Assembly: GCA_002803225.1 (NCBI GenBank)
Contig: NXFV01001493.1
Location: forward strand, 62,001 to 126,000
Source: Gamarada debralockiae
Taxonomy: Eukaryota > Ascomycota > Leotiomycetes > Helotiales > Hyphodiscaceae
Length of the DNA stretch: 64,000 nt
Reading direction: 5' to 3'
The number at the start of each line of letters is the position of its first letter. Position 1 is the first letter of the stretch. The notes under the pieces are model-generated. The model was not told the origin of the DNA, did no database searches, and was given only the letters and a program-made list of their open reading frames with translations. A program made the position numbers and the translations under genes. This document shows, one piece after another, positions 1 through 64,000 of the stretch.

Positions 1-140
1 TTGTCATCATCATCGTCGTCGTCGTCGGCGGTCGCAGGGCGCTGGCGTTTGATGCCACGGCTGTCTGAATTGCCGTTTCCGATGGTGTGGTCATCGAGGG
101 CAGAAGGAGAGCCTTCATTGTGATCGGTGATGTCGGCCAT
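1..140 (-). CDS. N-terminal fragment of an unidentified acidic protein (cut by window edge)
   Basis: An ATG on the minus strand at 140 opens a frame of 46 codons that runs off the left edge. The peptide starts MADITDHNEGSPSALDDHTI, then has a short basic stretch RGIKRQRP that could be a nuclear localisation signal, then a run of aspartates encoded by a GAC/GAT microsatellite. The start is plausible because the upstream context is purine-rich and no longer frame exists. Disordered acidic N-termini of this kind are common in nuclear and RNA-processing proteins. No domain is visible and I cannot name the product. Confidence 0.55.
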   Translation of the reverse strand, partial: MADITDHNEGSPSALDDHTIGNGNSDSRGIKRQRPATADDDDDDDD

Positions 141-2817
141 TGTGAATTTGTATTAAGATTGCTCTTTGAGGTATGACGAAGATCTTCTGAGATGTGTGCC
201 GGTAACCTTACTGCTTATGGGGTTGAGAGGCTGTTGTCGCAAAGTACCTGGTCGCGAAAGACTGAATTGAGGTTGGCGTGGATGGAGCGAACCGAATGAA
301 TAAGCCAGGCGAAGTTTGAGCTTGGAAGGCGTTTTCCCGCAAGGTAAGGTTGTGTTCCTGGGGACCTGAAATACAAACAGTGGATTAATGATTGATCAGG
401 CAAGGTGAACGATGCGCAGCGGGTGCGGGATGATTGAAAGAAGGATAGATTGAGATGCACAGGCGAATGATGGCAAGGAAATGGCGGAGGCTGGGGGGGA
501 ATTGGGAATGCTTGGGTGCGCTTATGGCCCCGAGCGACCGCTAGAATCGCTGTGAGAGGCCGAACGGGGAGTCGGGGGCTGTGCTGGAATTTTTGGTGGT
601 GGGTAAATTAAAAGGTTTCGCCGTTCTCGGCAACCTGTTTCTTTTGGGGGCCGCCTCAAGGCTGCTGGCGTCAGGAATGCAGAGCTTACGTTACTCGAGA
701 ATCCCCGAAATGCATTCGAGGGGTTCGGACGATGAGGAGCGGGAGAACAAAAGGGGAAAAGGGGAATAGATCTACCATGGGCAGACCGTTTTTTATTATT
801 GTGAGTGCAGTGATTAGATGAACGAGCAACTTTGCTTCGCCGTCACCGTTTTCTCCGTGTTCCACTTCTCATGCCGCTTGTGCAGTGTGAATGGGATTGT
901 ACCAGATTCGTCCCAGAAAGGAGGTGGCAGAAGGGGGGGTTCGGCTTGATCGCCAATACTTTTGATACTGGTTGAGAATTGATTCGATTCGACTCGACCC
1001 AGATAGGTTTGGTCAATTTGTCTCAAACGCTCTATCGCTGTGGCTGCCGTTGAAGGTCGTGCTGAGGGTTGGATGACGGAAGGGAAGACGCGACCGAAGT
1101 GACGAAAGGACCGCGATATCTCGAATATTTCAACGTACCCTTTCGAATAATCTAAAAATGCCCAATTAAGCAAACTTGTATCGACTCCTTTTTCCCCGTC
1201 CTCGGTTGCCGGATTATCGCTCGTGCTTCTGCTCGAAGTGGTGCAAGGATTCTTGTCTCTCTGTGTTTGGCAAAAGAGTGTTGTCTGAAAACAGGCAAGG
1301 GCTTGCTGTTTTGAGAAGAGTGGGCGATGCCAGCCTTTTAAGATCCGAGAAGGGCTTAATTCAGGGAAGGCGCTAATGTCATCAAAGACTAGCGGTGGGA
1401 AGAAAAATTGCCGAGATTGGCTTGATTGGCAGGACTGGCTCGTGAAAGTCAATTTTTGATGTCAGAGGATTGACTTGAGATGTCTTGACTGACTGGATGG
1501 ATGGATGTCAGTCGGATGAAGTCGACTTTTGGTGATTATTGCGTCGTTGGTGGCTCGACAGAGAGTTTTTGGTTTTTGTCGCTGGCAGCTCTTGACGAAG
1601 ACGTTGTGTGAAAGAAAGGGGAGTGGTGTGTGTTGGAAAAGGAAAAGCGCGATTTCGGTTAGGAAAAGGCTCGAAGGGAAGGCACGACTTAAACGAGTGA
1701 ATACCATATCAAGTTGTGTCTGCTTCGAACAAAGTACGAATAACAGTAAATCCCGTCATGAATCAACTCTTTCTTTATTTTACGAGTTCTTTCCCTTATT
1801 CCAGGAATTTTGGACTTTGGCAGCTGCTCGACCCCAAGTTCTCACAGGTGCAGTACCGTAAGCAAGCAGCCTCGTCCTCGAGTCCACGGCTCTGCCGAGC
1901 AAAAATAAAGAGAATACACCAATCCCAAACAATCAAAATTAACCTAGGGAAACCAGTTAAAACCGTCGACAGAAGATTGGAGCCCTCTTTAAGGGCACGT
2001 GGAGACGAACCAGAATTATTTCAATGTCACGTGATCAAGATTCCCGTTCAAGGGTTCCATTCAGCCTCATCCTTCTCCCGAACTCCCCTCGGACCAGTTT
2101 CCACTCCAAATCGAACCATTCCGCCTTCAAGATGCAACAGGCATGCCACAACAAACGTCTGCAGATGGCCTTGACATCTCATGTCCACATACCCCCTGTG
2201 ACGATCGTTGTGCCTCAAGCGAAAGTGGGCTATTTTAGGGTTTCACTCAGCCTTTTCTTCGACGACATCTCTCCACTTCATCACCAAAGCTTCAACTCTC
2301 ATCTCGGCGGTCAAGATCAATGGAACCAATTATCTTGTCGGCAGCGACAGAAAATGGTCCACGATTGGTCAAGACCCTCGCAGTGTTCCGAAATGCGCTG
2401 CCTCAGAATGGAATTTTGACGCAACTTCCAAAACGCCAAACGTCGAGGATCGTGACATCCCTGCCACGAGACGCCGCGTCCGCGACGTCCTTCCCAAATT
2501 GCACGGCCCAACTGTACAATGCAAAAGCAAGTGTTTCTAGATTTTCCTTCACGATTTTTATGTTCCTTCCCACTCGGGTTGTCTGTCTTTAACTTTTGTT
2601 TCTTCTTCAATTCCTTCAATTCACTAGTTCTTTCCTCGCCAAGAAGTGGCCTAGATTTCGGTCGACCTTTCGACGCTTCACTCTTTTAACGTAGCCTATC
2701 AAGAGGACTATTGGATTTATTAGACGCCGGTCGTCATTACAGATCAACTCAACTGCTACCTGCATAATCTGAATACACAATTTCATCTTCTCGACATCAC
2801 CGCCATCGTCAATCAAA
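141..2817. other. Long intergenic region, no gene recognised
   Basis: Frames of 80-212 codons occur on both strands, the longest on the minus strand at 814-1452. Their composition is Ser/Arg/Phe-rich with no recognisable domain, and they overlap one another in antisense. The region should contain the 5' regions of the left-edge gene and of the tetraspanin. I see no repeat or RNA gene in it. Confidence 0.5.
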
Positions 2818-3596
2818 ATGGCACGGGACAATATCTTCTTGACATATCTCCTCGCCGACATTCTCTTCGTGGTATCTGGTGGTCTGCTGCTTATCTTCGC
2901 CTTGACGTCGGAAAACGAGATGACAAAAACACCCACTGTTGAGACCGTCGCGCGAAATCTCTTGTTCCAGCAATGTCCATTACAAGGTCAGTATCCCTTG
3001 AGTACTCATTGTGTCAGCTACTGATGAGAGATATAGCTGCCATCGGAAATGCTGTTCTCGTTTTTGTGACCTTCCTGATCTCCGTTCCCGCGATGGTTAT
3101 GCCGATGACACGAGGATGGCTGAAGTTGCATGGATATATGACTGTCGTATGCGGCTTGTATAGCATGATTCTCGGATTGACAATCTGGTTCGAAACCCTC
3201 AGAACCCGGGAGAATCTCCTCACCGTCTGGAACCAGCAGCCACAATCGACACAGAGTTTGATTCAACAGGAGCTCAATTGTTGCGGATTCACGAACGGCA
3301 CTTCTCCTGGATTCGCGATCGACTCGACCTGCCCGGATGCTCTCGTTGCAGCCTCAACTGTCGGATGTGTTGGACCTTTCTCAACTTACGCGAACAACTT
3401 CTTGGACTTGATCTTTACCGGTGCTTTCGGCATTGTTGGTACGTGCCCATCACCGAACTCTAACATGGATTCTGACTAATGATGCATAGGTGTCGACGTA
3501 ATCCTAATCATGGCCACCGCAATGCTGCTCAAGGACCGCAAGGAGAAGGAACGTTACCGCCATATCGACGAGAAGAACGGCGCAGGTGCATTCTAA
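2818..3596 (+). CDS. PLS1: Tetraspanin, Pls1-like
   Basis: There are three exons (2818-2986, 3037-3438, 3490-3596) with GT-AG introns of 50 and 51 nt, giving 225 residues, the length I recall for fungal Pls1. The topology is tetraspanin: TM1 at about residues 8-28, two more hydrophobic segments between about 58 and 105, a large extracellular loop carrying the diagnostic CCG motif (LNCCGF) plus further cysteines, then TM4 and a short charged tail ending in GAF. Pls1 is a membrane protein needed for penetration by appressoria in several plant-pathogenic fungi and for ascospore germination in saprotrophs. It works with the Nox2 NADPH oxidase. Splitting Pls1 from the related Tsp3 subgroup would need a phylogeny. 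The gene is intact, with no neighbour related in function. Confidence 0.85.
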
Positions 3597-3926
3597 GCAC
3601 ATAATCGAGAAGTCAAGATTGGGTTTGTTTGATGCAGGAGTATTGTAGACGGGAGGGCCTTTTTCTTTTCAGTTCTGTATCCAACATTGTGTATCTTTCT
3701 ATAGATGCCCGTTCTAGCTAGGCTAGTTTTAGTTTATAAATTGTTACGAACTTGCTTTTCGATCGTTCAAATTTCGACTCCCAGGAACCTCAACTTTCCC
3801 AAGTAGGGGAGGCACCCGAATTTCTTTCACATTGCTCCAAACTCGAAAAACAAAGGTATCCCTAAAACGTCATACCAACTTTACCCACGAACTCCGCAGC
3901 CGAGAAAATTTCCCTAGTCCCTGGAA

Positions 3927-4555
3927 TCAACCCACCACCTGCTGCCTCCCCCCAAAAAGCTTATGCCTCACCCTTGAAATCAGCAAGTCCCCCGGCCCTA
4001 CAGTCACAACCAATATCCACAACCCCCGTCTTCTTCCACATCTCCTTACCGCCTCTCCCTCCTCTCGTTGCAACATCCTCTCGACATCCGTGCTCTCCAA
4101 CATCTCAACCTTCTCGAACGATTCACGGCACACTTCCTCAGCGCTCCCTTCCATTTGCGAGAGATATTCTAGACCCACAAACGGTTCATATCCCTTCAGC
4201 AGCACGGCGCATTTATCGAGATACTCTAATGTGACGTTTGGAGGAGGAGCGCCTTGGTGTGGAGTTTTGACTGGAGACGCTTGCTTCTTGCAATTCTACC
4301 GCAATGAATATCAGCTCGAGCCCCATAATGCTAGAGTGAGGAAGGACGATGGGGAAGAGAGGAAGAGGGGAGAGGGAGACATACCGGGCATGGTTGGTTG
4401 CGAAGTTCTGGCCAACAGGAATATGAGTTCGAAAGTCGATGTCAAGCTGTTTCGTCATGGGCTAGTTTTACGAGTGGGATGGTGCCGACAGCGAGGGTGC
4501 TAGCAGCTTTTGCTGTTGCTATTGCGAGGGCGGAGAGGGTTATGGGGCCGAGCAT
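3927..4555 (-). CDS. Doubtful small secreted protein
   Basis: The ATG at 4555 (minus) opens a peptide with a signal-like start, MLGPITLSALAIATAKAAST, but it stops after 37 codons. Downstream on the same strand, about 4310 to 3927 is open and includes NCKKQASPVKTP and a cysteine-containing segment ending in GGRQQVVG. GT and AG sites exist between the parts: a donor near 4385 reading GTATGT, and an acceptor near 4309. I could not find a set of introns that keeps one frame throughout. It may be a small secreted protein with a wrong model here, a decayed gene, or chance. The 330 bases between it and the tetraspanin hold nothing I can name. Confidence 0.25.
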
Positions 4556-6440
4556 TGTCGTTATCGGTTGTTGAAAGGCTCTGAGGATTTGCGATTGCGG
4601 TCGATTGGGTGAGATGGCGATCGCGATAGATAGTTGGATGGTTGTCTTCTATTCTTCCATGACTGAGCCGGAAAGGGTTCGAGGATCAAGAGCCGCTCTA
4701 TATACCTCCATCTTCTCTCTCCATAGCACAACTTTGACTAACCTCCACCAAAGCCACAGGGCGCAGATAACGTTCGCCTTCGGCCCCTTACTACTCACAG
4801 CCCATGATTCAACCCGCCGGCACTTCCCTCCGCCTCGCTATTTCCATCCCAGCCTCGAAACACTTTTCTCACCAGCTCTACCCTCAGGCAAGCTTCAAAG
4901 CTTCAATTGCCGACTGAATATGAAAAGGCTGAAGTTGGAATACGGTAGCGTTGCGTTGAAGCTAGAAGACGCCCGCATGGATTGGGCTTGCGACACCATC
5001 CACGATTCGTGAGGTATCATCTTCGATTTATTTTAGTACTTTGGATGAAATATGGGTGCTGTGAGTGGCGCAAAGGTTATGCCGGTTATTATGGACGAGG
5101 CTCAAGGCTGAGATGAGATGGATGAGGGTTTTGCAAAGTCGTGAAGGTGTGACGTTTGGTGTGGCCTGCAGCTGTCTAGTCCTTGTGAGGAACTAGTGGA
5201 TTAGCTTTATGGAGGACATCGAGAAAAAGGCTGTTTTGATGCGAGAGCTCGCAACTGCGGTTTTTTTCCGTGAAGTTGGGCTGATGTATGAAGGTGGTCA
5301 AATGAACTTTCGAGAAGCCAAGCAGCCTTGGATTGAAGAGGTCAAGCATTATGATTTATGGCTTGTTCTAAAGTTTTGCGAATACTAATTGCCGTATGTC
5401 TCTGACAGCCTCTCGGGACCTTAGCGAAGCCGTCAAAAGTGCTCACTGTTGTGGAGGACAATTCGACTAGCACTCCGGGGGATGAATGCAACAGAGAGTT
5501 TTGCACTGTGAAGGCTCGCAGATCCGGTCGTTTTTGAAGGTGTCCTAATGAACTTTGGAGGAGTTAAGCAGGCTCGGATTTCACACCTATCATCTTCTTT
5601 GTTGTAGTCGACGTGCATGTTAGCCTCTAGGGAGAAGTTAGAACCTTCAAGTTTTCTGCATTCAAAGCTTCAGAAGAGCACGTCTCGGATTTCGCGGTAC
5701 TCCTATCATCCTTCACAAGTTCTCGCTGTCTAGTAGTTATATGGGCCACCGAAGATATATTCTTCATTAGTTAACTCAACTACCCACATACACATTATCT
5801 ACATATCTACAAAACCCGCTTCTTTATCCTGCAGTCGAGACAAGGATGACCACATGTGTATTCTGCAGATGTACTGCAACGGCGTAGCCGAAGTAAACAA
5901 AGTCGATCCTAACGTAGTATGCAGATGCAGTCTCTTTTTTGCATCTTGGCGACCTCAATCTTGCGCTATTCATTCTTTCAGAGCAACACCGAGAAGTTGT
6001 CCGAATGCCCTTGCATTTTCCCATTCTACAGGGCCTGGACTTCAATTCCGATTTTTCCATGTAGGCACTTGGCTTAGTGATCGTCTGTGGGGCGAGGGTC
6101 TGTGTGGCGAACTGTCTTGTTAGTGGCACCCTATTTTCAGATCCTCATTGGAGGATATAGCATATCCGTACAGCAAGCTGTGACGGCGAGGATGGCTCGA
6201 GGATGGCACTGAATTGATTCCAGATCAAGCCAAGAGTGGCAAGTGGTCTAGCTAAGGACTCGCTGGATGAAGAACCCCCACCCACTCTTGCTTGAAGCCT
6301 GGAAGCGTTGAAAACTTCTAATGGAGCTCTCAGGTGAAGAGGTGAGTGGTGGTAGTGAGTTGGGAAATGAAAAAGTTTATCAAGTGACAAGTATATTGGT
6401 AATGATGATTAAATCCCCCAATACAAGATGTCTTACCTAA
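4556..6440. other. Intergenic region with diverged repeats
   Basis: No convincing coding frame is present. The frames at 4605-5012 and 5824-6129 lack domain signals and typical codon use. The middle contains a diverged duplicated segment, listed separately. Confidence 0.45.
5291..5579. repeat. Diverged direct repeat pair (43 bp arms)
   Basis: The segments 5291-5333 and 5537-5579 align without gaps and match at 34 of 43 positions. Both contain AATGAACTTT and end in GGAT. Weaker similarity extends upstream of both copies, and a short part (TCGGATTTC) recurs near 5690. The origin is unknown; it may be an old duplication or an eroded repeat. Confidence 0.5.
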
Positions 6441-7397
6441 CTACTTCTCCTTCACGTCTCTGCCATCCTCCTCATCTTGACATTCATCCTCCATGACCTC
6501 CACCTCCACTTCTTCAACTATCTCCGTCTTCTTCCAAGTGTCATCACCCTTCCTCTCACCCCTCCTCCCAAGTCCCAGAACTTCATCCATGAGCCTCCCA
6601 TTCTCACTCCGCAGCCTCTCAATCTCCCGCCTTAGATCTTCTACTAACTTGGCCTGCCGTCTTCTGAAGTTGCGCTGCGAGTTTCGATTTTGTTGTTGGC
6701 GTTTCTGGTAGCGCGCTATCAGCTCTTCTTTCTCTTCCCTTGAGGCGTTCTTGAATTCGGGTGTTTGGAGGAAGGAGGCGGACTGGAGAAATTTTAGGAA
6801 ATGGAGTTGGAGGATTCGAAGGGGGGTAGAAAAGGAGGTGACGAGGAATCCGGAAAGTAAATGGAAGGGTGGGAGCATACCTCTCGAGCTTCTTCAGCAC
6901 TCATTACTCCACTCCGTCTCCTACGATCCCTCACAACATGGCTCCAGTCATCTTTCTCAGTCGTCGTCTCTCCATTAAGAGTGTTGTTCCCCGTAGGACT
7001 CGTCGGGGCAGAAGCCGAGAATGTCATGTTAGGCGTAGAATCCGCCGATGGCTCAGGCGTACCAACATAAGCACTGATATCGAAGTCATTGAAATTCGAA
7101 TTAATAGGTGAGTTGGTGTTAGCAGAAGGCGAGAAGTCCAAGTACGGCGACTGGAGATTGTTTGAGACGGAGCAGAGACATGGTCCCGGGAGGGAACAAG
7201 AAGGACAGTAGATGTTGCTGTAGTCTATGCTTGGGATTCTGAGAAAGAGCTCTGGTGTTGAGGAAGTTGGGTTTCGTGAATGCGCGCTGAGGTATTGAGC
7301 CTGAGTTTTAGTAAGCAATTGGTGATGGTGGCAATAATGGGGATCTGACGAGTAGAGAACTTAGAGGAAGACGGTTTTGCTGGTGGTGAGGATCCAT
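6441..7397 (-). CDS. bZIP transcription factor, Yap/Pap1-type basic region
   Basis: The model has three exons (7397-7350, 7300-6881, 6782-6441) with introns of 49 and 98 nt, giving 269 residues. The first intron has a weak donor (GTCAGA) but a good branch and acceptor, and it joins the two reading frames cleanly. The N-terminal part is Ser/Pro/Asn-rich with a CPSCSLPGPCLC cysteine cluster near residues 50-65. The C-terminal part has the basic region NRNSQRNFRRR at about residues 188-198, matching the NxxxQxxFR signature of Yap factors, followed by leucine heptads (L206, L213, L220). An acidic tail closes the protein. Yap factors often act in oxidative-stress or metal responses, but the cysteine-rich domains of Yap1 are not evident, so the target pathway is unknown. 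Confidence 0.8.
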
Positions 7398-9130
7398 TAG
7401 AACTCGCGACAAGTCCCTCTCTCTACCGGAGAGTCGAAGTCGAGTATTGGAGAGTACGTTTGCTTGATAAGGTAGGTAGTTGGGAAGTGAGCCTTTCGGA
7501 CGGAGACGGCAGTTCTTAATTGTTGCACTTCGTGACAAAAAACATTTCCAAACGTACGGGCCTCGACCAGATATACAATTTCCAATTCATTACATATGAA
7601 TCCTTTGGCCAATCCATTACACATAAATTTTCGCCATCGTCTCTGCCGCCTCCAAAACTCTACTTTTGAATTTGGTATCCATGCAGAAAATACAGGCTCG
7701 GCGCTATTTGGCTGGTGATGATTGTTATTCGCTACGAAAACAACTTCTCACGGTATAGCGTATATACAGGGTCCATGTGTCAGCAGTTTTAAGGAGTATA
7801 CAAAGCATTAGTTAATGTGGAGAGGGAATGCTACCTGCAGCCAAGGAAGAGCGGAAAGGATTTTCATTTGCTACGAGCTTTTTTTTAGTCAGCAGCCTGC
7901 TTTACTAAGAGTTCGCGCCACCACATACCCCACCATTGTACACAAAGGTCAATTAAATAATAAACCGATTTTAAAATAAAGTTTATAAAACTGAATTTAT
8001 AAATATAACTTTATTTCCTATTACTTATGCATATAGTATTTAAAATTTTGTTTACAATTGATGGTTTTCTATATGCGTTTTATTGAAAAGCTATAAAAAA
8101 TCTAAGACTCCATGTGTAAATTAAGCGATTTTAAAACTTTTGTATTTTGTATTTATTAAAATTCTAAATTGTAAAAATGATAGGCAAAGTAAATTTGAAC
8201 AATACTCAACCAGCCCGCAAGACAGAATCTTCTCGAAACCGAATCAGAGTGCATCTTTTTGATCGACAGACTAACATTTATTCAAGGGGGGAAAGTAGAA
8301 TGACTTCTTGTTGTAGATTTATAACTAATCTTTCGGCTCCCTCTAGATACCGAATGGCTATCGGGTGAGGGTGGTCAATACACAAATCACCAGCAATACG
8401 CAAATTCTTATTATATCTTAATCATAAATCTAAACATAGTTTCTAAAGTAAGCTAGCGATAGCCTTTGTATATTGCTATTATACTTAGCTTAAAATTTTT
8501 TAATAAGTTAATATTTCGTAGTTATAACTGAGTTAAAAAAATTGGGTATGGGTTGCGCCTTGCTGGCTGATTTGCTCACCCAATAGGCGTTGCCATTGGG
8601 TGAAGTGGTGGGAGCCGAACGATTAAGTGAAAAGGGTGACTTTTGGTGTAAAATGGTGGGGAATGTAAACACTTACGTCTTCTTTTCTTCGTGTTCTGTA
8701 GAGGTGCCTGTGCCGCTTGTGGAACACAGATTCTGGCACCCACCATTGAGAGCCGCGCTTGAGATTTGTCAGCGTCGAGATAAAAGTCCCAGTCAGCGAA
8801 GTTATTGAGGCGCTAAGGAGGCGAAAAGGAGCACCGGACAGAGACAGAACGTGACTGAGGGACGTCATTGAAGAAATCCAAACAACCAAGAACGGAAGTT
8901 GTTCATTCCTTTGATGTACAACGTCATTTGAATTTCAATTTGCACAGCCAAGACCCAGCAGTTGTGGAAATTTTCGCCGAGCGTCTTGTCTCCCTTCGCT
9001 GTCTATCCCCTTTGCCATGGCGGGATAGTACGACTTGAGTTCCATACCCGACGCCGTCATAGCAAGATGGGGACTTGATTTCCAATCTAAATACATTTCA
9101 GCACTCAACCCCAGAGAGCACTGAGCACAA
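7398..9130. other. Intergenic region with two AT-rich patches
   Basis: No gene is recognised. The interval separates two minus-strand genes and holds two strongly AT-rich blocks, listed separately. The short frames at 8177-8368 and 8590-8889 have no recognisable content. Confidence 0.5.
7930..8180. other. AT-rich block
   Basis: The stretch is dominated by A and T, with runs such as ATTTATAAATATAA, in contrast to the moderate GC of its flanks. A second such block lies at about 8395-8545. In ascomycetes, blocks like these are often relics of repeats mutated by RIP, but no element end or coding relic is visible. Confidence 0.5.
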
Positions 9131-10562
9131 TCATGCCCACTTTCCGAGGAGAGCCATCAGCGCTGTTCCGAGGAAGAGACAGACAACCATGAAGGTGAGC
9201 CGCTTTGTACTTCTCGTCAACTCGGGATTGAACAAGAAGTCTCTGGCTAACAGCTCAACCAGCCCAGTATAGATCAAGATACCAGCAGATATCGAGTCCA
9301 AGACACCTGATACGACGTTCGCTGTGAAGGAGCCGCTGTTATAGGTGGTCCGCAAGCCAAGGCCGATGGCGACTGTGAAGGATCCCAGAGTCAGCATTGC
9401 TCATTAAGAAGAGAGAAGGCGCCTGGAGTTAAGATTTATGGGATCCCGAAATATGTCTTTAGTTACCAAAGAGATTCCCCTTGGGGTATGATTCGGGGCC
9501 AAATCTCACTACTTCGCACAAATCGGAAGAACATATCAAAGGTTTACATACTGGCAATTGGCGTAGTGAGGCCATATGCACTGCACAAGAACCATGGTAG
9601 CCAGCTGAGGCGCTTCGGGAAAGGGATGGCAGACATTCTCGCTCCAATTCCGAGACCTTCGAACGATTGATGGAAAACGAGGACCGGATATAGAGTGCTG
9701 AACTCATTGCCAGCAGTCCCGAGATTGAGGCCGATAATGACTGAGTGGAAGATGACCCCGAATTCGAGAATCAGGAAAGCGGCGATTTGCTCTTGGAAGG
9801 ACCGTTCTAGAATCTCCTCCGCGTTAGCTTCAGAGGATTTTTCCAGGTCTTCCTTGTCGACAACACCCTTCTCCACGGGGGCATCTTTTCGGGCCTGCGC
9901 TGCAGAGATTGCATCATGCATACGGTCGTCTTGGTCCCCGGAGTGTAGTTGATTATGAGTGAGAGATCGAGTCCTTCGATTTGCCAGTTCGCTCTCACTT
10001 CCAGGATGATCGGTGATGAGGACTTCAACGTTCTGATGGTGGTCGGTGAGATTGTGGGCGAATCCGTATTTGCGGTCCACGTATCTTTCAGCACCGAAAT
10101 CCATTAAAAAGATGAGCATTACGGAAACCAACGCGATTGCGGGTGGCCATGAGTACTGGGCCCACCCACCAGTCATTCCAACACACGTCTGAGGACCAAT
10201 TTCGTGGTACGCGGGGTCAAGGAGACTGTAGTTCAGTCAGTAAATTTGAAAGTTTCAAAAGATGAGGAGAAGGGAGGCACATACTGGATGAACGCAGTTG
10301 CTATAATAACTCCTGCACCAAAGTATCGAGCAAAAAGGTAGGCATAGATGTTGATTCTTACCCAACTGACGCGAGCCGCGACGACAGGAAAGAATGTAGC
10401 TGCTGAAGAGACGATGAGAATCACGAACAGTGCTGAGATTCGAGCACCCAGTCGGCCATTGTATTCGTTTTGCCCTTGAGTAATGAAGCAGACGACATCC
10501 CTTGGATCAGCTGTAGTCAAGTCGACGCTTGTGCCATCTCCTAAACCATAGTCTGAAGACAT
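9131..10562 (-). CDS. ZIP-family zinc transporter (Zrt1/Zrt2-like)
   Basis: There are three exons (10562-10285, 10225-9552, 9372-9131) encoding 397 residues. It is a plasma-membrane type ZIP transporter importing zinc, possibly also iron. Features in order: several N-terminal membrane helices with FARYFGAGVIIATAFIH then LLDPA, a long acidic/His-containing cytosolic loop rich in Glu and Asp, then the ZIP signature helices with HSVIIGLNLG (TM4) and FHQSFEGLGIGAR (TM5), whose His and Glu bind metal. Closing helices contain SGVLDSISAGILIYTGLVEL. The first intron is 59 nt. The second is unusually long (179 nt), and its 3' end resembles the introner-like introns of this window. The start at 10562 is the first ATG in the frame. 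Zinc-dependent control is expected for the family, but I did not identify a site. Confidence 0.88.
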
Positions 10563-12341
10563 CGCAAAGAGCAAGTTCAAAGACAGTGGTGCGATTTCAG
10601 ATTTCGAGGGTAAACGACACCAGAGGTGAGATGCAGGGTCTCTTATAACAGTTCATCTCTCGACAGGGTTCTGTGGGAATGCGGCACGGAAAAAGTAATC
10701 ACACTGGATGAACGAGTGGTCTTAGGTTTCGAGGAGCCCGGTATTTCGTAAGAATTGATGGGGGATGGGAGACAAAGCGACTATCAAAGACACCTTGATG
10801 GGCACGCTAGTAAAACGCGCAATGAGCATTTCGACGAAAGCAGCAACCTACATGGCACGTCTGATAAGCGTTGTACCACGGCACTACGGCGTTCCCGCAT
10901 CCTTCATATCCAGTAACTCGGAGACGAAGCCATAAAGGTTGGCGACTGCTCTCTATTAAGTGGCCGTGGACGGCGTCAACTCCGTCAAGGTTTCAATTGC
11001 CGATTCGCAGGCCCATCGCAAACTATGTCTAACATACGCTAGCAAAGTTACTTTTTCAAGCGCGGACCGAGCCAAGGGCTGCATCTTGGGAGGCAACTTT
11101 CTCTTCGTGTCACAAAAACACCTTGATGGGTACCTTACGCGCTTGGCGTTTTCCGGGCTTAGTTTACCCTATCATAATATTGATTTCGATAGACCTTTGC
11201 CGTTTGAAGACGATCGAGAGTAGAACGGAAGGCGTAAATGCTATTTGTACCTTGAGCGTGTGTCAAAATGGACCCGTTTTCAAAGCGGGCCGCTGCTTGG
11301 CTAATGGATCCCCTTGTGATTCCCCGCTCCTCCTTCAATCACCAAACTACATGTCTTTATATCTCAACCAAACCACGAAATTGTCGACTATCTCCTTAGA
11401 GGGAGGGATCTCCACGAGCTCTTTGGGTCGGGGGAGCCCCTACCCCCCCTTGGTCAGGCTTAATGGCGGTTTTTCCAAAGTAGAAGTAGGAATTGATGGC
11501 CAAGTGGGATGCCTAAAAGTCACTGTTAAGGCATTGTGTCAAAATTTGGGTGTAAGGGGAATTACCAGCCCGCTGCTTGATACCACGTGACTAAACTCTC
11601 ACGCTAATTAGCTCAGGGGGGACCAAATAAGGTTATAAGCACATAGATGGTACCTAATCTTAAGTCTATTTTTAGGCAAAATAAGGCATTGATCACTGAT
11701 TTTAGGCTGTGGCGCCTTGAGTTACAGGCTATTGATCACTAAATCTCATGCTATTACGGCCCTTTTTGTAACTGATAGGTATTAATTGCTAAGTTTCAAA
11801 CTGTGCCCTCCTGTGGTTACAGGCTATCAGCTACTAAATTATATTATTTTACTCCCTCAATTCTAGGCTGTATTATAAGCTACGGGTAGCCTCATGTTCA
11901 AGATATAAGCAACTACTCCTTGTATAGCAATGGTCCAACTTGGACCAAAAGCACCATTTAAGGTTATAAGATTGTATCTTATAAAGCAATTAATACGGTA
12001 TTTATCCCTAGGTGCTGAGTCCACCGCATTGATTGGGATAAAAGATATCAATCGCTCGATGAAGTTCAATGCAATGGAATTCGACAGAGCTTCCCGTAGC
12101 CCACCGGAGTCTTGACCCTTCGATCGACTTAAGCAATTGAACTCCTAGCTGTCCAGGGTTGTAGCTATCTAAAAATGTCTTTCCTCAGTGGTTGGAATAG
12201 CTTGAACGGTTGGCCTCTTATACCCCAATTAATGCGTTATCATTGTCAGATGAGAGATAGGTTTTGAGAAAAGATGAGGAGGGAGTAGGTGCGCAGTATA
12301 ATTCGGCGTTATTATGTCATTTCAATCATTCCACCGTTATA
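10563..12341. other. Non-coding interval with decayed tandem repeats
   Basis: No gene is supported. The frame at 11123-11590 is probably chance. A phrase ACACCTTGATGGG occurs twice (near 10790 and 11119), which suggests a small duplication. The right half holds the roughly 45-bp tandem repeat listed separately. Confidence 0.5.
11685..11909. repeat. Degenerate tandem repeat, about 45-bp unit
   Basis: Unit starts can be placed at 11685, 11727, 11778, 11822 and 11866, with spacings of 42, 51, 44 and 44 bases. Each unit opens with GGCTATT or a close variant and has an ACTAA-like core; the first three run into GTTACAG or GTAACTG. About five copies are visible, with substitutions and small indels. 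It looks like an old minisatellite. Confidence 0.6.
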
Positions 12342-15300
12342 TCATGTCTGCCTAGGAACCGCTCCATACCCGTAGTCCATATTTCCACCTCTTGGTGGGG
12401 ACCGGGCTAGATCGTAGTCATGCTCAATGGTGATACCTCTCGTTGTAGGAGAAGTCGGATCATATGCGTGCCCAGCACTTCCCCATCCAGGTTGTAACAT
12501 GGCCGCCCCGAACGTGAGCCTTCGCTCTTCTCCCATCATCACTGGCTCCTCATGCACCGGTTGTGATTGGTACTGTTGATGGCCATTATGGTACTGATGC
12601 TGTTGATAATTGTGCTGGGCAGGCGACATGTTGGTTGCTGTTGAACTGCCCACTGGTCTCCTCCGTGGGACCGCACGAGGGTCTAGTGGAGCTCTTCCCA
12701 TTCCAGATCTCTGATCATAACTCCTAACTGAAGGTATTGGAGCTTTTGGGCTGGGCGTCCTACTTCCCTCTGCCTGCATATCCGTCCTCACTCCGAGTCC
12801 TGTTCCCTCTCGTGGAGAATAGTATCCAGAATCTCGAGTTGGATCGAAGCCTCGCATACCATCCGCCTGCGGTTGTTGAGACATTTGGGATTGGGTAACG
12901 GTGTTCATTGGGAGCATGGCCCCTCCATTGTCAGTCTCGTTCGTGGTCACTCGATCGACAACAATGGCACTACTGAGTCGATCGAGTCGTATTTGGAGTT
13001 GTTCCCAAGAGCCGAGTTTCACATACCATTCGAAATTGTCGCCCCAACGGAGTAGTTTCAAGACGAACCAAAAGATGAGAAGTACTACAGGCTATCGGCA
13101 TGTTCTGTCAGTTTCGTTGCTTATGATGAATTGAATGATCAGCAACACTTACGCCAACATATGCAGACCATATATCTATATCCTTCTCGCCTCCGTTCCA
13201 CCAAGATGAAGTTGCAAACACAAATACAGTCAAGATACAAAATATAAGACCGAAGTAAGCGGGGCTAGATCGCCGGGGAGTAAGTAATTTACTAATCAAG
13301 AACGTCTCAAAAGCAAATGGAGTAATTGGAGTTGGGTAGGGAAATATCAGGAGTATATAGAGCACATGGCAGGAGAAATGAGTGAGAGCAGGGAGGGGGA
13401 AAACAAGAGCAGATGTTCCTTACATGGGCTGCAGCCAACCCAGAGTGGTCGAAAATGGAATGTGGGTATTATTCACAGACCAATGATTGTATTCTGGGTA
13501 GTCGTCGATAAGTTGACGGGCTTTACGGAACCTTCGTAACCTGGGTGTTCTGTTAGTAAGCCCCACGAGATGAGAAAGGGGGGTTCACTGACCACATTCG
13601 GTACCGTATGAAGGCTAGGCATTGAGCACCCCAAACCAACACAACAGCGACTGTTGAAACGCCACTCATAATCTCCTGTAAATCTAGATCAGAGGTCCCT
13701 TTGTTCAAATGCAGAAAAGGAACCCAGCAAAATGCCGCCGCAGAGAGGAAGAGTGCCGCAGCAGGCACTTTTCTGTGAGGTGTCGTCGTACTCAACCTGT
13801 AAAGATTCGGAGTCAGCAATTGCTGTAGATAGGTAGAAGAATAGAGCCAAGCGAGGCCCATGAATTTCAAAGTCCCACGATACCCTTTATAGGGTCAGGT
13901 CAGGCGCGAAGCTCATAAATCGGGCCAGAATCCAGAAGAAGTTGTCCCGAAATACTTACTTGGCAATCCACCACCAGTATTTATCATCGGGGTCGATCTC
14001 TCGAGTGAGTCCAAATAATGTTCTCGACGAGACGTAAAGTGCTGTGTTTGCGGCACTCAGCACAGCCATAATCAAACATCCATTGATGAATCCAGGTAGA
14101 GTGGGTATGCTGGCATTGAGAACAGCAATGACAAGAACCGAGCTGCTTTGCGTCGTGTTTGAAGCCGGTGCAAATGCTGTTGTCCCATGAGCTACTCGGC
14201 CAGACAGAGTAGGCAGCGAAGGGTCATTCCATGCCACGTTCAGATAGAATCCGAGAGCGCTTAGGAAGTATATGGCAGCAGTGAGCCAAGCGATGAGTTT
14301 TGCAGGATATTTGAGGGATTTTCGGGGGTCCTTGGCTTCGAGAGCTGTGACAGCAACGATCTCAACGCCGATGTATCCGAATGCCACGATGGGAATCGTC
14401 ACACTGAGGTAACAGTCAGCTACTTCTAGATAGAATAGATTCCATCAATGTTGAACTGACAGAACGGCTATGGCATGGTTTGAGGCCACCGCAGGATTGT
14501 TTTGGAAACTATCATTGATGTCTTCGAAAGAAAATCATTAGACACTTTGGAAGTATGCTAGGAGAGAGCCACTCTTACAAGTCGATTGAACCTCTAGAAC
14601 ACAGGGGAGTTAGTAATTTTCTATTCAAGAATGTCTCAAGAGCAAACCGGGTGATTTTCGCTGCATAAGGAAAGAGCGGGAATTAATGAAGTACATGAGA
14701 ATAAACACAAGTAAGAGCGGGGTGTATAAAGACAAAGAAACGATGTTCCTTACTACCGGTCGGAGTGTTTGCATGCGTGTCTACATTCAAACAGTTAGCT
14801 GTTACATCGAACAGGAATGAAAAAGTAGTCCCACTTTGATTGTTGATGACTGTGAAATCTCGGAGTCAGCAATCGCTCAATAGAGCTGAAAAGTTAGAAT
14901 GAGGCCGGTTTAACGAGATTGAAGGCTCCAAAGATGCCTCTCATAGTGTCGGAGTCGGGAGTAGAATACACTAATCCGACTAGAATGTGGAAAAAATGGC
15001 TCTGAAGTTACTCACTTAACATTGTTAGAAAGGAGCCAACGACGAGTGTGAGTTTGAGCAAGCCCATTATGGCTTCAACATTTCCGTACCACTATAGCCC
15101 GTTAGATGAAGCCATCCACTACCTTGAGAGATCTTTTGGCTTACCAACACTCCCAAGCAATTGATGGACAGTAAGAGCAGAGGCGCGCCGCCAATGAATA
15201 TGAAGTCTTGGAGAATAGGAGACCAGTCCCAGTAGCTTGCCTGCAGAACATCGGGGAGTCAGCATATTACTTCATCGGGAAGGACTTTGAAGTAAAAACT

Positions 15301-16001
15301 CATGAAACAGTCCCGAATAGGAATAAAATAACTCCCCGATGACTTACCAGGTTCGCGGCCGCAATAATCAAACTTGCAAAACTGATTGCATAGGCGTACC
15401 TGAGGTTCAGTGAGCCTCTCATCCTGACCGTTGGGTGAACCAGACAAACCAATAAGCAAGTCCCACTACAATCGCAAGGTCCTTATCCACAAATGCCTTC
15501 ACGAACTCGACCATAGCGTTTGCAATCGGCCAGTGGCCTATCATCTCAGCAATGCCTTCCATTATACATATCACGCCTATTCCCACAACTATATACGATA
15601 TCAAAGCTCCGGCAGGCCCTGCAATACCGAGAATTTCGCCACTGTTGTCGAAAAGCCCCATACCAATTGTCCCCGATATGACAATCAACTGCGATATGTT
15701 CCTCAGTCTTGTGTTTGGGACAGACTTCGAGCTCGCGAAAACTCACGAATATATGGATTGAGTGTAAGTCTCTCCTATTGGCAAAGAATTCTATTAGATT
15801 CAAGTCTCACATACTAGGTAAGCCTAGGCATACTTACTTTACGAGACGGTGAGCAGCGCCAGCAGGTAGCATTCCAGCATTATTCGCCAGTTCATGCGAT
15901 GACCGACTGCAGGGTGGCTCCGGCGTCGCATTGAAAGTTCCATTACTGAAAATGTTGAATGAGTTCCCTTCATCGTGAGCAGACTTTCTATGCTCCATCA
16001 T
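12342..16001 (-). CDS. Amino-acid permease with at least nine introns
   Basis: This is a minus-strand gene for an amino-acid/polyamine/organocation-type permease of the plasma membrane. The N-terminal cytosolic part (start 16001, MMEHRKSAHDEGN) leads into TM1 with ISGTIGMGLF and GPAGALISY. Later come WYAYAISFASLI, a central helix with FGYIGVEIVAVTA followed by EAKDPRKSLKYP, then SSRTLFGLTRE, the helix ending in FIRYRMW and the closing helices. The cytosolic tail is long and Pro/Gln/His-rich, ending in YGYGAVPRQT; such an extension is unusual in simple permeases. Five introns are repeated elements: 13265-13423, 13797-13959, 14594-14753, 14850-15015 and 15241-15347. One exon (14579-14593) is only 15 nt. 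The first junction (near 15700-15745) needs a non-preferred donor, so the model there is uncertain. Substrate specificity cannot be read from the sequence. Confidence 0.8.
13265..13423 (-). mobile_element. Introner-like intron, family A copy 1
   Basis: This 159-nt intron of the permease gene starts GTAAGGAACATC on the sense strand and ends in TACTCCCCGGCGATCTAG. It aligns along its length with the introns at 14594-14753 and 21907-22067. Shared blocks on the plus strand include an AGTAATTT-like end, GTCTCAA.AGCAAA, GAGTATAT.GAG and TGTTCCTTAC. Intron status is supported by the permease frame resuming on both sides (QPI-PAYFG). Confidence 0.8.
13797..13959 (-). mobile_element. Introner-like intron, family C copy 1
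   Basis: This 163-nt intron sits between the codons for IAK and LSTTTPHR of the permease. The sense strand starts GTAAGTATTTCGGGAC and ends ATTGCTGACTCCGAATC then TTTACAG. It aligns with the intron at 14850-15015, most clearly in the last 26 bases and in an internal CCCGATTTATG/TCGGATTAGTG block. Confidence 0.7.
14594..14753 (-). mobile_element. Introner-like intron, family A copy 2
   Basis: This 160-nt intron begins GTAAGGAACATCG and ends AACTCCCCTGTGTTCTAG on the sense strand. The true donor may lie 3 nt upstream (GTAGTAAGG). It is separated from the next intron by a 15-nt exon. Similarity to copies 1 and 3 extends through the whole intron and stops at both splice sites. Confidence 0.75.
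14850..15015 (-). mobile_element. Introner-like intron, family C copy 2
   Basis: This 166-nt permease intron starts GTGAGTAACTTC and ends GATTGCTGACTCCGAG then ATTTCACAG. It aligns with family C copy 1 at 13797-13959. Flanking exons read SFLTML on one side and INNQ on the other. Confidence 0.7.
15241..15347 (-). mobile_element. Introner-like intron, family B copy 1, hairpin ends
   Basis: This 107-nt intron lies between AAANL and ASYWDW of the permease. Just inside the splice sites it carries a perfect 11-base inverted repeat: CATCGGGGAGT after GTAAGT, and ACTCCCCGATG before TTCTGCAG. It aligns with the intron at 19612-19738 in another gene, sharing the ends and the inner TGTTTCA and GGAAGT-like blocks. 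Confidence 0.75.
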
Positions 16002-16447
16002 GACATAGTACAGAATGGAAATATCAGACGAAGGTGTCACTGCTAGCCTTACGTTTATGAGTTGCAAGAAACAGAAGTCCGTTGACCGGGGTAGAACAGG
16101 TGCAGTAAAGATATCTGTGGTGTTTGACAGCTGTATCCTACCAATCAAATGACAGCGGCCTGCAGCTGATGCAGCAGCCACGACTGCATTCAGATACAAC
16201 ACCATGCACTCCATTTATTGACACCGGGCACGCCTCGTTAATAGCCGGAAACTCCTAGCAGACTCGTGGGGTGGATCAGAGCCTCATTGTTTGGTTGTTG
16301 GTTGCTGGTCGCATCCCAAATATAAAACCACATGCTCTTGAAGTGTCTTGGTTTGAACACCCTTTCATCCCACCATCTACCACAGCACGATACCGAGTTG
16401 ACCGCAAGACATGGCCTTCTATACCTCATAGAAGACCGGTTCCAACC

Positions 16448-16814
16448 ATGCCGGACGTCGACAACGTCATTGAGCCAATATTGGCTTCATACATTGATCC
16501 AAAGAAGCTGCAGAGGCTTTTAGAAAAGATTTTCGGGCAGGAGATTGTGGTTTATGTGAGTGGACAGCAACTTGCAGCACTCGAGCGCAAGGCAAACCGG
16601 CTGTGAATTGTGGCTGACAATCCATGTCGTAGTCGAAAAATGGGAGGTTCACGTTCACTGCACCCAGAGAACTCACGGAGGTCAGTCTGCCCGACTTACG
16701 CAGATAACAGGAAAAGTACTGATTTGATTCTAGGAAGAACTCGAGTTAAGGCGTCCTCGAAGTCATATAATCCTACTTTGTTTTGCTGACCTTTTGCCTC
16801 TGTTAGATCGGTGA
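16448..16814 (+). CDS. Small hypothetical protein
   Basis: There are three exons (16448-16555, 16633-16680, 16734-16814) with GT-AG introns of 77 and 53 nt, giving 78 residues beginning MPDVDNVIEPILASYIDPKK. An in-frame ATG at 16271 would add 59 residues. The predicted protein has a helical charged N-terminal half and a short hydrophobic C-terminus (HIILLCFADLLPLL). It lies head to head with the permease, about 450 bases apart. No family is recognised. Support is the clean splice phase across three exons. Confidence 0.45.
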
Positions 16815-17076
16815 CCGAAGACGTTCAAGTTATCAACTAAGTCGTGGGTGTATAGAACATGGGGAGATAAGAGTTGCAAGAAGGATTGTGGTCGGGTAGG
16901 ACGGTGGAGGCTGTGTCAGCAAACTCGCGACAGCGGTCGAAGAGGAAGGAACAAATATTTGCCATACATATCTTAGTAAATTGGTTGATCGTCAACCTCA
17001 AACAAAAATCATATAGGTACCGTGCACGCTGCATAGGTAGGCTGAGTGAAATGGCGGTCGCTGAAATTCCATCAGT

Positions 17077-18600
17077 TTGGGTGAGGGTTCGATTGTGGGG
17101 CGGAGTCTGTCGAGTTTGTCCAATCATTGTCAAGTGACACAAAGGCGTTTTCGACTTTCTCGAGGCTCTCCAACATCGCCATCATCACCGTTGACTGCGG
17201 ATCCTCAAGTGTCGCGTATTCAGAGCTACATTAGAAGGTGTAGAATAAGAAGGAGAACGTTCGCGCTAATGTCATTAGCAGTAAACATTTATACATACCT
17301 CGATTGCCCTCTAGATCCAGACGAAAAGCTTCATTTAGAAGACGGAATGGAGGAGCCAGTGGAGAACCTATGGATTGAGTATGTTCGCCGTAGCAATCCT
17401 ATGAAGGTCAATGCCGAAGGGCTATCGAGGCGATTAAAAGAGCTTAGTCCGAAGCTATTCTGTCAGCCAGAAAAGATGCAGTTTGATATCTTGGACGTTG
17501 CGAGTAAGTTTGCTTTGCAAGGTTTGCCAACGCGAGCTGACATTCGTGCCTCCTATCCAGAAGCTACAGAGCCCAGTGACTCCAGAATTCGATCCAGCAC
17601 AGTGCATTCATTTGAGCAACTTGATGATTTCCTTTCTCAAAATGCCACCCCAGAGACTAGGTTCATGTGAGACCGCCCCGCCTTGGGAAATGGCCCATAC
17701 TAATATTTATTAGATCAATATGTGCTCCGAACTCTATCAAACCACTCAAGATTACCCACAAAGCGACGAGTAAAATCCTCACTCACATAACGTTGACCCC
17801 CAATTCCTAGATCTTCTCATGTCGTTTGCTACGGGTAGCAAAGAATCAGAAGTTGGCCCAGGGAGAATTGCTATGAAGCATCAATCCAATGGTACATACG
17901 GTTCGTCTTCTGCATCCGGGGCCATAAAGCGTTGGCTAAATTCAAAAATAGAAATGCAATATCGTCTGAGTTATGTGGAGGAAGTTCCGGGAGGGTTCGC
18001 GACTCGTCAGACAGGAGTTTTCCACCGTTTCGTTCCCAGTGGGCCCGGAAACCTCTGGATCTTCCTCAATCCTCGACCTAAGTCAACGCTCCAGACACGT
18101 CTTGAAAACGTCGTTCGAAAGCCCGACACAGGCAGAACCTCCCATCAAGAGTGGGTGCTGAAAGGAGTGAACTGGAACTGACTCCTGTGTACAAGCCTGG
18201 TGTGGCATTGAATCTCAAGAGCCAAGCCACTGCGGTGAAAATCAATCGCAATATTTGGAGCTTGACCAAAGACAGTGTCGACGACAACGCAACAGTCAGA
18301 CTACTGACAATAGTCACCCTGAGTAAGCTTCGTCGCGGTAAGTACCCGCTAGTGTGCTATTCCTCTCACGAGATGATGTGCTGATCACCGATCCCACAGT
18401 CCATCCTAGGCATGAATCTGTTCGCGTTCTCATCTGCAGAAAGCTCGACTTTTTCAAGTTTCGAAGCAATCTTGGGTCTTCACCGTATTGACGCTACCGT
18501 TGACCCTCATAACGGTTGGATCATGAGCAATCATGGCTCGCAAGCGCAGAAAGTAGAGAATAAAGGAGAGGGAGGAGCAGATATTGGCTGGTGGTGGTAA
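17077..18600 (+). pseudogene. Fungal CorA-like Mg2+ transporter relic
   Basis: Pieces of the large fungal CorA-like family occur in order. The N-terminal part runs to 17670, ending in PETRF. After a probable 47-nt intron comes ISICAPNSIKPLKITHKA, then a one-base frameshift within codons for TPN-FLDLL (near 17808). RQTGVFHRF and GNLWIFLNP follow. Next, the long central part of the CorA domain is missing, and VDDNATVRLLTIVTL and LGMNLFAFSS (the first membrane region) remain, joined by a GT-AG intron (about 18321-18400). The second membrane helix is lost. Intact members of this family carry a long soluble domain followed by two C-terminal helices. The frameshift plus the deletion make it non-functional as a channel. 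Confidence 0.7.
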
Positions 18601-18621
18601 GAGGAGGTCTGAATTCGAAGA

Positions 18622-21600
18622 CTATTTTGGTAGTTTAACCTCTTTAACCTCAAACTTCCCATTGCAATGAGCAATCAGCACCCGGACATGGGTAGCTGGA
18701 CTGTGAGCTGCCTCAACAACAACATCGCATGAATCTGGCTTCTCCAGATGATAGTCTAAATTCTCCTCTTCGGATAGATCCCCAAGAGTTCTATAATCGC
18801 CTGCCCTCTCGATGAGACCAACTGAAACTTTCGAGATCCAACGAAATTTTTTCTTGGAAGAGCGAATGAAAATAACAGCGTTTTCGTCGGGAGTTACTAC
18901 TACAGCCTGAAGTCCTTTCAGATGAGGATTGTTCGGGGGTTTTCCAGTGCTCGGTTTGAAAGGTTGAATCAGGGAGATGATGTTGTACTCTTTCCACAAA
19001 ATACAAATGGGCGACTTGGGAAAGTGTACAATTCGTTTGACGGCCTGGGTAGAATTATCGCTGGCGGGCTGAATGAGGGTTAATAACATATATGAAGGTT
19101 GTTGGGGCCCCACTCACTATCTGATGATCTATAATGCCTGTATTACTAGGATTCGAAACATCCCAGACCCTGACTCTATGGAGGTTGCTAGGTAAAGAAA
19201 ACCAGGCAAACGCTAGAGATCCAGTTGTACTGAACCAAACTTGTTGCAACTTTCCTGTTTGCTTGCCGACAGTCATCAACTCTTGTTTGGCATCGATACT
19301 GCTCTCGCTCGTAAGCTTGTAGGACTGTTAAAAATGGAGAATAATTTTACCATGATTGGTATAACCACACATTCTTCGCGCCACCTAGTAGCACCCCGCC
19401 ATCCTTAGAGACGGCGAATTTCTCAAAATTCGGAAGGTCCTCGTTGAAAAATAGCAACTCTTTCTCAAGTTCTCGATTGATGGTAGCAAGCTTGTAGACA
19501 TGAAATGGCTGATTGTGTTAGTATCAAGTCTCGGGTGGAGGAAGATCACGTACCTGGGTATTTGTGGAGCTGCAATGGCCACGCAGAGCAAGAAAATCGC
19601 CAGCCATGCATCTACGATCATCGGGAAGTCAGTATATTACTTCATTGGGAAGAATTTGGAGTAGATGCCCCCGAGACATGATTCAAGAGTTTGAACTCCT
19701 GAAACAGTCAGGAAAAGAAACACTCCCCGATTACTTACCCTTTTTCCCATTTACAACTTCTCGGAGCGTCTATCGTTTTTCTGCTGTATGGGCTGTATAA
19801 AGTAGACACAACAGCACTACTGGATGCAATGAAGGCAATTTTGGCCCGTGTTGACGACACTAGAGTCATGAATGTGTCTTTTGGTGTTTGAAAAGGTATT
19901 GTTTCGCCCCTATCATTTGTAGGGCCTGCCCCAACAGGAGGAATGGAAGATTGAATCGAGCTCTGTCTGGAACGATCTTGATGGAATATGAGTCCGGCGT
20001 TCGATGGAAATTCGAAAGCTTCTAATCCGGGCTGTGAATCTGCATATTGTGCCTCGATGGGAGGCCGTCTATAGTTGGCTGGCCAGAGTTCGGAGGACGC
20101 AGAAGTAGATGGCGATGCTGGGTGCTCGAAGCGTTCGTGAACTGGAGGTGGATACATGCGCGACGGTTCGCCATATGACTGCCTGTCCGCATCAACATGA
20201 CAGTAGACACTTGGCATAGTCTGTTGCTCAAGACGTTCCCAGTTATTTGGTGGCAGGTATGTCTCTGGAGATGAGATCTGTGCCCATCTATCCACCATTG
20301 CTGTCCGGCTAGAAGGGGACAATTCCTTGAAGCTGTCACTATCACGACCTTGATGCCAATAGTTCGACTCAACTGGAGCCTGGCGGTAGCTCAGAGGAGA
20401 TGAAAAGCTGCCAGAATATACGTTCACGACGGGCGATCGTGACGAAGAGGGTCCCGAGTCTGGAGTCGAAGTACTGCGAGTGGCTGCTGGAAATTGGCTG
20501 TACTTTTCCGGTGGTGGTGTAAGAGGTCGCTGTGGAGAAAGTAGAGGATTCTCAACGATACGGGGCATTGGCGTTCCCTGTGCTAAGTTTGACGACTTAG
20601 CAAAATTGTTCTGCTGTTGAGGAAATTGATCTATTGGATTCTCAGAAGGTTGATTCAGATCAGAAGATGATGAGGGAATAACTCGAATTTGCGGTGGGCC
20701 GTTGGCTGGGGCTTGGTGTCGGTTAGAATTGATGGGTGGACGTGATTGGTGAGAAGTAAATGACGAAACAGATTTCACATCGCTGTAGTATTGCTCAGCG
20801 CCATTGGCTATCCTCAATAATTCCTTCTGGAGTTGGTGTGCTTTGGGTCGCTCGTGTGGGGCCATTTTCAAAGCCTCCAAGATAAGATTCTTGCATTTAT
20901 TGGCACATTCAGTGTCTTTGTAAGAAAGGTCTCTGGGAAGGGAACTTTCTAGCCACCTCACGACTTGCGGGTGAAGATGCTGGCCACGGGGGCTTTCCTG
21001 GTAGAAGTGATCGTTGGTAGAGCCATCCTCAAAAGAAGCGCGCTTGTCATCCAACTCGCTGAGCAGCTTAATTCCTCCGACGCCTCTTACTAGTATCTGG
21101 AAGAGTATACAGCCGAAGGACCATATGTCACTTTCAGGGCCCACTTGATCCCCAATTGCTACTTCTGGGGCTGAATAAGCTCCGCCAGGTCGATTGGCGC
21201 TCACTCTGATACTGCCGGTGATGCGAGCCAGATAGTCGGCGGGGCTGGGAACTCTCAACATGGCGGGACTCTTCTTCCGAGCTCGCTCTTCTCGCTCCAC
21301 CATCGACGAGATTCCAAAATCGGATATTTTCCACCATCCAACGTGTGAAGCTTGCTGGCCGAGATAGACCAGAATATTGTCGAGCTTTATGTCCATATGA
21401 CAACAAACGACAATCTTCTCCTCTATCCGCAACCCTCCGTGCAGCCATTGAATGGCATCGGCCAGGTTCGATGCTTCGTTGACAAGATCGACCACTCCAT
21501 GACAGTTCGGTTCGAATTCCTTGCTATATAAGAAACCCTTCAAGTCGGTATTCGCGAGTGGCAGAAGGATGTTGAACTCATTGGATGATCCGAGATCATC

Positions 21601-22629
21601 CTTGTCTCCAATAGTGATGGCAGCTAAATACTTTACAATCCTTTCGTGGTTTGAAAGACAAGAATTGAGTTTCATCAGATTATGGGCCTCCTTCCGAAAG
21701 TCGCCCCGTGCTCGGAATCGCTTTCTCGCCACAGTAATTTCGTCCTATAGAAGTGTGAGCACAATTTAAGAAGTGGGTGGGTAAGTATCATACGCTGATC
21801 AAATCTAACTTGTACTCAGATTTGGGCATGAATTGATGGCAGGCGACGACTTCTTTGGTAACGACGCCAAAGCCGCCGGCACCAATATTGGAGCTTTTAG
21901 ACTTGACTAGATCACGGGGAAGTCAGTAATATCCTAATCAAGGATGCCTCAGAAGCAAACGCAGCGATTTTTCGCTGTTTTGGAAAAGAGCGAGAGTAAT
22001 TGGAGTATATGAGAGTAAACAGGAGTGAGAGGGGTTAGTGAGAAATCCAAAAATCGATTTTCCTTACCAAAAGGCAAGGGCCGCGCACGAGGATAGATCT
22101 TGCTGTCTCCCTCCTCCACCACGATGGGGATATAGGTGTATTGAACATTCAGAAAGTCTGAAGCAAAAGACATCCCTAAGAAAGAATCGTCTTCCAGAGC
22201 TGAGAGAGCAAAAGGCAATGAAGAGTCCTCACGGAGACGCCTTCTCCCTCCTTCCAAAAATACGTCCGCGAATCTTGACCAGTCATCCCATCGAATAGCG
22301 ACTAGGATTGATAACACCTTGATAAGGTTCTTGCGAATGTACTGAGCAGAATCTGTGTCGGAGTCTATGTCCAGTATGTCCAAAAATCTCTTTAAGCAAT
22401 CCAATGTCCATATTTCCTCGAGAGTCCTCAACGAGATGAACTTCTCACTGGGGTATTCGCGATTGTGTGTGCGCGATTCGAGCTTATCCCGTATTTCGTT
22501 CTCGCGAAGAAACCGTACAGCGTCTGCAGTACTACTCGACCGGCGTGGTCCTTGATGGTAGGAGACACTTCGAGGTTCCCCCCTCACTGGCTGTTTCCCC
22601 TTGTTCTTCTTCTTCCTCTCCCGGTCCAT
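18622..22629 (-). CDS. Protein kinase with Pro/Ser-rich linker and C-terminal WD40-like region
   Basis: The start is at 22629 (MDRERKKKNKGKQPVRG). Exons run 22629-22068, 21906-21794, 21744-19739, 19611-19554, 19508 to about 19351, then at least two more to 18622. The first ~190 residues form a helical N-terminal domain I do not recognise. The kinase domain follows: glycine loop GAGGFGVV, VARK, catalytic HMDIKLDN (HMD in place of HRD), SDFGIS, SAPEV and SDIWSFGCILFQIL. A disordered Pro/Ser/Gln-rich linker of some 250 residues follows. The C-terminal region contains CMAGDFLALRGH, SKDGGVLLGGAKN and VRVWDVSNPSNTG, suggesting WD40-type beta repeats. The junction near 19350 is unsure. Two introns (19612-19738 and 21907-22067) are introner-like. 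A regulatory Ser/Thr kinase is likely; the HMD change still leaves the catalytic Asp. Confidence 0.75.
19612..19738 (-). mobile_element. Introner-like intron, family B copy 2
   Basis: This 127-nt intron of the kinase gene starts GTAAGTAATCGGGGAGTG and ends TGACTTCCCGATG then ATCGTAG on the sense strand. The ends form an imperfect inverted repeat like that of copy 1 at 15241-15347. It is longer than copy 1 by about 20 bases in the middle. Confidence 0.75.
21907..22067 (-). mobile_element. Introner-like intron, family A copy 3
   Basis: This 161-nt intron of the kinase gene lies just upstream of the codons for the glycine loop. The sense strand starts GTAAGGAAAATCG and ends ATTACTGACTTCCCCGTG then ATCTAG. 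It aligns along its length with the two family A copies in the permease gene, which is about 5 kb away or more and unrelated. Confidence 0.8.
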
Positions 22630-24247
22630 GGCTATACGCAACGCTGTAGTAAGTGTGGATGAGCCCAATTAGGTAGCTCATAATCGAGGGCTTGCCATAG
22701 AACGGGGCAGTGTCTGCGGTTGTCGTGGAAGCCGGTCCAGAAGCCCTGATCCTTCACAGCACACGGTAGAGCGGAATCAAAGGAGCGCAAGAAAGCTCAA
22801 GTCGTAAGATCCGATCATTGGAAGAGGCATGAAGAGGTAGTAAATGACACGACGACCAAGACGGAACTTAAGAGTCCAGACTTTCAACGCGAGGCTGTCA
22901 ACGCAGCCATGTCAACCAGGATACTCTACCCGTCTGCTATTCGCTGGATAAGCGGAAATCTGGCACAGGACGGCTGGGTTGAAGCTCTCCAATCCATCTT
23001 GAAAGTCTTCCTGAAGCCCTGGATGATAGATTCGTACAACACTCAAATGGCACTATGGAGTGCGAATTGATGCAAGAAAAGAAATGTTTTGTGCCGTCGC
23101 GTCTTTGAGATGTTCGCCAAAAGGCGCGACAGGCTAGACAGGCATCACTGTCCGAGCTTCCGGTTTGCCTCCTTTCTGCTTACCCGACGTCTTTCATTCC
23201 CCGATTCGATTCCAAAGTGCTAATACTTCGTACTTGGTTGAAGCGTTTCCCCAGAGTCACGGCAAATACCAATTTCAAAGAGAGGAAACGATCTAGTGGC
23301 TGTGTTAAGGTCGTTCAACGAAGCCCTGAATCTCCAAAGTTTTACCGAAAGAAATTTTGACGAAAAGAAGGGAATCACGCTGTCTAGTCGCATTTAAAAC
23401 GAGGTCATATCTTTAATGGAGCTATGATACGGGTATAAGGAGCAGGAGGAATCGCTGATGAGATTACGGCCTAAAGGAACGCTGGGGTGGAAGTGTTTCT
23501 AGTCTATCCAGCGAGCCATTCAAAGCACTTTCTATACATAGGGTAGTTTCTCATCCGTGTAACTCGATTTTGTTACACCAAGATACTTGAAGAATAGCCT
23601 ATGGCGCCCATGCCTCATGTAAAATACGCTGCGGCTCAAATTTGATGACTTCACTTGTCTCCGTCGGTTGCGCAAGCTTGATGCGCGCCCAGTTGCGGTT
23701 TCTGGCTACGATAATGAGAACGACCTTTTCAAATGACTGGGTCATTCCCAGCCTTATGGTTTTTGACTCAACGGACCATTTCCCTTTTGTGTAGTTGAGT
23801 TACTCTTTTTGACTACCATACAAGCAGGCACCAGAGACCCTATAAGTATGGACAATCTGACATCATGGCGAAGGACCGAAAGCCACTCAGAACCACAGAC
23901 GTGCATAGGTGGCAAGAGAGCCGTATAGCCCTTAGCGCTTACTTCATTTCCTTTTTTCTTGCAAAAGATTTCTATAATTATTGCGAACATTAACAAGGTC
24001 AGCAATATACTGGTACCGAGCCGAAAGTTTCGGCAGGCTATTGCATAGCACCCGGCTTATCTCATCAGCCACTCGGCCCTCCATAGATCTTCAGGTACTG
24101 TTCACAGAGCAGTACTGAGGAGTGGTATATTGGTGCCGTACTCAAGTCTTCTTTTACACCAGCATGATTTCAAAATTCAAGCAGGCGACTCATTATAACG
24201 TATTTTCATTCTTCAATTTCGCTTGAGGCGTTCATAAAGCCTTAAAA
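22630..24247. other. Intergenic region, nothing recognised
   Basis: This divergent interval between the kinase (minus) and the monooxygenase relic (plus) should hold both 5' regions. The frame at 23754-24005 has no recognisable content. Confidence 0.45.
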
Positions 24248-26056
24248 ATGGGTGCCTTGAAAGTGGCAGTTATTGGAGCTGGTACGAGCCCTCTCGATAT
24301 ATGAACCGATACCTTATTAACCTACCCGGAATAGGAGTCACAGGGCTTGTTACGCTCAAAACCCTTCGCGAGGAGGGTTTTGAAGCCCACTGCTTTGAAA
24401 GCAAATTGTTTGTAGGTGGAGTCTGGTCTTTCACTGAGGAGGATGAAACATCCCTCTTAGAATGTAAGAGCAATAAATTCCGTCTAGTAGCCAGACTCGC
24501 TGACAAGCAAAGCAACAATATCAAACAAGGGTAAATACAAGGTACGTGCCAATCCCAGCAAACCTTTGAAGAGGAACTGGACTCATCAATCACGGAACTG
24601 CTTCGCCGACTTCCCATATCCCAGTGGTAAGTTTCTCCATTCCCTGACTCAAGTTAAATACCGGCTAATGAGTGCTGAAGACGTTCACGCGTTCCCATCA
24701 GGAGAGCAGGTACAGCAATATTTGGAGTCCTATGCCGAGCATTTTGATATCCGAAAGTACATCGAAATCAACACACGAGTTGTTAAAGTCATCTGTGATG
24801 CCGATGATACCAAGTGGGTAGTCCATCTTCTTCAAGATGGTCGAGACAAAAATGCGGTTGAGTTTGACAAGGTCGCTGTCTGTATTGGCTCTTGGGTTCA
24901 TCTTAAACTCCCCCAATTTGAGGGAGAAGATCTGTTCCAAGGGAAGATCATTCATTCACGTGAGTTCAAGAAGCCAGCGGAGTTGTCATTGTGGGTTGGG
25001 TAATACCGCTGCAGACACCTCGACAATGCTCGTGGGTCACGCAAATCAGATCTACCTTCGCATCGAAAGGTGCCGATTCAACAATAAGTTACCTGGAAGC
25101 TAATGACTGCAGCTACCCCGTACCGTTAATAGTAAACCACTCGATCTAAGTATCACGCAACGCAACACAAGTTTCAAGAGTCTACTAAACATCATCTCGC
25201 CCGCATTCACAGAGAAACTCTTCAACATGTTCATTCAATCACTTACCAATAAATCTTTCAAACTCGATCCAAAATGGCAGATCCACCCACCGCCATCATT
25301 TACAACGCACCGACCGATCATCACCGACGATCTCGTCAAATATCTCACAAAAGGCTCCATCAAGTCCGTGCCGAGCATCCGCAGATTCATCTGCAGCAAT
25401 GAAGCTGAGTTCAAGATGGGTCTTTTGCCGAAGTTGATGTAGTGATATGCTGCACAGGCTACTCTCGAGGTTTCGAGCTCATCCCTGAACTCCAACCCGG
25501 ATATAATATCCCGTTGGAATGGGTTGAAAATCTTAATTCGGATGGAAGATCTCTGCCCAGACTCTACCAGAACATCTTTCCTTCAACCCGAGGCGACTCC
25601 ATCGCTTTCCTCAACAACTTCACCCTGCCACGAGGCTTCTTCCATGTCGCTGATCTAGCAGCTATGGCTGTGACTCAAACTTGGAAGAATAACCCACTAC
25701 TTCCTTCTCAAGAGGTGATGAACGAAGCCATTGATGCGCATCACGAGTGGATGACAAGCCTTGTGCAAAAGAAATCTGTGATGACGGATCTGGTAAGAGA
25801 GGAGACCTGGATGAAGTGGGTACGAGAGAGAGCTGGTACTGGTACGGACGAGATGCTGGGGTATGGATTGGACGGATGGAGGCTCTGGTTGAGGGATTGG
25901 ACGTTTTGTAATTTGTTGATGGATGGTATCGAGTGCCCGCTTGTGGATAGGCTCTTTGATGGGAAGAGGAGGATGTGGGAAGGCGCGAGACAGGCAATTA
26001 TTGAGCAGAATGAGGAGGCTGACGCGAGAGCAAAGAGTGGGCTGAAGGAGGACTAA
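24248..26056 (+). pseudogene. Flavin-containing monooxygenase, frameshifted
   Basis: FMO features appear in order: start MGALKVAVIGAG split by an intron before VTGL (FAD-binding GxGxxG), ESKLFVGGVW, RNCFADFPYPS, FPSGEQVQQYLESYAEHF, the FMO signature F.GKIIHSREFKKP, GLGNTAADTS (NADPH-binding), ITDDLVKYL, CCTGYSRGFELIPEL, and a long C-terminal part ending in GLKED. The chain breaks after REFKKPAE, where about five codons plus one base appear lost before GLGNTAAD. It breaks again near 25065 and near 25425, where codons for NEAEF and DGSFAEVDVV are in different frames. The early exon structure around 24480-24550 is also unclear. Intact homologues oxygenate small nucleophiles or act in secondary metabolism. 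It probably no longer makes full-length enzyme. Confidence 0.7.
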
Positions 26057-26295
26057 AAAATGCTGTAGAAAGGCGTTCGGTATTCGGGTAGACTCTTCGA
26101 AACCGGGCGAGAGCTGAGAATTTTAACTTCGGTTCGTCCATTGGTAGAAAATTAAAAGCTTTGACTTGCAGATAGACAGCCGTCTTCTCATGCTTCACCG
26201 GCTCCACCTACCTCCTCGCCAAAAAGGGATTCCCCTTGCCGAGCATCCCGAAAATGACTTCTGTATCGAACCAAAGAATTAGCCTAAAAAATGAT

Positions 26296-26388
26296 CTCCC
26301 CAACTAAGATTCGAACTTAGAGCCTCCTGATGTATGCACAAAGCTTAACAGTCAGACTACGTATCTATTAGCTTTGACTTCTTGGTTA
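26296..26388 (-). tRNA. tRNA-like sequence, possibly a decayed tRNA-Asn (GTT)
   Basis: On the minus strand a perfect 5-bp T-arm is visible (CTAAG, loop TTCGAAT, CTTAG), followed by TTGGGGAG as a 3' acceptor strand. An anticodon stem TCTGA/TCAGG has the loop CTGTTAA, which would place GTT at the anticodon, with a 14-nt insertion after position 37 as in intron-containing fungal tRNAs. The 5' acceptor strand (TAACCAA) pairs only partly and no good D-arm is seen. It is therefore probably a pseudo-tRNA or a tRNA-derived repeat. Confidence 0.3.
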
Positions 26389-26704
26389 AGTTATTTTGAT
26401 TACTGCCCCGCTAGCCATTCTAAATAGTTGTTAGTTAAATTTTGATTTTGAAGTTGGTAATAGACTTACGCACCATTGGGGATTATTTCAGCCCTTATTT
26501 CAAGATGTCTGATTGGCCATTCGAGGAAAAAATACCTTCTTTTCTGATATGAAGATTGTAGGGCTGAAAGTGGGTTTGGGAAATCTAAGCAAGTATTCCG
26601 GACTTACTCGAGTACTAAGGGTCATTTGGAAATCACATTATCACTCATGGTTCGAAGTTCGAATACCGCAATTTCATTTAACTCATACTTTTTCCATCGT
26701 CTCC

Positions 26705-27618
26705 CTACTTAGAAACAATCAAGGCAAAATCTCCTCTCCCTTCCAATCTCAACAACGGGTCCTCCCCTTCATCACCGCCCTTAACAACCTCCAACATCTT
26801 ATCCACCGCGAACTCCGACTCAAAAAGCTTCTCCTCCACATTCCCCAAAACTCCTTACTCAACCCCGTCTTCACAGTTCCCGGATGATACGCAATAACCA
26901 TCGCATTGTCCTTACTCCGAACCCTCAACCACTGATCAAAGCTCTTCGTAACACTATTCACCCCGCCCTTACTTGTGCGATAACTATACCATTCCCCATG
27001 GCTATTATCACTCGTCGAGCCAACGCGTGCGGACGTGTTGAGCCAAACGATATGTCGAGGAAGCCCAGTGGCATCAGGGGTTTGAGAGGATAGGAAAGGC
27101 GTTTGGCCGGGGGGGAGAGAAGTGTTTGGTGAGGAGGAGGGTCCGATGGCGTTGACGGCGAAAGTTTGGGTGAGTTGAGCATGGGAGAGTTGGGAGGGTA
27201 TTTTTCTGTGTAGAGAATGCCGGGAATGGAGAAAGCGAGGCGGAGGTGGTGGGTGGAGGTTCGGAAGAGGGATTTGGTCACTCTGTGTCGTGACAGATTG
27301 TGGATTCGTCTGGAGTTGGGGTCAGTTGTTGAATTGGTTTTGGGTTGGGAAGGCAGGTACCTTTGAAGTCAACTTCGAGGAATGTCAATAGATCTTTATC
27401 CACATCTGGCAATCATCAAGAATAGATTTCTTCACGCCCTCGATATCCTTCCTCGTCGTTGCTACAACGGGGATCTTGGTGGTTGGAGAAGATAGCGAGT
27501 CAAGTGAAGCCCAATTCCTCAATTCGCTGGACAGACTAATGACCAGGCCATATTTCCCTTCCCTAAATTCCAATATTTGTCTTGTCCATTCACCCAATGA
27601 TAGGAGAAAATGGTTCAA
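26705..27618 (-). pseudogene. Short-chain dehydrogenase/reductase, frameshifted
   Basis: Minus-strand pieces of an SDR run from an N-terminal part (about 27618-27385, with EWTRQILEFREGKYGLV) through a central part (SIPGILYTEKYPP) to the catalytic region. There PRHIVWLNTSARVGS is followed by the YxxxK motif YRTSK and by NSVTKSFDQWLRV and YHPGTVKTGLSKEFWG. The frame then shifts by one base at a TTTTGGGG run near 26836. The expected C-terminus (NVEEKLFESE to FALIVSK, stop at 26705) continues in another frame. Another shift is needed near 27400, before DVDKDLLTFLEVDF. No ATG with a canonical TGxxxGxG loop was found, so the 5' end is uncertain or lost. It faces the monooxygenase relic tail to tail. 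Confidence 0.6.
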
Positions 27619-28354
27619 TGCAGAAAGTCGATATCAAAAAGCTTCGATGACAGTATATACAAGGGTGACGATTTTCCTCTCCCCTGCAAGCGGCGGGTGG
27701 CTTGCGGGAACTTTCCCCCATTTGTTCTCGGTTCCTGTCAAATCAGAAGATCGCAGAGGACGCATGACATTTTGCTTCTTTGGATCAAAACACCAAAGGT
27801 CCGGATTAAGATTTTCTATGCGATTGGATCCTAGTACAGTGGTTAAGACGTGCCAAGATTTCCAAGTTATGAGCATGCCTCTTCTTAGTAGGAGGGGCCT
27901 CCTCACTCAGCTGACGACACTCATCGCCCCTTTACGCCCAATGTGGAAGGTACCATCTCTACGATGTGCAACAAATGAGTCGTTGTTCCTGCTGTTCCAT
28001 TGTTACGAATACGGAAGGAGATATTTTCCTCATTTGATGTGCAACGCACTGGACGATTGATCTGGTCACCTTCAGACGGAATTCACGGAAGGAGTACATG
28101 AGTCCGGTATCGCTGACCTACCCAAGAATATTTGACTGATGTGTATGTACATACCGCCGGTGCACAAAACAACATTGAATTCTCTAAATCAGAAACACGT
28201 TCAAGAACGCGTACTGCACAAGCAACAAGTTTTGGTTCCATCTAATCTGCTCAAAGATCTCCCAAGGAAAATAGGCCTCCAACACCTCGCTCACTGCTCA
28301 ACACAGTGCCATTATCTTGCCAGCGAAGAAATATTTTGATATATTACAGCAAAT
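27619..28354. other. Intergenic region, nothing recognised
   Basis: The interval is downstream of CHS5 and upstream of the SDR relic. Short frames at 27634-27906 (minus) and 27476-28060 (plus) overlap each other and show no domain. Confidence 0.4.
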
Positions 28355-29555
28355 TCAAAGAGCTACATCTTGGAAACTCGAGTTCCCTGGTGTCGCAGAA
28401 CCAGATCCTCCCTCTTCAGCAGGCTCTTCTTTCTTCTCCTCCAGCTCCGATGCTGGCTCTGCAGGTCTCAATGCAACCTTATGCTGATCCCTATCCTCAA
28501 CCCTAACCTTCTGTTCATCTGGCACTTGTGTCTTCTCCTTTTCTTCCTCTTCCTCCTCACTGCTCTCCTCTTCTTCCTTCGGTGCATCCTTTGCTGGCGG
28601 AGTAGGAGGAATCGCCTGATGACTTCCAGAACCATTGGTATTAGTTGGCGGGCTTGGAAGTGGCGACTCTCTGGCAGGCTCCGGTTCTGGCTGAGCCTGC
28701 ACAACTTGGCGTTGTCGAGGGTCAGCATCAAGATAGTACTGCCTAACACCAACAATCCGACCTCCACGCTCACAGCCCTCCACCCACTCAGGTCTGACAA
28801 CCGGGATATTCATCTCAACAGCCTTCTCCCAAGAAATGCCTCTTCCCTCTGTAGTAACGAAATGTGTTGTATCAATCCGCACGCTATCTGCCATCTTAGC
28901 TCCAATCCTCTCAATCGCTTTCGTCAAGCTCTCTCGTAATTGGGCAGGAAGAATGCCAGCGGTGACCGTAATACCGCTCAGATCCGTCATCTTATGCGTC
29001 TTGACCACGACCTTCTCACTGCTGAATGTGCCTGCAGATGTCCTCAATACCAGGTGAAATGTGTATTCCGTGTCGACTGCCAATCCACTGATCTTCGTGC
29101 TCTGCATGACCCCTGGCCTGGGTATGTTGCCAGCCTTCTGTCCATTGCGAAACAGCGAGAGGGAGATGACGTCTGCCGTGGCGAATTCGATGGGATCCCA
29201 TTCTAGCACAACAGATGTTTGAGTAGCATTTTTGCAGCGGAGGACCGGTGCTGTGGGTTCGGCTGCGCCAAAGGAGTTGAAGATTGCATCTTGCAGAGCA
29301 ATGAACGAAGATTGGGACTTTTGCTCGGAGACGAAGTTGCGCGCAACAGTAATATCGACTATGCTTCCGGAGGAGATGTCCGGTGGGAGAAGGATGGAGG
29401 GGAATTCGATCTGCGATCAGGAGTCAGTTTGAGGGCTTGGGTGGGAGGTTGGAAGATTGGATTGGAGCTGTGAGAGAGCGTACCAGTCTTTTATCTTGCG
29501 TCAGCAGGACTGCGACGCCGGCATCGACTTTGCCAACTGTCAATGAGATCAGCAT
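28355..29555 (-). CDS. CHS5: Exomer subunit Chs5 (FN3 and BRCT domains)
   Basis: There are two exons (29555-29484 and 29410-28355) with a 73-nt intron, giving 375 residues. The start MLISLTVGKVDAGVAVLLTQ is typical of Chs5. An N-terminal dimerisation segment is followed by a fibronectin type III domain (about residues 75-165, VVLEWDPIEFATADV to VVKTH) and a BRCT domain (about 165-260, with THFVTTEGRG and PVVRPEWVEGC). The tail is highly charged and acidic, containing poly-Glu. Chs5 is the core of the exomer coat at the trans-Golgi that carries chitin synthase Chs3 and other cargo to the cell surface. Yeast Chs5 is longer, mainly through its tail. Confidence 0.92.
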
Positions 29556-29780
29556 CGTATTTTGTGCGTGAGTGCGATTTCGTGGTGGTTGAGATACGTT
29601 GCGACAACTTCGAGTTGGCAAACGCGACCTCGAGAATCTGGCTGATGTTTCATTGGCTGCACGGACGAGGCTGCAGATTTGGAGAGACAATGATTATTCT
29701 TAGTTTATTTTTGACAGTTCAGTATCTACTACAAGCATTTATTGCAGAGCTTATACAATTTTGTATTCTGAAGTAGAGAT

Positions 29781-30377
29781 TTATTGGTTTTCTATTCGAA
29801 ATTTGCTATTTGGGAACCTCTGTCTCTGCCACTGCCTCTGCCCATTCCCCTGTTCGGCCCGTTGCTGATACTTCTTTGAGTTTTTCCACTGTTTCCCATT
29901 GTCTGCCCGACCCTGGAAGCGTTGTATGTATGACACTGCAATATCTGTCTGCTTCACGAGATCCACGAAGGAAACCGTTGTCGCCTGCCTCTGCACAGAA
30001 AAATACGCAGTCCCAAACAAATCCGCTTCGTTCCCTGACCCTGGTAGCGGTCTGCCATCTGTATCGTAACCCGACTTCCTCATGGATTCTTTGAATGCAT
30101 TCCTTGTTCTCCTAGCAAGCCAACTTCTCACAACTCTATCCTTATGTCCAAATTCCCGCTTGGTGACACAGCTCCACCAGAGTGGTGTCTCTTCTCTCAT
30201 TGCATATCGTTTTAGGACCGCGGGCGCAAGAGGGTGTAGTGGCGTTTCGAGGACGCGTGAGCTGGTATAGGTAAATGCGTGGATCTTTCGAAATCGGAAC
30301 TTGAAAGCTGTTATGCCCGGGTTTGTGATCCAGTAAAGCATATCGAAGTTTAGAGGAGGTTTGACTTGGGCAGACAT
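29781..30377 (-). CDS. Conserved-looking basic protein of unknown function
   Basis: This single-exon frame starts at 30377 (MSAQVKPPLNFDMLYWITNP) and gives 198 residues; the frame is open further upstream but has no better start. The first ~170 residues look globular, with SSRVLETPLHPLAPAVLKRY, WWSCVTKREFGHKDRVVRSW and FGTAYFSVQ. The last 35 residues are rich in Gln, Asn, Arg and Lys and could bind nucleic acid. It shares a short upstream region with the divergent eIF1A gene. I do not recognise the family. Confidence 0.6.
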   Translation of the reverse strand: MSAQVKPPLNFDMLYWITNPGITAFKFRFRKIHAFTYTSSRVLETPLHPLAPAVLKRYAMREETPLWWSCVTKREFGHKDRVVRSWLARRTRNAFKESMRKSGYDTDGRPLPGSGNEADLFGTAYFSVQRQATTVSFVDLVKQTDIAVSYIQRFQGRADNGKQWKNSKKYQQRAEQGNGQRQWQRQRFPNSKFRIENQ

Positions 30378-30753
30378 GGCTGTAAAGACTGTATGTTTCG
30401 AATGGCTGCAGACTAACGAAATAGTGTAGTAAATGGTATCATCTTGGGCCCCTGGTGTATGTTCCTCTTCCGGGCCTGGATGGGGAAGAGTCAATCGTTT
30501 ATGTTGCTTCGATGATGGCTTTGGAAGGAGTCACTCATGAGTCTCGCTTGGGCCCAAAATAATTTTAAGCCCGGATTTTAGCGCAATCGGCAAGCCCCAC
30601 CAACAAAGCTAGGTGTAACAAATCCCACCAGCGCATCCTCTTTTAAGTACAACAACTTTCCATCATCACCAACTCGACAATACAAAGTCAGGAGAGCAGA
30701 TTAGGAACTCCCCCTAAACGCAACTACATCGTCTAGTCGAGAAATCAGTAAAC

Positions 30754-31365
30754 ATGCCTAAGAATAAGGGAAAGGTAAGCACCTGATCCATCGCCACAGC
30801 CTCACCTTGTGCGATGAACGCGAATCTGACAATATCACAAATAGGGTGGTAAGAATCGTCGTCGTGGAAAGAACGAGAACGACAACGAGAAGCGTGAACT
30901 CACCTTCAAGGAAGAAGGCCAAGGTACGCCCCCACCACCCCGCTCGGCAACCCCCCCTTCGCACATTCAACTAACCACCTTTTCACAGAATATGCGCAAG
31001 TCCTCAAGATGCTCGGAAACGGTCGTCTCGAAGCCCTCTGCTTCGACGGTTCCAAACGTCTCGCACATATCCGTGGCAAGCTCCGCAAGAAGGTCTGGAT
31101 CAACCAAGGCGATATCATCCTCCTCTCCCTCCGCGACTACCAAGATGAGAAAGGAGACGTTATCTTGAAGTACAGCGCCGACGAGGCCAGAAGCTTGAAG
31201 GCTTATGGTGAACTTCCTGAGAGCGCGAAGATCAATGAGACCGATACCTACGGACAGGAGGGAGACGGAGACTGCAACTTCGAGTTCGATGAGGATAGAA
31301 GCGAGAGTGATAGTGATGATGAAGGCGGCAAGGGTGGAAAGGAGATTGATATTGATGATATCTAG
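30754..31365 (+). CDS. TIF11: Translation initiation factor eIF1A
   Basis: There are three exons (30754-30774, 30845-30923, 30989-31365) with introns of 70 and 65 nt, encoding 158 residues; yeast eIF1A is about the same size. The N-terminal tail is basic ([19 protein letters not shown]). The S1-like OB fold follows, with [40 protein letters not shown] and [19 protein letters not shown], and then the acidic tail ending in EIDIDDI. eIF1A binds the A site of the 40S subunit and promotes scanning and start-codon choice with eIF1 and eIF5B. An intron directly after the seventh codon fits the early-intron habit of fungal translation genes. Confidence 0.96.
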
Positions 31366-33621
31366 GTATCGTCAGGTCAGCAGGGTGTGGTCATGGCTAT
31401 GCTACATTTGGCTTGACTTGGAGCTGGGGTGGAATTGCGTTGGCGCTGTTTGGCGGTGGTGGTACGAAGAAAAGCCTGTCTTCTCTCTCAATCTCATGGA
31501 TCTGTCCTGTCAAGACCTCGACACGGATCCTGAGACCCTCGACAGCAGTTTTCTTGGGTTTCATTTCTGACTGGCAATGGGTGTGCAGTGGGAGAGACGG
31601 TGCACATCTGTTGACCAAGACTTTTACTTCTTTACCGTGCTTTTCTTTCTGCATGTTTTTCATCTTGCATTACTCCTTGAAGGCTTGCGGGCATTCTTGG
31701 GGGAGACTGGGTATGAGATCATAGAATATGAAGCTTCGCTGATTTTTAACTTTTTTTCCTTCTGAGTGTCAAAGTGATTACCTTCGTTTATCCCTCTACA
31801 TCCCAAGTCATACACACAGTTGAGACGGCGGTAAAAGAAAGAAAGCCCGAAAGGGTTATAAAAGCCGTCGAACAGGCAGATTGATTGACAATGAAGACAG
31901 ATCCTCCACGGCTCGAGAGTCATGATTGATCACAAGGTGGTAATCAAAGAGGGGAAGATGCATTTTAAATATGGGGGATTTTTGTGTCAGTGATTCAAGA
32001 TGCTCTACAAAGGCACTATGCAGATTAGGTATGCTTCAGCTACGACATCGACAACGATAAGGCGACGTTGGTTAACAACTCACACTAACCCTCCCCACCT
32101 TGCTAACATCACGATACGAGAATTATGAGCGCACAAAAGCGAATTTCAAGAGCAACAGGGAACAATTTGCAATCGATAATTGATCTTCGACGACAAAAGA
32201 TGTAAGCACTCGACTTCGGGTTGAACTAGTTTTGTTCTTGTTTTGGCGTTTGGTAGGTCCTTCTTCGAGTGCTCGTACACTAGTCCACCAAGCCACTTCC
32301 AATCCATTGTCCTAAATTCATCCTCCCATATCTCGTTATCGGAACTTCTGTCATCATCGAGAGTGTTTTCGTCGTCAAGATAAATCGAGTTCCTGGGTTG
32401 GAGAACGGCGATATGGGTCCAATATAGTGGATATCCTCTACGTCTATTGGTTGCCAGTGAAGCACAAGCAGTAATCCCTTCACTGCTCATAAGTACCTTA
32501 ACATCCAGCTCTGAGTGCAATACTTGACAATCTTCGCTTGCCTGCTCTTCTAATAATTCCTTCGTAGTGCCCTCTTGACACACGGCTCTTGAGTGAAATG
32601 TTCGTGAATATTATAAGCTACCAGAGAGCTGCTAACACTATTGGTTTGGTGAGGACAAAATGCAAGTTCCACCAGACTGACGAAAGAGCAAGTCCAGAAG
32701 AGTACAAGTCGAACTCCGAGACTCGAATTGGCCAGCAACTATGGTGTTTTGGATGGTGATTTCTAGTGCGGCCGCCCCTTTTCGCTGGCAAGCGAGGACT
32801 TACGCCTTTCATTGGCCAGACAGTCTTTGGGAGGGACATCTCTGCTGCGGATATGTCAGTAACTGGAGATGGGCAAATATTAAGCGCATTGATCTCTCAT
32901 ATTTATTCAGAGGGCATAGAGCGTACGGACCCAATGGTTGTAATGACTAAAACGTCAAAGACCAATAGGTTGAGGTTCGATGCTGCTCTGCAAGTGACTG
33001 ACACTCTTGTCTAGGGAGTGACTTGTGTGCTGGCCTGCAAGTGCTTACACGCTGAACTCAATCTAATTGAGCTTCTCTGGACTCGAGAAAGTAGTTTCCG
33101 TTGTTGTACTTTCTGTTGTTGTCAAGGGTGTTTTCATCGTCAATTCCACCCTCCCTTCTTCCTGATATTGAACACCTAACATCTGCCTTCTTATCCATCG
33201 CTAGAGGAGACGGAATTCGATTTCATAGGAGAGGAGTCCTTTCTGACGGATTTATTGCGAGCAATGGCAAAGGCCTACAGCCTACGAGTAGATGAACGTG
33301 GAACTTAGCATGAAAGTTCAAGCCTCACCAGCACTTGCTCCTTTAATATCCAAAATTATAGAGAAAGGTGATGTGTAAGAGTTGGAGGTCTCAGAACAAT
33401 TGAACAACGAAAATGAATCTAGCAAGTGTCACAGCGAAGTACTCGGCTTTCCGACACGAAATGATTCAACATTTTCATATTATCTCAACACCTAATCCTC
33501 CCACACAACACCTGGCGTGACGCCATCCTTGCCAATTCTGGTTCCAAAAAAAAACCTTGACAACATCGGGATATACGCCTCCGTACCTTAAGCTTCCAAC
33601 ACCAGAATAGAAGTCGTTCGC
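31366..33621. other. Long intergenic region, no gene accepted
   Basis: The left 400 bases are probably 3' UTR of eIF1A. A minus-strand frame at 32146-32583 (145 codons) and others nearby have no known domain. A short phrase, GTGTTTTCGTCGTCAA, recurs in altered form near 33127, hinting at a small duplication. Coding relics cannot be excluded. Confidence 0.4.
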
Positions 33622-35706
33622 CTACCACTCCTCATCATCCGCTTCATCATCTACCAAATCATTAGCTTTGACCTCGAAAGAAAGAAGATGACAGGACACT
33701 TACCACTCGCACTAACTTTCTGCTTCCGCTTATTCAACGCAGCTGCCAAAGCACCCGCCAACCCACCATCAGCACCACCACTCACGCCAGCAGGAGGCAA
33801 TCCACTACCCGCTGGTCCCGTATCCGATCCTCCAGGAACCAAAGCAGCACTTCTGTCTCGAACTTGACTTGGATCGACCTTCTTGAGCGATCCGATGCCA
33901 CCAGCTTTGTTGATATCTGCTAACAAGTTTGCACGATCGCCAGAAGGCTGCGGTAAGGCGGGAACACCGGATGCGTAGCCTGAATCGCGGTTTGGCGGTG
34001 GGGGAGGAGGAGCTGGTGGGCCGCCAGATGAAGGAGGGGGTGGAGGTGGGGGAGGTGGCCCGCCAAAGGATGGCATGGGTGGTGGGGGTGGTGCGTTTGA
34101 GTGAGGTAAGGGAGGTGGCGGAGGAGCGTTGGATTGTGGTAAGGGTGGTGGTGGAGGAGCGTTGGATTGTGGTAAGGGTGGTGGAGGAGGTGCATTCGAC
34201 TGAGGCAAAGGAGGAGGCGGGGGCGCGCTGTCTCTCCCAGGTGGTGGAGGGACAGGACGAGAAGAAGCTGGAGGCAATGGAGGAGCATTTGAAGAAGGGG
34301 CGGAAAGTGTTTTGGGAGGTAATGGTGGTGGAGGAACACCTGCTGGAGGAACAGCATGGGCGCGTTCGTGAGACTGCTGTGACGGTGTATCTGATGCGCG
34401 AGGTGGTGGGGGTGGGACAGGCCCTCGTGCGGGAGTTTTGGGAGGAGGCGCAGTGACTCTTTGACCCGTGAACGGAGGAGGTACACCAAATTTTGACCCA
34501 TATTCTCCAGGCTCGTATGAATCGTCCACTGGGGTCTTTGGAGGTCTAGGAGGTGGGGGAGGACCTGGATTGGATACTGAGGTAGCCGCAGCTCGCCCAG
34601 GAGGTTTATTGTTGGTGTGTGCAAATTTGCCAGCATCAGGTAAAGGAGGTGGTGCAGCAAATCTTGTGGGAGGCGGACCTCTAGGTGGAGAAGGTTCTCG
34701 AGGAGGCGTTGGTTCCCGGGGTGTAGGCTCGGCTTTTGCTACAGATCTTCGGGGGGCAGGTGGTGCAGGAGGAGCTCCTCTTCCTCGCCCTGCTGTTGCA
34801 TTTTGAGGACTTTCAGATTGAGTCCGTGAAGGAGCTGCTGGCGGAGGAGGGGGAGGCGGTGCCTTCACTCTGTGATTCTCTATCCCATTTGCTGGAGGAG
34901 ATGGGACGCTTTGTGCTGCTTGTTGCTGTCTGATATAATCCGCAATGAAGTCTTGATTGTCGCGAATGAGGTCGTCTGTAATACCCATTCCCTTCAAATC
35001 ATCACCCCAGGTTTCCCGCCAGTTGGGGTCAATGGCGTCCAGCGCAGCGAACTCTGATCTCCCACCACTATAACTACCAGCTGACATTCTGTGATTTTGT
35101 GCCGGCGGAAGAACGTAACTTGGAGAATCCGGAGGTGTTGGTCCGACTGAAGGAGCAGATGAGTGTCGATGTCCACCAAAGAATCCACCCCACAGCCCAT
35201 GTCTGCCCCCACCTGCAGGCTGGCCTGACCCTCCGAACTTGGTTGCCTTTGTCGCTTTGCTAGCATTCTTCTCCCGGTCATTCATTTTCTTGAGAAATGT
35301 CTTTGCTTCCTTCTCGTCGGAGAATGATAACCCAGCCAAACAATCTTCGGTCTCGAATGTATGAAAGAAGGTCCGGTCCTGATTGTAGTTCCATGATTCG
35401 TAGATTTCTTGATCCCATATTACACCTCGTCCGGCAGGCTATGCAATGTCAGTTCCTAGTTCACAGGCCCAGAGGCTGAATGAGGGGTTAACCTACTGAA
35501 ATGTCCACAAGCTTAAGCCAGTAAGTATTTCCCACCAGATCGTTCGCCAGTACAGCTGCCCCTTGTAATCCAGTATATGTCCATTTATGGCGATTAGGAT
35601 ACGCAACATAGAGACGGGCTACAGCCACAGCCTGGATCTTGTTCGCAGCCTTTGGAACATGCCTCTTGACCGTCTCCTTGTCATCTTCCGTCAATATGGA
35701 AGGCAT
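33622..35706 (-). CDS. LAS17: WASP homologue Las17
   Basis: There are three exons (35706-35497, 35438-33704, 33650-33622) with introns of 58 and 53 nt, giving 657 residues. A WH1/EVH1 domain at about residues 1-130 contains KIQAVAVARLYVAYPNRHKWTYTGLQGA and WDQEIYESWNYNQDRTFFHTF. A Gly/His-rich spacer and a very long polyproline region follow (about 220-560), the ligand for SH3 proteins and profilin. The WH2 motif is RANLLADINKAGG followed by LKKV. The acidic end, DDEADDEEW, is encoded across the last intron and completes the VCA module. Las17 activates Arp2/3 at endocytic actin patches. There is no GTPase-binding CRIB domain, as in yeast Las17. The proline region contains tandem 36-bp repeats. 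Confidence 0.95.
34069..34215 (-). repeat. In-frame 36-bp tandem repeats in LAS17
   Basis: Four units read APPPPPLPQSN or APPPPPLPHSN, with a fifth partial unit (APPPPPMPS). Each is 36 bases and near-identical at the DNA level. Copy number is likely to vary between strains, changing the number of SH3/profilin-binding sites. Confidence 0.8.
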
Positions 35707-36569
35707 CTTAGTTCTTTGGAATCAGCTCGCCGTCGAAATCTCTTTGTTTGTCGTCCCCCTCGAGTTTTATCGATCTGCCACTCGGGAAGGTTTCGAAACA
35801 AGGTGTGGTCGTGTGGGAGATTGGCCTCGTATTATCGCACTTCCTGAGCGCATTGAATCACGGAACGGATCACGGCGTGGTTGTTTGCGAAGTTCTCGAT
35901 TCAAACTCGCGGATGGAGTGTCTGCTATGGTCTGCAGTTGGTCACACTCGAGGCAATTATGAGTTGAAGTTCGTAAAGATTGTTCTTGAGCGATATTATT
36001 GAAGTGCCTGGCGATACGTAAGATGCCGCCAAGCAATTTCAAGCCACCGAGCCCTCAGCCTCAGCCACAATTGGTTGGAAGATTCCAGGCGGCGATTTTA
36101 TTCGAATATCAAACACGCGTTCAACTATTGCAATTATCCAGTACTGGAAGATGATTGCAGGTGAGTTGAGTTGCACTTCGCAATCATCTTCGCAACGAAA
36201 TGAGGGATTTAGGTAATCCTCATTCGACACAGGGTCATGCAATATCACTTGGAATCCTGGGAATCCTACGGCTCGAAATAGCTTGTCACCGACCACAAAG
36301 ACACTGATGACCTCAATATCGTTTCAAAGTCCTGGGGCACCGGAACAACGGAGTTGAGGAACGGAAAGAGAGTTTTTAATTTTCAGTTCCGGATAGAAAC
36401 TTTGTTATGCTACGGCCCTTTTATGTGTTTCCCCCACCATTCTCCTCCATGACTTCCAATGCTGCTCGAATCCCATGTATCGCCAAGGTCGTTCATATCT
36501 TGGACTCTCTGGACCAAGTCAGCTATTACTCGACTATCTTAAAAGCACAAAGGGCATACCGGAGGAGCA
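35707..36569. other. Intergenic region, nothing recognised
   Basis: This is the 5' region of LAS17 and the 3' region of the small minus-strand gene. The overlapping frames at 35767-36042 and 36039-36296 have no recognisable content. Confidence 0.4.
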
Positions 36570-36821
36570 TTACTTGTTCATTTCCTGAGCCTTCGCTCTA
36601 CGCTCTTCCTTCGTTCCCTCTTGCTGGGCATTGATTTCGTTTGGAAGAACAGGTCCTGGGTTGGCTTGGTGGTGACGGAACTCTACTTTTTCGCCCTTTG
36701 GCTCTCCATCGTGGTGCATGGGATGGGTACTGGCGTTCGAGTCGGTCTTTGAAGAGGCATTCTTGCCCACGTGCTCTGTGATAGAGCCGCCGGATGTAGT
36801 CTCGTCTGGTCCGGCAGGCAT
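36570..36821 (-). CDS. Small disordered hydrophilic protein
   Basis: A single exon of 83 residues starts MPAGPDETTSGGSITEHVGK and ends RRAKAQEMNK. The protein is very hydrophilic, with many His, Asp, Glu, Asn and Lys and no cysteine, so it is predicted to be disordered, as in small stress-associated fungal proteins. The central part contains STHPMHHDGEPKGEKVEF. It is divergent from RAD1, about 350 bases apart. The function is unknown; the coding call rests on codon use, a good ATG and protein-like composition. Confidence 0.55.
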   Translation of the reverse strand: MPAGPDETTSGGSITEHVGKNASSKTDSNASTHPMHHDGEPKGEKVEFRHHQANPGPVLPNEINAQQEGTKEERRAKAQEMNK

Positions 36822-37173
36822 GATGGACGCTATGGTGATGTGTAGGTTTTGAAATGTAAAATTTTGTACGGAGTAGATAGAGAAGTTTCCAAATAGAAGT
36901 CAGTAACTCTACGAAAAGAGAGCCTTTATATAGAAGTGAGCGATTCTATTACCCCTCTACCTTGAGAATCAACGTCATACCAAGCGGGATCTCTCCGCCT
37001 CGAGGTCCAATCAACCTACCAACGACGAAAGCCTAAGGTTAAAGGAAGGCACCTAGATTACTTTTGACGCGTGTAGTCGTGTGCCAGGCTCCTTGAAGAA
37101 TTATTCGGATGGTCGAAAACGGGTCACGAATTTCTATTCAGGCAGCTACTGGGACGAATAATGACAGCTTCAG

Positions 37174-40024
37174 ATGTCTCTGAACGGTGACCAGCCGGTG
37201 AAGCTGTCTTTGCCACTAGTATATGTCCCTATTCAGTCTTTTGAAATCCTACTAACAGCTACAGAAATACCAACAAGAGCTCTTCCAAGAACTTCGACAA
37301 AAAGATGAGCTCGTCGTCATCGCTCGCGGCCTAGGTCTCCTCCGACTCGTAACGAACCTCCTCCATTCCTACGATGCGGCCGGCAACAACCTCATACTGG
37401 TAGTCGGGGCAGATGAGCGGGAGAATGGATGGATTGGGGAGTCTCTTGCCGAGCATGCTGCCATCAGCATGTCTCCTAAGGCCAGAGGGCTGAGCGTTGT
37501 CAATACGGACGTCATGAGTGTCGGCACAAGAGAGAAGATGTATGCACAAGGAGGAATCTTTAGCATCACGTCGAGAATCCTCATTGTAGACCTCTTGACC
37601 AGCTTATTGGACCCTGAGACTATCACTGGCCTAGTTGTGCTCCATGCCGACAAGATCGTTGCTACGTCTCTGGAGGCTTTCATACTTCGAATATACAGGC
37701 AGAAGAACAAAGCGGGATTTCTGAAGGCATTCTCTGATAACCCGGAACCTTTCACTACGGGTTTCTCACCTCTATCTACTATGATGCGAAATCTGTTCTT
37801 ACGGAATGTCTCCATATGGCCGCGATTCCAGGTTTCTGTGGCCCAGTCGCTAGAGGGAAAGAAGAAGGCGGAAGTCATTGAGCTCGAAGTCCCGATGTCT
37901 GATTCCATGAGAGACATACAGAATGCCATCATGGAATGTGTGGAAGTCAGTATAGGAGAACTCAAGAAGGCCAACACTGGGTTGGAAATGGAAGACTGGA
38001 ATGTCGATAGTGCTCTACACAAGCAATTCGATACGCTTGTGAGAAGGCAGCTCGATCCGGTATGGCATAGACTCAGTTGGAAGACCAAGCAAATTGTAAA
38101 TGATTTGACCGTTCTACGAGGCATGCTACATACTCTACTCACGTATGATGCGGTAGCGTTCAACCGACATCTGGATACCATTCTTGCCGCGCACTCCCCT
38201 CCTCCAGGTTCTACGAGGCAAAACCAGTCTCCTTGGCTATTCCTTGATGCAGCTCATACCATTTTCGACACGGCAAAGCGCAGAGTCTATTCTGGCAAAG
38301 CTGCAGGCAATGGTGCAGATGACATGGATTCTTTACGCCCGGTGCTTGAGGAACAACCCAAGTGGGCGATCCTGGCCGAAGTTCTGGAGGAGATTGATCG
38401 AGATCTATACTTCAACCCAGCCGTACGGGATGACTCGAATGGTACTATTTTGATCATGTGTACAGACACTGCGCAGTGTCGCCAATTAAGGGAGTATCTC
38501 CAAAATATGCATGTCCGTACTGGAACAAACCAAGCGGATGATGACGAAGAAGACATAGAGCATGAAGCTTCGGCTGCGTTTATGATGAGGAGAAAACTTC
38601 GAAATTACTTGATATGGAAGAAAGAGTTCGCCAAAATCAGTGCAGCTCTCTTCGCTGAGAACCAGAATGCTCTGAACAGCGCATCTAATACGAAAGGCTC
38701 GGCCAACCAAAATTTTCGAGGGAAAGCTCCCGCAAACAAAAGGAGACGGGTGAGGGGTGGAGGTAGCACAGGCTCAGGACCGACGCGTGCTATAAATGGC
38801 AGTATTCAAGCAGGAGAAGACAAACCATTGGAGGTGGCTACGTTGATGTCCGAAATCCAACCCACAGAAGTCGAATCCGCTCAAAAGGAAGAGATAGTAG
38901 CGGATCCGCTGGACGATATGGAAGACTACTACCAACTCTACGACACTCAAGATCTAGTCGTGATCCATGCCTACGACGGGGACCTGGATGAGCATGTCCT
39001 CGAAGAAGTCAAACCCCGATACATCATAATGTATGAACCAGACACGTCCTTCGTCCGACGAGTCGAAGTCTACCGTTCCTCACACAACGACCGCAACGTA
39101 CGAGTCTACTTTCTCTACTACAGCGGCTCCGTCGAAGAGCAACGCTACCTCTCCTCTGTCCGTCGGGAGAAAGACGCCTTCACCAAACTCATTAAAGAGA
39201 AATCCTCAATGTCAGTCGTCCTAACACTCGACGCTCACGGAATCGAAGACCCACAAGAAGCCTTCCTCCGCACAATCAATACCCGCATCGCAGGTGGAGG
39301 CCGTCTCGCTGCCACCGCGCAACCGCCCCGAGTCGTCGTCGACGTCCGAGAATTTCGCTCCTCCCTTCCATCCCTCCTACATGGGCGGTCCATGGTTATT
39401 GTGCCCTGCATGCTCACGGTCGGTGATTACATCCTAAGTCCGAACATCTGCATCGAGCGGAAATCCATCAAAGATCTTATCTCGTCATTCAAAGACGGCC
39501 GTCTCTATAACCAAGCTGAGACCATGATGCAGTACTACAAATCGCCCATGCTCCTCATCGAATTCGACCAAAACAAATCCTTCACACTCGAACCCTTTGC
39601 AGATCTATCCGGCTCACTCTCCTCCGTCTCCTCTACAAACGCTTCTTCAGATCTGCAGTCCAAACTCGTGCTCCTCACACTGGCATTCCCGAAACTTCGC
39701 ATCATATGGTCTTCATCCCCTTACCAGACGGCCGAAATCTTCGAGTCATTGAAGACCCAGGAGCCGGAGCCGGATCCTATTCAAGCAGTTAGAATTGGAC
39801 TGGAAGGGGGACAGAAGGCTGAGGATCAGAGCTTCAATAGAGAACCGCAGGATATGTTGCGCGTTGTGCCAGGAGTTACTGGGAAGAATATGAAGAATCT
39901 TGTTATAGAAATGGGGAGTTTGAAGGAGGTAGCTAATGCAAGTGTGGAGGAACTGGAACCTGCGGTTGGGAAGGAGGCTGGGAGGCAGATCCACAGGTTC
40001 TTTAACCAGAGCGTGTTTGAGTAA
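37174..40024 (+). CDS. RAD1: XPF/Rad1 structure-specific endonuclease
   Basis: There are two exons (37174-37218 and 37265-40024) with a 46-nt intron ending CTACTAACAGCTACAG, giving 934 residues. The N-terminal half is the degenerate SF2 helicase-like domain of XPF (KYQQELFQELRQKDELVVIARGLGLLRLV, and later RDLYFNPAVRD). A charged spacer with KRRRVRGGG follows. The ERCC4 nuclease domain carries the catalytic ERK at E746-R747-K748 within CIERKSIKDL, and helix-hairpin-helix repeats lie at the C-terminus (LRVVPGVTGKN). XPF pairs with ERCC1/Rad10 and cuts on the 5' side of lesions in nucleotide excision repair, and also acts in single-strand annealing and crosslink repair. The gene is known as mus-38 in Neurospora and rad16 in fission yeast. 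It is intact and of usual length. Confidence 0.95.
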
Positions 40025-40397
40025 TGTCTGTCATGGTAGCTTCAGATGGGGCGAGATCTGCGACGATACCTTTTGGGGTTCAAAATGAAGTTGGTGGGAA
40101 AGAGCTCAAGTCATGAAGCATTTGCAGAAATGAAAATTCATGATTCGCGTCATGTCACAAAGATCAATACCAATTCGTGTGCATGAGAATCATTATATTG
40201 CGCTCTATCAAGGCCAAACTCAAAAGAATCAGAAGGCCAAGCAATGCCGGGGTATTATCCATCCATCAAAACCGCAATTTCAGTTGTAACTACCCATCCT
40301 CTCCCTTCCACTCTTCCAATCATACACTCCTCCCTTCCCTCCCATTATCCTCCCCTCGAGTCATGCCAGCCGCGTTTGTCGAGGGCGAAATCGGGGA

Positions 40398-40659
40398 CTA
40401 GACAACACTCGTTGTTGTTGTTGCTCTGTGCCTACGACCACCTCCCCGACCGCAAGTCAAGCAGGAGATGATGATGTCGAAGGCTGAGGCGATGGCACCG
40501 ATGATTGCTTGGAGGATTGACGCAATGCCGTTGACAATGGCCATAAGACAGGAGCCAATTGCGCGCAAGACGCCCTCAATCTATTTCCCAGTTAGGCTCT
40601 AAACAAGGAAACCGAAGCTGAAGGGAATGATAACTTACGCAGGATACGACGGCACCCAT
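40398..40659 (-). CDS. 67-residue hydrophobic small protein
   Basis: This two-exon gene (40659-40639 and 40580-40398, intron 58 nt) starts MGAVVSC, then IEGVLRAIGSCLMAIVNGIA. One long or two short hydrophobic helices follow, up to FDIIISCLTCG, and a short basic tail RGGGRRHRATTTT ends the protein. The Gly-2/Cys-7 start could be lipid-modified (myristoyl or palmitoyl), which is inference. I recall similar tiny membrane proteins in other filamentous ascomycetes, without known function. The matching splice phase and strongly biased hydrophobic composition support it. It was found by reading, because each exon is too short to stand out. Confidence 0.7.
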
Positions 40660-41968
40660 TTTGAATGTGTTTGTGATGTGGGAATTGATTTGTTTGTGTG
40701 TTGTTTTGGTGATAAGTCTCAATATGTGCGGTCTTAAGAAGGTTTTGATTGTGATTTGGTTGTGGTTTAAGAAGACGAAAGGTTGGAATGAGAAAGTTGA
40801 GAGGTGAAATATATATTTGAATTTGAGATTCGCCTACCTCATCTTACATGGCGCGTCATATCGATTCACCTGGCCATGCCATGCATGCTTCACAAACAGA
40901 ATTTCCTTCAAAGATCACCCGTCAACGACGTCACAGGTTACATCCCCTGTCAGTCTTCACCTTCGCGTTCTTTTATAGGCCGTGAAGCGAGTATAAAGAC
41001 AAAACAAGGATGGTAATTGATGGGGTACCTTTAAGGTGTGTAGGAAATCAAGGAAATCGCTGTTGACTGAACATGCCATTTTCCATCGAGGAAAAGATGC
41101 GCATGGGATGAGGTCAAGCGAGTGAGACTAACTGAATGGGGCAGAGCTGTTAACTGAAAGAGGTTGTTAACCCCAGCGAGTACAACAGGGCCTCCAGGCT
41201 ATCCAATTGCCCCCAACTGAGTTTCCCAAAGGGCTGTCCACCACACAAGAGGTCAGGCACTTAAGCCCTATCCCAGAGTGTGACGTGCCACAGCTAAACA
41301 ATTTAAGTCCCGAATAAAGTTCGCGCCCAAATGTCGAGAAGAGTTTGAGGATCCGGTTCATGAGTACAGTAAAGTTCGAAATCGGCTTCAGCTGCGAACA
41401 GACTGCTTTTCGAGTGGGTCTGACCCACTTCGGGATGCGATGACTCGAATTAATGGCCGCGAGGAATTTGCCTCAATTGTTAATAAGCTCATTATGCGGG
41501 AAGATCTTCCTCCAAATCCATTTCCTCCATCCTGAACGACGACAAAACCGTGTCTCCTTACATAGAAGGCTACAATCCTGGCCAAGTTCGAAAACCCAGC
41601 AGAACTTCGGCCAGGTCGTGACCGCCAAAACCACGTGATAAAAGTGTCTCGCCATGTGCAAGTTTCCCGCCTCATTCCTGCATATCGTAGGCAGAAATAG
41701 GTAGAAGGAAAAGACGAGAAAAGCTGCGTGCTCGTCTTTTTGTTTTACTTCCTCGCTATTCTTCCAATATCTTCGTTTCTAAAATCCCTTGCAGACGCTT
41801 CGAAAGTCCAAACATTCAACCTCAGCAATCGAGGCTGCATGCTCTCCTCAGCACCCCTTGTGCTGTCTTACAGGCCTCCAAACAGCCATATATTTGCTTG
41901 AAACAGCTTTTAGAAGTTCGTGCTGGCATTCTATGGTATTACGCATATCTTAAGTTTAGCCCCGAACC
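40660..41968. other. Intergenic region before the NACHT-ankyrin gene
   Basis: No gene is recognised. It contains a fragment of the dispersed repeat at 41361-41398, listed separately, and probably the promoter and 5' UTR of the NACHT-ankyrin gene. Confidence 0.45.
41361..41398 (-). repeat. Inverted fragment of the dispersed repeat
   Basis: On the minus strand this reads CTGAAGCCGATTTCGAACTT, then TACTGTA. It matches the 3' end of the repeat copy at 48914-49463 (49439 onward) and, less closely, that of the copy at 54515-55255. Orientation is opposite to those copies. Confidence 0.6.
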
Positions 41969-44900
41969 ATGTCTTCATCCGAATCCGACGAATTTGAGGT
42001 GATTGATCAGCTAGAGGCCAGTCTCTCACCAGAAGAGCTTGCAAAAGTCCAAGCATGGCTTCAACCTACCGACTATGAAGCTCAGACGAGTGAATTCCAT
42101 CGCCACTTATGTTCACAGGCTCCTGGGACCGGCCTATGGATCTGTGAGACTTCAAAATACCAACAGTGGCAGAAGTCAGTTGACCATGGAAGCCTGTGGA
42201 TTAAAGGAGTCCCTGGAGCTGGGAAATCGGTGCTCGCAGCCTCGATAATAGAGCATATACAGAAGACTAAGGGTACTCCGGTCTTGTACTTCTTCTTTCG
42301 ATATATCATTTCAGCAAATAGACGTCCTCGGAGTCTCATTCGGGATTTCCTCGCACAACTGCTTCCCTATAGTGCTCGCCTTCAGGCAATGCTCCAACCA
42401 TTGTTAGGCACCATGTTGGAAGACTTTTCTGATGAGAGTTTGTGGGAACATCTGTTGACTGGTCTTTCTTCCATCGAAAAGGCTTATTGCGTGGTTGATG
42501 CATTAGATGAGATGGAACTGCTGCCTAACGATGGCTTCCTAGATCGACTCAACAATTTGGCGACCTTTCGACCAGACGTTGTGAAGCTTATAATGACAAG
42601 CAGACCAAAGCAGCACCTCCAAGGCAGCTTAAGGGATGCTTCAATTATTCACATCAGCCTTGAAGATGATCTAGTCGGGAAGGACATTCGCCTCTACTTA
42701 TCATACCGTCTGAAGAACCTCATTCCACAGGATGATCAGCAAAGATTAAGAGAGTCTTTGGTATCCGCTATATCTGAACGATCCAGCGGGCTCTTCCTTT
42801 ATGCACGACTTCTTCTAGATCAGATCATACCTAGCCTAGGATCGACGCAACCGGACGTCGAGAGACTAGTGAAGAATCTTCCTGTGGGCCTAGAGGAAAT
42901 GTACAACAGCATGCTCCTTCAACAAGCCGCGTCTCTCAAGATTGATATTCAAATCCAAGTCTTCCTTCTCGAATTAGCTACACATTCCTCTCGAGCACTG
43001 CGATTGAACGAGCTGGCAAGTGTACTGGCTTCCACTTTTCCACCTTCGATGATCCCAGAAACCCCAAAGTTTGTCGCAAGATCAGCATGTGCACCACTTC
43101 TTGAAATATTAGAAGATGAGACGGTCCAGGTTATCCACCACTCATTTACTGAATTCCTGTTGAACGGCGAGCGAATCAGTGTTGACATGTACGACCACAC
43201 TCCACAATTTCCCGTACTCAACCCCGACAAAGTCCATAAAAAGCTGTCGGTCATCTGCTTGGACTATTTGAGATCTGGTGGTCTCAGACTAGAAAAAGCT
43301 GTTTTACAACACGAAAGAGACGAGAATTGTGCCCATGACTGCAACGAGGGTGCAGCCTTTGACAGCAACGATAAGGAAGCGGAGAGATATAATTACCAAG
43401 AGGCAAAGTTACGCCATCCATTTCTACAGTACGCAGTTGGTAACTGGACGTTCCACGCCAGCAAATACGATTTCGAAGATGATGATTTCTTCCAATCAGT
43501 TGCAGGCTTCCTAGACCCCAAGAGCATCGATTTCAGGAAGTGGTTGGAGATCGAGTGGATGAAAGGACCAGAATCTTCAGAGTTCCAGTCAGTTGCAGGC
43601 CGCCTAAGCCTCAACAACATCAATATCAGGAAGCGGTTGGAGAGCGAGTGGATAAAAGAACCAGAATCTTCGGAATTTCAAGCACCAACTCCTCTGCATA
43701 TCGCCGCATTTGCTGGTCTCACAACATATGCCAAAAAGTTGATTGAAGGAGAACTCTCAGTGGATCCTCGTGACGCCGAAGATCGCACACCATTACACTG
43801 GGCCTGCGCACGAGGCCATACCTCAATGACCTCACTTCTGCTCAAAAGTGGCGCAACCCCTGATGCAGAAGACTGTCGAGGCGTGAAACCCATCCACGAA
43901 GCAGCGAGGAAGAACCATGCGAGCATTGTGAGGATGCTGCTCGAAGCTGGCGTGGATCCACTCACTCCGAAGACACTCGAGAATCACAGATGGATGCTGC
44001 TGTGCGGCGATGTATCAACGAAGGGAGAGACGGCCGTCGAATATGCGTACCTTCAAGGCCACACGGATACAATAATGATAATGCTACCATTTATCACACC
44101 AGAAACCTTGGAAGAAATGTTCTGCCAGTGTTGTCGGTACGGAAAATTTGAAGCCGTGCGAGCTATTCTTAAGACGACTAGCTTGTCGCCCAATTCAAAA
44201 TCTAGCGGTGCCACTGCTCTCTACCTTGCGTGTCGAGCTCAAAGTGTTGGTATTGTGGAGTTACTGCTGGCGAAAGGAGCTGATGTGCATCAGACTTCAG
44301 AATGGCGGGTGACGAATAGAAACTGCTGTGGTAGCCGCATGCATGAGGAGCCATTGAGAACACCTATTCATGCTGTCGTTATTGGCTGGAAGAGTGCTAA
44401 TAACATTGCGTGTCAACAAGTCTTACGTCTGTTACTCAATGCTGGCGCAGACATTGAAGTAAAAGACGCTAATGGGGATACACCTTTACTCAGCCTCTTC
44501 GCTAAAGGGGGCTCTCCCGACAATGTTGTTGTCAAGGGCCTTTTGCAGGCGGGAGCGAATGTGCTAGCGGTTGATAGGAATGGCGATTCCGTACTCCACC
44601 GCTGTCTTGATGGCTCACATGATATCCAAATCTTGAAGTTTCTCTTCGAATATGGAGCCCGTGCCGATTTCGTTGGAAATGATGGGGACACCATTATGCA
44701 TACAGCGTTAAAAAATACTTATTGGAATGGGAAATCTCAATGCGCGTCCGTTATTAATCTTCTTCTGGGAATGGGGGCACGTTGTGACGTGAAAAACAAG
44801 CATGGCCTCGCTGCAGTGGAAGTCGCAGCTAGCAACTTCTACTGCAGCTTGGAAACATTTACAGTGCTGCTTCAAGCCTGTTCTGATGTAGATGCGCTCA

Positions 44901-47900
44901 AGCGCTGCATCTGGAGATTGAACTCACGACATAGCACGGACGAGGCAGTCAAATTTATTCGCACGCTCCAGAGGTTTGGTGTATCTTTGGAAGATCGTGA
45001 TAGCAATGGCGGGACTGTTTTGCTTGCCAGCACGCGATTTAAGGAACCATTTGAGGCTTTCATTGAATGTGGTGCAAACATAAATGCCGTTGATCCAGGA
45101 GGTAGAGGGGTATTACATCATTATGTTTCCGGTTGTCGCGACCATGGAGCTGGTGAACCTCTTCAGAGACTGGTAGACATGGTAGATATGGGATTAGATC
45201 CAATGCAGGTAAGTACCTAAAAAGTTCAGTAGCTCTGCAGAATTCTCCAGTCAATGCTGATATCGCCACTAGGTCGATTATGACGGGAATAATTTGCTCC
45301 ACGTGCGAGCGAAAATCTACACGGGCACAGAACTCGACGACTTATTCATCCAGAAATTTCTGGACTACGGCATTTCAATCAATTCAAAGAACAACCAGGG
45401 CATGACTCCACTCCACACCCATCTTGAGAATTGGGACTTCCATTCCACGAGGAGTGCAGTCTGTAAGCGCCTTGATGAGCGTTTTCATGAGCGTTTTGAA
45501 ATGCCTTTACTGAATATCTTCCAAAAGTATGCGTGTTCAGATTTGCTACACTCTCTTCCCGAAAGTTTCATAAATCCATTCAACACTTCACAATATTGTG
45601 GAATTAACTTTATTTCACCCCCAATGTTAACCTTTTTTTTGTTGGAAACCACTTATTATCAAATACAGTCTCAAAATTTGCTCCTCGAATATCCCCTCTC
45701 GAAGCCAAGTAGTTGAAGCACGTCTAACGCTTAATTTAGAAGCCAGGAAAGTGTCAATATCAATTCCCAAGATGCTGATGGCGTGACGATATTTCATCTG
45801 GCCGCTCTACGTTCCGAAACTCGTTTGTTTCACTTGCTTGGAGAAGGTGCAGATCCCGGTATCTTGACAAAAAAGGGGCGGAACGCTCTCCACCTGGCTT
45901 GTCGAGCACGCCAAAGTAATATTGTTGGATACCTCTGTCAAGTGAGTCTTAATATCCATTATCTCCTGTTTCCCACAAAGGTCTAGAGTTCCACCGATAG
46001 CATTAAACTTTCCCGGGAATGGACCTCCATACGAGTTCATGCTTCAAGCACTTCCAACTAAAATCAGTCACAGACAGACAAGATGTTGATTAACCAGCGC
46101 GATTCATATGGTCGAACTCCGCTTCACGATGCTTGTACATCAGGCCGTCCAGAATCGGTTCGTCATCTTCTCAAAGCTGGTGCAGATATCACTCTCGTCG
46201 ACAATAACGAGAGAACCCCTCTTCATGCTTGTGCCGAATTCTCCGACGAGCAGAAGACATGGACGCTATTGGCTCGTCGAAACGAAGTATCTGGTCATTT
46301 CCTTCAAGATCGATTCAGACCAGTGCCCCAATGGTCACCCTCCTATCGGCCGTGGTACGCACCAAGCGTGCCAACCGTTACATCTACAGATCAGGACAAC
46401 CCCAGCATTGGCCTCACTGTCAAAACACTCCTTTTGGCTGGGAGTGATGCCATGGCTACTGACTCTCTTCATCGAACACCTCTCGACCTTGCGATTGAGT
46501 ATGATTGTCAAGAAATGGTCCAGGCCTTACAATTTTCAGCCGAGCTTGTCCAAAACAAATGGAACATGGAGCCTGAAGATCGAAGACTACACACTGTTAT
46601 AGCACTGAAAAATTCATCTTTGTCCACGATAGATCTTCAGGAGCCATCACGCCGACAGATATTTCAGAATCCGTCGACGTATGTCTCTTTTCTTACTTTC
46701 GACGATATTGAGTGGATGTCAAAACACGGTGGGAACATTACAGGAGTGGACGAACCAAAATCTACTCCCTCCTCCGGGCAATCTTTATTATACGTCGCTG
46801 CATCGAAGGGTTTCACGCAGTTGGTAGAGGGCTTCGGTCCTCTGGCTCGCGTCAACGACGACCCCAAGATTGTTCTATCACGAACCCATGAGCTGTCTGG
46901 AGATTCTAAATACAACCCACCAATAGAATACTTGGCACCAGCGCTTCATGTAGCATGTGCCAGAGAGCTTTCAAACATGGACATGATCGAGGTTCTTGTC
47001 GATAAGTGTGGTGTTGATGTCAACGCGCGTGCCTTGGTTAAACCAAAGGAATGGGCGAAAGTAGAAGAATCCATTGAAGGAGGTACTGCTCTCCATATTC
47101 TCGCAAAAGCAAACTATTGGTGGCAACTCGATGCAGTCAAGTATCTTCTCCAAAGGGGAGCCGAGATTGACTCGATAAACGAGAAAGGCGAGACACCTCT
47201 TCATATAGCCTGCACTGGAACAAGATTTGAAGATATGAATTGCACTAATATTGTTTATGGGTTCTGGAGGATTGAATGCGTCAAAATACTTCTCTCTCTA
47301 GGAGCCAACCCCAATATTCTTGACAATGACGGCTTGTCTTGTCTTCACAAAACCAGCTCTTCCCCTCAAATTATGAGAATTTTGTTGGGACATGGTGCGG
47401 ACTTCACTGCTGGGAAGCTTTCGCCCCTTTTCTCAGCAATCCAAATTCAATGCCTCGAAACACTCACTATCCTGCTCGACGCTGGCGTTAGTCCCAACTT
47501 TATGGATCACAACACGGGCTACGAGGGCTTTAGATTTCATTACCTTGTCAAAAATAAAGCTCGTTGGGCACTTTTCTGCACGTCTTTTGCTTTTCTACAG
47601 AACCAACAGCCCAAGGACTCAGCGCCAATGGTGAAATTACTTATCGAGCGAGGAGCAAACCTCTATGCCCCACTGGATGGCAAAGAGACTCTCATACACT
47701 ATGCCTTCGAGAACGCTCTGTACGAAATAGTACGCGCTTTCCTCGACTGCGCTCCTAAGATTGACTTCAACACTCGAGACCACCTGGGGCGCACCGTCTT
47801 TCTAGCTGCTTGCGATTGGGTGGAATGTCTCCCGGGCTATCAACACCTACATTGGTCTACCAAAGAGACCGCTCCATTCCTCCGAACTCTTGAATTCGGC

Positions 47901-48659
47901 GCCAATCCCTTGGTAGTTGATAAAAAAGGCCGGAACGCCCTACACCACCTCCTCGATAACCCTGAAATGGAAGAAGATGCAATAATTCAATTCCTTGCCC
48001 ATGATGCTGCCAAAACCTTGCTCCATCAAAAAGATGAAAATGGTTTCACACCCCTTAATTGCGCACTACGTTTCCTCCGTCCTGCGGTAGTTGAGGTCCT
48101 TCTCACTATGGGTACAGACTTATTAAGTCCCGACCCGACAGGTGCAACGGCACTGCATCACATAGCAGCACAGTGTCTAAGTGTTGAACCCTCGTCAAGC
48201 AGTCATTCTTATGGTCGTAGTCACCAGCCTGAATATTATACCGGTCTCCTCGCCTTGTGGAAAAAGTTCCTTGCCCTCGGTGGCTCCATTAACGCCCGTG
48301 ACAACAAAGGGTCGCCACCACTCTTCTCCTACCTCTCATCTAGCCAAAGAGATGACTATAAAGCCCCTGAAGACAGCTGTTGTCATCTTGAGAACTTCGC
48401 CTCTTATTTCTCTGAAGAAGTGACCAAAGACCTCGACTTCCATGCCAAAAATGAAAATGGAGAGAATGCGTTGCACATCATTGCAAGGCGAGAGAAAAAT
48501 CATTATACGAAGCCGAAGCATGACAAAGGGTTGTATGAGTTTTTTGTGGGAAAGGGACTGAATCCGATGGAGGAGGATGATAAGGGAAGGAGTAGTTTGG
48601 ATACTGCGGCTGCTTGTGAGCAGAAGGGTATTTTGGAGTTGTTTCAATACGAGAAATAG
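41969..48659 (+). CDS. NACHT-ankyrin repeat protein (NLR-like)
   Basis: The model has four exons (41969-45208, 45273-45526, 45740-45941, 46074-48659) with phases that match at every junction, giving 2,093 residues. A short N-terminal region (about 1-55) is followed by the NACHT NTPase: Walker A GVPGAGKS at residues 80-87, RSLIRDFLAQLL, Walker B VVDALDEM near 175-182 and a TSRP sensor motif. A winged-helix-type segment (HHSFTEFLL) comes next. From about residue 568 to the end there are many ankyrin repeats, such as TPLHIAAFAG, TPLHWACARGH, GRTPLHDACTSGR and ETPLHIACTG. Fungal NLR-like proteins of this design act in heterokaryon incompatibility or are proposed to sense non-self. Introns of 213 and 132 nt interrupt the ankyrin part; a two-gene model is possible but less likely. 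An internal 93-bp duplication lies at 43490-43675. Confidence 0.85.
43490..43675 (+). repeat. In-frame 93-bp tandem duplication in the NACHT-ankyrin gene
   Basis: The units 43490-43582 and 43583-43675 both start FQSVAG and end GPESSE or EPESSE, 31 residues each, immediately before the first ankyrin repeat. Several substitutions separate them, clustered in the middle (FLDPKS versus RLSLNN). Confidence 0.8.
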
Positions 48660-48913
48660 TTTGGGTGGTATTTTTGCAGGATTTTCTTTTCCAGTTAGTG
48701 GTGAGCGAGATGGGGTGCTTGGGTGATCAGAGAATGAGGAAACTACGGTATGTTTTCGGGATGTGAATTTGGATTTCTTTTTAAATGATACAACGGCAAT
48801 TTTACGGTCCTCAGTGAGACTCATCCTTTCACGTGCGACAACCTAGAGCAGCTAATGCAGGGTCTAACCATTATAGTGCTAGAGCACCAAAAAATATGGG
48901 CAAAACATACAAG

Positions 48914-49463
48914 AGCGCTAGCCTACGGCTCGCACGAAGCCTTCGCACTTTCAGAAGAGAAAGCCTAGTGATTAAACAGCTCTCGTGGCTATAAAGTCCC
49001 CAAAAAAGCTCGATGGAATAGAGCGATTATTAAGCGAAAAGAGTTAGAATCACGTGACTATAATATATAAGTATTTTGTTTAAGTAGTTACGATTAGCTT
49101 AAGGAGTTATATAAACAGATAAAGATAAGGAGGAGAAGCTATTTTTAGCGTCAAGTAAATATAGTAGGTGATGTTCAGACCAATTTAAACACAAACATTT
49201 ACAGCTAGAGATATATGGCTGTTCTCAGAAACACTTAAGGAAAAAAACGTGACATAGTCCTGTAGGTAAGTATAAGATATACGCCTATTCTCAGAAACTC
49301 AAAAAATTATATAAGCTCAGGTCGGACTAACTTAGACCCAGTTTTCGCTATTGGAAGTTTCTGGTAAGCTTTTCGAAGCTCCTTCTATTCTTAGCAAGCT
49401 AAGAAGTACGAAGGCATAAAACCATTGAGTGTTCACAACTGAAGCCGATTTCGAACTTTACTA
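48914..49463 (+). repeat. Dispersed repeat, copy 1
   Basis: It begins GCTAGCCTACGGCTCGCACG and ends with CTGAAGCCGATTTCGAAC, then TTTAC. It contains landmarks shared with the other copies: AATCACGTGA.. AATATATAAG, ATTCTCAGAAACTCAAAAAA, GGACTAACTTAGACCC and TTAGCAAGCTAAGAAGTACG. It is non-coding and AT-rich. Many differences from copy 3 are transitions. Confidence 0.75.
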
Positions 49464-49519
49464 TAGTTGTGGCCATTGTATAGTAGGAACGAAATCGGCT
49501 TCACAATTCCACACTCAAT
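49424..49519. repeat. Inverted repeat (hairpin) at the end of repeat copy 1
   Basis: The arms 49424-49453 and 49490-49519 are reverse complements except for a 7-base block in the middle: ATTGAGTGT matches at the outside and TGAAGCCGATTTCG at the inside, around a 36-base loop. Confidence 0.75.
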
Positions 49520-49611
49520 CATTTAAAGTTGGCCCACTTTTCCTCTGATACACTAGCCTGTTATAGCTAGCTGAATTTTATGTCCCTGTTATTACCTACT
49601 AGAGTGCTAGC

Positions 49612-50083
49612 CTGCGGCTTGCACGAAGCCTTCGCACTTTCAGAAGAAAAAGGGCTCCAAAAATTATCGAGATAATAGATCGATTAGGCGATACGAAGGC
49701 AAGCGGCTGAACACGCCTAAGCGAGAGCTAAGAACACCAAAATCTCGATGTTTTCAAATTCGCATATAAAATCAACCTAAAATAAGAAATTCTCAAGTAA
49801 GGACTTGTAAGATAGAGGAGAAGCAGTTCTCTTGTTGCATATTAATTTTGGGAGAATTAAATTTGAGGGGAATTTATTATCGCGACCGTAGGTACGGGGT
49901 ATCGCTAGCGAAACGGGCGTCCGGATTTCAAGACCGTCCCGCCTTTGTACAATCATGCAGATACAGGGATAAAAAGTGCAACCCCGGAACGGACTAACTT
50001 ATACCCGGTTTTCGGTGTTGGAAGCGTCTGGCTGGCTTTTCGAAGTCCCTTCTTCTTCTTAGCAAGCTAAGAAGTACGAACGA
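49612..50083 (+). repeat. Dispersed repeat, copy 2 (rearranged)
   Basis: It starts GTGCTAGCCTGCGGCTTGCA, like copy 1, and ends with the same TTAGCAAGCTAAGAAGTACG block preceded by GGACTAACTTATACCCGG. The middle is largely unrelated to copy 1, so it may be an internally deleted or recombined copy. Confidence 0.65.
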
Positions 50084-50543
50084 CGCTAATCCCGATTTCA
50101 TCACCAGGCCACGAGTCTGGCGATTACGGCTTTTGGCAGACACTGTAATCCGGCGTGGATGCTTTGGGGAAAGCTTCACTAAGCTGATGGGTGAGATTGT
50201 TTTGAGAACAGTAGAAGACCAGTGAGAGCGACAGAAATATCTATTTTATGCGCTTATTGTCACGTGCTGGACATCGGTAGCGCACGTGATGCCTGGTTCA
50301 GGTTGCACTTTGTTCACCATGAATAGTTAGCGCCTTACCACATGCAGGTTGCTATTTTTAGTAGCGTAGCCTTGCACCTTCTACACAGCTCATGATATCT
50401 TAAACCGGCCAACTGGCCCTCCATATGTTCTTGAGCTTTCACTTTGCAGTACCCTTTTCGAAAATCGATACCTGTATATCGAGCTTCAAGAGAACACTCG
50501 ACCCGAATCAACTCATTTCCAGTACGGACGGGTCAACAACGAA

Positions 50544-53500
50544 ATGGACCTCGATACTGTGCCGTCGGAAGCTCAGGCATCAGTCCCTTCTCAAGGTCCT
50601 TCGAGATCTTTACTTCAATCCAGGAATGGTCAATGGGACACCTATAAGGATGAAATTCATAGGCTTTATATTCAACAGAACAACACCCTCGCGACAACAA
50701 TGCAAACGATAGAAGACCAAGGTGGACCAAAAGCAAGGTGAATCATCGTGTCATACAATTGTTTTCAACGAGCTAGTTCTTTTCAGATATCCCCGCCTAT
50801 ATACTGATCTTAAGCTATAGCAAACGAACATGGAAATCGAAGCTCAAGGAGTGGAACTACGAAAAGAACTTGACCTCGGACGATATGAAATTTATCAGCG
50901 ATAAGGCCAAAAAAAGGAAAAGAGACGATGGAAAGGAAACGGTTTTCTATCATTGGGGCGCCGAAATATCAATCCAGAGGATTGAGCGTTTCGGGAAGAC
51001 CCCGAAAGCTGCGGGAATTGCTTCTCCAAGTGCCGGTAAATAGATTCAGACCAGAAGTTTGTACTGGAAGGTCTAACATGTAAGAATAGAGACGCCTCCG
51101 AATGTCAGATACCACACACCAAGACCCGAACATCAGACCAAATCAGTCGACACGCAAGGGGATCAACGTTCGAAGCCTTCCTTAGTCCATGATATTTTCT
51201 CATGCACGGAACCCCATACCCTAACTACTGACCATCCCATCGTGGATGTCGATCGCATCGGTGCCTATGAGTTGGACACAATGGTAATTGCTAGAGATCA
51301 GATTGCCGAAACTTTCACGAGACATTCACCGATAGCCAATCTTCAGGCTAGTACAGTTAATTGGCAGCAGGACCTGCGCTTTATGCCGGACAGAGTTCCA
51401 AAAACAACATTAAATTCTCTCCCTCAGCCCTTTTACGACCGAGACTCACCTTCTCAATACTTCGATGAGCTCTGGAGTAAGTACTCGATTACATCTCTTG
51501 AGCAAGAAGAGATGGAAGATTTGGGCTTTACTAACAAATCCAAAAGTGAGTCACGACTTTGATACGGATCTTTGCGAGATCAACTTAAACCAAACTCCTC
51601 AGCCTTTCGGGAATTTTGACCTAATGAGTGCTGGCTGGGATACATCTGTCATTGGAGATCTTGATACTTTCCTTCGCAGGAGCTTCAACACAACGCCTTC
51701 TACCGAGGAAGGCCAGGTTATTTGGCCAACTTCGGCTAGAGCTTCCTATTCTTTGGCCTTATATGACGTTCCTTGGTTCCGGTTCCAACAACTGATCAAG
51801 ACAACAGGTTTGTATAGCCATTTAATAATATCAGAAGTGGATTGAAGGCTGACAATTAATTCTTGAATCAGGATCCCTTGATTCCAACTCCCGTATGAGC
51901 CAAATATTTCATTCATGCACGCCGAGTTTCGACCTGCATTTGACTTCACTGGATCTAGCCCATAGAGATGTAGCTTTGGATGAGAGGTGCAGACTTCTCT
52001 CCAGTCTAATTCGCTCATCTCCGACATCAACTGACGCGGACATCCTGCCAACGTTCTCATCTAAACTACAGGAACTGATCCCTGAAAGCTTTGATGGGGA
52101 ACTATGGAGCAAACTCCAGCTTCTCTTTCACCCCTCAAACAATTCTCCTGTGCATCAGTTGACTGAGTTTGCTTTATATTTTCTGTCCAACAATATACCG
52201 AACGAGGAGCAGACTGATGAATTCTTGGAATGGATCATTGAACAGAGACCTAAAGAACTCTTGAGAGCATTGTTCGCAATAAAGACCCCAACAGTAGACG
52301 CATTTTCGGAGAGCATCCTAGAGAGCACTGTCAAGACTGGAAATGCTGGCACCTTGCAACTTTTGATTGACTGCGGGATCGACGGAAGTTATTTGGCCGG
52401 CATTAGTGGAGGAAGATATCTTCAATCAGCTCTCGTTCACTGCAAAATAAATGTTGCCCATCTATTGCTTGATAATGGGTCCGACGTAAATCCCCCGCTC
52501 GGTCAACATCCGCACGATTACCCTCCTCTTCATCTAGCAATATTGGAAAGTTACACTGATATGGCAAGCCGTCTATTGGAAGCCGGTGCTAAAGTCGACA
52601 TCAAGGTTGACGGTAGCACTGCTCTATCATATGCGGTGCTGGTTGCAAACGCCGATTGTGTCCGCCAGTTATTGCAAGCAGGCGCAGATGTTGATGATAG
52701 CAAGATTGACGGGACCACAGTCCTAGACTGGGCATATCTACACGACAAAAGTATTTACCGGATGATCTTACCTATGAGCCAGAAAGCGAAGACTTCCCTG
52801 ACTATAAGTGGGATTCTTAGCGCTGCAAGCAGAGGCAAGCAGGCACTATCTCAATATCTCGATGGAGAAAGAGGCAAAGATATCAACAACCGGCGAAGGA
52901 AACTTGAATCGGCCCTTTGGGATGCAATAGCCGACAAAGCAGACAACGAAGCAGACAACTCTGATACTATTTCGGCCCTTCTGGAGCTCGGAGTAGATCC
53001 CAATACCGAAACTGTCAACACAACCCAACCCCCACTTGCTCTAGCTGCAATGAATTACGATATCGATCTAGTTGAACTTCTATTGAATGCGGGTGCGCAA
53101 ATTGATTCGCCAAATATTCTTGGTGCTGCAGCCCGGTATAAAAAGGGTTTCGACACCCTCAACTTCCTCATCGAGCAAGACGCTGATGTAGCAACTTGGG
53201 GGGGCAAAGCACTTCAAAATGCTATACGTGGCGACAACCTGGGGGGCATCAAGCTTTTATTGAGCTCGGGGGTAAATATTAATGACCCAGATCTCAATGA
53301 GGATGGCTACACCATTCTGGCAAGTGCTGCTAGATTTGCTGATATCAAGACTATTAAGTATCTGGTTGATAATGGTGCAAAGGTCAACGCTTCCCCTAGC
53401 GCCATCGCCGAAATTACAGCTCTTCAGGGAGGGGCTGCATCGGGAAGACTAGAAGTGGTGAAATTCCTCTTGGATGCTGGAGCAGATGTCAATGCTGAGC

Positions 53501-54267
53501 CGAGTGTACACGACGGAACGACTGCATTAGAAGCATCTTTGGATGGTTATGAACTGAAAGAGGAGCATACTGCAATCTTTCAACTTCTCTTGGACAAAGG
53601 AGCTGATGTCAATGGTCCAAAGAGACGACGGCACTGTAAAAAGTGGAATTCTGTGCTAGTAACTCTGATCGCCAAGGGTGCAGATTCTCAGTTGATTCTA
53701 CGTGCGCTGAGTGTTGGAGCGGATGTTAACCAAAGAGGGACGGGGGAGGGGGCACGAACACCGCTTCAAGCTGCTGCAGAAACAGGGGATTTCGAGCTTG
53801 TAAAACAACTATTGGAGAAAGAAGCGAAAATAAATGCTGGGCCGAGCGCGAACTATGGTCGGACTGCACTTCAGGCCGCCTGTTCTGGCGAGAACCCTAA
53901 CCTAGAACTAGTTCGATACCTCCTGAAAGAAGGAGCAGAAGTAAATGCTGCAGCAGGCATCAAAAGAGGACTCACGGCACTGCAAGGTGCTGCCATTCGG
54001 GGACACATCAAAATTGCTCAAGTACTTTTGGAAGCAGGGGCAGAGATAAATGCCGAGCCAGCCGAAATTGAAGGGAGAATGGCTCTGGATGGAGCTGCTG
54101 AGCATGGCCGTTTGGATATGGTCCAGCTGCTCCTTAATCTTGGTGCAAAGAGCGAGGTGGCAGGAGATACAGGATTCGATAATGCGATCAAACTTGCGAG
54201 GATGAATGGTCATTTTGCAGTGGGCAAGCTGCTTGAAGCTAAAAGTCTTAGCTTGCGAGATATTTAA
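50544..54267 (+). CDS. Clr5-domain ankyrin repeat protein
   Basis: The model has five exons (50544-50737, 50821-51035, 51090-51545, 51658-51807, 51872-54267), in phase, giving 1,136 residues. The Clr5 domain lies at about residues 31-90: W.TYKDEIHRLYIQQNNTLATTM, then RTWKSKLKEWNYEKNL. A low-complexity linker follows, then a helical middle region (LDLAHRDVALDERCRLLSSL). The C-terminal part holds a long ankyrin array, with DYPPLHLAILESYTDM, GSTALSYAVL, RTPLQAAAETGDFELVKQLL and GLTALQGAAIRGHIKIAQVL. Clr5 is a short DNA-binding-like domain first defined in fission yeast, and Clr5-ankyrin proteins are expanded in filamentous ascomycetes with mostly unknown roles. The fourth exon junction (intron 51546-51657) is the least certain. 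The gene is bracketed by copies of the dispersed repeat. Confidence 0.8.
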
Positions 54268-54514
54268 GTTAACAAAATTGATCTGTAGTATGTCCCTTAT
54301 TGGGAGATAAGATTTTGTACGCAAGATGATTAATAGCCAGCGATGGATAACGCCGCCCAACGCCGATGTGGGCCGACGTCATCCTCAGGCAGCAGTCCGT
54401 CCACTTTGACATGTGACATTCACCAGACAAGGAAGATTAGGTAATACAGGGAAATAAAATCAGCTAGCCATAATAGGCTAGCGTGTCGGGAGGAAAAGTG
54501 GATCGACTTTACAG

Positions 54515-55255
54515 GAGTGCTAGCCTACGGCTCGCACGAAGCCTTGGCACTTTCAGAAGGGCTGGTGATTAAACAGCTCTCGTTGCTGTAAAAGTCCCCA
54601 AAAATATAGATATTGTGGTGGGGAAATCGGTCACGTTGATCGCTTAGCTGAATGTCACGTGCCATCCGGGCATATTTTGTCTTTTGCAGCTGGACCTGTA
54701 CTTAGACACCTACTGCATTTTTGCAGTGCGTTCGAGCACATGACCTGCGACGCGCTCATACTCGCATTTCGCCCCTTCTACAATATAATAGAGCGATTAT
54801 TAGGCGAAAAGAGTTAGAATCACGTGATCATAATATATAAGCATATTGTTGAAGTAGTTACGATTAGCTAAAGGAGTTATTATAAACAGACAAGGATAAG
54901 GAGAAGAAGCTATTTTCTGTATCAAGTAAACATAGTAGGTAACGTTCAGACTAATATAAACGCAAAACATCTAATAGTTAGTAGAATGGTCACGTGTAAG
55001 TATGAGATATAGGGCCGTTCTCAGAAGCTCAGGAAAATGTGATAGTCACGTGAGAAAATATAAGATATACGCCCATTCTCAGAAACTCAAAAAATTACAT
55101 AAGCTCGGTTCGGACTAACTTAGACCCGGTTTTTGCTGTTGAAAGTTTCCGATAAGCTTTTCGAAGCCCCTTCTTCTCTTAGCAAGCTAAGAAGTACGAA
55201 GGCAAAATTCATTGAGCGTTCGGACTGAAGCCGATTTTGAGTTGTACTGTAATGA
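54515..55255 (+). repeat. Dispersed repeat, copy 3, with an extra segment
   Basis: It starts GTGCTAGCCTACGGCTCGCA and ends CTGAAGCCGATTTTGAGTTG. It matches copy 1 throughout except for an extra segment of about 180 bases (about 54608-54785), which has higher GC. A second difference near 54985-55060 looks like a small internal duplication around CACGTG. Orientation is the same as copies 1 and 2. Confidence 0.75.
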
Positions 55256-55447
55256 ACCTTTCTCTTTGTCTGAAGAAGTGTGGCGTTTCGGAGCAAACTT
55301 TTCATCCTTAGCGAGAAATCCCGGCATAGGGCGCTTATAAATAATAAACCGACTGTTCTTTAATTTGACTAGGACCTGGTGGCATAGGTAAGGGAGTGCA
55401 CTAGCAAAACATGGTGCGATAAACCAGATTATACGGTATTATATTGT

Positions 55448-55512
55448 GATCGATTTGATTTGATTTGTGATGGAAGATGAAGATGCAGATGCAGATGAAG
55501 ATGACGATGATG
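55448..55512. repeat. Low-complexity GAT/GATTT microsatellite
   Basis: GATTTGATTTGATTTGTGAT is followed by repeated GATGAAGATGCAGATG-type triplets. It is non-coding in context, about 300 bases before the next gene. Confidence 0.7.
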
Positions 55513-55810
55513 TTTTGATGCGTGTTTGCGTTTAAATGGCGGCAGTTTCTTTGCGCCGCTTGAAAACCATTCTGCAGACAGACGAGGCGACCCAAAAACC
55601 ACGACAGTTCCAATGATGGGACTCGAAAACATTCTTCCCTAACCTATCTCAATCAAATACAGAGGGCATTGAGAACCTCTTCGAATACGCCTTGCCAAGA
55701 AAAGCGTCAAATTCGGAGCTCCCGACGAGGGATACGTCCAGCCTGCTCTCAGCCTCGTGAAACGATCACTAGCATTTCCATCACAATAGACATCTACCGA
55801 TAGCCCAGCT

Positions 55811-58036
55811 ATGGCTGAAGTCCTCGGCATCGCCGCAAGCGGTATTAGTGTTGCGCAGTTGGCTGGCGATGTTGCGAAGAGTATCATTAAGCTGAAGGGC
55901 TATTTCGATCAGCCTAATGAAGCGCCTTCAGAAATTCGATATCTTCTACGCGAAATCGACTTTCTGAACCTTATACTGAGCCATATACGAGATGATCAAA
56001 TGCGGAAGATGGTGCCTGATATCGTCTTCAATAATGCTTGCGTTCAGCAAAGCCTGACGCTATGCCAAGAAGGTGCTAACGAATTATCTGGGTTGGTCAG
56101 TGAGTTGGCAGACAGAATTGATGGCAAGACAGGATGGAGGAGGAAAGTGGGATCCGCCAAGGTAGTTCTCAAACAGGAAGAGATTAAGAGGCTTAAGAGG
56201 AGGATGAAGAATACAACACGGCTTTTATCGTTGTCCTATCAACTCCATACGAAGTAAGTCTGAAAATGCTGAGGCACCGCTATAGACTGACATTTGTTAG
56301 CGCAATGATTCAAATCCAGCCGGATATTATAGTGGCCAGATTTTCTAATGCCTTAACATCTCTGGCAGCGTCGGTCTCTGAAGTTGATGCCATGACTCAT
56401 CATTCCCACTACACAAGTCGACAACAGACGGAGGTAGCGTTGGCAAGGCCCAACAATCTGATGACCAGGCGTAACAAATATTGGGCCTCATCATCGTCCT
56501 GGATTCATTATCTGTTAGGGTCTTTCGAGTATCAGAAGCAGTGCCGGAAGCACAGGGGTAAAGAAAAACAAGAGATCAATGTCAAATATCAGCTCCCGGC
56601 TTGGTTTTCGAGTAGAGCTTGGGACTGCAAGGGATATAAAACATTGTCCGGATGGCGATTGAATTTGCAGACCTACCGCATCGTGCCCTTCGATTCCCCA
56701 TTCTTTACCTGTGGAGGAATGGTAATGTGGACGGTGCTCGACAGTTACTAGCAACTGGAGAGGCTTCGACCAATGACAGAACGGAGGCTGACAATTCCGC
56801 GCTACGCTTTATTCTATCCAAATTTAAAGGATTGAAGAAACAGGTGAAAGGAGTAACAGCATTGCACGTGAGTCTCCAAACACTCCAATTGCTCCCTTAT
56901 GTTAATCCTTCCGGCCCTTAATAGATAGCAGCTAATTACGGAAACGTGGAGATGTGCAAGCTGCTTCTTGCAAGTGGTGCTGATCCTTTAGCTCGCGATG
57001 AGCTTGACCGGTAAGTCTGCTACATTGTTTTTGTTCGGCTTGTCCTAACTTGGGTGCCAAAAACGCACTACATCATGTTTCACGTACTGCAGGGCTTCAG
57101 ACCTTTTCCCATTCACCTCATAGACAACCATGGGAGATTGCCCGCCTGCTTATAAATTTTGGCGCAGATGAGACATTAATCGAAGATACCAGCGTTATTA
57201 TAGAATTCAACGGTCCCAGAGCTATGTTCAAGTACCTCCAAGGACAAATTTATCCGCCTTATTATGAGATGCCCTTGTCGAATTGCTTGACGTTCGCAGA
57301 ATATCATATGGACTCAGTATGGCACAATGTACCAGATCTGATAAGACTATCATTGAATAAGGAGGGTCACCTAGACACGGAGACAGTGGCTTGTACCAAT
57401 GAGTCCGGTCAAACGCTACTTCACCTTGTGATGAAGCATTTCATGTATGGCCGTTATTATGGTAGGAACCACGGGAGCGGGGAATTAGACGATTGCTTCA
57501 CGCTAGAAGAGCAGAAAAAGCTTCGGAATCCCTTTAGTAGTAACTATTTGTGGAAGGATCTTTTCCGCGAAGCCGTCGTTACAGGAGCGCCGCTAAACGC
57601 TATCGACAACCAAAACCGAACTCCCCTTTGCATGCTGTTTAATTCGGTTCTCTCGCTCGTCTCTTGGGGCCCTGTTATTAAAGAACTGGATCTTGTATGT
57701 CATATTTGGCTGTCCGACTTGTTTGACGCTGGAGTTGATCTTCTCCAATACGGCGCGAACGAGAAGACCATTTATAATACCTATCCCTCAGCTTACTCCT
57801 ATCAATATTTATCTCGCAACCGTCGCGATGGCTCCAGGAGACTAGAACTATATGACTTCTCGTACGGATCACATCCAGAAGACTGGCATTTCAGGTTTTC
57901 GGAGCTATTTGATCATTACTTTGGCGATTTCTGGAACATGATTGAGACCTCTCCGGATGAAGAACTTTCGATGCAAGACCTGCTTATTCCTGGATCATGG
58001 TCCGATGATTTCGAGGCCTTGTCACCTCCAAACTAA
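55811..58036 (+). pseudogene. Fungal N-domain ankyrin gene, probably broken
   Basis: The first exon encodes a typical fungal NLR/ankyrin N-terminal domain: MAEVLGIAASGISVAQLAGD, YFDQPNEAPSEIRYLLREID and a basic end LKRRMKN. After a 50-nt intron the frame continues through LPAWFSSRAWDCKGYKTLSGW and TYRIVPFDSP. At 56700 a one-base loss beside CCCC shifts the frame to ILYLWRNGNVDGARQLLATG. An ankyrin repeat follows (AANYGNVEMCKLLLASGADP). The next intron (donor at 57011) has no AG where the frame should resume at 57048, directly after a normal CTAAC branch. The last part (57050-58036, GAKNALHHVSRTAG to EALSPPN) is open. The two independent defects suggest a pseudogene of an NLR-associated family, though a sequence error could explain one of them. 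Confidence 0.6.
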
Positions 58037-59586
58037 AAGGGGAAGCCAAACAAATCGGACGAGCACACCCCTAGTTAGTATGCTGTTTATGCAGGAAGTA
58101 TTTTCATAATTTCCTATTGTGCTGATTGAGAATAGAGAGAGGAAATGGCGGCGAGACAGTAATTGATCGGAGTTTATCGTATTTGTGCTCAATGTATCTT
58201 TCTACTAGTAATGCTCCCACTTTTTGATCGTGACGTTATAAGCTCATCTGATGCCTTCTATTATGGATTTGCCCTCGTTTCAAACTAGTTCTTCGTAGGT
58301 CAGACGGGAGGATTCATGCCTGGGCTACGCTTCGAAGTTGGAAGTGATCCCGTTCGCAACTTATCGACTGCTTCAACATGGCAGATGCATCCTGAGATTG
58401 ACTTCTAACATAATTCAAACCAGAAAAGGAGCGTTTAGTGGTGTCCGCAGTTCTTTCCAGGATGTGACCATGGCCGGGGCGTCGCTTGATGTAGATTTCC
58501 CCAGTGTCGCCCGTCAACCCTTTGTCCATAACAACCGGCCTATAGGACTTCGCAGATCCATATCATGTAGATTGATAGATTCTAAAGCCTGGCGTATGCA
58601 AATTGCCTTCGGATAGGGAGAGATCGTGAAGTTCGAGGATGCTCGGGCTGGTGCTTCTACTTCTGTTCTGGGGTAAGCATTGGCCTTTCCGACGTCGCGC
58701 ATGAATTTTGAGACAGCTTACGCTCTGATAATGGCCTCCAGCTCCTTATAGTCATCCTTGGGGAATCACCGTCGACCTAGAGGTTAGGGCGCGCCGGTCT
58801 TCATGGCTGCTAGGCGTTCTTTGACACCAATTGCCCCATCGCTTGCCAACATCCCCAGGCTTGATGCGACTGGGCGATTTCGATCCAGAACCTGCTTTTG
58901 AGAGTAGCTTCGATATTCAGACAATCGAACGATGCATGGTTAATTCCAAAGACAACACGGGCAATGGACGCCTTGGACCTCCACACTTGGGAAGATGTAG
59001 TTTGGACGCTTGTAAAATTTCCATGGGTCAACGCTGTCCATGACAAGGCAGGCCAAGGACTCTGGCATAGATCAACTTCCCATTATATACCTCCAGACCT
59101 CCATCTGACGTTACTTCAAAATGATCCTATGGCACAATCGACCTTTACACGGATGATAAAAATGATTGTATTTATGATTATCTTCTAGATTCTATAGCTC
59201 GAAGTGTTACAAGGTCAAAATGCCAAGCCCATATGGGGTTTTCGACAGAAATTTTATATTGGAGTTTGCGGGAGCATGCTTCCGATACAAAGGCAAGGCA
59301 AAATTGGTCATATCCATGCCACCCGTCGCATGATGAGATCCTAGAGAATTGGAAATGATGAGTCTGATGACGGCAATGAGGCTTTTGTACGAAGATGTGT
59401 GTCCTTGGAGTTTGGATGAAACTGGTTCTGGGATCCAATCGGAGATGATAGCGACTTGAACTTGAAAAGAGAACTTGAACCGTGCCGTACCTTGATGTGC
59501 ATTGTAAACGCCACAAAGCTTGAATATATTGATTTCAGGATCGTTATTGGGAAAGTGGGACTGCTGAACACCAACCTGACCACATC
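58037..59586. other. Intergenic region, possibly with coding relics
   Basis: Short frames on both strands (58338-58616, 58898-59188, 58810-59046) overlap in antisense and show no domain I recognise. Composition around 58340-59050 is protein-like, so a decayed gene is possible but cannot be supported. Confidence 0.35.
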
Positions 59587-60333
59587 TCAATCAACAATCA
59601 CTATGCTGTAAGCCCAGTCGTTTGGTGGATACTGAGAAACGCTATCACTCTCCCTCTCCCACCGCTTCACTAACTTTCCTTCTCTTCTTCCCAATTCTTC
59701 AATGTTCCTGCTTGCTTTGAAAATGGCCTCTTCGATGTCACTCTGAGGATATCCCTCCACCGTCAAACTACGAAGGTGTTTCATTGCTGCCAATGGATGC
59801 CTTGAAACTCTCAGAGACATATCGTAGACGGCGGCGGGCGCATGTCGCTCTTCAAATAACGAGTAGATTGGAGGGTCGTGGTTATCATCAATCCGCCTCG
59901 ATCTCAGCAACCGAGGCTTCACGACGAAGTGGAATACTTCAAGGCCTTCAATCCCCTTGTGTCGGAAAACGTCTGCCAACCTGTATGACTGCGAGGAGAG
60001 CTCCCTATCTATGATAGATAGGAACTTTATATAAACGACATTGTCTCCAATATCGCGAAGGAAACGGATGCAACTTTCGACATCGAGGAACCGAGGTTTC
60101 GCATGCTTGTAGACAAGTGGTCGAGTTTCCTGATATAGCTGGCGATTTGTGATAGATAGATTATCGCCGCAATGGCAACTTCGCACTGAATTGCACCCAA
60201 GGCTGTGGAAAACATAGTCGTACATGTATTGTCGAAGCTCCAATGGGAGATTGAGAAGTGTAGGGCGAGGTTGTTCGATCGATCGAGATAACATATCCGA
60301 CTCAATGTCCTCGATAATACCGCAGCTCTCCAT
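59587..60333 (-). CDS. F-box-like protein
   Basis: A single exon of 248 residues starts MESCGIIEDIESDMLSRSIE. Residues about 25-75 match the fungal F-box-like pattern, LLNLPLELRQYMYDYVFHSL followed by LSITNRQLYQETRPLVY. The rest (KFLSIIDREL, LEVFHFVVKPRLL, MKHLRSLTVEG) resembles the helical/leucine-rich C-terminal regions of small fungal F-box proteins, which usually serve as substrate adaptors for SCF ubiquitin ligases. The family is large and fast-evolving. The gene is intact and divergent from the F-box gene on its right. Confidence 0.65.
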   Translation of the reverse strand: MESCGIIEDIESDMLSRSIEQPRPTLLNLPLELRQYMYDYVFHSLGCNSVRSCHCGDNLSITNRQLYQETRPLVYKHAKPRFLDVESCIRFLRDIGDNVVYIKFLSIIDRELSSQSYRLADVFRHKGIEGLEVFHFVVKPRLLRSRRIDDNHDPPIYSLFEERHAPAAVYDMSLRVSRHPLAAMKHLRSLTVEGYPQSDIEEAIFKASRNIEELGRREGKLVKRWERESDSVSQYPPNDWAYSIVIVD

Positions 60334-60663
60334 CTTGTTTCGTCTTTAGGTTCGTAGGATACCTAGAGAAGGGTTAACTAAGGTGTATTGAGGCTGGGAT
60401 TCAGGGAACATCTAACATATCTGAGCTGCATCACATATTTTCAGTTCAGCAGACGCAATTCAGAGCTATTGTCAGTCGCGTACAGAATGGAATGACAGTT
60501 GCACTGTTGATGCGTGGATTGAGCTGGGCAATGTGATGCCTCGACTTAAAGGCATTTATTAGGCGAGGCTGAAATGAGCCAATGTCCGAAGCTTTTTCTG
60601 CAAGGCTGACATCGTTTGCCTTTGCGTTCTCACGGCGAAGACAATCATCCCTCAAAATTGCCC

Positions 60664-62128
60664 ATGGACAGAACCCCAATCAAGATACCCGGCAAAAACA
60701 CGCGCGATTCAAGCAAAGCTGCTATTGCGGCAAGGAAGGCGCTGGTATGTTCTCTTCCTTCCACGACCTACGAGGAGTTGTTGACTTGAAATCCAGAACA
60801 GACCTCGGGGGCGACCTCTCAAATTGACGTCCTTGACCGAAATATCACAAACCTCAACTGCTCCCGCCGAGTCAGGGAAGAATTCCAAGAAGCGATCACT
60901 AAAGAATATCAAGTCGAGACGCAAGATGTCAAATCTTGAGAAGCTCCCGACAGAGCTGTTGGTGGAAATTTTCCTCTACAGCATGAACATTGATCTGCCA
61001 AGATCCAGCCCGGTCATCGGTGGGAAGTTGACCAGTGAACTTGTTTACACCCGAACAATCATTGCAGCATTTGGGCCAACTTGGGACCAGGGTTATGGAA
61101 AGTACATCCCTCGACAACCAAACCATCTCCATTCTGACCATCCCCGTTATGACTATCCTCTGAGTGGATTCATTCCTGAGATGGTTCCTCAAGAGCGTGG
61201 TTTCGGCGATGGAGCATTACAAGTCAGTGTTGCGGATTAAGTCCTCCATTGGACGTTCAATTTTCTGACTAAAAACCAGTCCGCTATTCTACGATGCCGT
61301 TGGGCTTCATTATCTATCCTTCAGAAGAGTCAAGAAATTTGGGTTGACAGACACTGCAAAGAGAGGCCATTCAAACCTCTGCGTAAGCTATCACATCACC
61401 AATCTCCGAATGAAATTCTAGCTAATCTGAAACGATAGCTTTTGTCGTAAATCGCGATGTAGACTTGGAGAGAGAACTCCAAAAAGATAGACTTAAGAGC
61501 AAATTTACTCCTGCAACTTATTTCGAGGAAGACTTTGCTGCATTTTCAACTTATGTTCAGGGGCAGAATCCGGCTCCCGACGTGGCTCGTCATTGGACTA
61601 CTTATGTCGACGTGGCGAATGGCTTAGAGATACCGCAAAGTCTTTTACTCGGTCCATGGAATGAAGAAACGACTAGATTCCTATACTGGCTGGTGAAAGG
61701 CGGAGCTCAATTCGACTGGTTGACCTCAACCAGTGGCGAGGTACGTCGAATTCAATCATGATGCAGATGCTTATCTTCTGACATCGACCCAGGCCGCAAT
61801 GATAGGATTTAGAACCGCCGTGGTTGATGGAGACTTACGTGTGATCAATCTGCTATTCTGGGCCGGACTTTGGGAGAGAGTGGATGTTGAAATGCTGGTT
61901 TGGGTACTCCACAACGCTGGTAGCAGTGGTAGGAAGAGACACCTTATAGTCGTGGAAGTGCTGATCTTGTGGCTTGAGAAGCATGAGATGAATCTTCACG
62001 AGCAGTCTTTGATGGAAAAGGCCTTGGAAGACTTTAAGGAGCAGCCTATAGGAGAGTGGGAGCAGGAAACGATTGATTTTGTTCAAGCTGTACTCTTGGG
62101 GGAATTCGGCGTTGACGATGGCATTTAG
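60664..62128 (+). CDS. F-box protein with an AT-hook-like N-terminus
   Basis: There are five exons (60664-60744, 60797-61222, 61280-61382, 61439-61740, 61793-62128) with introns of 52-57 nt, all in phase, giving 415 residues. The start MDRTPIKIPGKNTRDSSKAA leads to an AT-hook-like RPRGRPLK at about residue 30 and a basic stretch NSKKRSLKNIKSRRK. The F-box is LEKLPTELLVEIFLYSMNID. The rest is a helical region common in fungal F-box proteins (LLGPWNEETTRFLYWLVKGG, NLLFWAGLWERVDVEMLVWV). Likely an SCF adaptor. Combining an AT-hook with an F-box would be unusual, but the motif is short. The start was chosen because it is the first ATG that splices into the F-box frame. Confidence 0.75.
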
Positions 62129-62382
62129 GAGCAGAGTTTTCTGTAGAGAAGCTTAGATGGCTAAGGATTTTATGAAAAGCTTAAGATCAATGGAAATAAA
62201 ACGAATGACTGCCAACTCTTTGTTTGGGATTCAAATTTGATGAGACATTTTCGTCATGTGATCGGCCTCCAACTTCGACCTCCAGCTGGAAAATATCTCA
62301 AGTCTGAACTCCATGCCCAACATCGTCTCCACGAAGCGGTAGTAGCCATCACTTTACGATCGCAATAGCTCTTCTAGCTGCT

Positions 62383-64000
62383 ATGCGGTCCGCTCTGCAT
62401 ACTCCTCCGCCATCATCAACTCTCCTCAAATTCCTAAAGTCGCAGTCCGAAGGGATCTGCTTTTTCTGTCCCAACCCCCGACCCGGCTTCATATTCGACC
62501 ATGCAGCACCTCGGGGCCCTCTACTACGATCCCAGGTATTAAAAGCTCCTTCAAAACCATCTGCGAGGTGTTTGTCGACGACTACTGCGCGCCGCGCAAC
62601 AGTTGAGGCCGGATTCGTGAACCTCGATTTTCTCTGGCCCCGAGCAGCCAACAAGTTACTGCAGCCCAAATCGCCTCAATGTCGATCTATAGCTCGAATA
62701 AAGAAGCTTTCGTTTGAGAACTTCTTACCAGCCCATCGAGCAGCTTCTACAGGGTGGCACGATTGGCGTGAACGAGTGTTGGGGCGGAAGAAGAAAGGAC
62801 ATAAGCCCTTAGAACCAGACGACTTACCTGATACCTTCTACCCAAGAGAAGATGGGGGCGACTTCATGTTTAGTCTTGGACGACACATATCTGCGAAAGC
62901 AGCTGCCCAGCATTCAAAGCTACGATGCACGGAATTAGATGAGAATGGGAATGTGGTTCTGGCCAGTGGGGAGTTCAAGAAGAGCGAGCTTATTGCAAAG
63001 GTACAACATCACGGGCGCCAATTCTAGGATTTCCATTCTAATTCATCTATGATAGTACGGTCTTCTGCCTCGCGATCTCCGAAAGATCGACTCCAGTCTC
63101 CTCCCCCATATCCTAGTCCGCCCTTCCTCAATCCTAATCAACCTCCTCCACCTACGAGTCCTAATAAAAGCAAACCGTGTACTCATATTCGACGCCTATG
63201 GCTCTACGGATTCCTACAATCAGTCCGCATTCATATACGATTTAGAAAATAAACTGCGTCAGAAGCAAAACTCAGCTGCCGCTGGGGGGCTGCCGTACGA
63301 GTTCCGAGCCTTGGAATCTGTTCTGATTTCGGTGGTATCCAGTCTTGAGAAGGAGTTTGAAGGGGTGAGAGAACCTGTTGTGAAAGTGCTGAGAGAATTA
63401 GAAGAAGACATTGACAGGGACAAGCTTCGCCAGCTGCTCATTTACTCGAAGAAACTAGGAACGTTTGAGCAGAAGGCGAAGCTAGTTCGTGATGCCATCG
63501 ATGAGATCCTAGAAGCAGATGATGACCTGGCTGCTATGTACTTGACGGAGAAAAATCACGATATCATGCGAGGAGAAGATGACCACACGGAAATCGAAAT
63601 GCTGCTGGAATCGTACCATAAGCTTTGCGATGAAATTGTCCAGGAATCTGGGAATCTCGTGTCCAATATCCGTAACACGGAAGAGATGTATAAGCCCAAT
63701 CCATTGTTCATTCTGTTACTCATTTACTGACGTCTGGACAGTGTCAAAGCTATTCTTGACGCCAATCGCAACTCCCTCATGCTCCTCGACCTCAAGTTTT
63801 CTATCGGAACCCTAGGAATCGGCTCTGGAGCATTCGTAGCCGCGCTTTACGGTATGAACTTGAAAAACTTCATCGAAGAATCAGATTACGGTTTCTGGGG
63901 CGTCACGGGCTGGTGTGCGGTTTTCTCAGCTATGGTCTGCACGTACGGCTTGTCCAAATTAAGAAAAGTACAGCGAGTCAGCATGTGGGGCGAATCAGGG
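62383..64000 (+). CDS. MRS2: Mitochondrial magnesium channel Mrs2 (3' end beyond window)
   Basis: The exons 62383-63000, 63056-63687 and 63742 onward have introns of 55 and 54 nt, and the coding region runs off the right edge. The N-terminus is a mitochondrial-type presequence rich in Arg, Ser and Ala. The matrix domain includes [20 protein letters not shown], the conserved [12 protein letters not shown] and [30 protein letters not shown], and long helices ([20 protein letters not shown]). TM1 ([20 protein letters not shown]) ends with the GMN selectivity motif, and TM2 is present ([15 protein letters not shown]). Mrs2 is the CorA-family channel that imports Mg2+ into the mitochondrial matrix. 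It is intact, in contrast to the CorA-like relic at 17-18.6 kb, which belongs to a different CorA subfamily. Confidence 0.95.

Follow-up and report, generated by a model that had tools for sequence, protein, structure and literature searches.

Eight introns from three multiplied families in three neighboring genes of Gamarada debralockiae

Where new introns come from is an old question, and lineages caught in the act of gaining them are few. Introner-like elements (ILEs) of Dothideomycetes (Fulvia/Cladosporium fulva, Dothistroma) are said to have been described by van der Burgt in 2012, and DNA-transposon introners of Micromonas reportedly by Huff in 2016. A 64,000-nt stretch of the G. debralockiae genome (contig NXFV01001493.1, positions 62,001 to 126,000; here, the window) raises this question again: how did introns in unrelated neighboring genes come to resemble one another? 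The original prediction placed seven such introns, in three families, in two genes. We found all seven where predicted, on the minus strand, each starting with GT and ending with AG, and we also found an eighth, of family C, which had been overlooked in a third gene, a ZIP transporter. Eight introns in three neighboring genes belong to three multiplied families, and some of the insertions are recent enough that close relatives keep the uninterrupted gene. We are highly confident that families A, B, and C are ILEs, in which the spliceosomal introns are themselves the mobile unit.

Elements and host genes in the window

The host genes and elements are listed by window position; phases are from the gene models, and E values are from hold-out HMMs.

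9131 to 10580 (approximate), minus strand: ZIP transporter gene holding the eighth element (PF02535)
9373 to 9551 (splice site to splice site), minus strand: eighth element, family C, 179 nt, ZIP zinc transporter gene (E 1.1e-10 over 9381-9531)
12407 to 16189, minus strand: amino-acid permease gene, a model with both ends (including the N-terminus) uncertain (PF00324; homologues)
13265 to 13423, minus strand: A1, a 159-nt phase 2 introner-like intron of family A in the permease gene, GT..AG (E 2.7e-33)
13797 to 13959, minus strand: C1, a 163-nt phase 2 intron of family C in the permease gene (E 5.4e-22)
14594 to 14753, minus strand: A2, a 160-nt phase 1 intron of family A in the permease gene (E 7.5e-36)
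14850 to 15015, minus strand: C2, a 166-nt phase 1 intron of family C in the permease gene (E 9.9e-27)
15241 to 15347, minus strand: B1, a 107-nt phase 0 intron of family B in the permease gene (E 3.6e-14)
18622 to 22629, minus strand: protein kinase gene, a model with its 3' end uncertain (PF00069)
19612 to 19738, minus strand: B2, a 127-nt intron of family B in the protein kinase gene (E 1.1e-22)
21907 to 22067, minus strand: A3, a 161-nt intron of family A in the protein kinase gene (E 1.1e-34)

With introns removed, the two predicted host gene models contain the Pfam domains PF00324 and PF00069, which bears out their identification as a permease and a kinase. In the permease model, the three families contribute five introner-like introns, and a further ten introns of 44 to 63 nt are predicted, some of them doubtful; the kinase model has A3 and B2 plus ordinary predicted introns of 45 to 52 nt. 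Read by eye, the spliced frame across the eighth element is TPIA-IAIGLG. We infer from reading frames and homologues that the elements are spliced.

The introns of each family had been predicted to align from splice site to splice site. This held for family A, whose three window members align end to end at 68 to 74% identity, and for B1 and B2, which have both ends in common; for C1 and C2, pairwise BLAST gave only an 18-nt match around the branch point. Because these two introns share just that match, family C is not provable by BLAST within the window; on pairwise BLAST alone it is unconvincing, and it was settled only through genome copies. We built hold-out HMMs without the window copies, training them on 32 A, 18 B, and 21 C elements; because these copies had first been picked up by queries and patterns derived from the families in the window, their independence extends to the training and not to the discovery. 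The HMMs recovered the three predicted families among the seven introns, with E values from 4e-14 to 8e-36. All eight elements scored 37 to 119 bits, compared to at most 9.8 bits in 20 dinucleotide-shuffled windows. Apart from these, the window gave just four weak matches at E <= 0.01 (11.5 to 14.6 bits), each inside one of the same elements; three were on the opposite strand.

Copies across the genome and their location in genes

The original prediction called for a search for further copies, and we marked 173 sites by pattern in the 54.3-Mb genome, not all of which were read; in this union, the A label includes five B elements caught by an A pattern. Capture-recapture suggests a total of approximately 280 to 300 copies. 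Three A-block patterns matched 37 (32 A and 5 B elements), 19, and 21 times genome-wide, two B-block patterns 19 and 21 times, a B subfamily 5'-end pattern 4 times, and two C-block patterns 59 and 55 times. Reversed-pattern controls gave no matches for A, B, and the first C pattern, and three for the second C pattern. Chance likeness through the signals that introns share for splicing (a donor, the branch point CTGAC, and an acceptor) would fit the short C1/C2 match, but would not account for bit scores so far above those of shuffled windows, nor for patterns of 22 to 28 nt that match 4 to 59 times with no match for their reversed controls; we give it practically no weight, and the genome copies rule out the idea that these introns match nothing else in the genome.

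Family C is the largest and most diverged, with a median pair identity of 54%, compared to 62.5% for B and 71% for A, and the closest B pair is 95.6% identical. The last ~50 nt of A and B are weakly related (E 1.5e-4 to 0.01 for the B model on A copies). The elements are clustered, with 15 pairs lying <2.5 kb apart versus 1.3 expected. GT..AG ends were present in 79 of 82 full-length elements; these 79, which remain when 23 partial elements and 3 without GT or AG are set aside from a total of 105, were used for analyses of ends, target-site duplication (TSD), and folding.

The flanking exons had been described as unrelated. When flanks of 150 nt from the 105 elements were compared by BLAST (plus strand, E <= 1e-3), matches occurred only between flanks of neighboring elements within the same locus, apart from a single 23-nt match, and the Pfam families at junctions differ between elements, both of which support that description. 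Where we tested it, the elements also lie within genes in sense orientation. Among 20 joined flanks picked by eye from 29 with long open frames, a Pfam domain spanned the junction in sense in 14, was one-sided in 2, and was not found in 4, and in all nine multi-element stretches outside the window the elements are on one strand. Joined flanks were open in 46 of 53 cases and unspliced sequences in 4 of 53 (26 of the 79 elements were left out because a flank was <66 nt). With flanks swapped between elements, an average of 39.8 of 53 were open, and the best of 200 shuffles reached 46; shifts of one or two bases left 38 and 34 of 53 open, and the frame test by itself is weak. By Pfam, some elements lie within genes for KIN17, PDS5, and phosphatidylserine decarboxylase, which are usually indispensable.

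Empty and filled sites in relatives

Orthologues lacking the intron were found for four of the seven predicted introns. In relatives that are 78 to 89% identical, the unspliced frame continues through the A1, A3, B2, and C1 sites with no residues lost or gained, and the same relatives retain ordinary introns nearby. The A1 site is empty in P0004 (29 of 30 residues identical, no gap), the C1 site in P0004 (30/30) and P0013 (24/30), the B2 site in P0045 (35/38), P0046 (31/38), and P0047 (32/38), and the A3 site in P0063 (31/46, no gap). We read 5 of the 44 permease homologues listed, 5 of the 47 for the kinase, and 8 of the best 120 of 4372 for the ZIP transporter. Homologues P0001 and P0007 were rejected as empty-site evidence; they have no ordinary introns at all, are probably transcript-derived, and are uninformative. 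Two ordinary kinase introns illustrate the pattern in the informative relatives:

19509 to 19553, minus strand: ordinary 45-nt kinase intron, into which relatives without B2 read
21745 to 21793, minus strand: ordinary 49-nt kinase intron, whose position is also a break in relatives that lack A3 or B2

That ordinary introns are kept near the ILEs argues against gene replacement by a full spliced cDNA. For each single site taken alone, it is possible that the relatives lost the intron and that none was gained here. Old introns made alike by later repeat insertion inside them, or by intron gene conversion, would fit the sequence similarity taken alone; however, the similarity starts and stops at splice sites, the flanks are unrelated, and the four introns missing from close relatives contradict this explanation at those sites, which leaves it very improbable.

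Among the matches listed, the eighth site is interrupted in four relatives that are 85 to 88% identical and uninterrupted in four that are 76 to 77% identical. This element is older, and because its site is already interrupted in the 85 to 88% relatives, family C is not purely recent. The read-through tail scored best against C copies in P0205 (40.4, with a shuffled-C maximum of 30.9; B also scored 36.9) and in P0189 (32.5, with a shuffled-C maximum of 28.9). In P0206, the tail scored best against B copies (37.5, compared to 30.5 for C and a shuffled-C maximum of 31.0), so this relative has only the position in common, and in P0179 the frame stops at the site and shows nothing more. The original prediction of recent or ongoing intron gain is supported by the four seamless empty sites, but it does not extend to all of family C. 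Given three families of different divergence and relatives with empty sites, the insertion mechanism, site choice, and clustering are testable across a few related genomes.

Mode of spread and comparison with known introners

No TSD was detected in 357 offset tests (best z 2.98), and no group I, group II, or other Rfam RNA matched at gathering score in window positions 9000 to 22700. Family C elements are preceded by A in 16 of 24 cases and followed by T in 13 of 24, B elements are preceded by G in 11 of 20, and T follows 35 of all 79 elements. Near-terminal inverted repeats are predicted from sequence in family B and weakly in C, with none in A. Scores for 5'-end versus 3'-end inverted repeats were 17.3 for B, 13.25 for C, and 10.46 for A, compared to 11.06, 10.42, and 10.73 after shuffling; the reversed (not complemented) control for B was itself raised, at 13.25. 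The arms are GGGGAG/CTCCCC and TCTCGGAG/CTCCGAGA. B1 has a near-terminal inverted repeat of 11 bp and a folding z of -5.32, B2 a folding z of -3.12, and family B a mean of -2.85 with 14 of 20 elements below -2; family A, with a mean z of +0.42, gave no folding signal. Terminal stems of at least 5 bp are predicted beyond B as well: in 18 of 20 B elements, but also in 15 of 24 from C and 18 of 35 from A. RNAalifold on B, whose 5' ends align poorly, gave 17 pairs, one of them changed on both sides, and no terminal stem; the structural claim for B rests on single-sequence folding and inverted-repeat scores.

These repeats raise the alternative that the elements are non-autonomous DNA transposons, that is, MITE-like introners moved by transposase cut-and-paste, with splice sites carried or co-opted. 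In its favor are the repeats in B and less so in C, the site preference of family C, and matches of the B model to B copies read on the reverse strand. However, TSDs are absent at every tested offset, the four empty window sites show no codon added or removed, the elements carry both splice sites at their own ends rather than taking them from the target, all 37 matches of the A 3'-end pattern are recognized A or B elements and nothing else, and family A has no inverted repeat. We consider transposition as DNA unlikely, and we lean toward an RNA route for the spread of these ILEs. The copying mechanism that we infer would begin with the spliced-out intron RNA as the traveling form. Reverse splicing, or capture at a DNA break, would place it end to end in the DNA of a gene under transcription, where it would then be copied into DNA. 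Because the unit carries a donor, branch point, and acceptor, a new copy would be spliced at once and survive selection. The near-terminal repeats of B and C could pair the intron ends, and this pairing may serve to protect the RNA after excision or to keep its two ends together. Family A may be a derivative with the 3' end of B, or it may ride the same machinery. The site preferences could also be produced by a DNA integrase.

Comparison with published systems indicates a known kind of element and apparently three new families, the Dothideomycete families having been compared by description only. Like the Dothideomycete ILEs (Collemare 2015, PMC4457414), the elements are repeated spliceosomal introns in unrelated genes, with several families per genome and species-specific content. 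Two elements in one gene, 145 to 626 bp apart, are reported there, whereas here five elements of three families share one gene, and near-terminal inverted repeats occur in B and weakly in C. Like the introners of Alternaria alternata (Gozashti et al. 2022, PMC9860276), these elements show no TSDs and direct insertion, and like ascomycete introners in that study they show a bias to genes. The same paper describes ascomycete introner families as lacking TIRs, unlike B clearly and C weakly; our data add doubt to that claim outside Xylariales, where PMC12403724 had already raised it. The main text of PMC9860276 does not mention Leotiomycetes or Helotiales, and its supplementary species list may include such families. 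The DNA-transposon introners of Micromonas and other aquatic lineages (PMC9860276) are likewise mobile units turning into introns, but often have TSDs and a splice site from the target, neither of which is seen here.

The Xylariales stwintrons (PMC12403724) resemble these elements in having terminal or near-terminal inverted repeats with the 3' arm between branch point and acceptor, and in seamless insertion with no TSD, sometimes twice per gene. Those elements are nested [D1,2] twin introns or derivatives, whereas the ones here appear to be single canonical introns; type-2 cropped introns, which are canonical, have also spread there. We raise tentatively, as less likely than not, the idea that B and C, as single introners of canonical type, arrived independently at the Xylariales sister-stwintron architecture, that is, a near-terminal stem with its 3' arm between branch point and acceptor. 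If so, the stem would be a common signature of a general ascomycete pathway in which excised, end-paired intron RNA enters DNA that is broken or being transcribed, hitting the same genes repeatedly; ordinary introns would be recruitable to it. By eye, the published NTIRE-10 letters (GUAUAAAAAC) are unlike the arms found here. In the one back-to-back pair examined, C1088, the first donor is preceded by T, not G, and the pair is therefore not a [D1,2] stwintron.

Three element families in the window

The original prediction had placed seven introns of two genes in three families of introner-like elements (ILEs). All seven lie at the coordinates claimed, on the minus strand, and run from GT to AG (7/7). 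An eighth element interrupts a ZIP transporter gene (PF02535) at TPIA|IAIGLG; the minus strand carries all eight ILEs of the window:

9373-9551, minus strand: eighth element, family C, ZIP transporter gene
13265-13423, minus strand: A1, permease gene
13797-13959, minus strand: C1, permease gene
14594-14753, minus strand: A2, permease gene
14850-15015, minus strand: C2, permease gene
15241-15347, minus strand: B1, permease gene
19612-19738, minus strand: B2, kinase gene
21907-22067, minus strand: A3, kinase gene

With the ILEs removed, the permease gene model matches PF00324 and the kinase gene model PF00069. The kinase ILEs measure 127 and 161 nt, compared with 45 to 52 nt for its ordinary introns, and the permease model holds five ILEs and 10 other predicted introns of 44 to 63 nt, some of them doubtful. 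Among the matches listed, the best named homologues all come from Leotiomycetes: those of the permease from Mollisiaceae (60%) and Phialocephala (58%), that of the kinase from Bisporella (58%), and that of the ZIP transporter from Tricladium (76%). Mollisiaceae, Phialocephala, and Tricladium belong to Helotiales, which is probably also the order of this fungus.

Pairwise BLAST within the window proved families A and B but not C. Profile HMMs built from copies outside the window (32 A, 18 B, and 21 C) recovered the seven introns and the eighth element at 37 to 119 bits, compared to a best match of 9.8 bits in 20 dinucleotide-shuffled windows. These copies had been located with queries drawn from the same families, which limits their independence to the training step. 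Four extra window matches (11.5 to 14.6 bits) all fall within the same eight elements and reflect the likeness of A to B and the inverted symmetry of B.

Copies across the genome

We searched the genome (54.3 Mb, 1112 contigs), in which the window occupies G000:C717:62001-126000, with patterns allowing up to 3 mismatches, using reversed patterns as controls. The A 3'-end pattern gave 37 matches (32 A and 5 B elements), the inner A block patterns 19 and 21, the B patterns 19 and 21, a B-subfamily 5'-end pattern 4, and the C patterns 59 and 55. Reversed patterns gave 0 matches, except for 3 with the second C pattern; a few of its 55 matches may be chance. Leaving out the B-subfamily pattern, the union marks 173 distinct sites, which bears out the expectation of many copies elsewhere. 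Chapman estimates are 43, 65, and 54 for A (three pairs of blocks), 39 for B (SE 5.5), and 197 for C (SE 33), a rough total of 280 to 300 copies if blocks are assumed independent. The 220.7 kb of merged fetched sequence holds 105 elements (47 A, 24 B, 34 C), 8 of them in the window.

Elements also cluster outside the window, where 15 pairs of sites lie <2.5 kb apart (1.31 expected under random placement over the whole genome) and 10 lie <1 kb apart (0.52 expected); we infer that expected pairs would be perhaps twofold higher were placement limited to genes. All nine multi-element fetched stretches outside the window keep to a single strand. Clusters include:

1.7-kb stretch: order B, C, A, A, with the C junction inside an LtrA domain
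PDS5 cohesion gene, L123 (G000:C118:47400-48700): three family C introns within ~900 bp
Sugar transporter gene: one A and one B element
KIN17 gene (PF10357, PF25095), G000:C1088:50842-51107 (L122, L088): a pair of adjacent B elements separated by a single base, A

The C model aligns to the middle PDS5 intron in two segments that overlap, the pattern that a duplicated internal block would give. In KIN17, the reading frame GFK-M-HTQSESH needs joint removal of both B elements and the base between them. The window also carries three large ankyrin-repeat genes (41969-54267), one with an NPHP3_N/NACHT domain, and a family A element lies inside another NPHP3_N gene at C717:7894.

Filled and empty sites

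Uninterrupted frames in relatives show orthologues without the intron at the A1, C1, B2, and A3 sites, in favor of the original prediction. The permease relative P0004 (88% identical, 2671-nt contig) runs ungapped across C1 (30/30 residues) and A1 (29/30), and is unspliced DNA, since its frame continues through an ordinary intron and enters a second one; P0013 (74%) is also continuous across C1 (24/30 residues). Among kinase relatives, P0045 (89%, 395-kb contig), P0046, and P0047 (83%) are uninterrupted across B2 and then run into an ordinary 45-nt intron, and P0063 (78%) is uninterrupted across A3 and then runs into an ordinary 49-nt intron. P0046 and the ZIP relative P0092 start with V, presumably a GTG start written by non-splicing gene callers. 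P0013 has an in-frame read-through of ~60 codons at DQD|LQEIMS, a position without an intron in the window permease; this relative may hold a different insertion there.

The eighth site gave a different picture, in a comparison of eight relatives chosen from 120 of 4372 matches. The alignment ends there in four 85 to 88% relatives (P0179, P0189, P0205, P0206), and four 76 to 77% relatives (P0092, P0096, P0098, P0180) read across. For P0205 and P0189, the read-through tail is more like family C DNA than the maximum of 240 shuffles; the C likeness of the P0206 tail is not above shuffles, and B fits it better. The P0179 frame stops at the site, too short for tail comparison; P0179 and P0045, whose longest contigs are equal in length (395,133), probably represent one relative, with an intron at the eighth site and without B2.

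Joined flanks were open in 46/53 cases, and in 4/53 when left unspliced. Dropping one or two bases left 38 and 34 of 53 open, the antisense strand 29, and 200 partner exchanges a mean of 39.8 (maximum 46), so this test is weak, the flanks being only 66 nt. The Pfam test is stronger: a domain spans the junction in sense in 14/20 joined flanks (one side only in 2, no domain in 4), which places these insertions in sense within genes. No target-site duplication was found over 357 offset/length combinations (best z 2.98). Complete introns were inserted end to end and seamlessly, recently at the four tested sites.

Element ends, folding, and route of spread

GT and AG are present in 79/82 full-length elements, with acceptors CAG (37), TAG (35), AAG (6), and GAG (1). 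The exceptions, either decayed or spliced at another place, are full-length family A copies:

L028 (C264:32076): no AG at the usual end, ends CCA
L041 (C518:58798): no AG at the usual end, ends CCAT
L007/L042 (C716:214064): neither AG nor GT, ends CCAC

Lengths are 141 to 164 nt (A), 103 to 166 nt (B), and 134 to 179 nt (C). By eye, all families share a 3' end of branch point (CTGAC or variants), TCC, and acceptor. The last ~50 nt are weakly related between A and B: the B model hits A copies with E values of 1.5e-4 to 0.01. Members of the B subfamily starting GTACGTATTGGGGGAGC are at most 95.6% identical. Adjoining exon bases are near random (tested against 0.25), with few exceptions: a preceding A in C (16/24, p 2e-5), a following T in C (13/24, p 0.002), a preceding G in B (11/20, p 0.004), and a following T in all families pooled (35/79, p 1.5e-4).

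B folds better than its shuffles, C slightly better, and A shows no folding signal. Perfect near-terminal stems reach 10 to 11 bp in 2/20 B copies and 4 to 7 bp in the other 18; RNAalifold did not support the B terminal stem as conserved pairing in an alignment with ragged 5' ends.

Folding against shuffles and inverted-repeat scores (5' end against reverse complement of 3' end)
Family	Mean z	z below -2	Predicted terminal stem, at least 5 bp	Score	Shuffled mean	Reversed control
A	+0.42	1/35	18/35	10.46	10.73	9.89
B	-2.85	14/20	18/20	17.3	11.06	13.25
C	-0.87	2/24	15/24	13.25	10.42	9.71

The 3' arm lies between branch point and acceptor, as in the near-terminal repeats described for Xylariales stwintrons in PMC12403724; by eye, the repeat sequences differ.

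Because the elements end exactly at splice sites, lack a duplication, and lie in sense orientation in genes, we favor, with moderate confidence, spread through an RNA intermediate, which would proceed by reverse splicing or by RNA capture at breaks (the latter proposed in the same paper), over DNA transposition, which we consider unlikely. Neighboring ordinary introns are kept, which argues against wholesale replacement of genes by spliced cDNA. Among the open-licence papers listed by our searches, no title or abstract opening describes ILEs in Leotiomycetes, and the main text of PMC9860276 names neither Leotiomycetes nor Helotiales; A, B, and C therefore appear to be novel families within a kind of element already known. 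PMC5639578 reports single old stwintrons, Leotiomycetes included, and the term introner is absent from the passages covered.

L008:1909-2042 (C74:51394), next to an amino-acid permease domain, matches family C weakly (E 1e-3) and is strongly self-complementary (folding z -4.58); it may represent a fourth family or an ancestral-like member of C.
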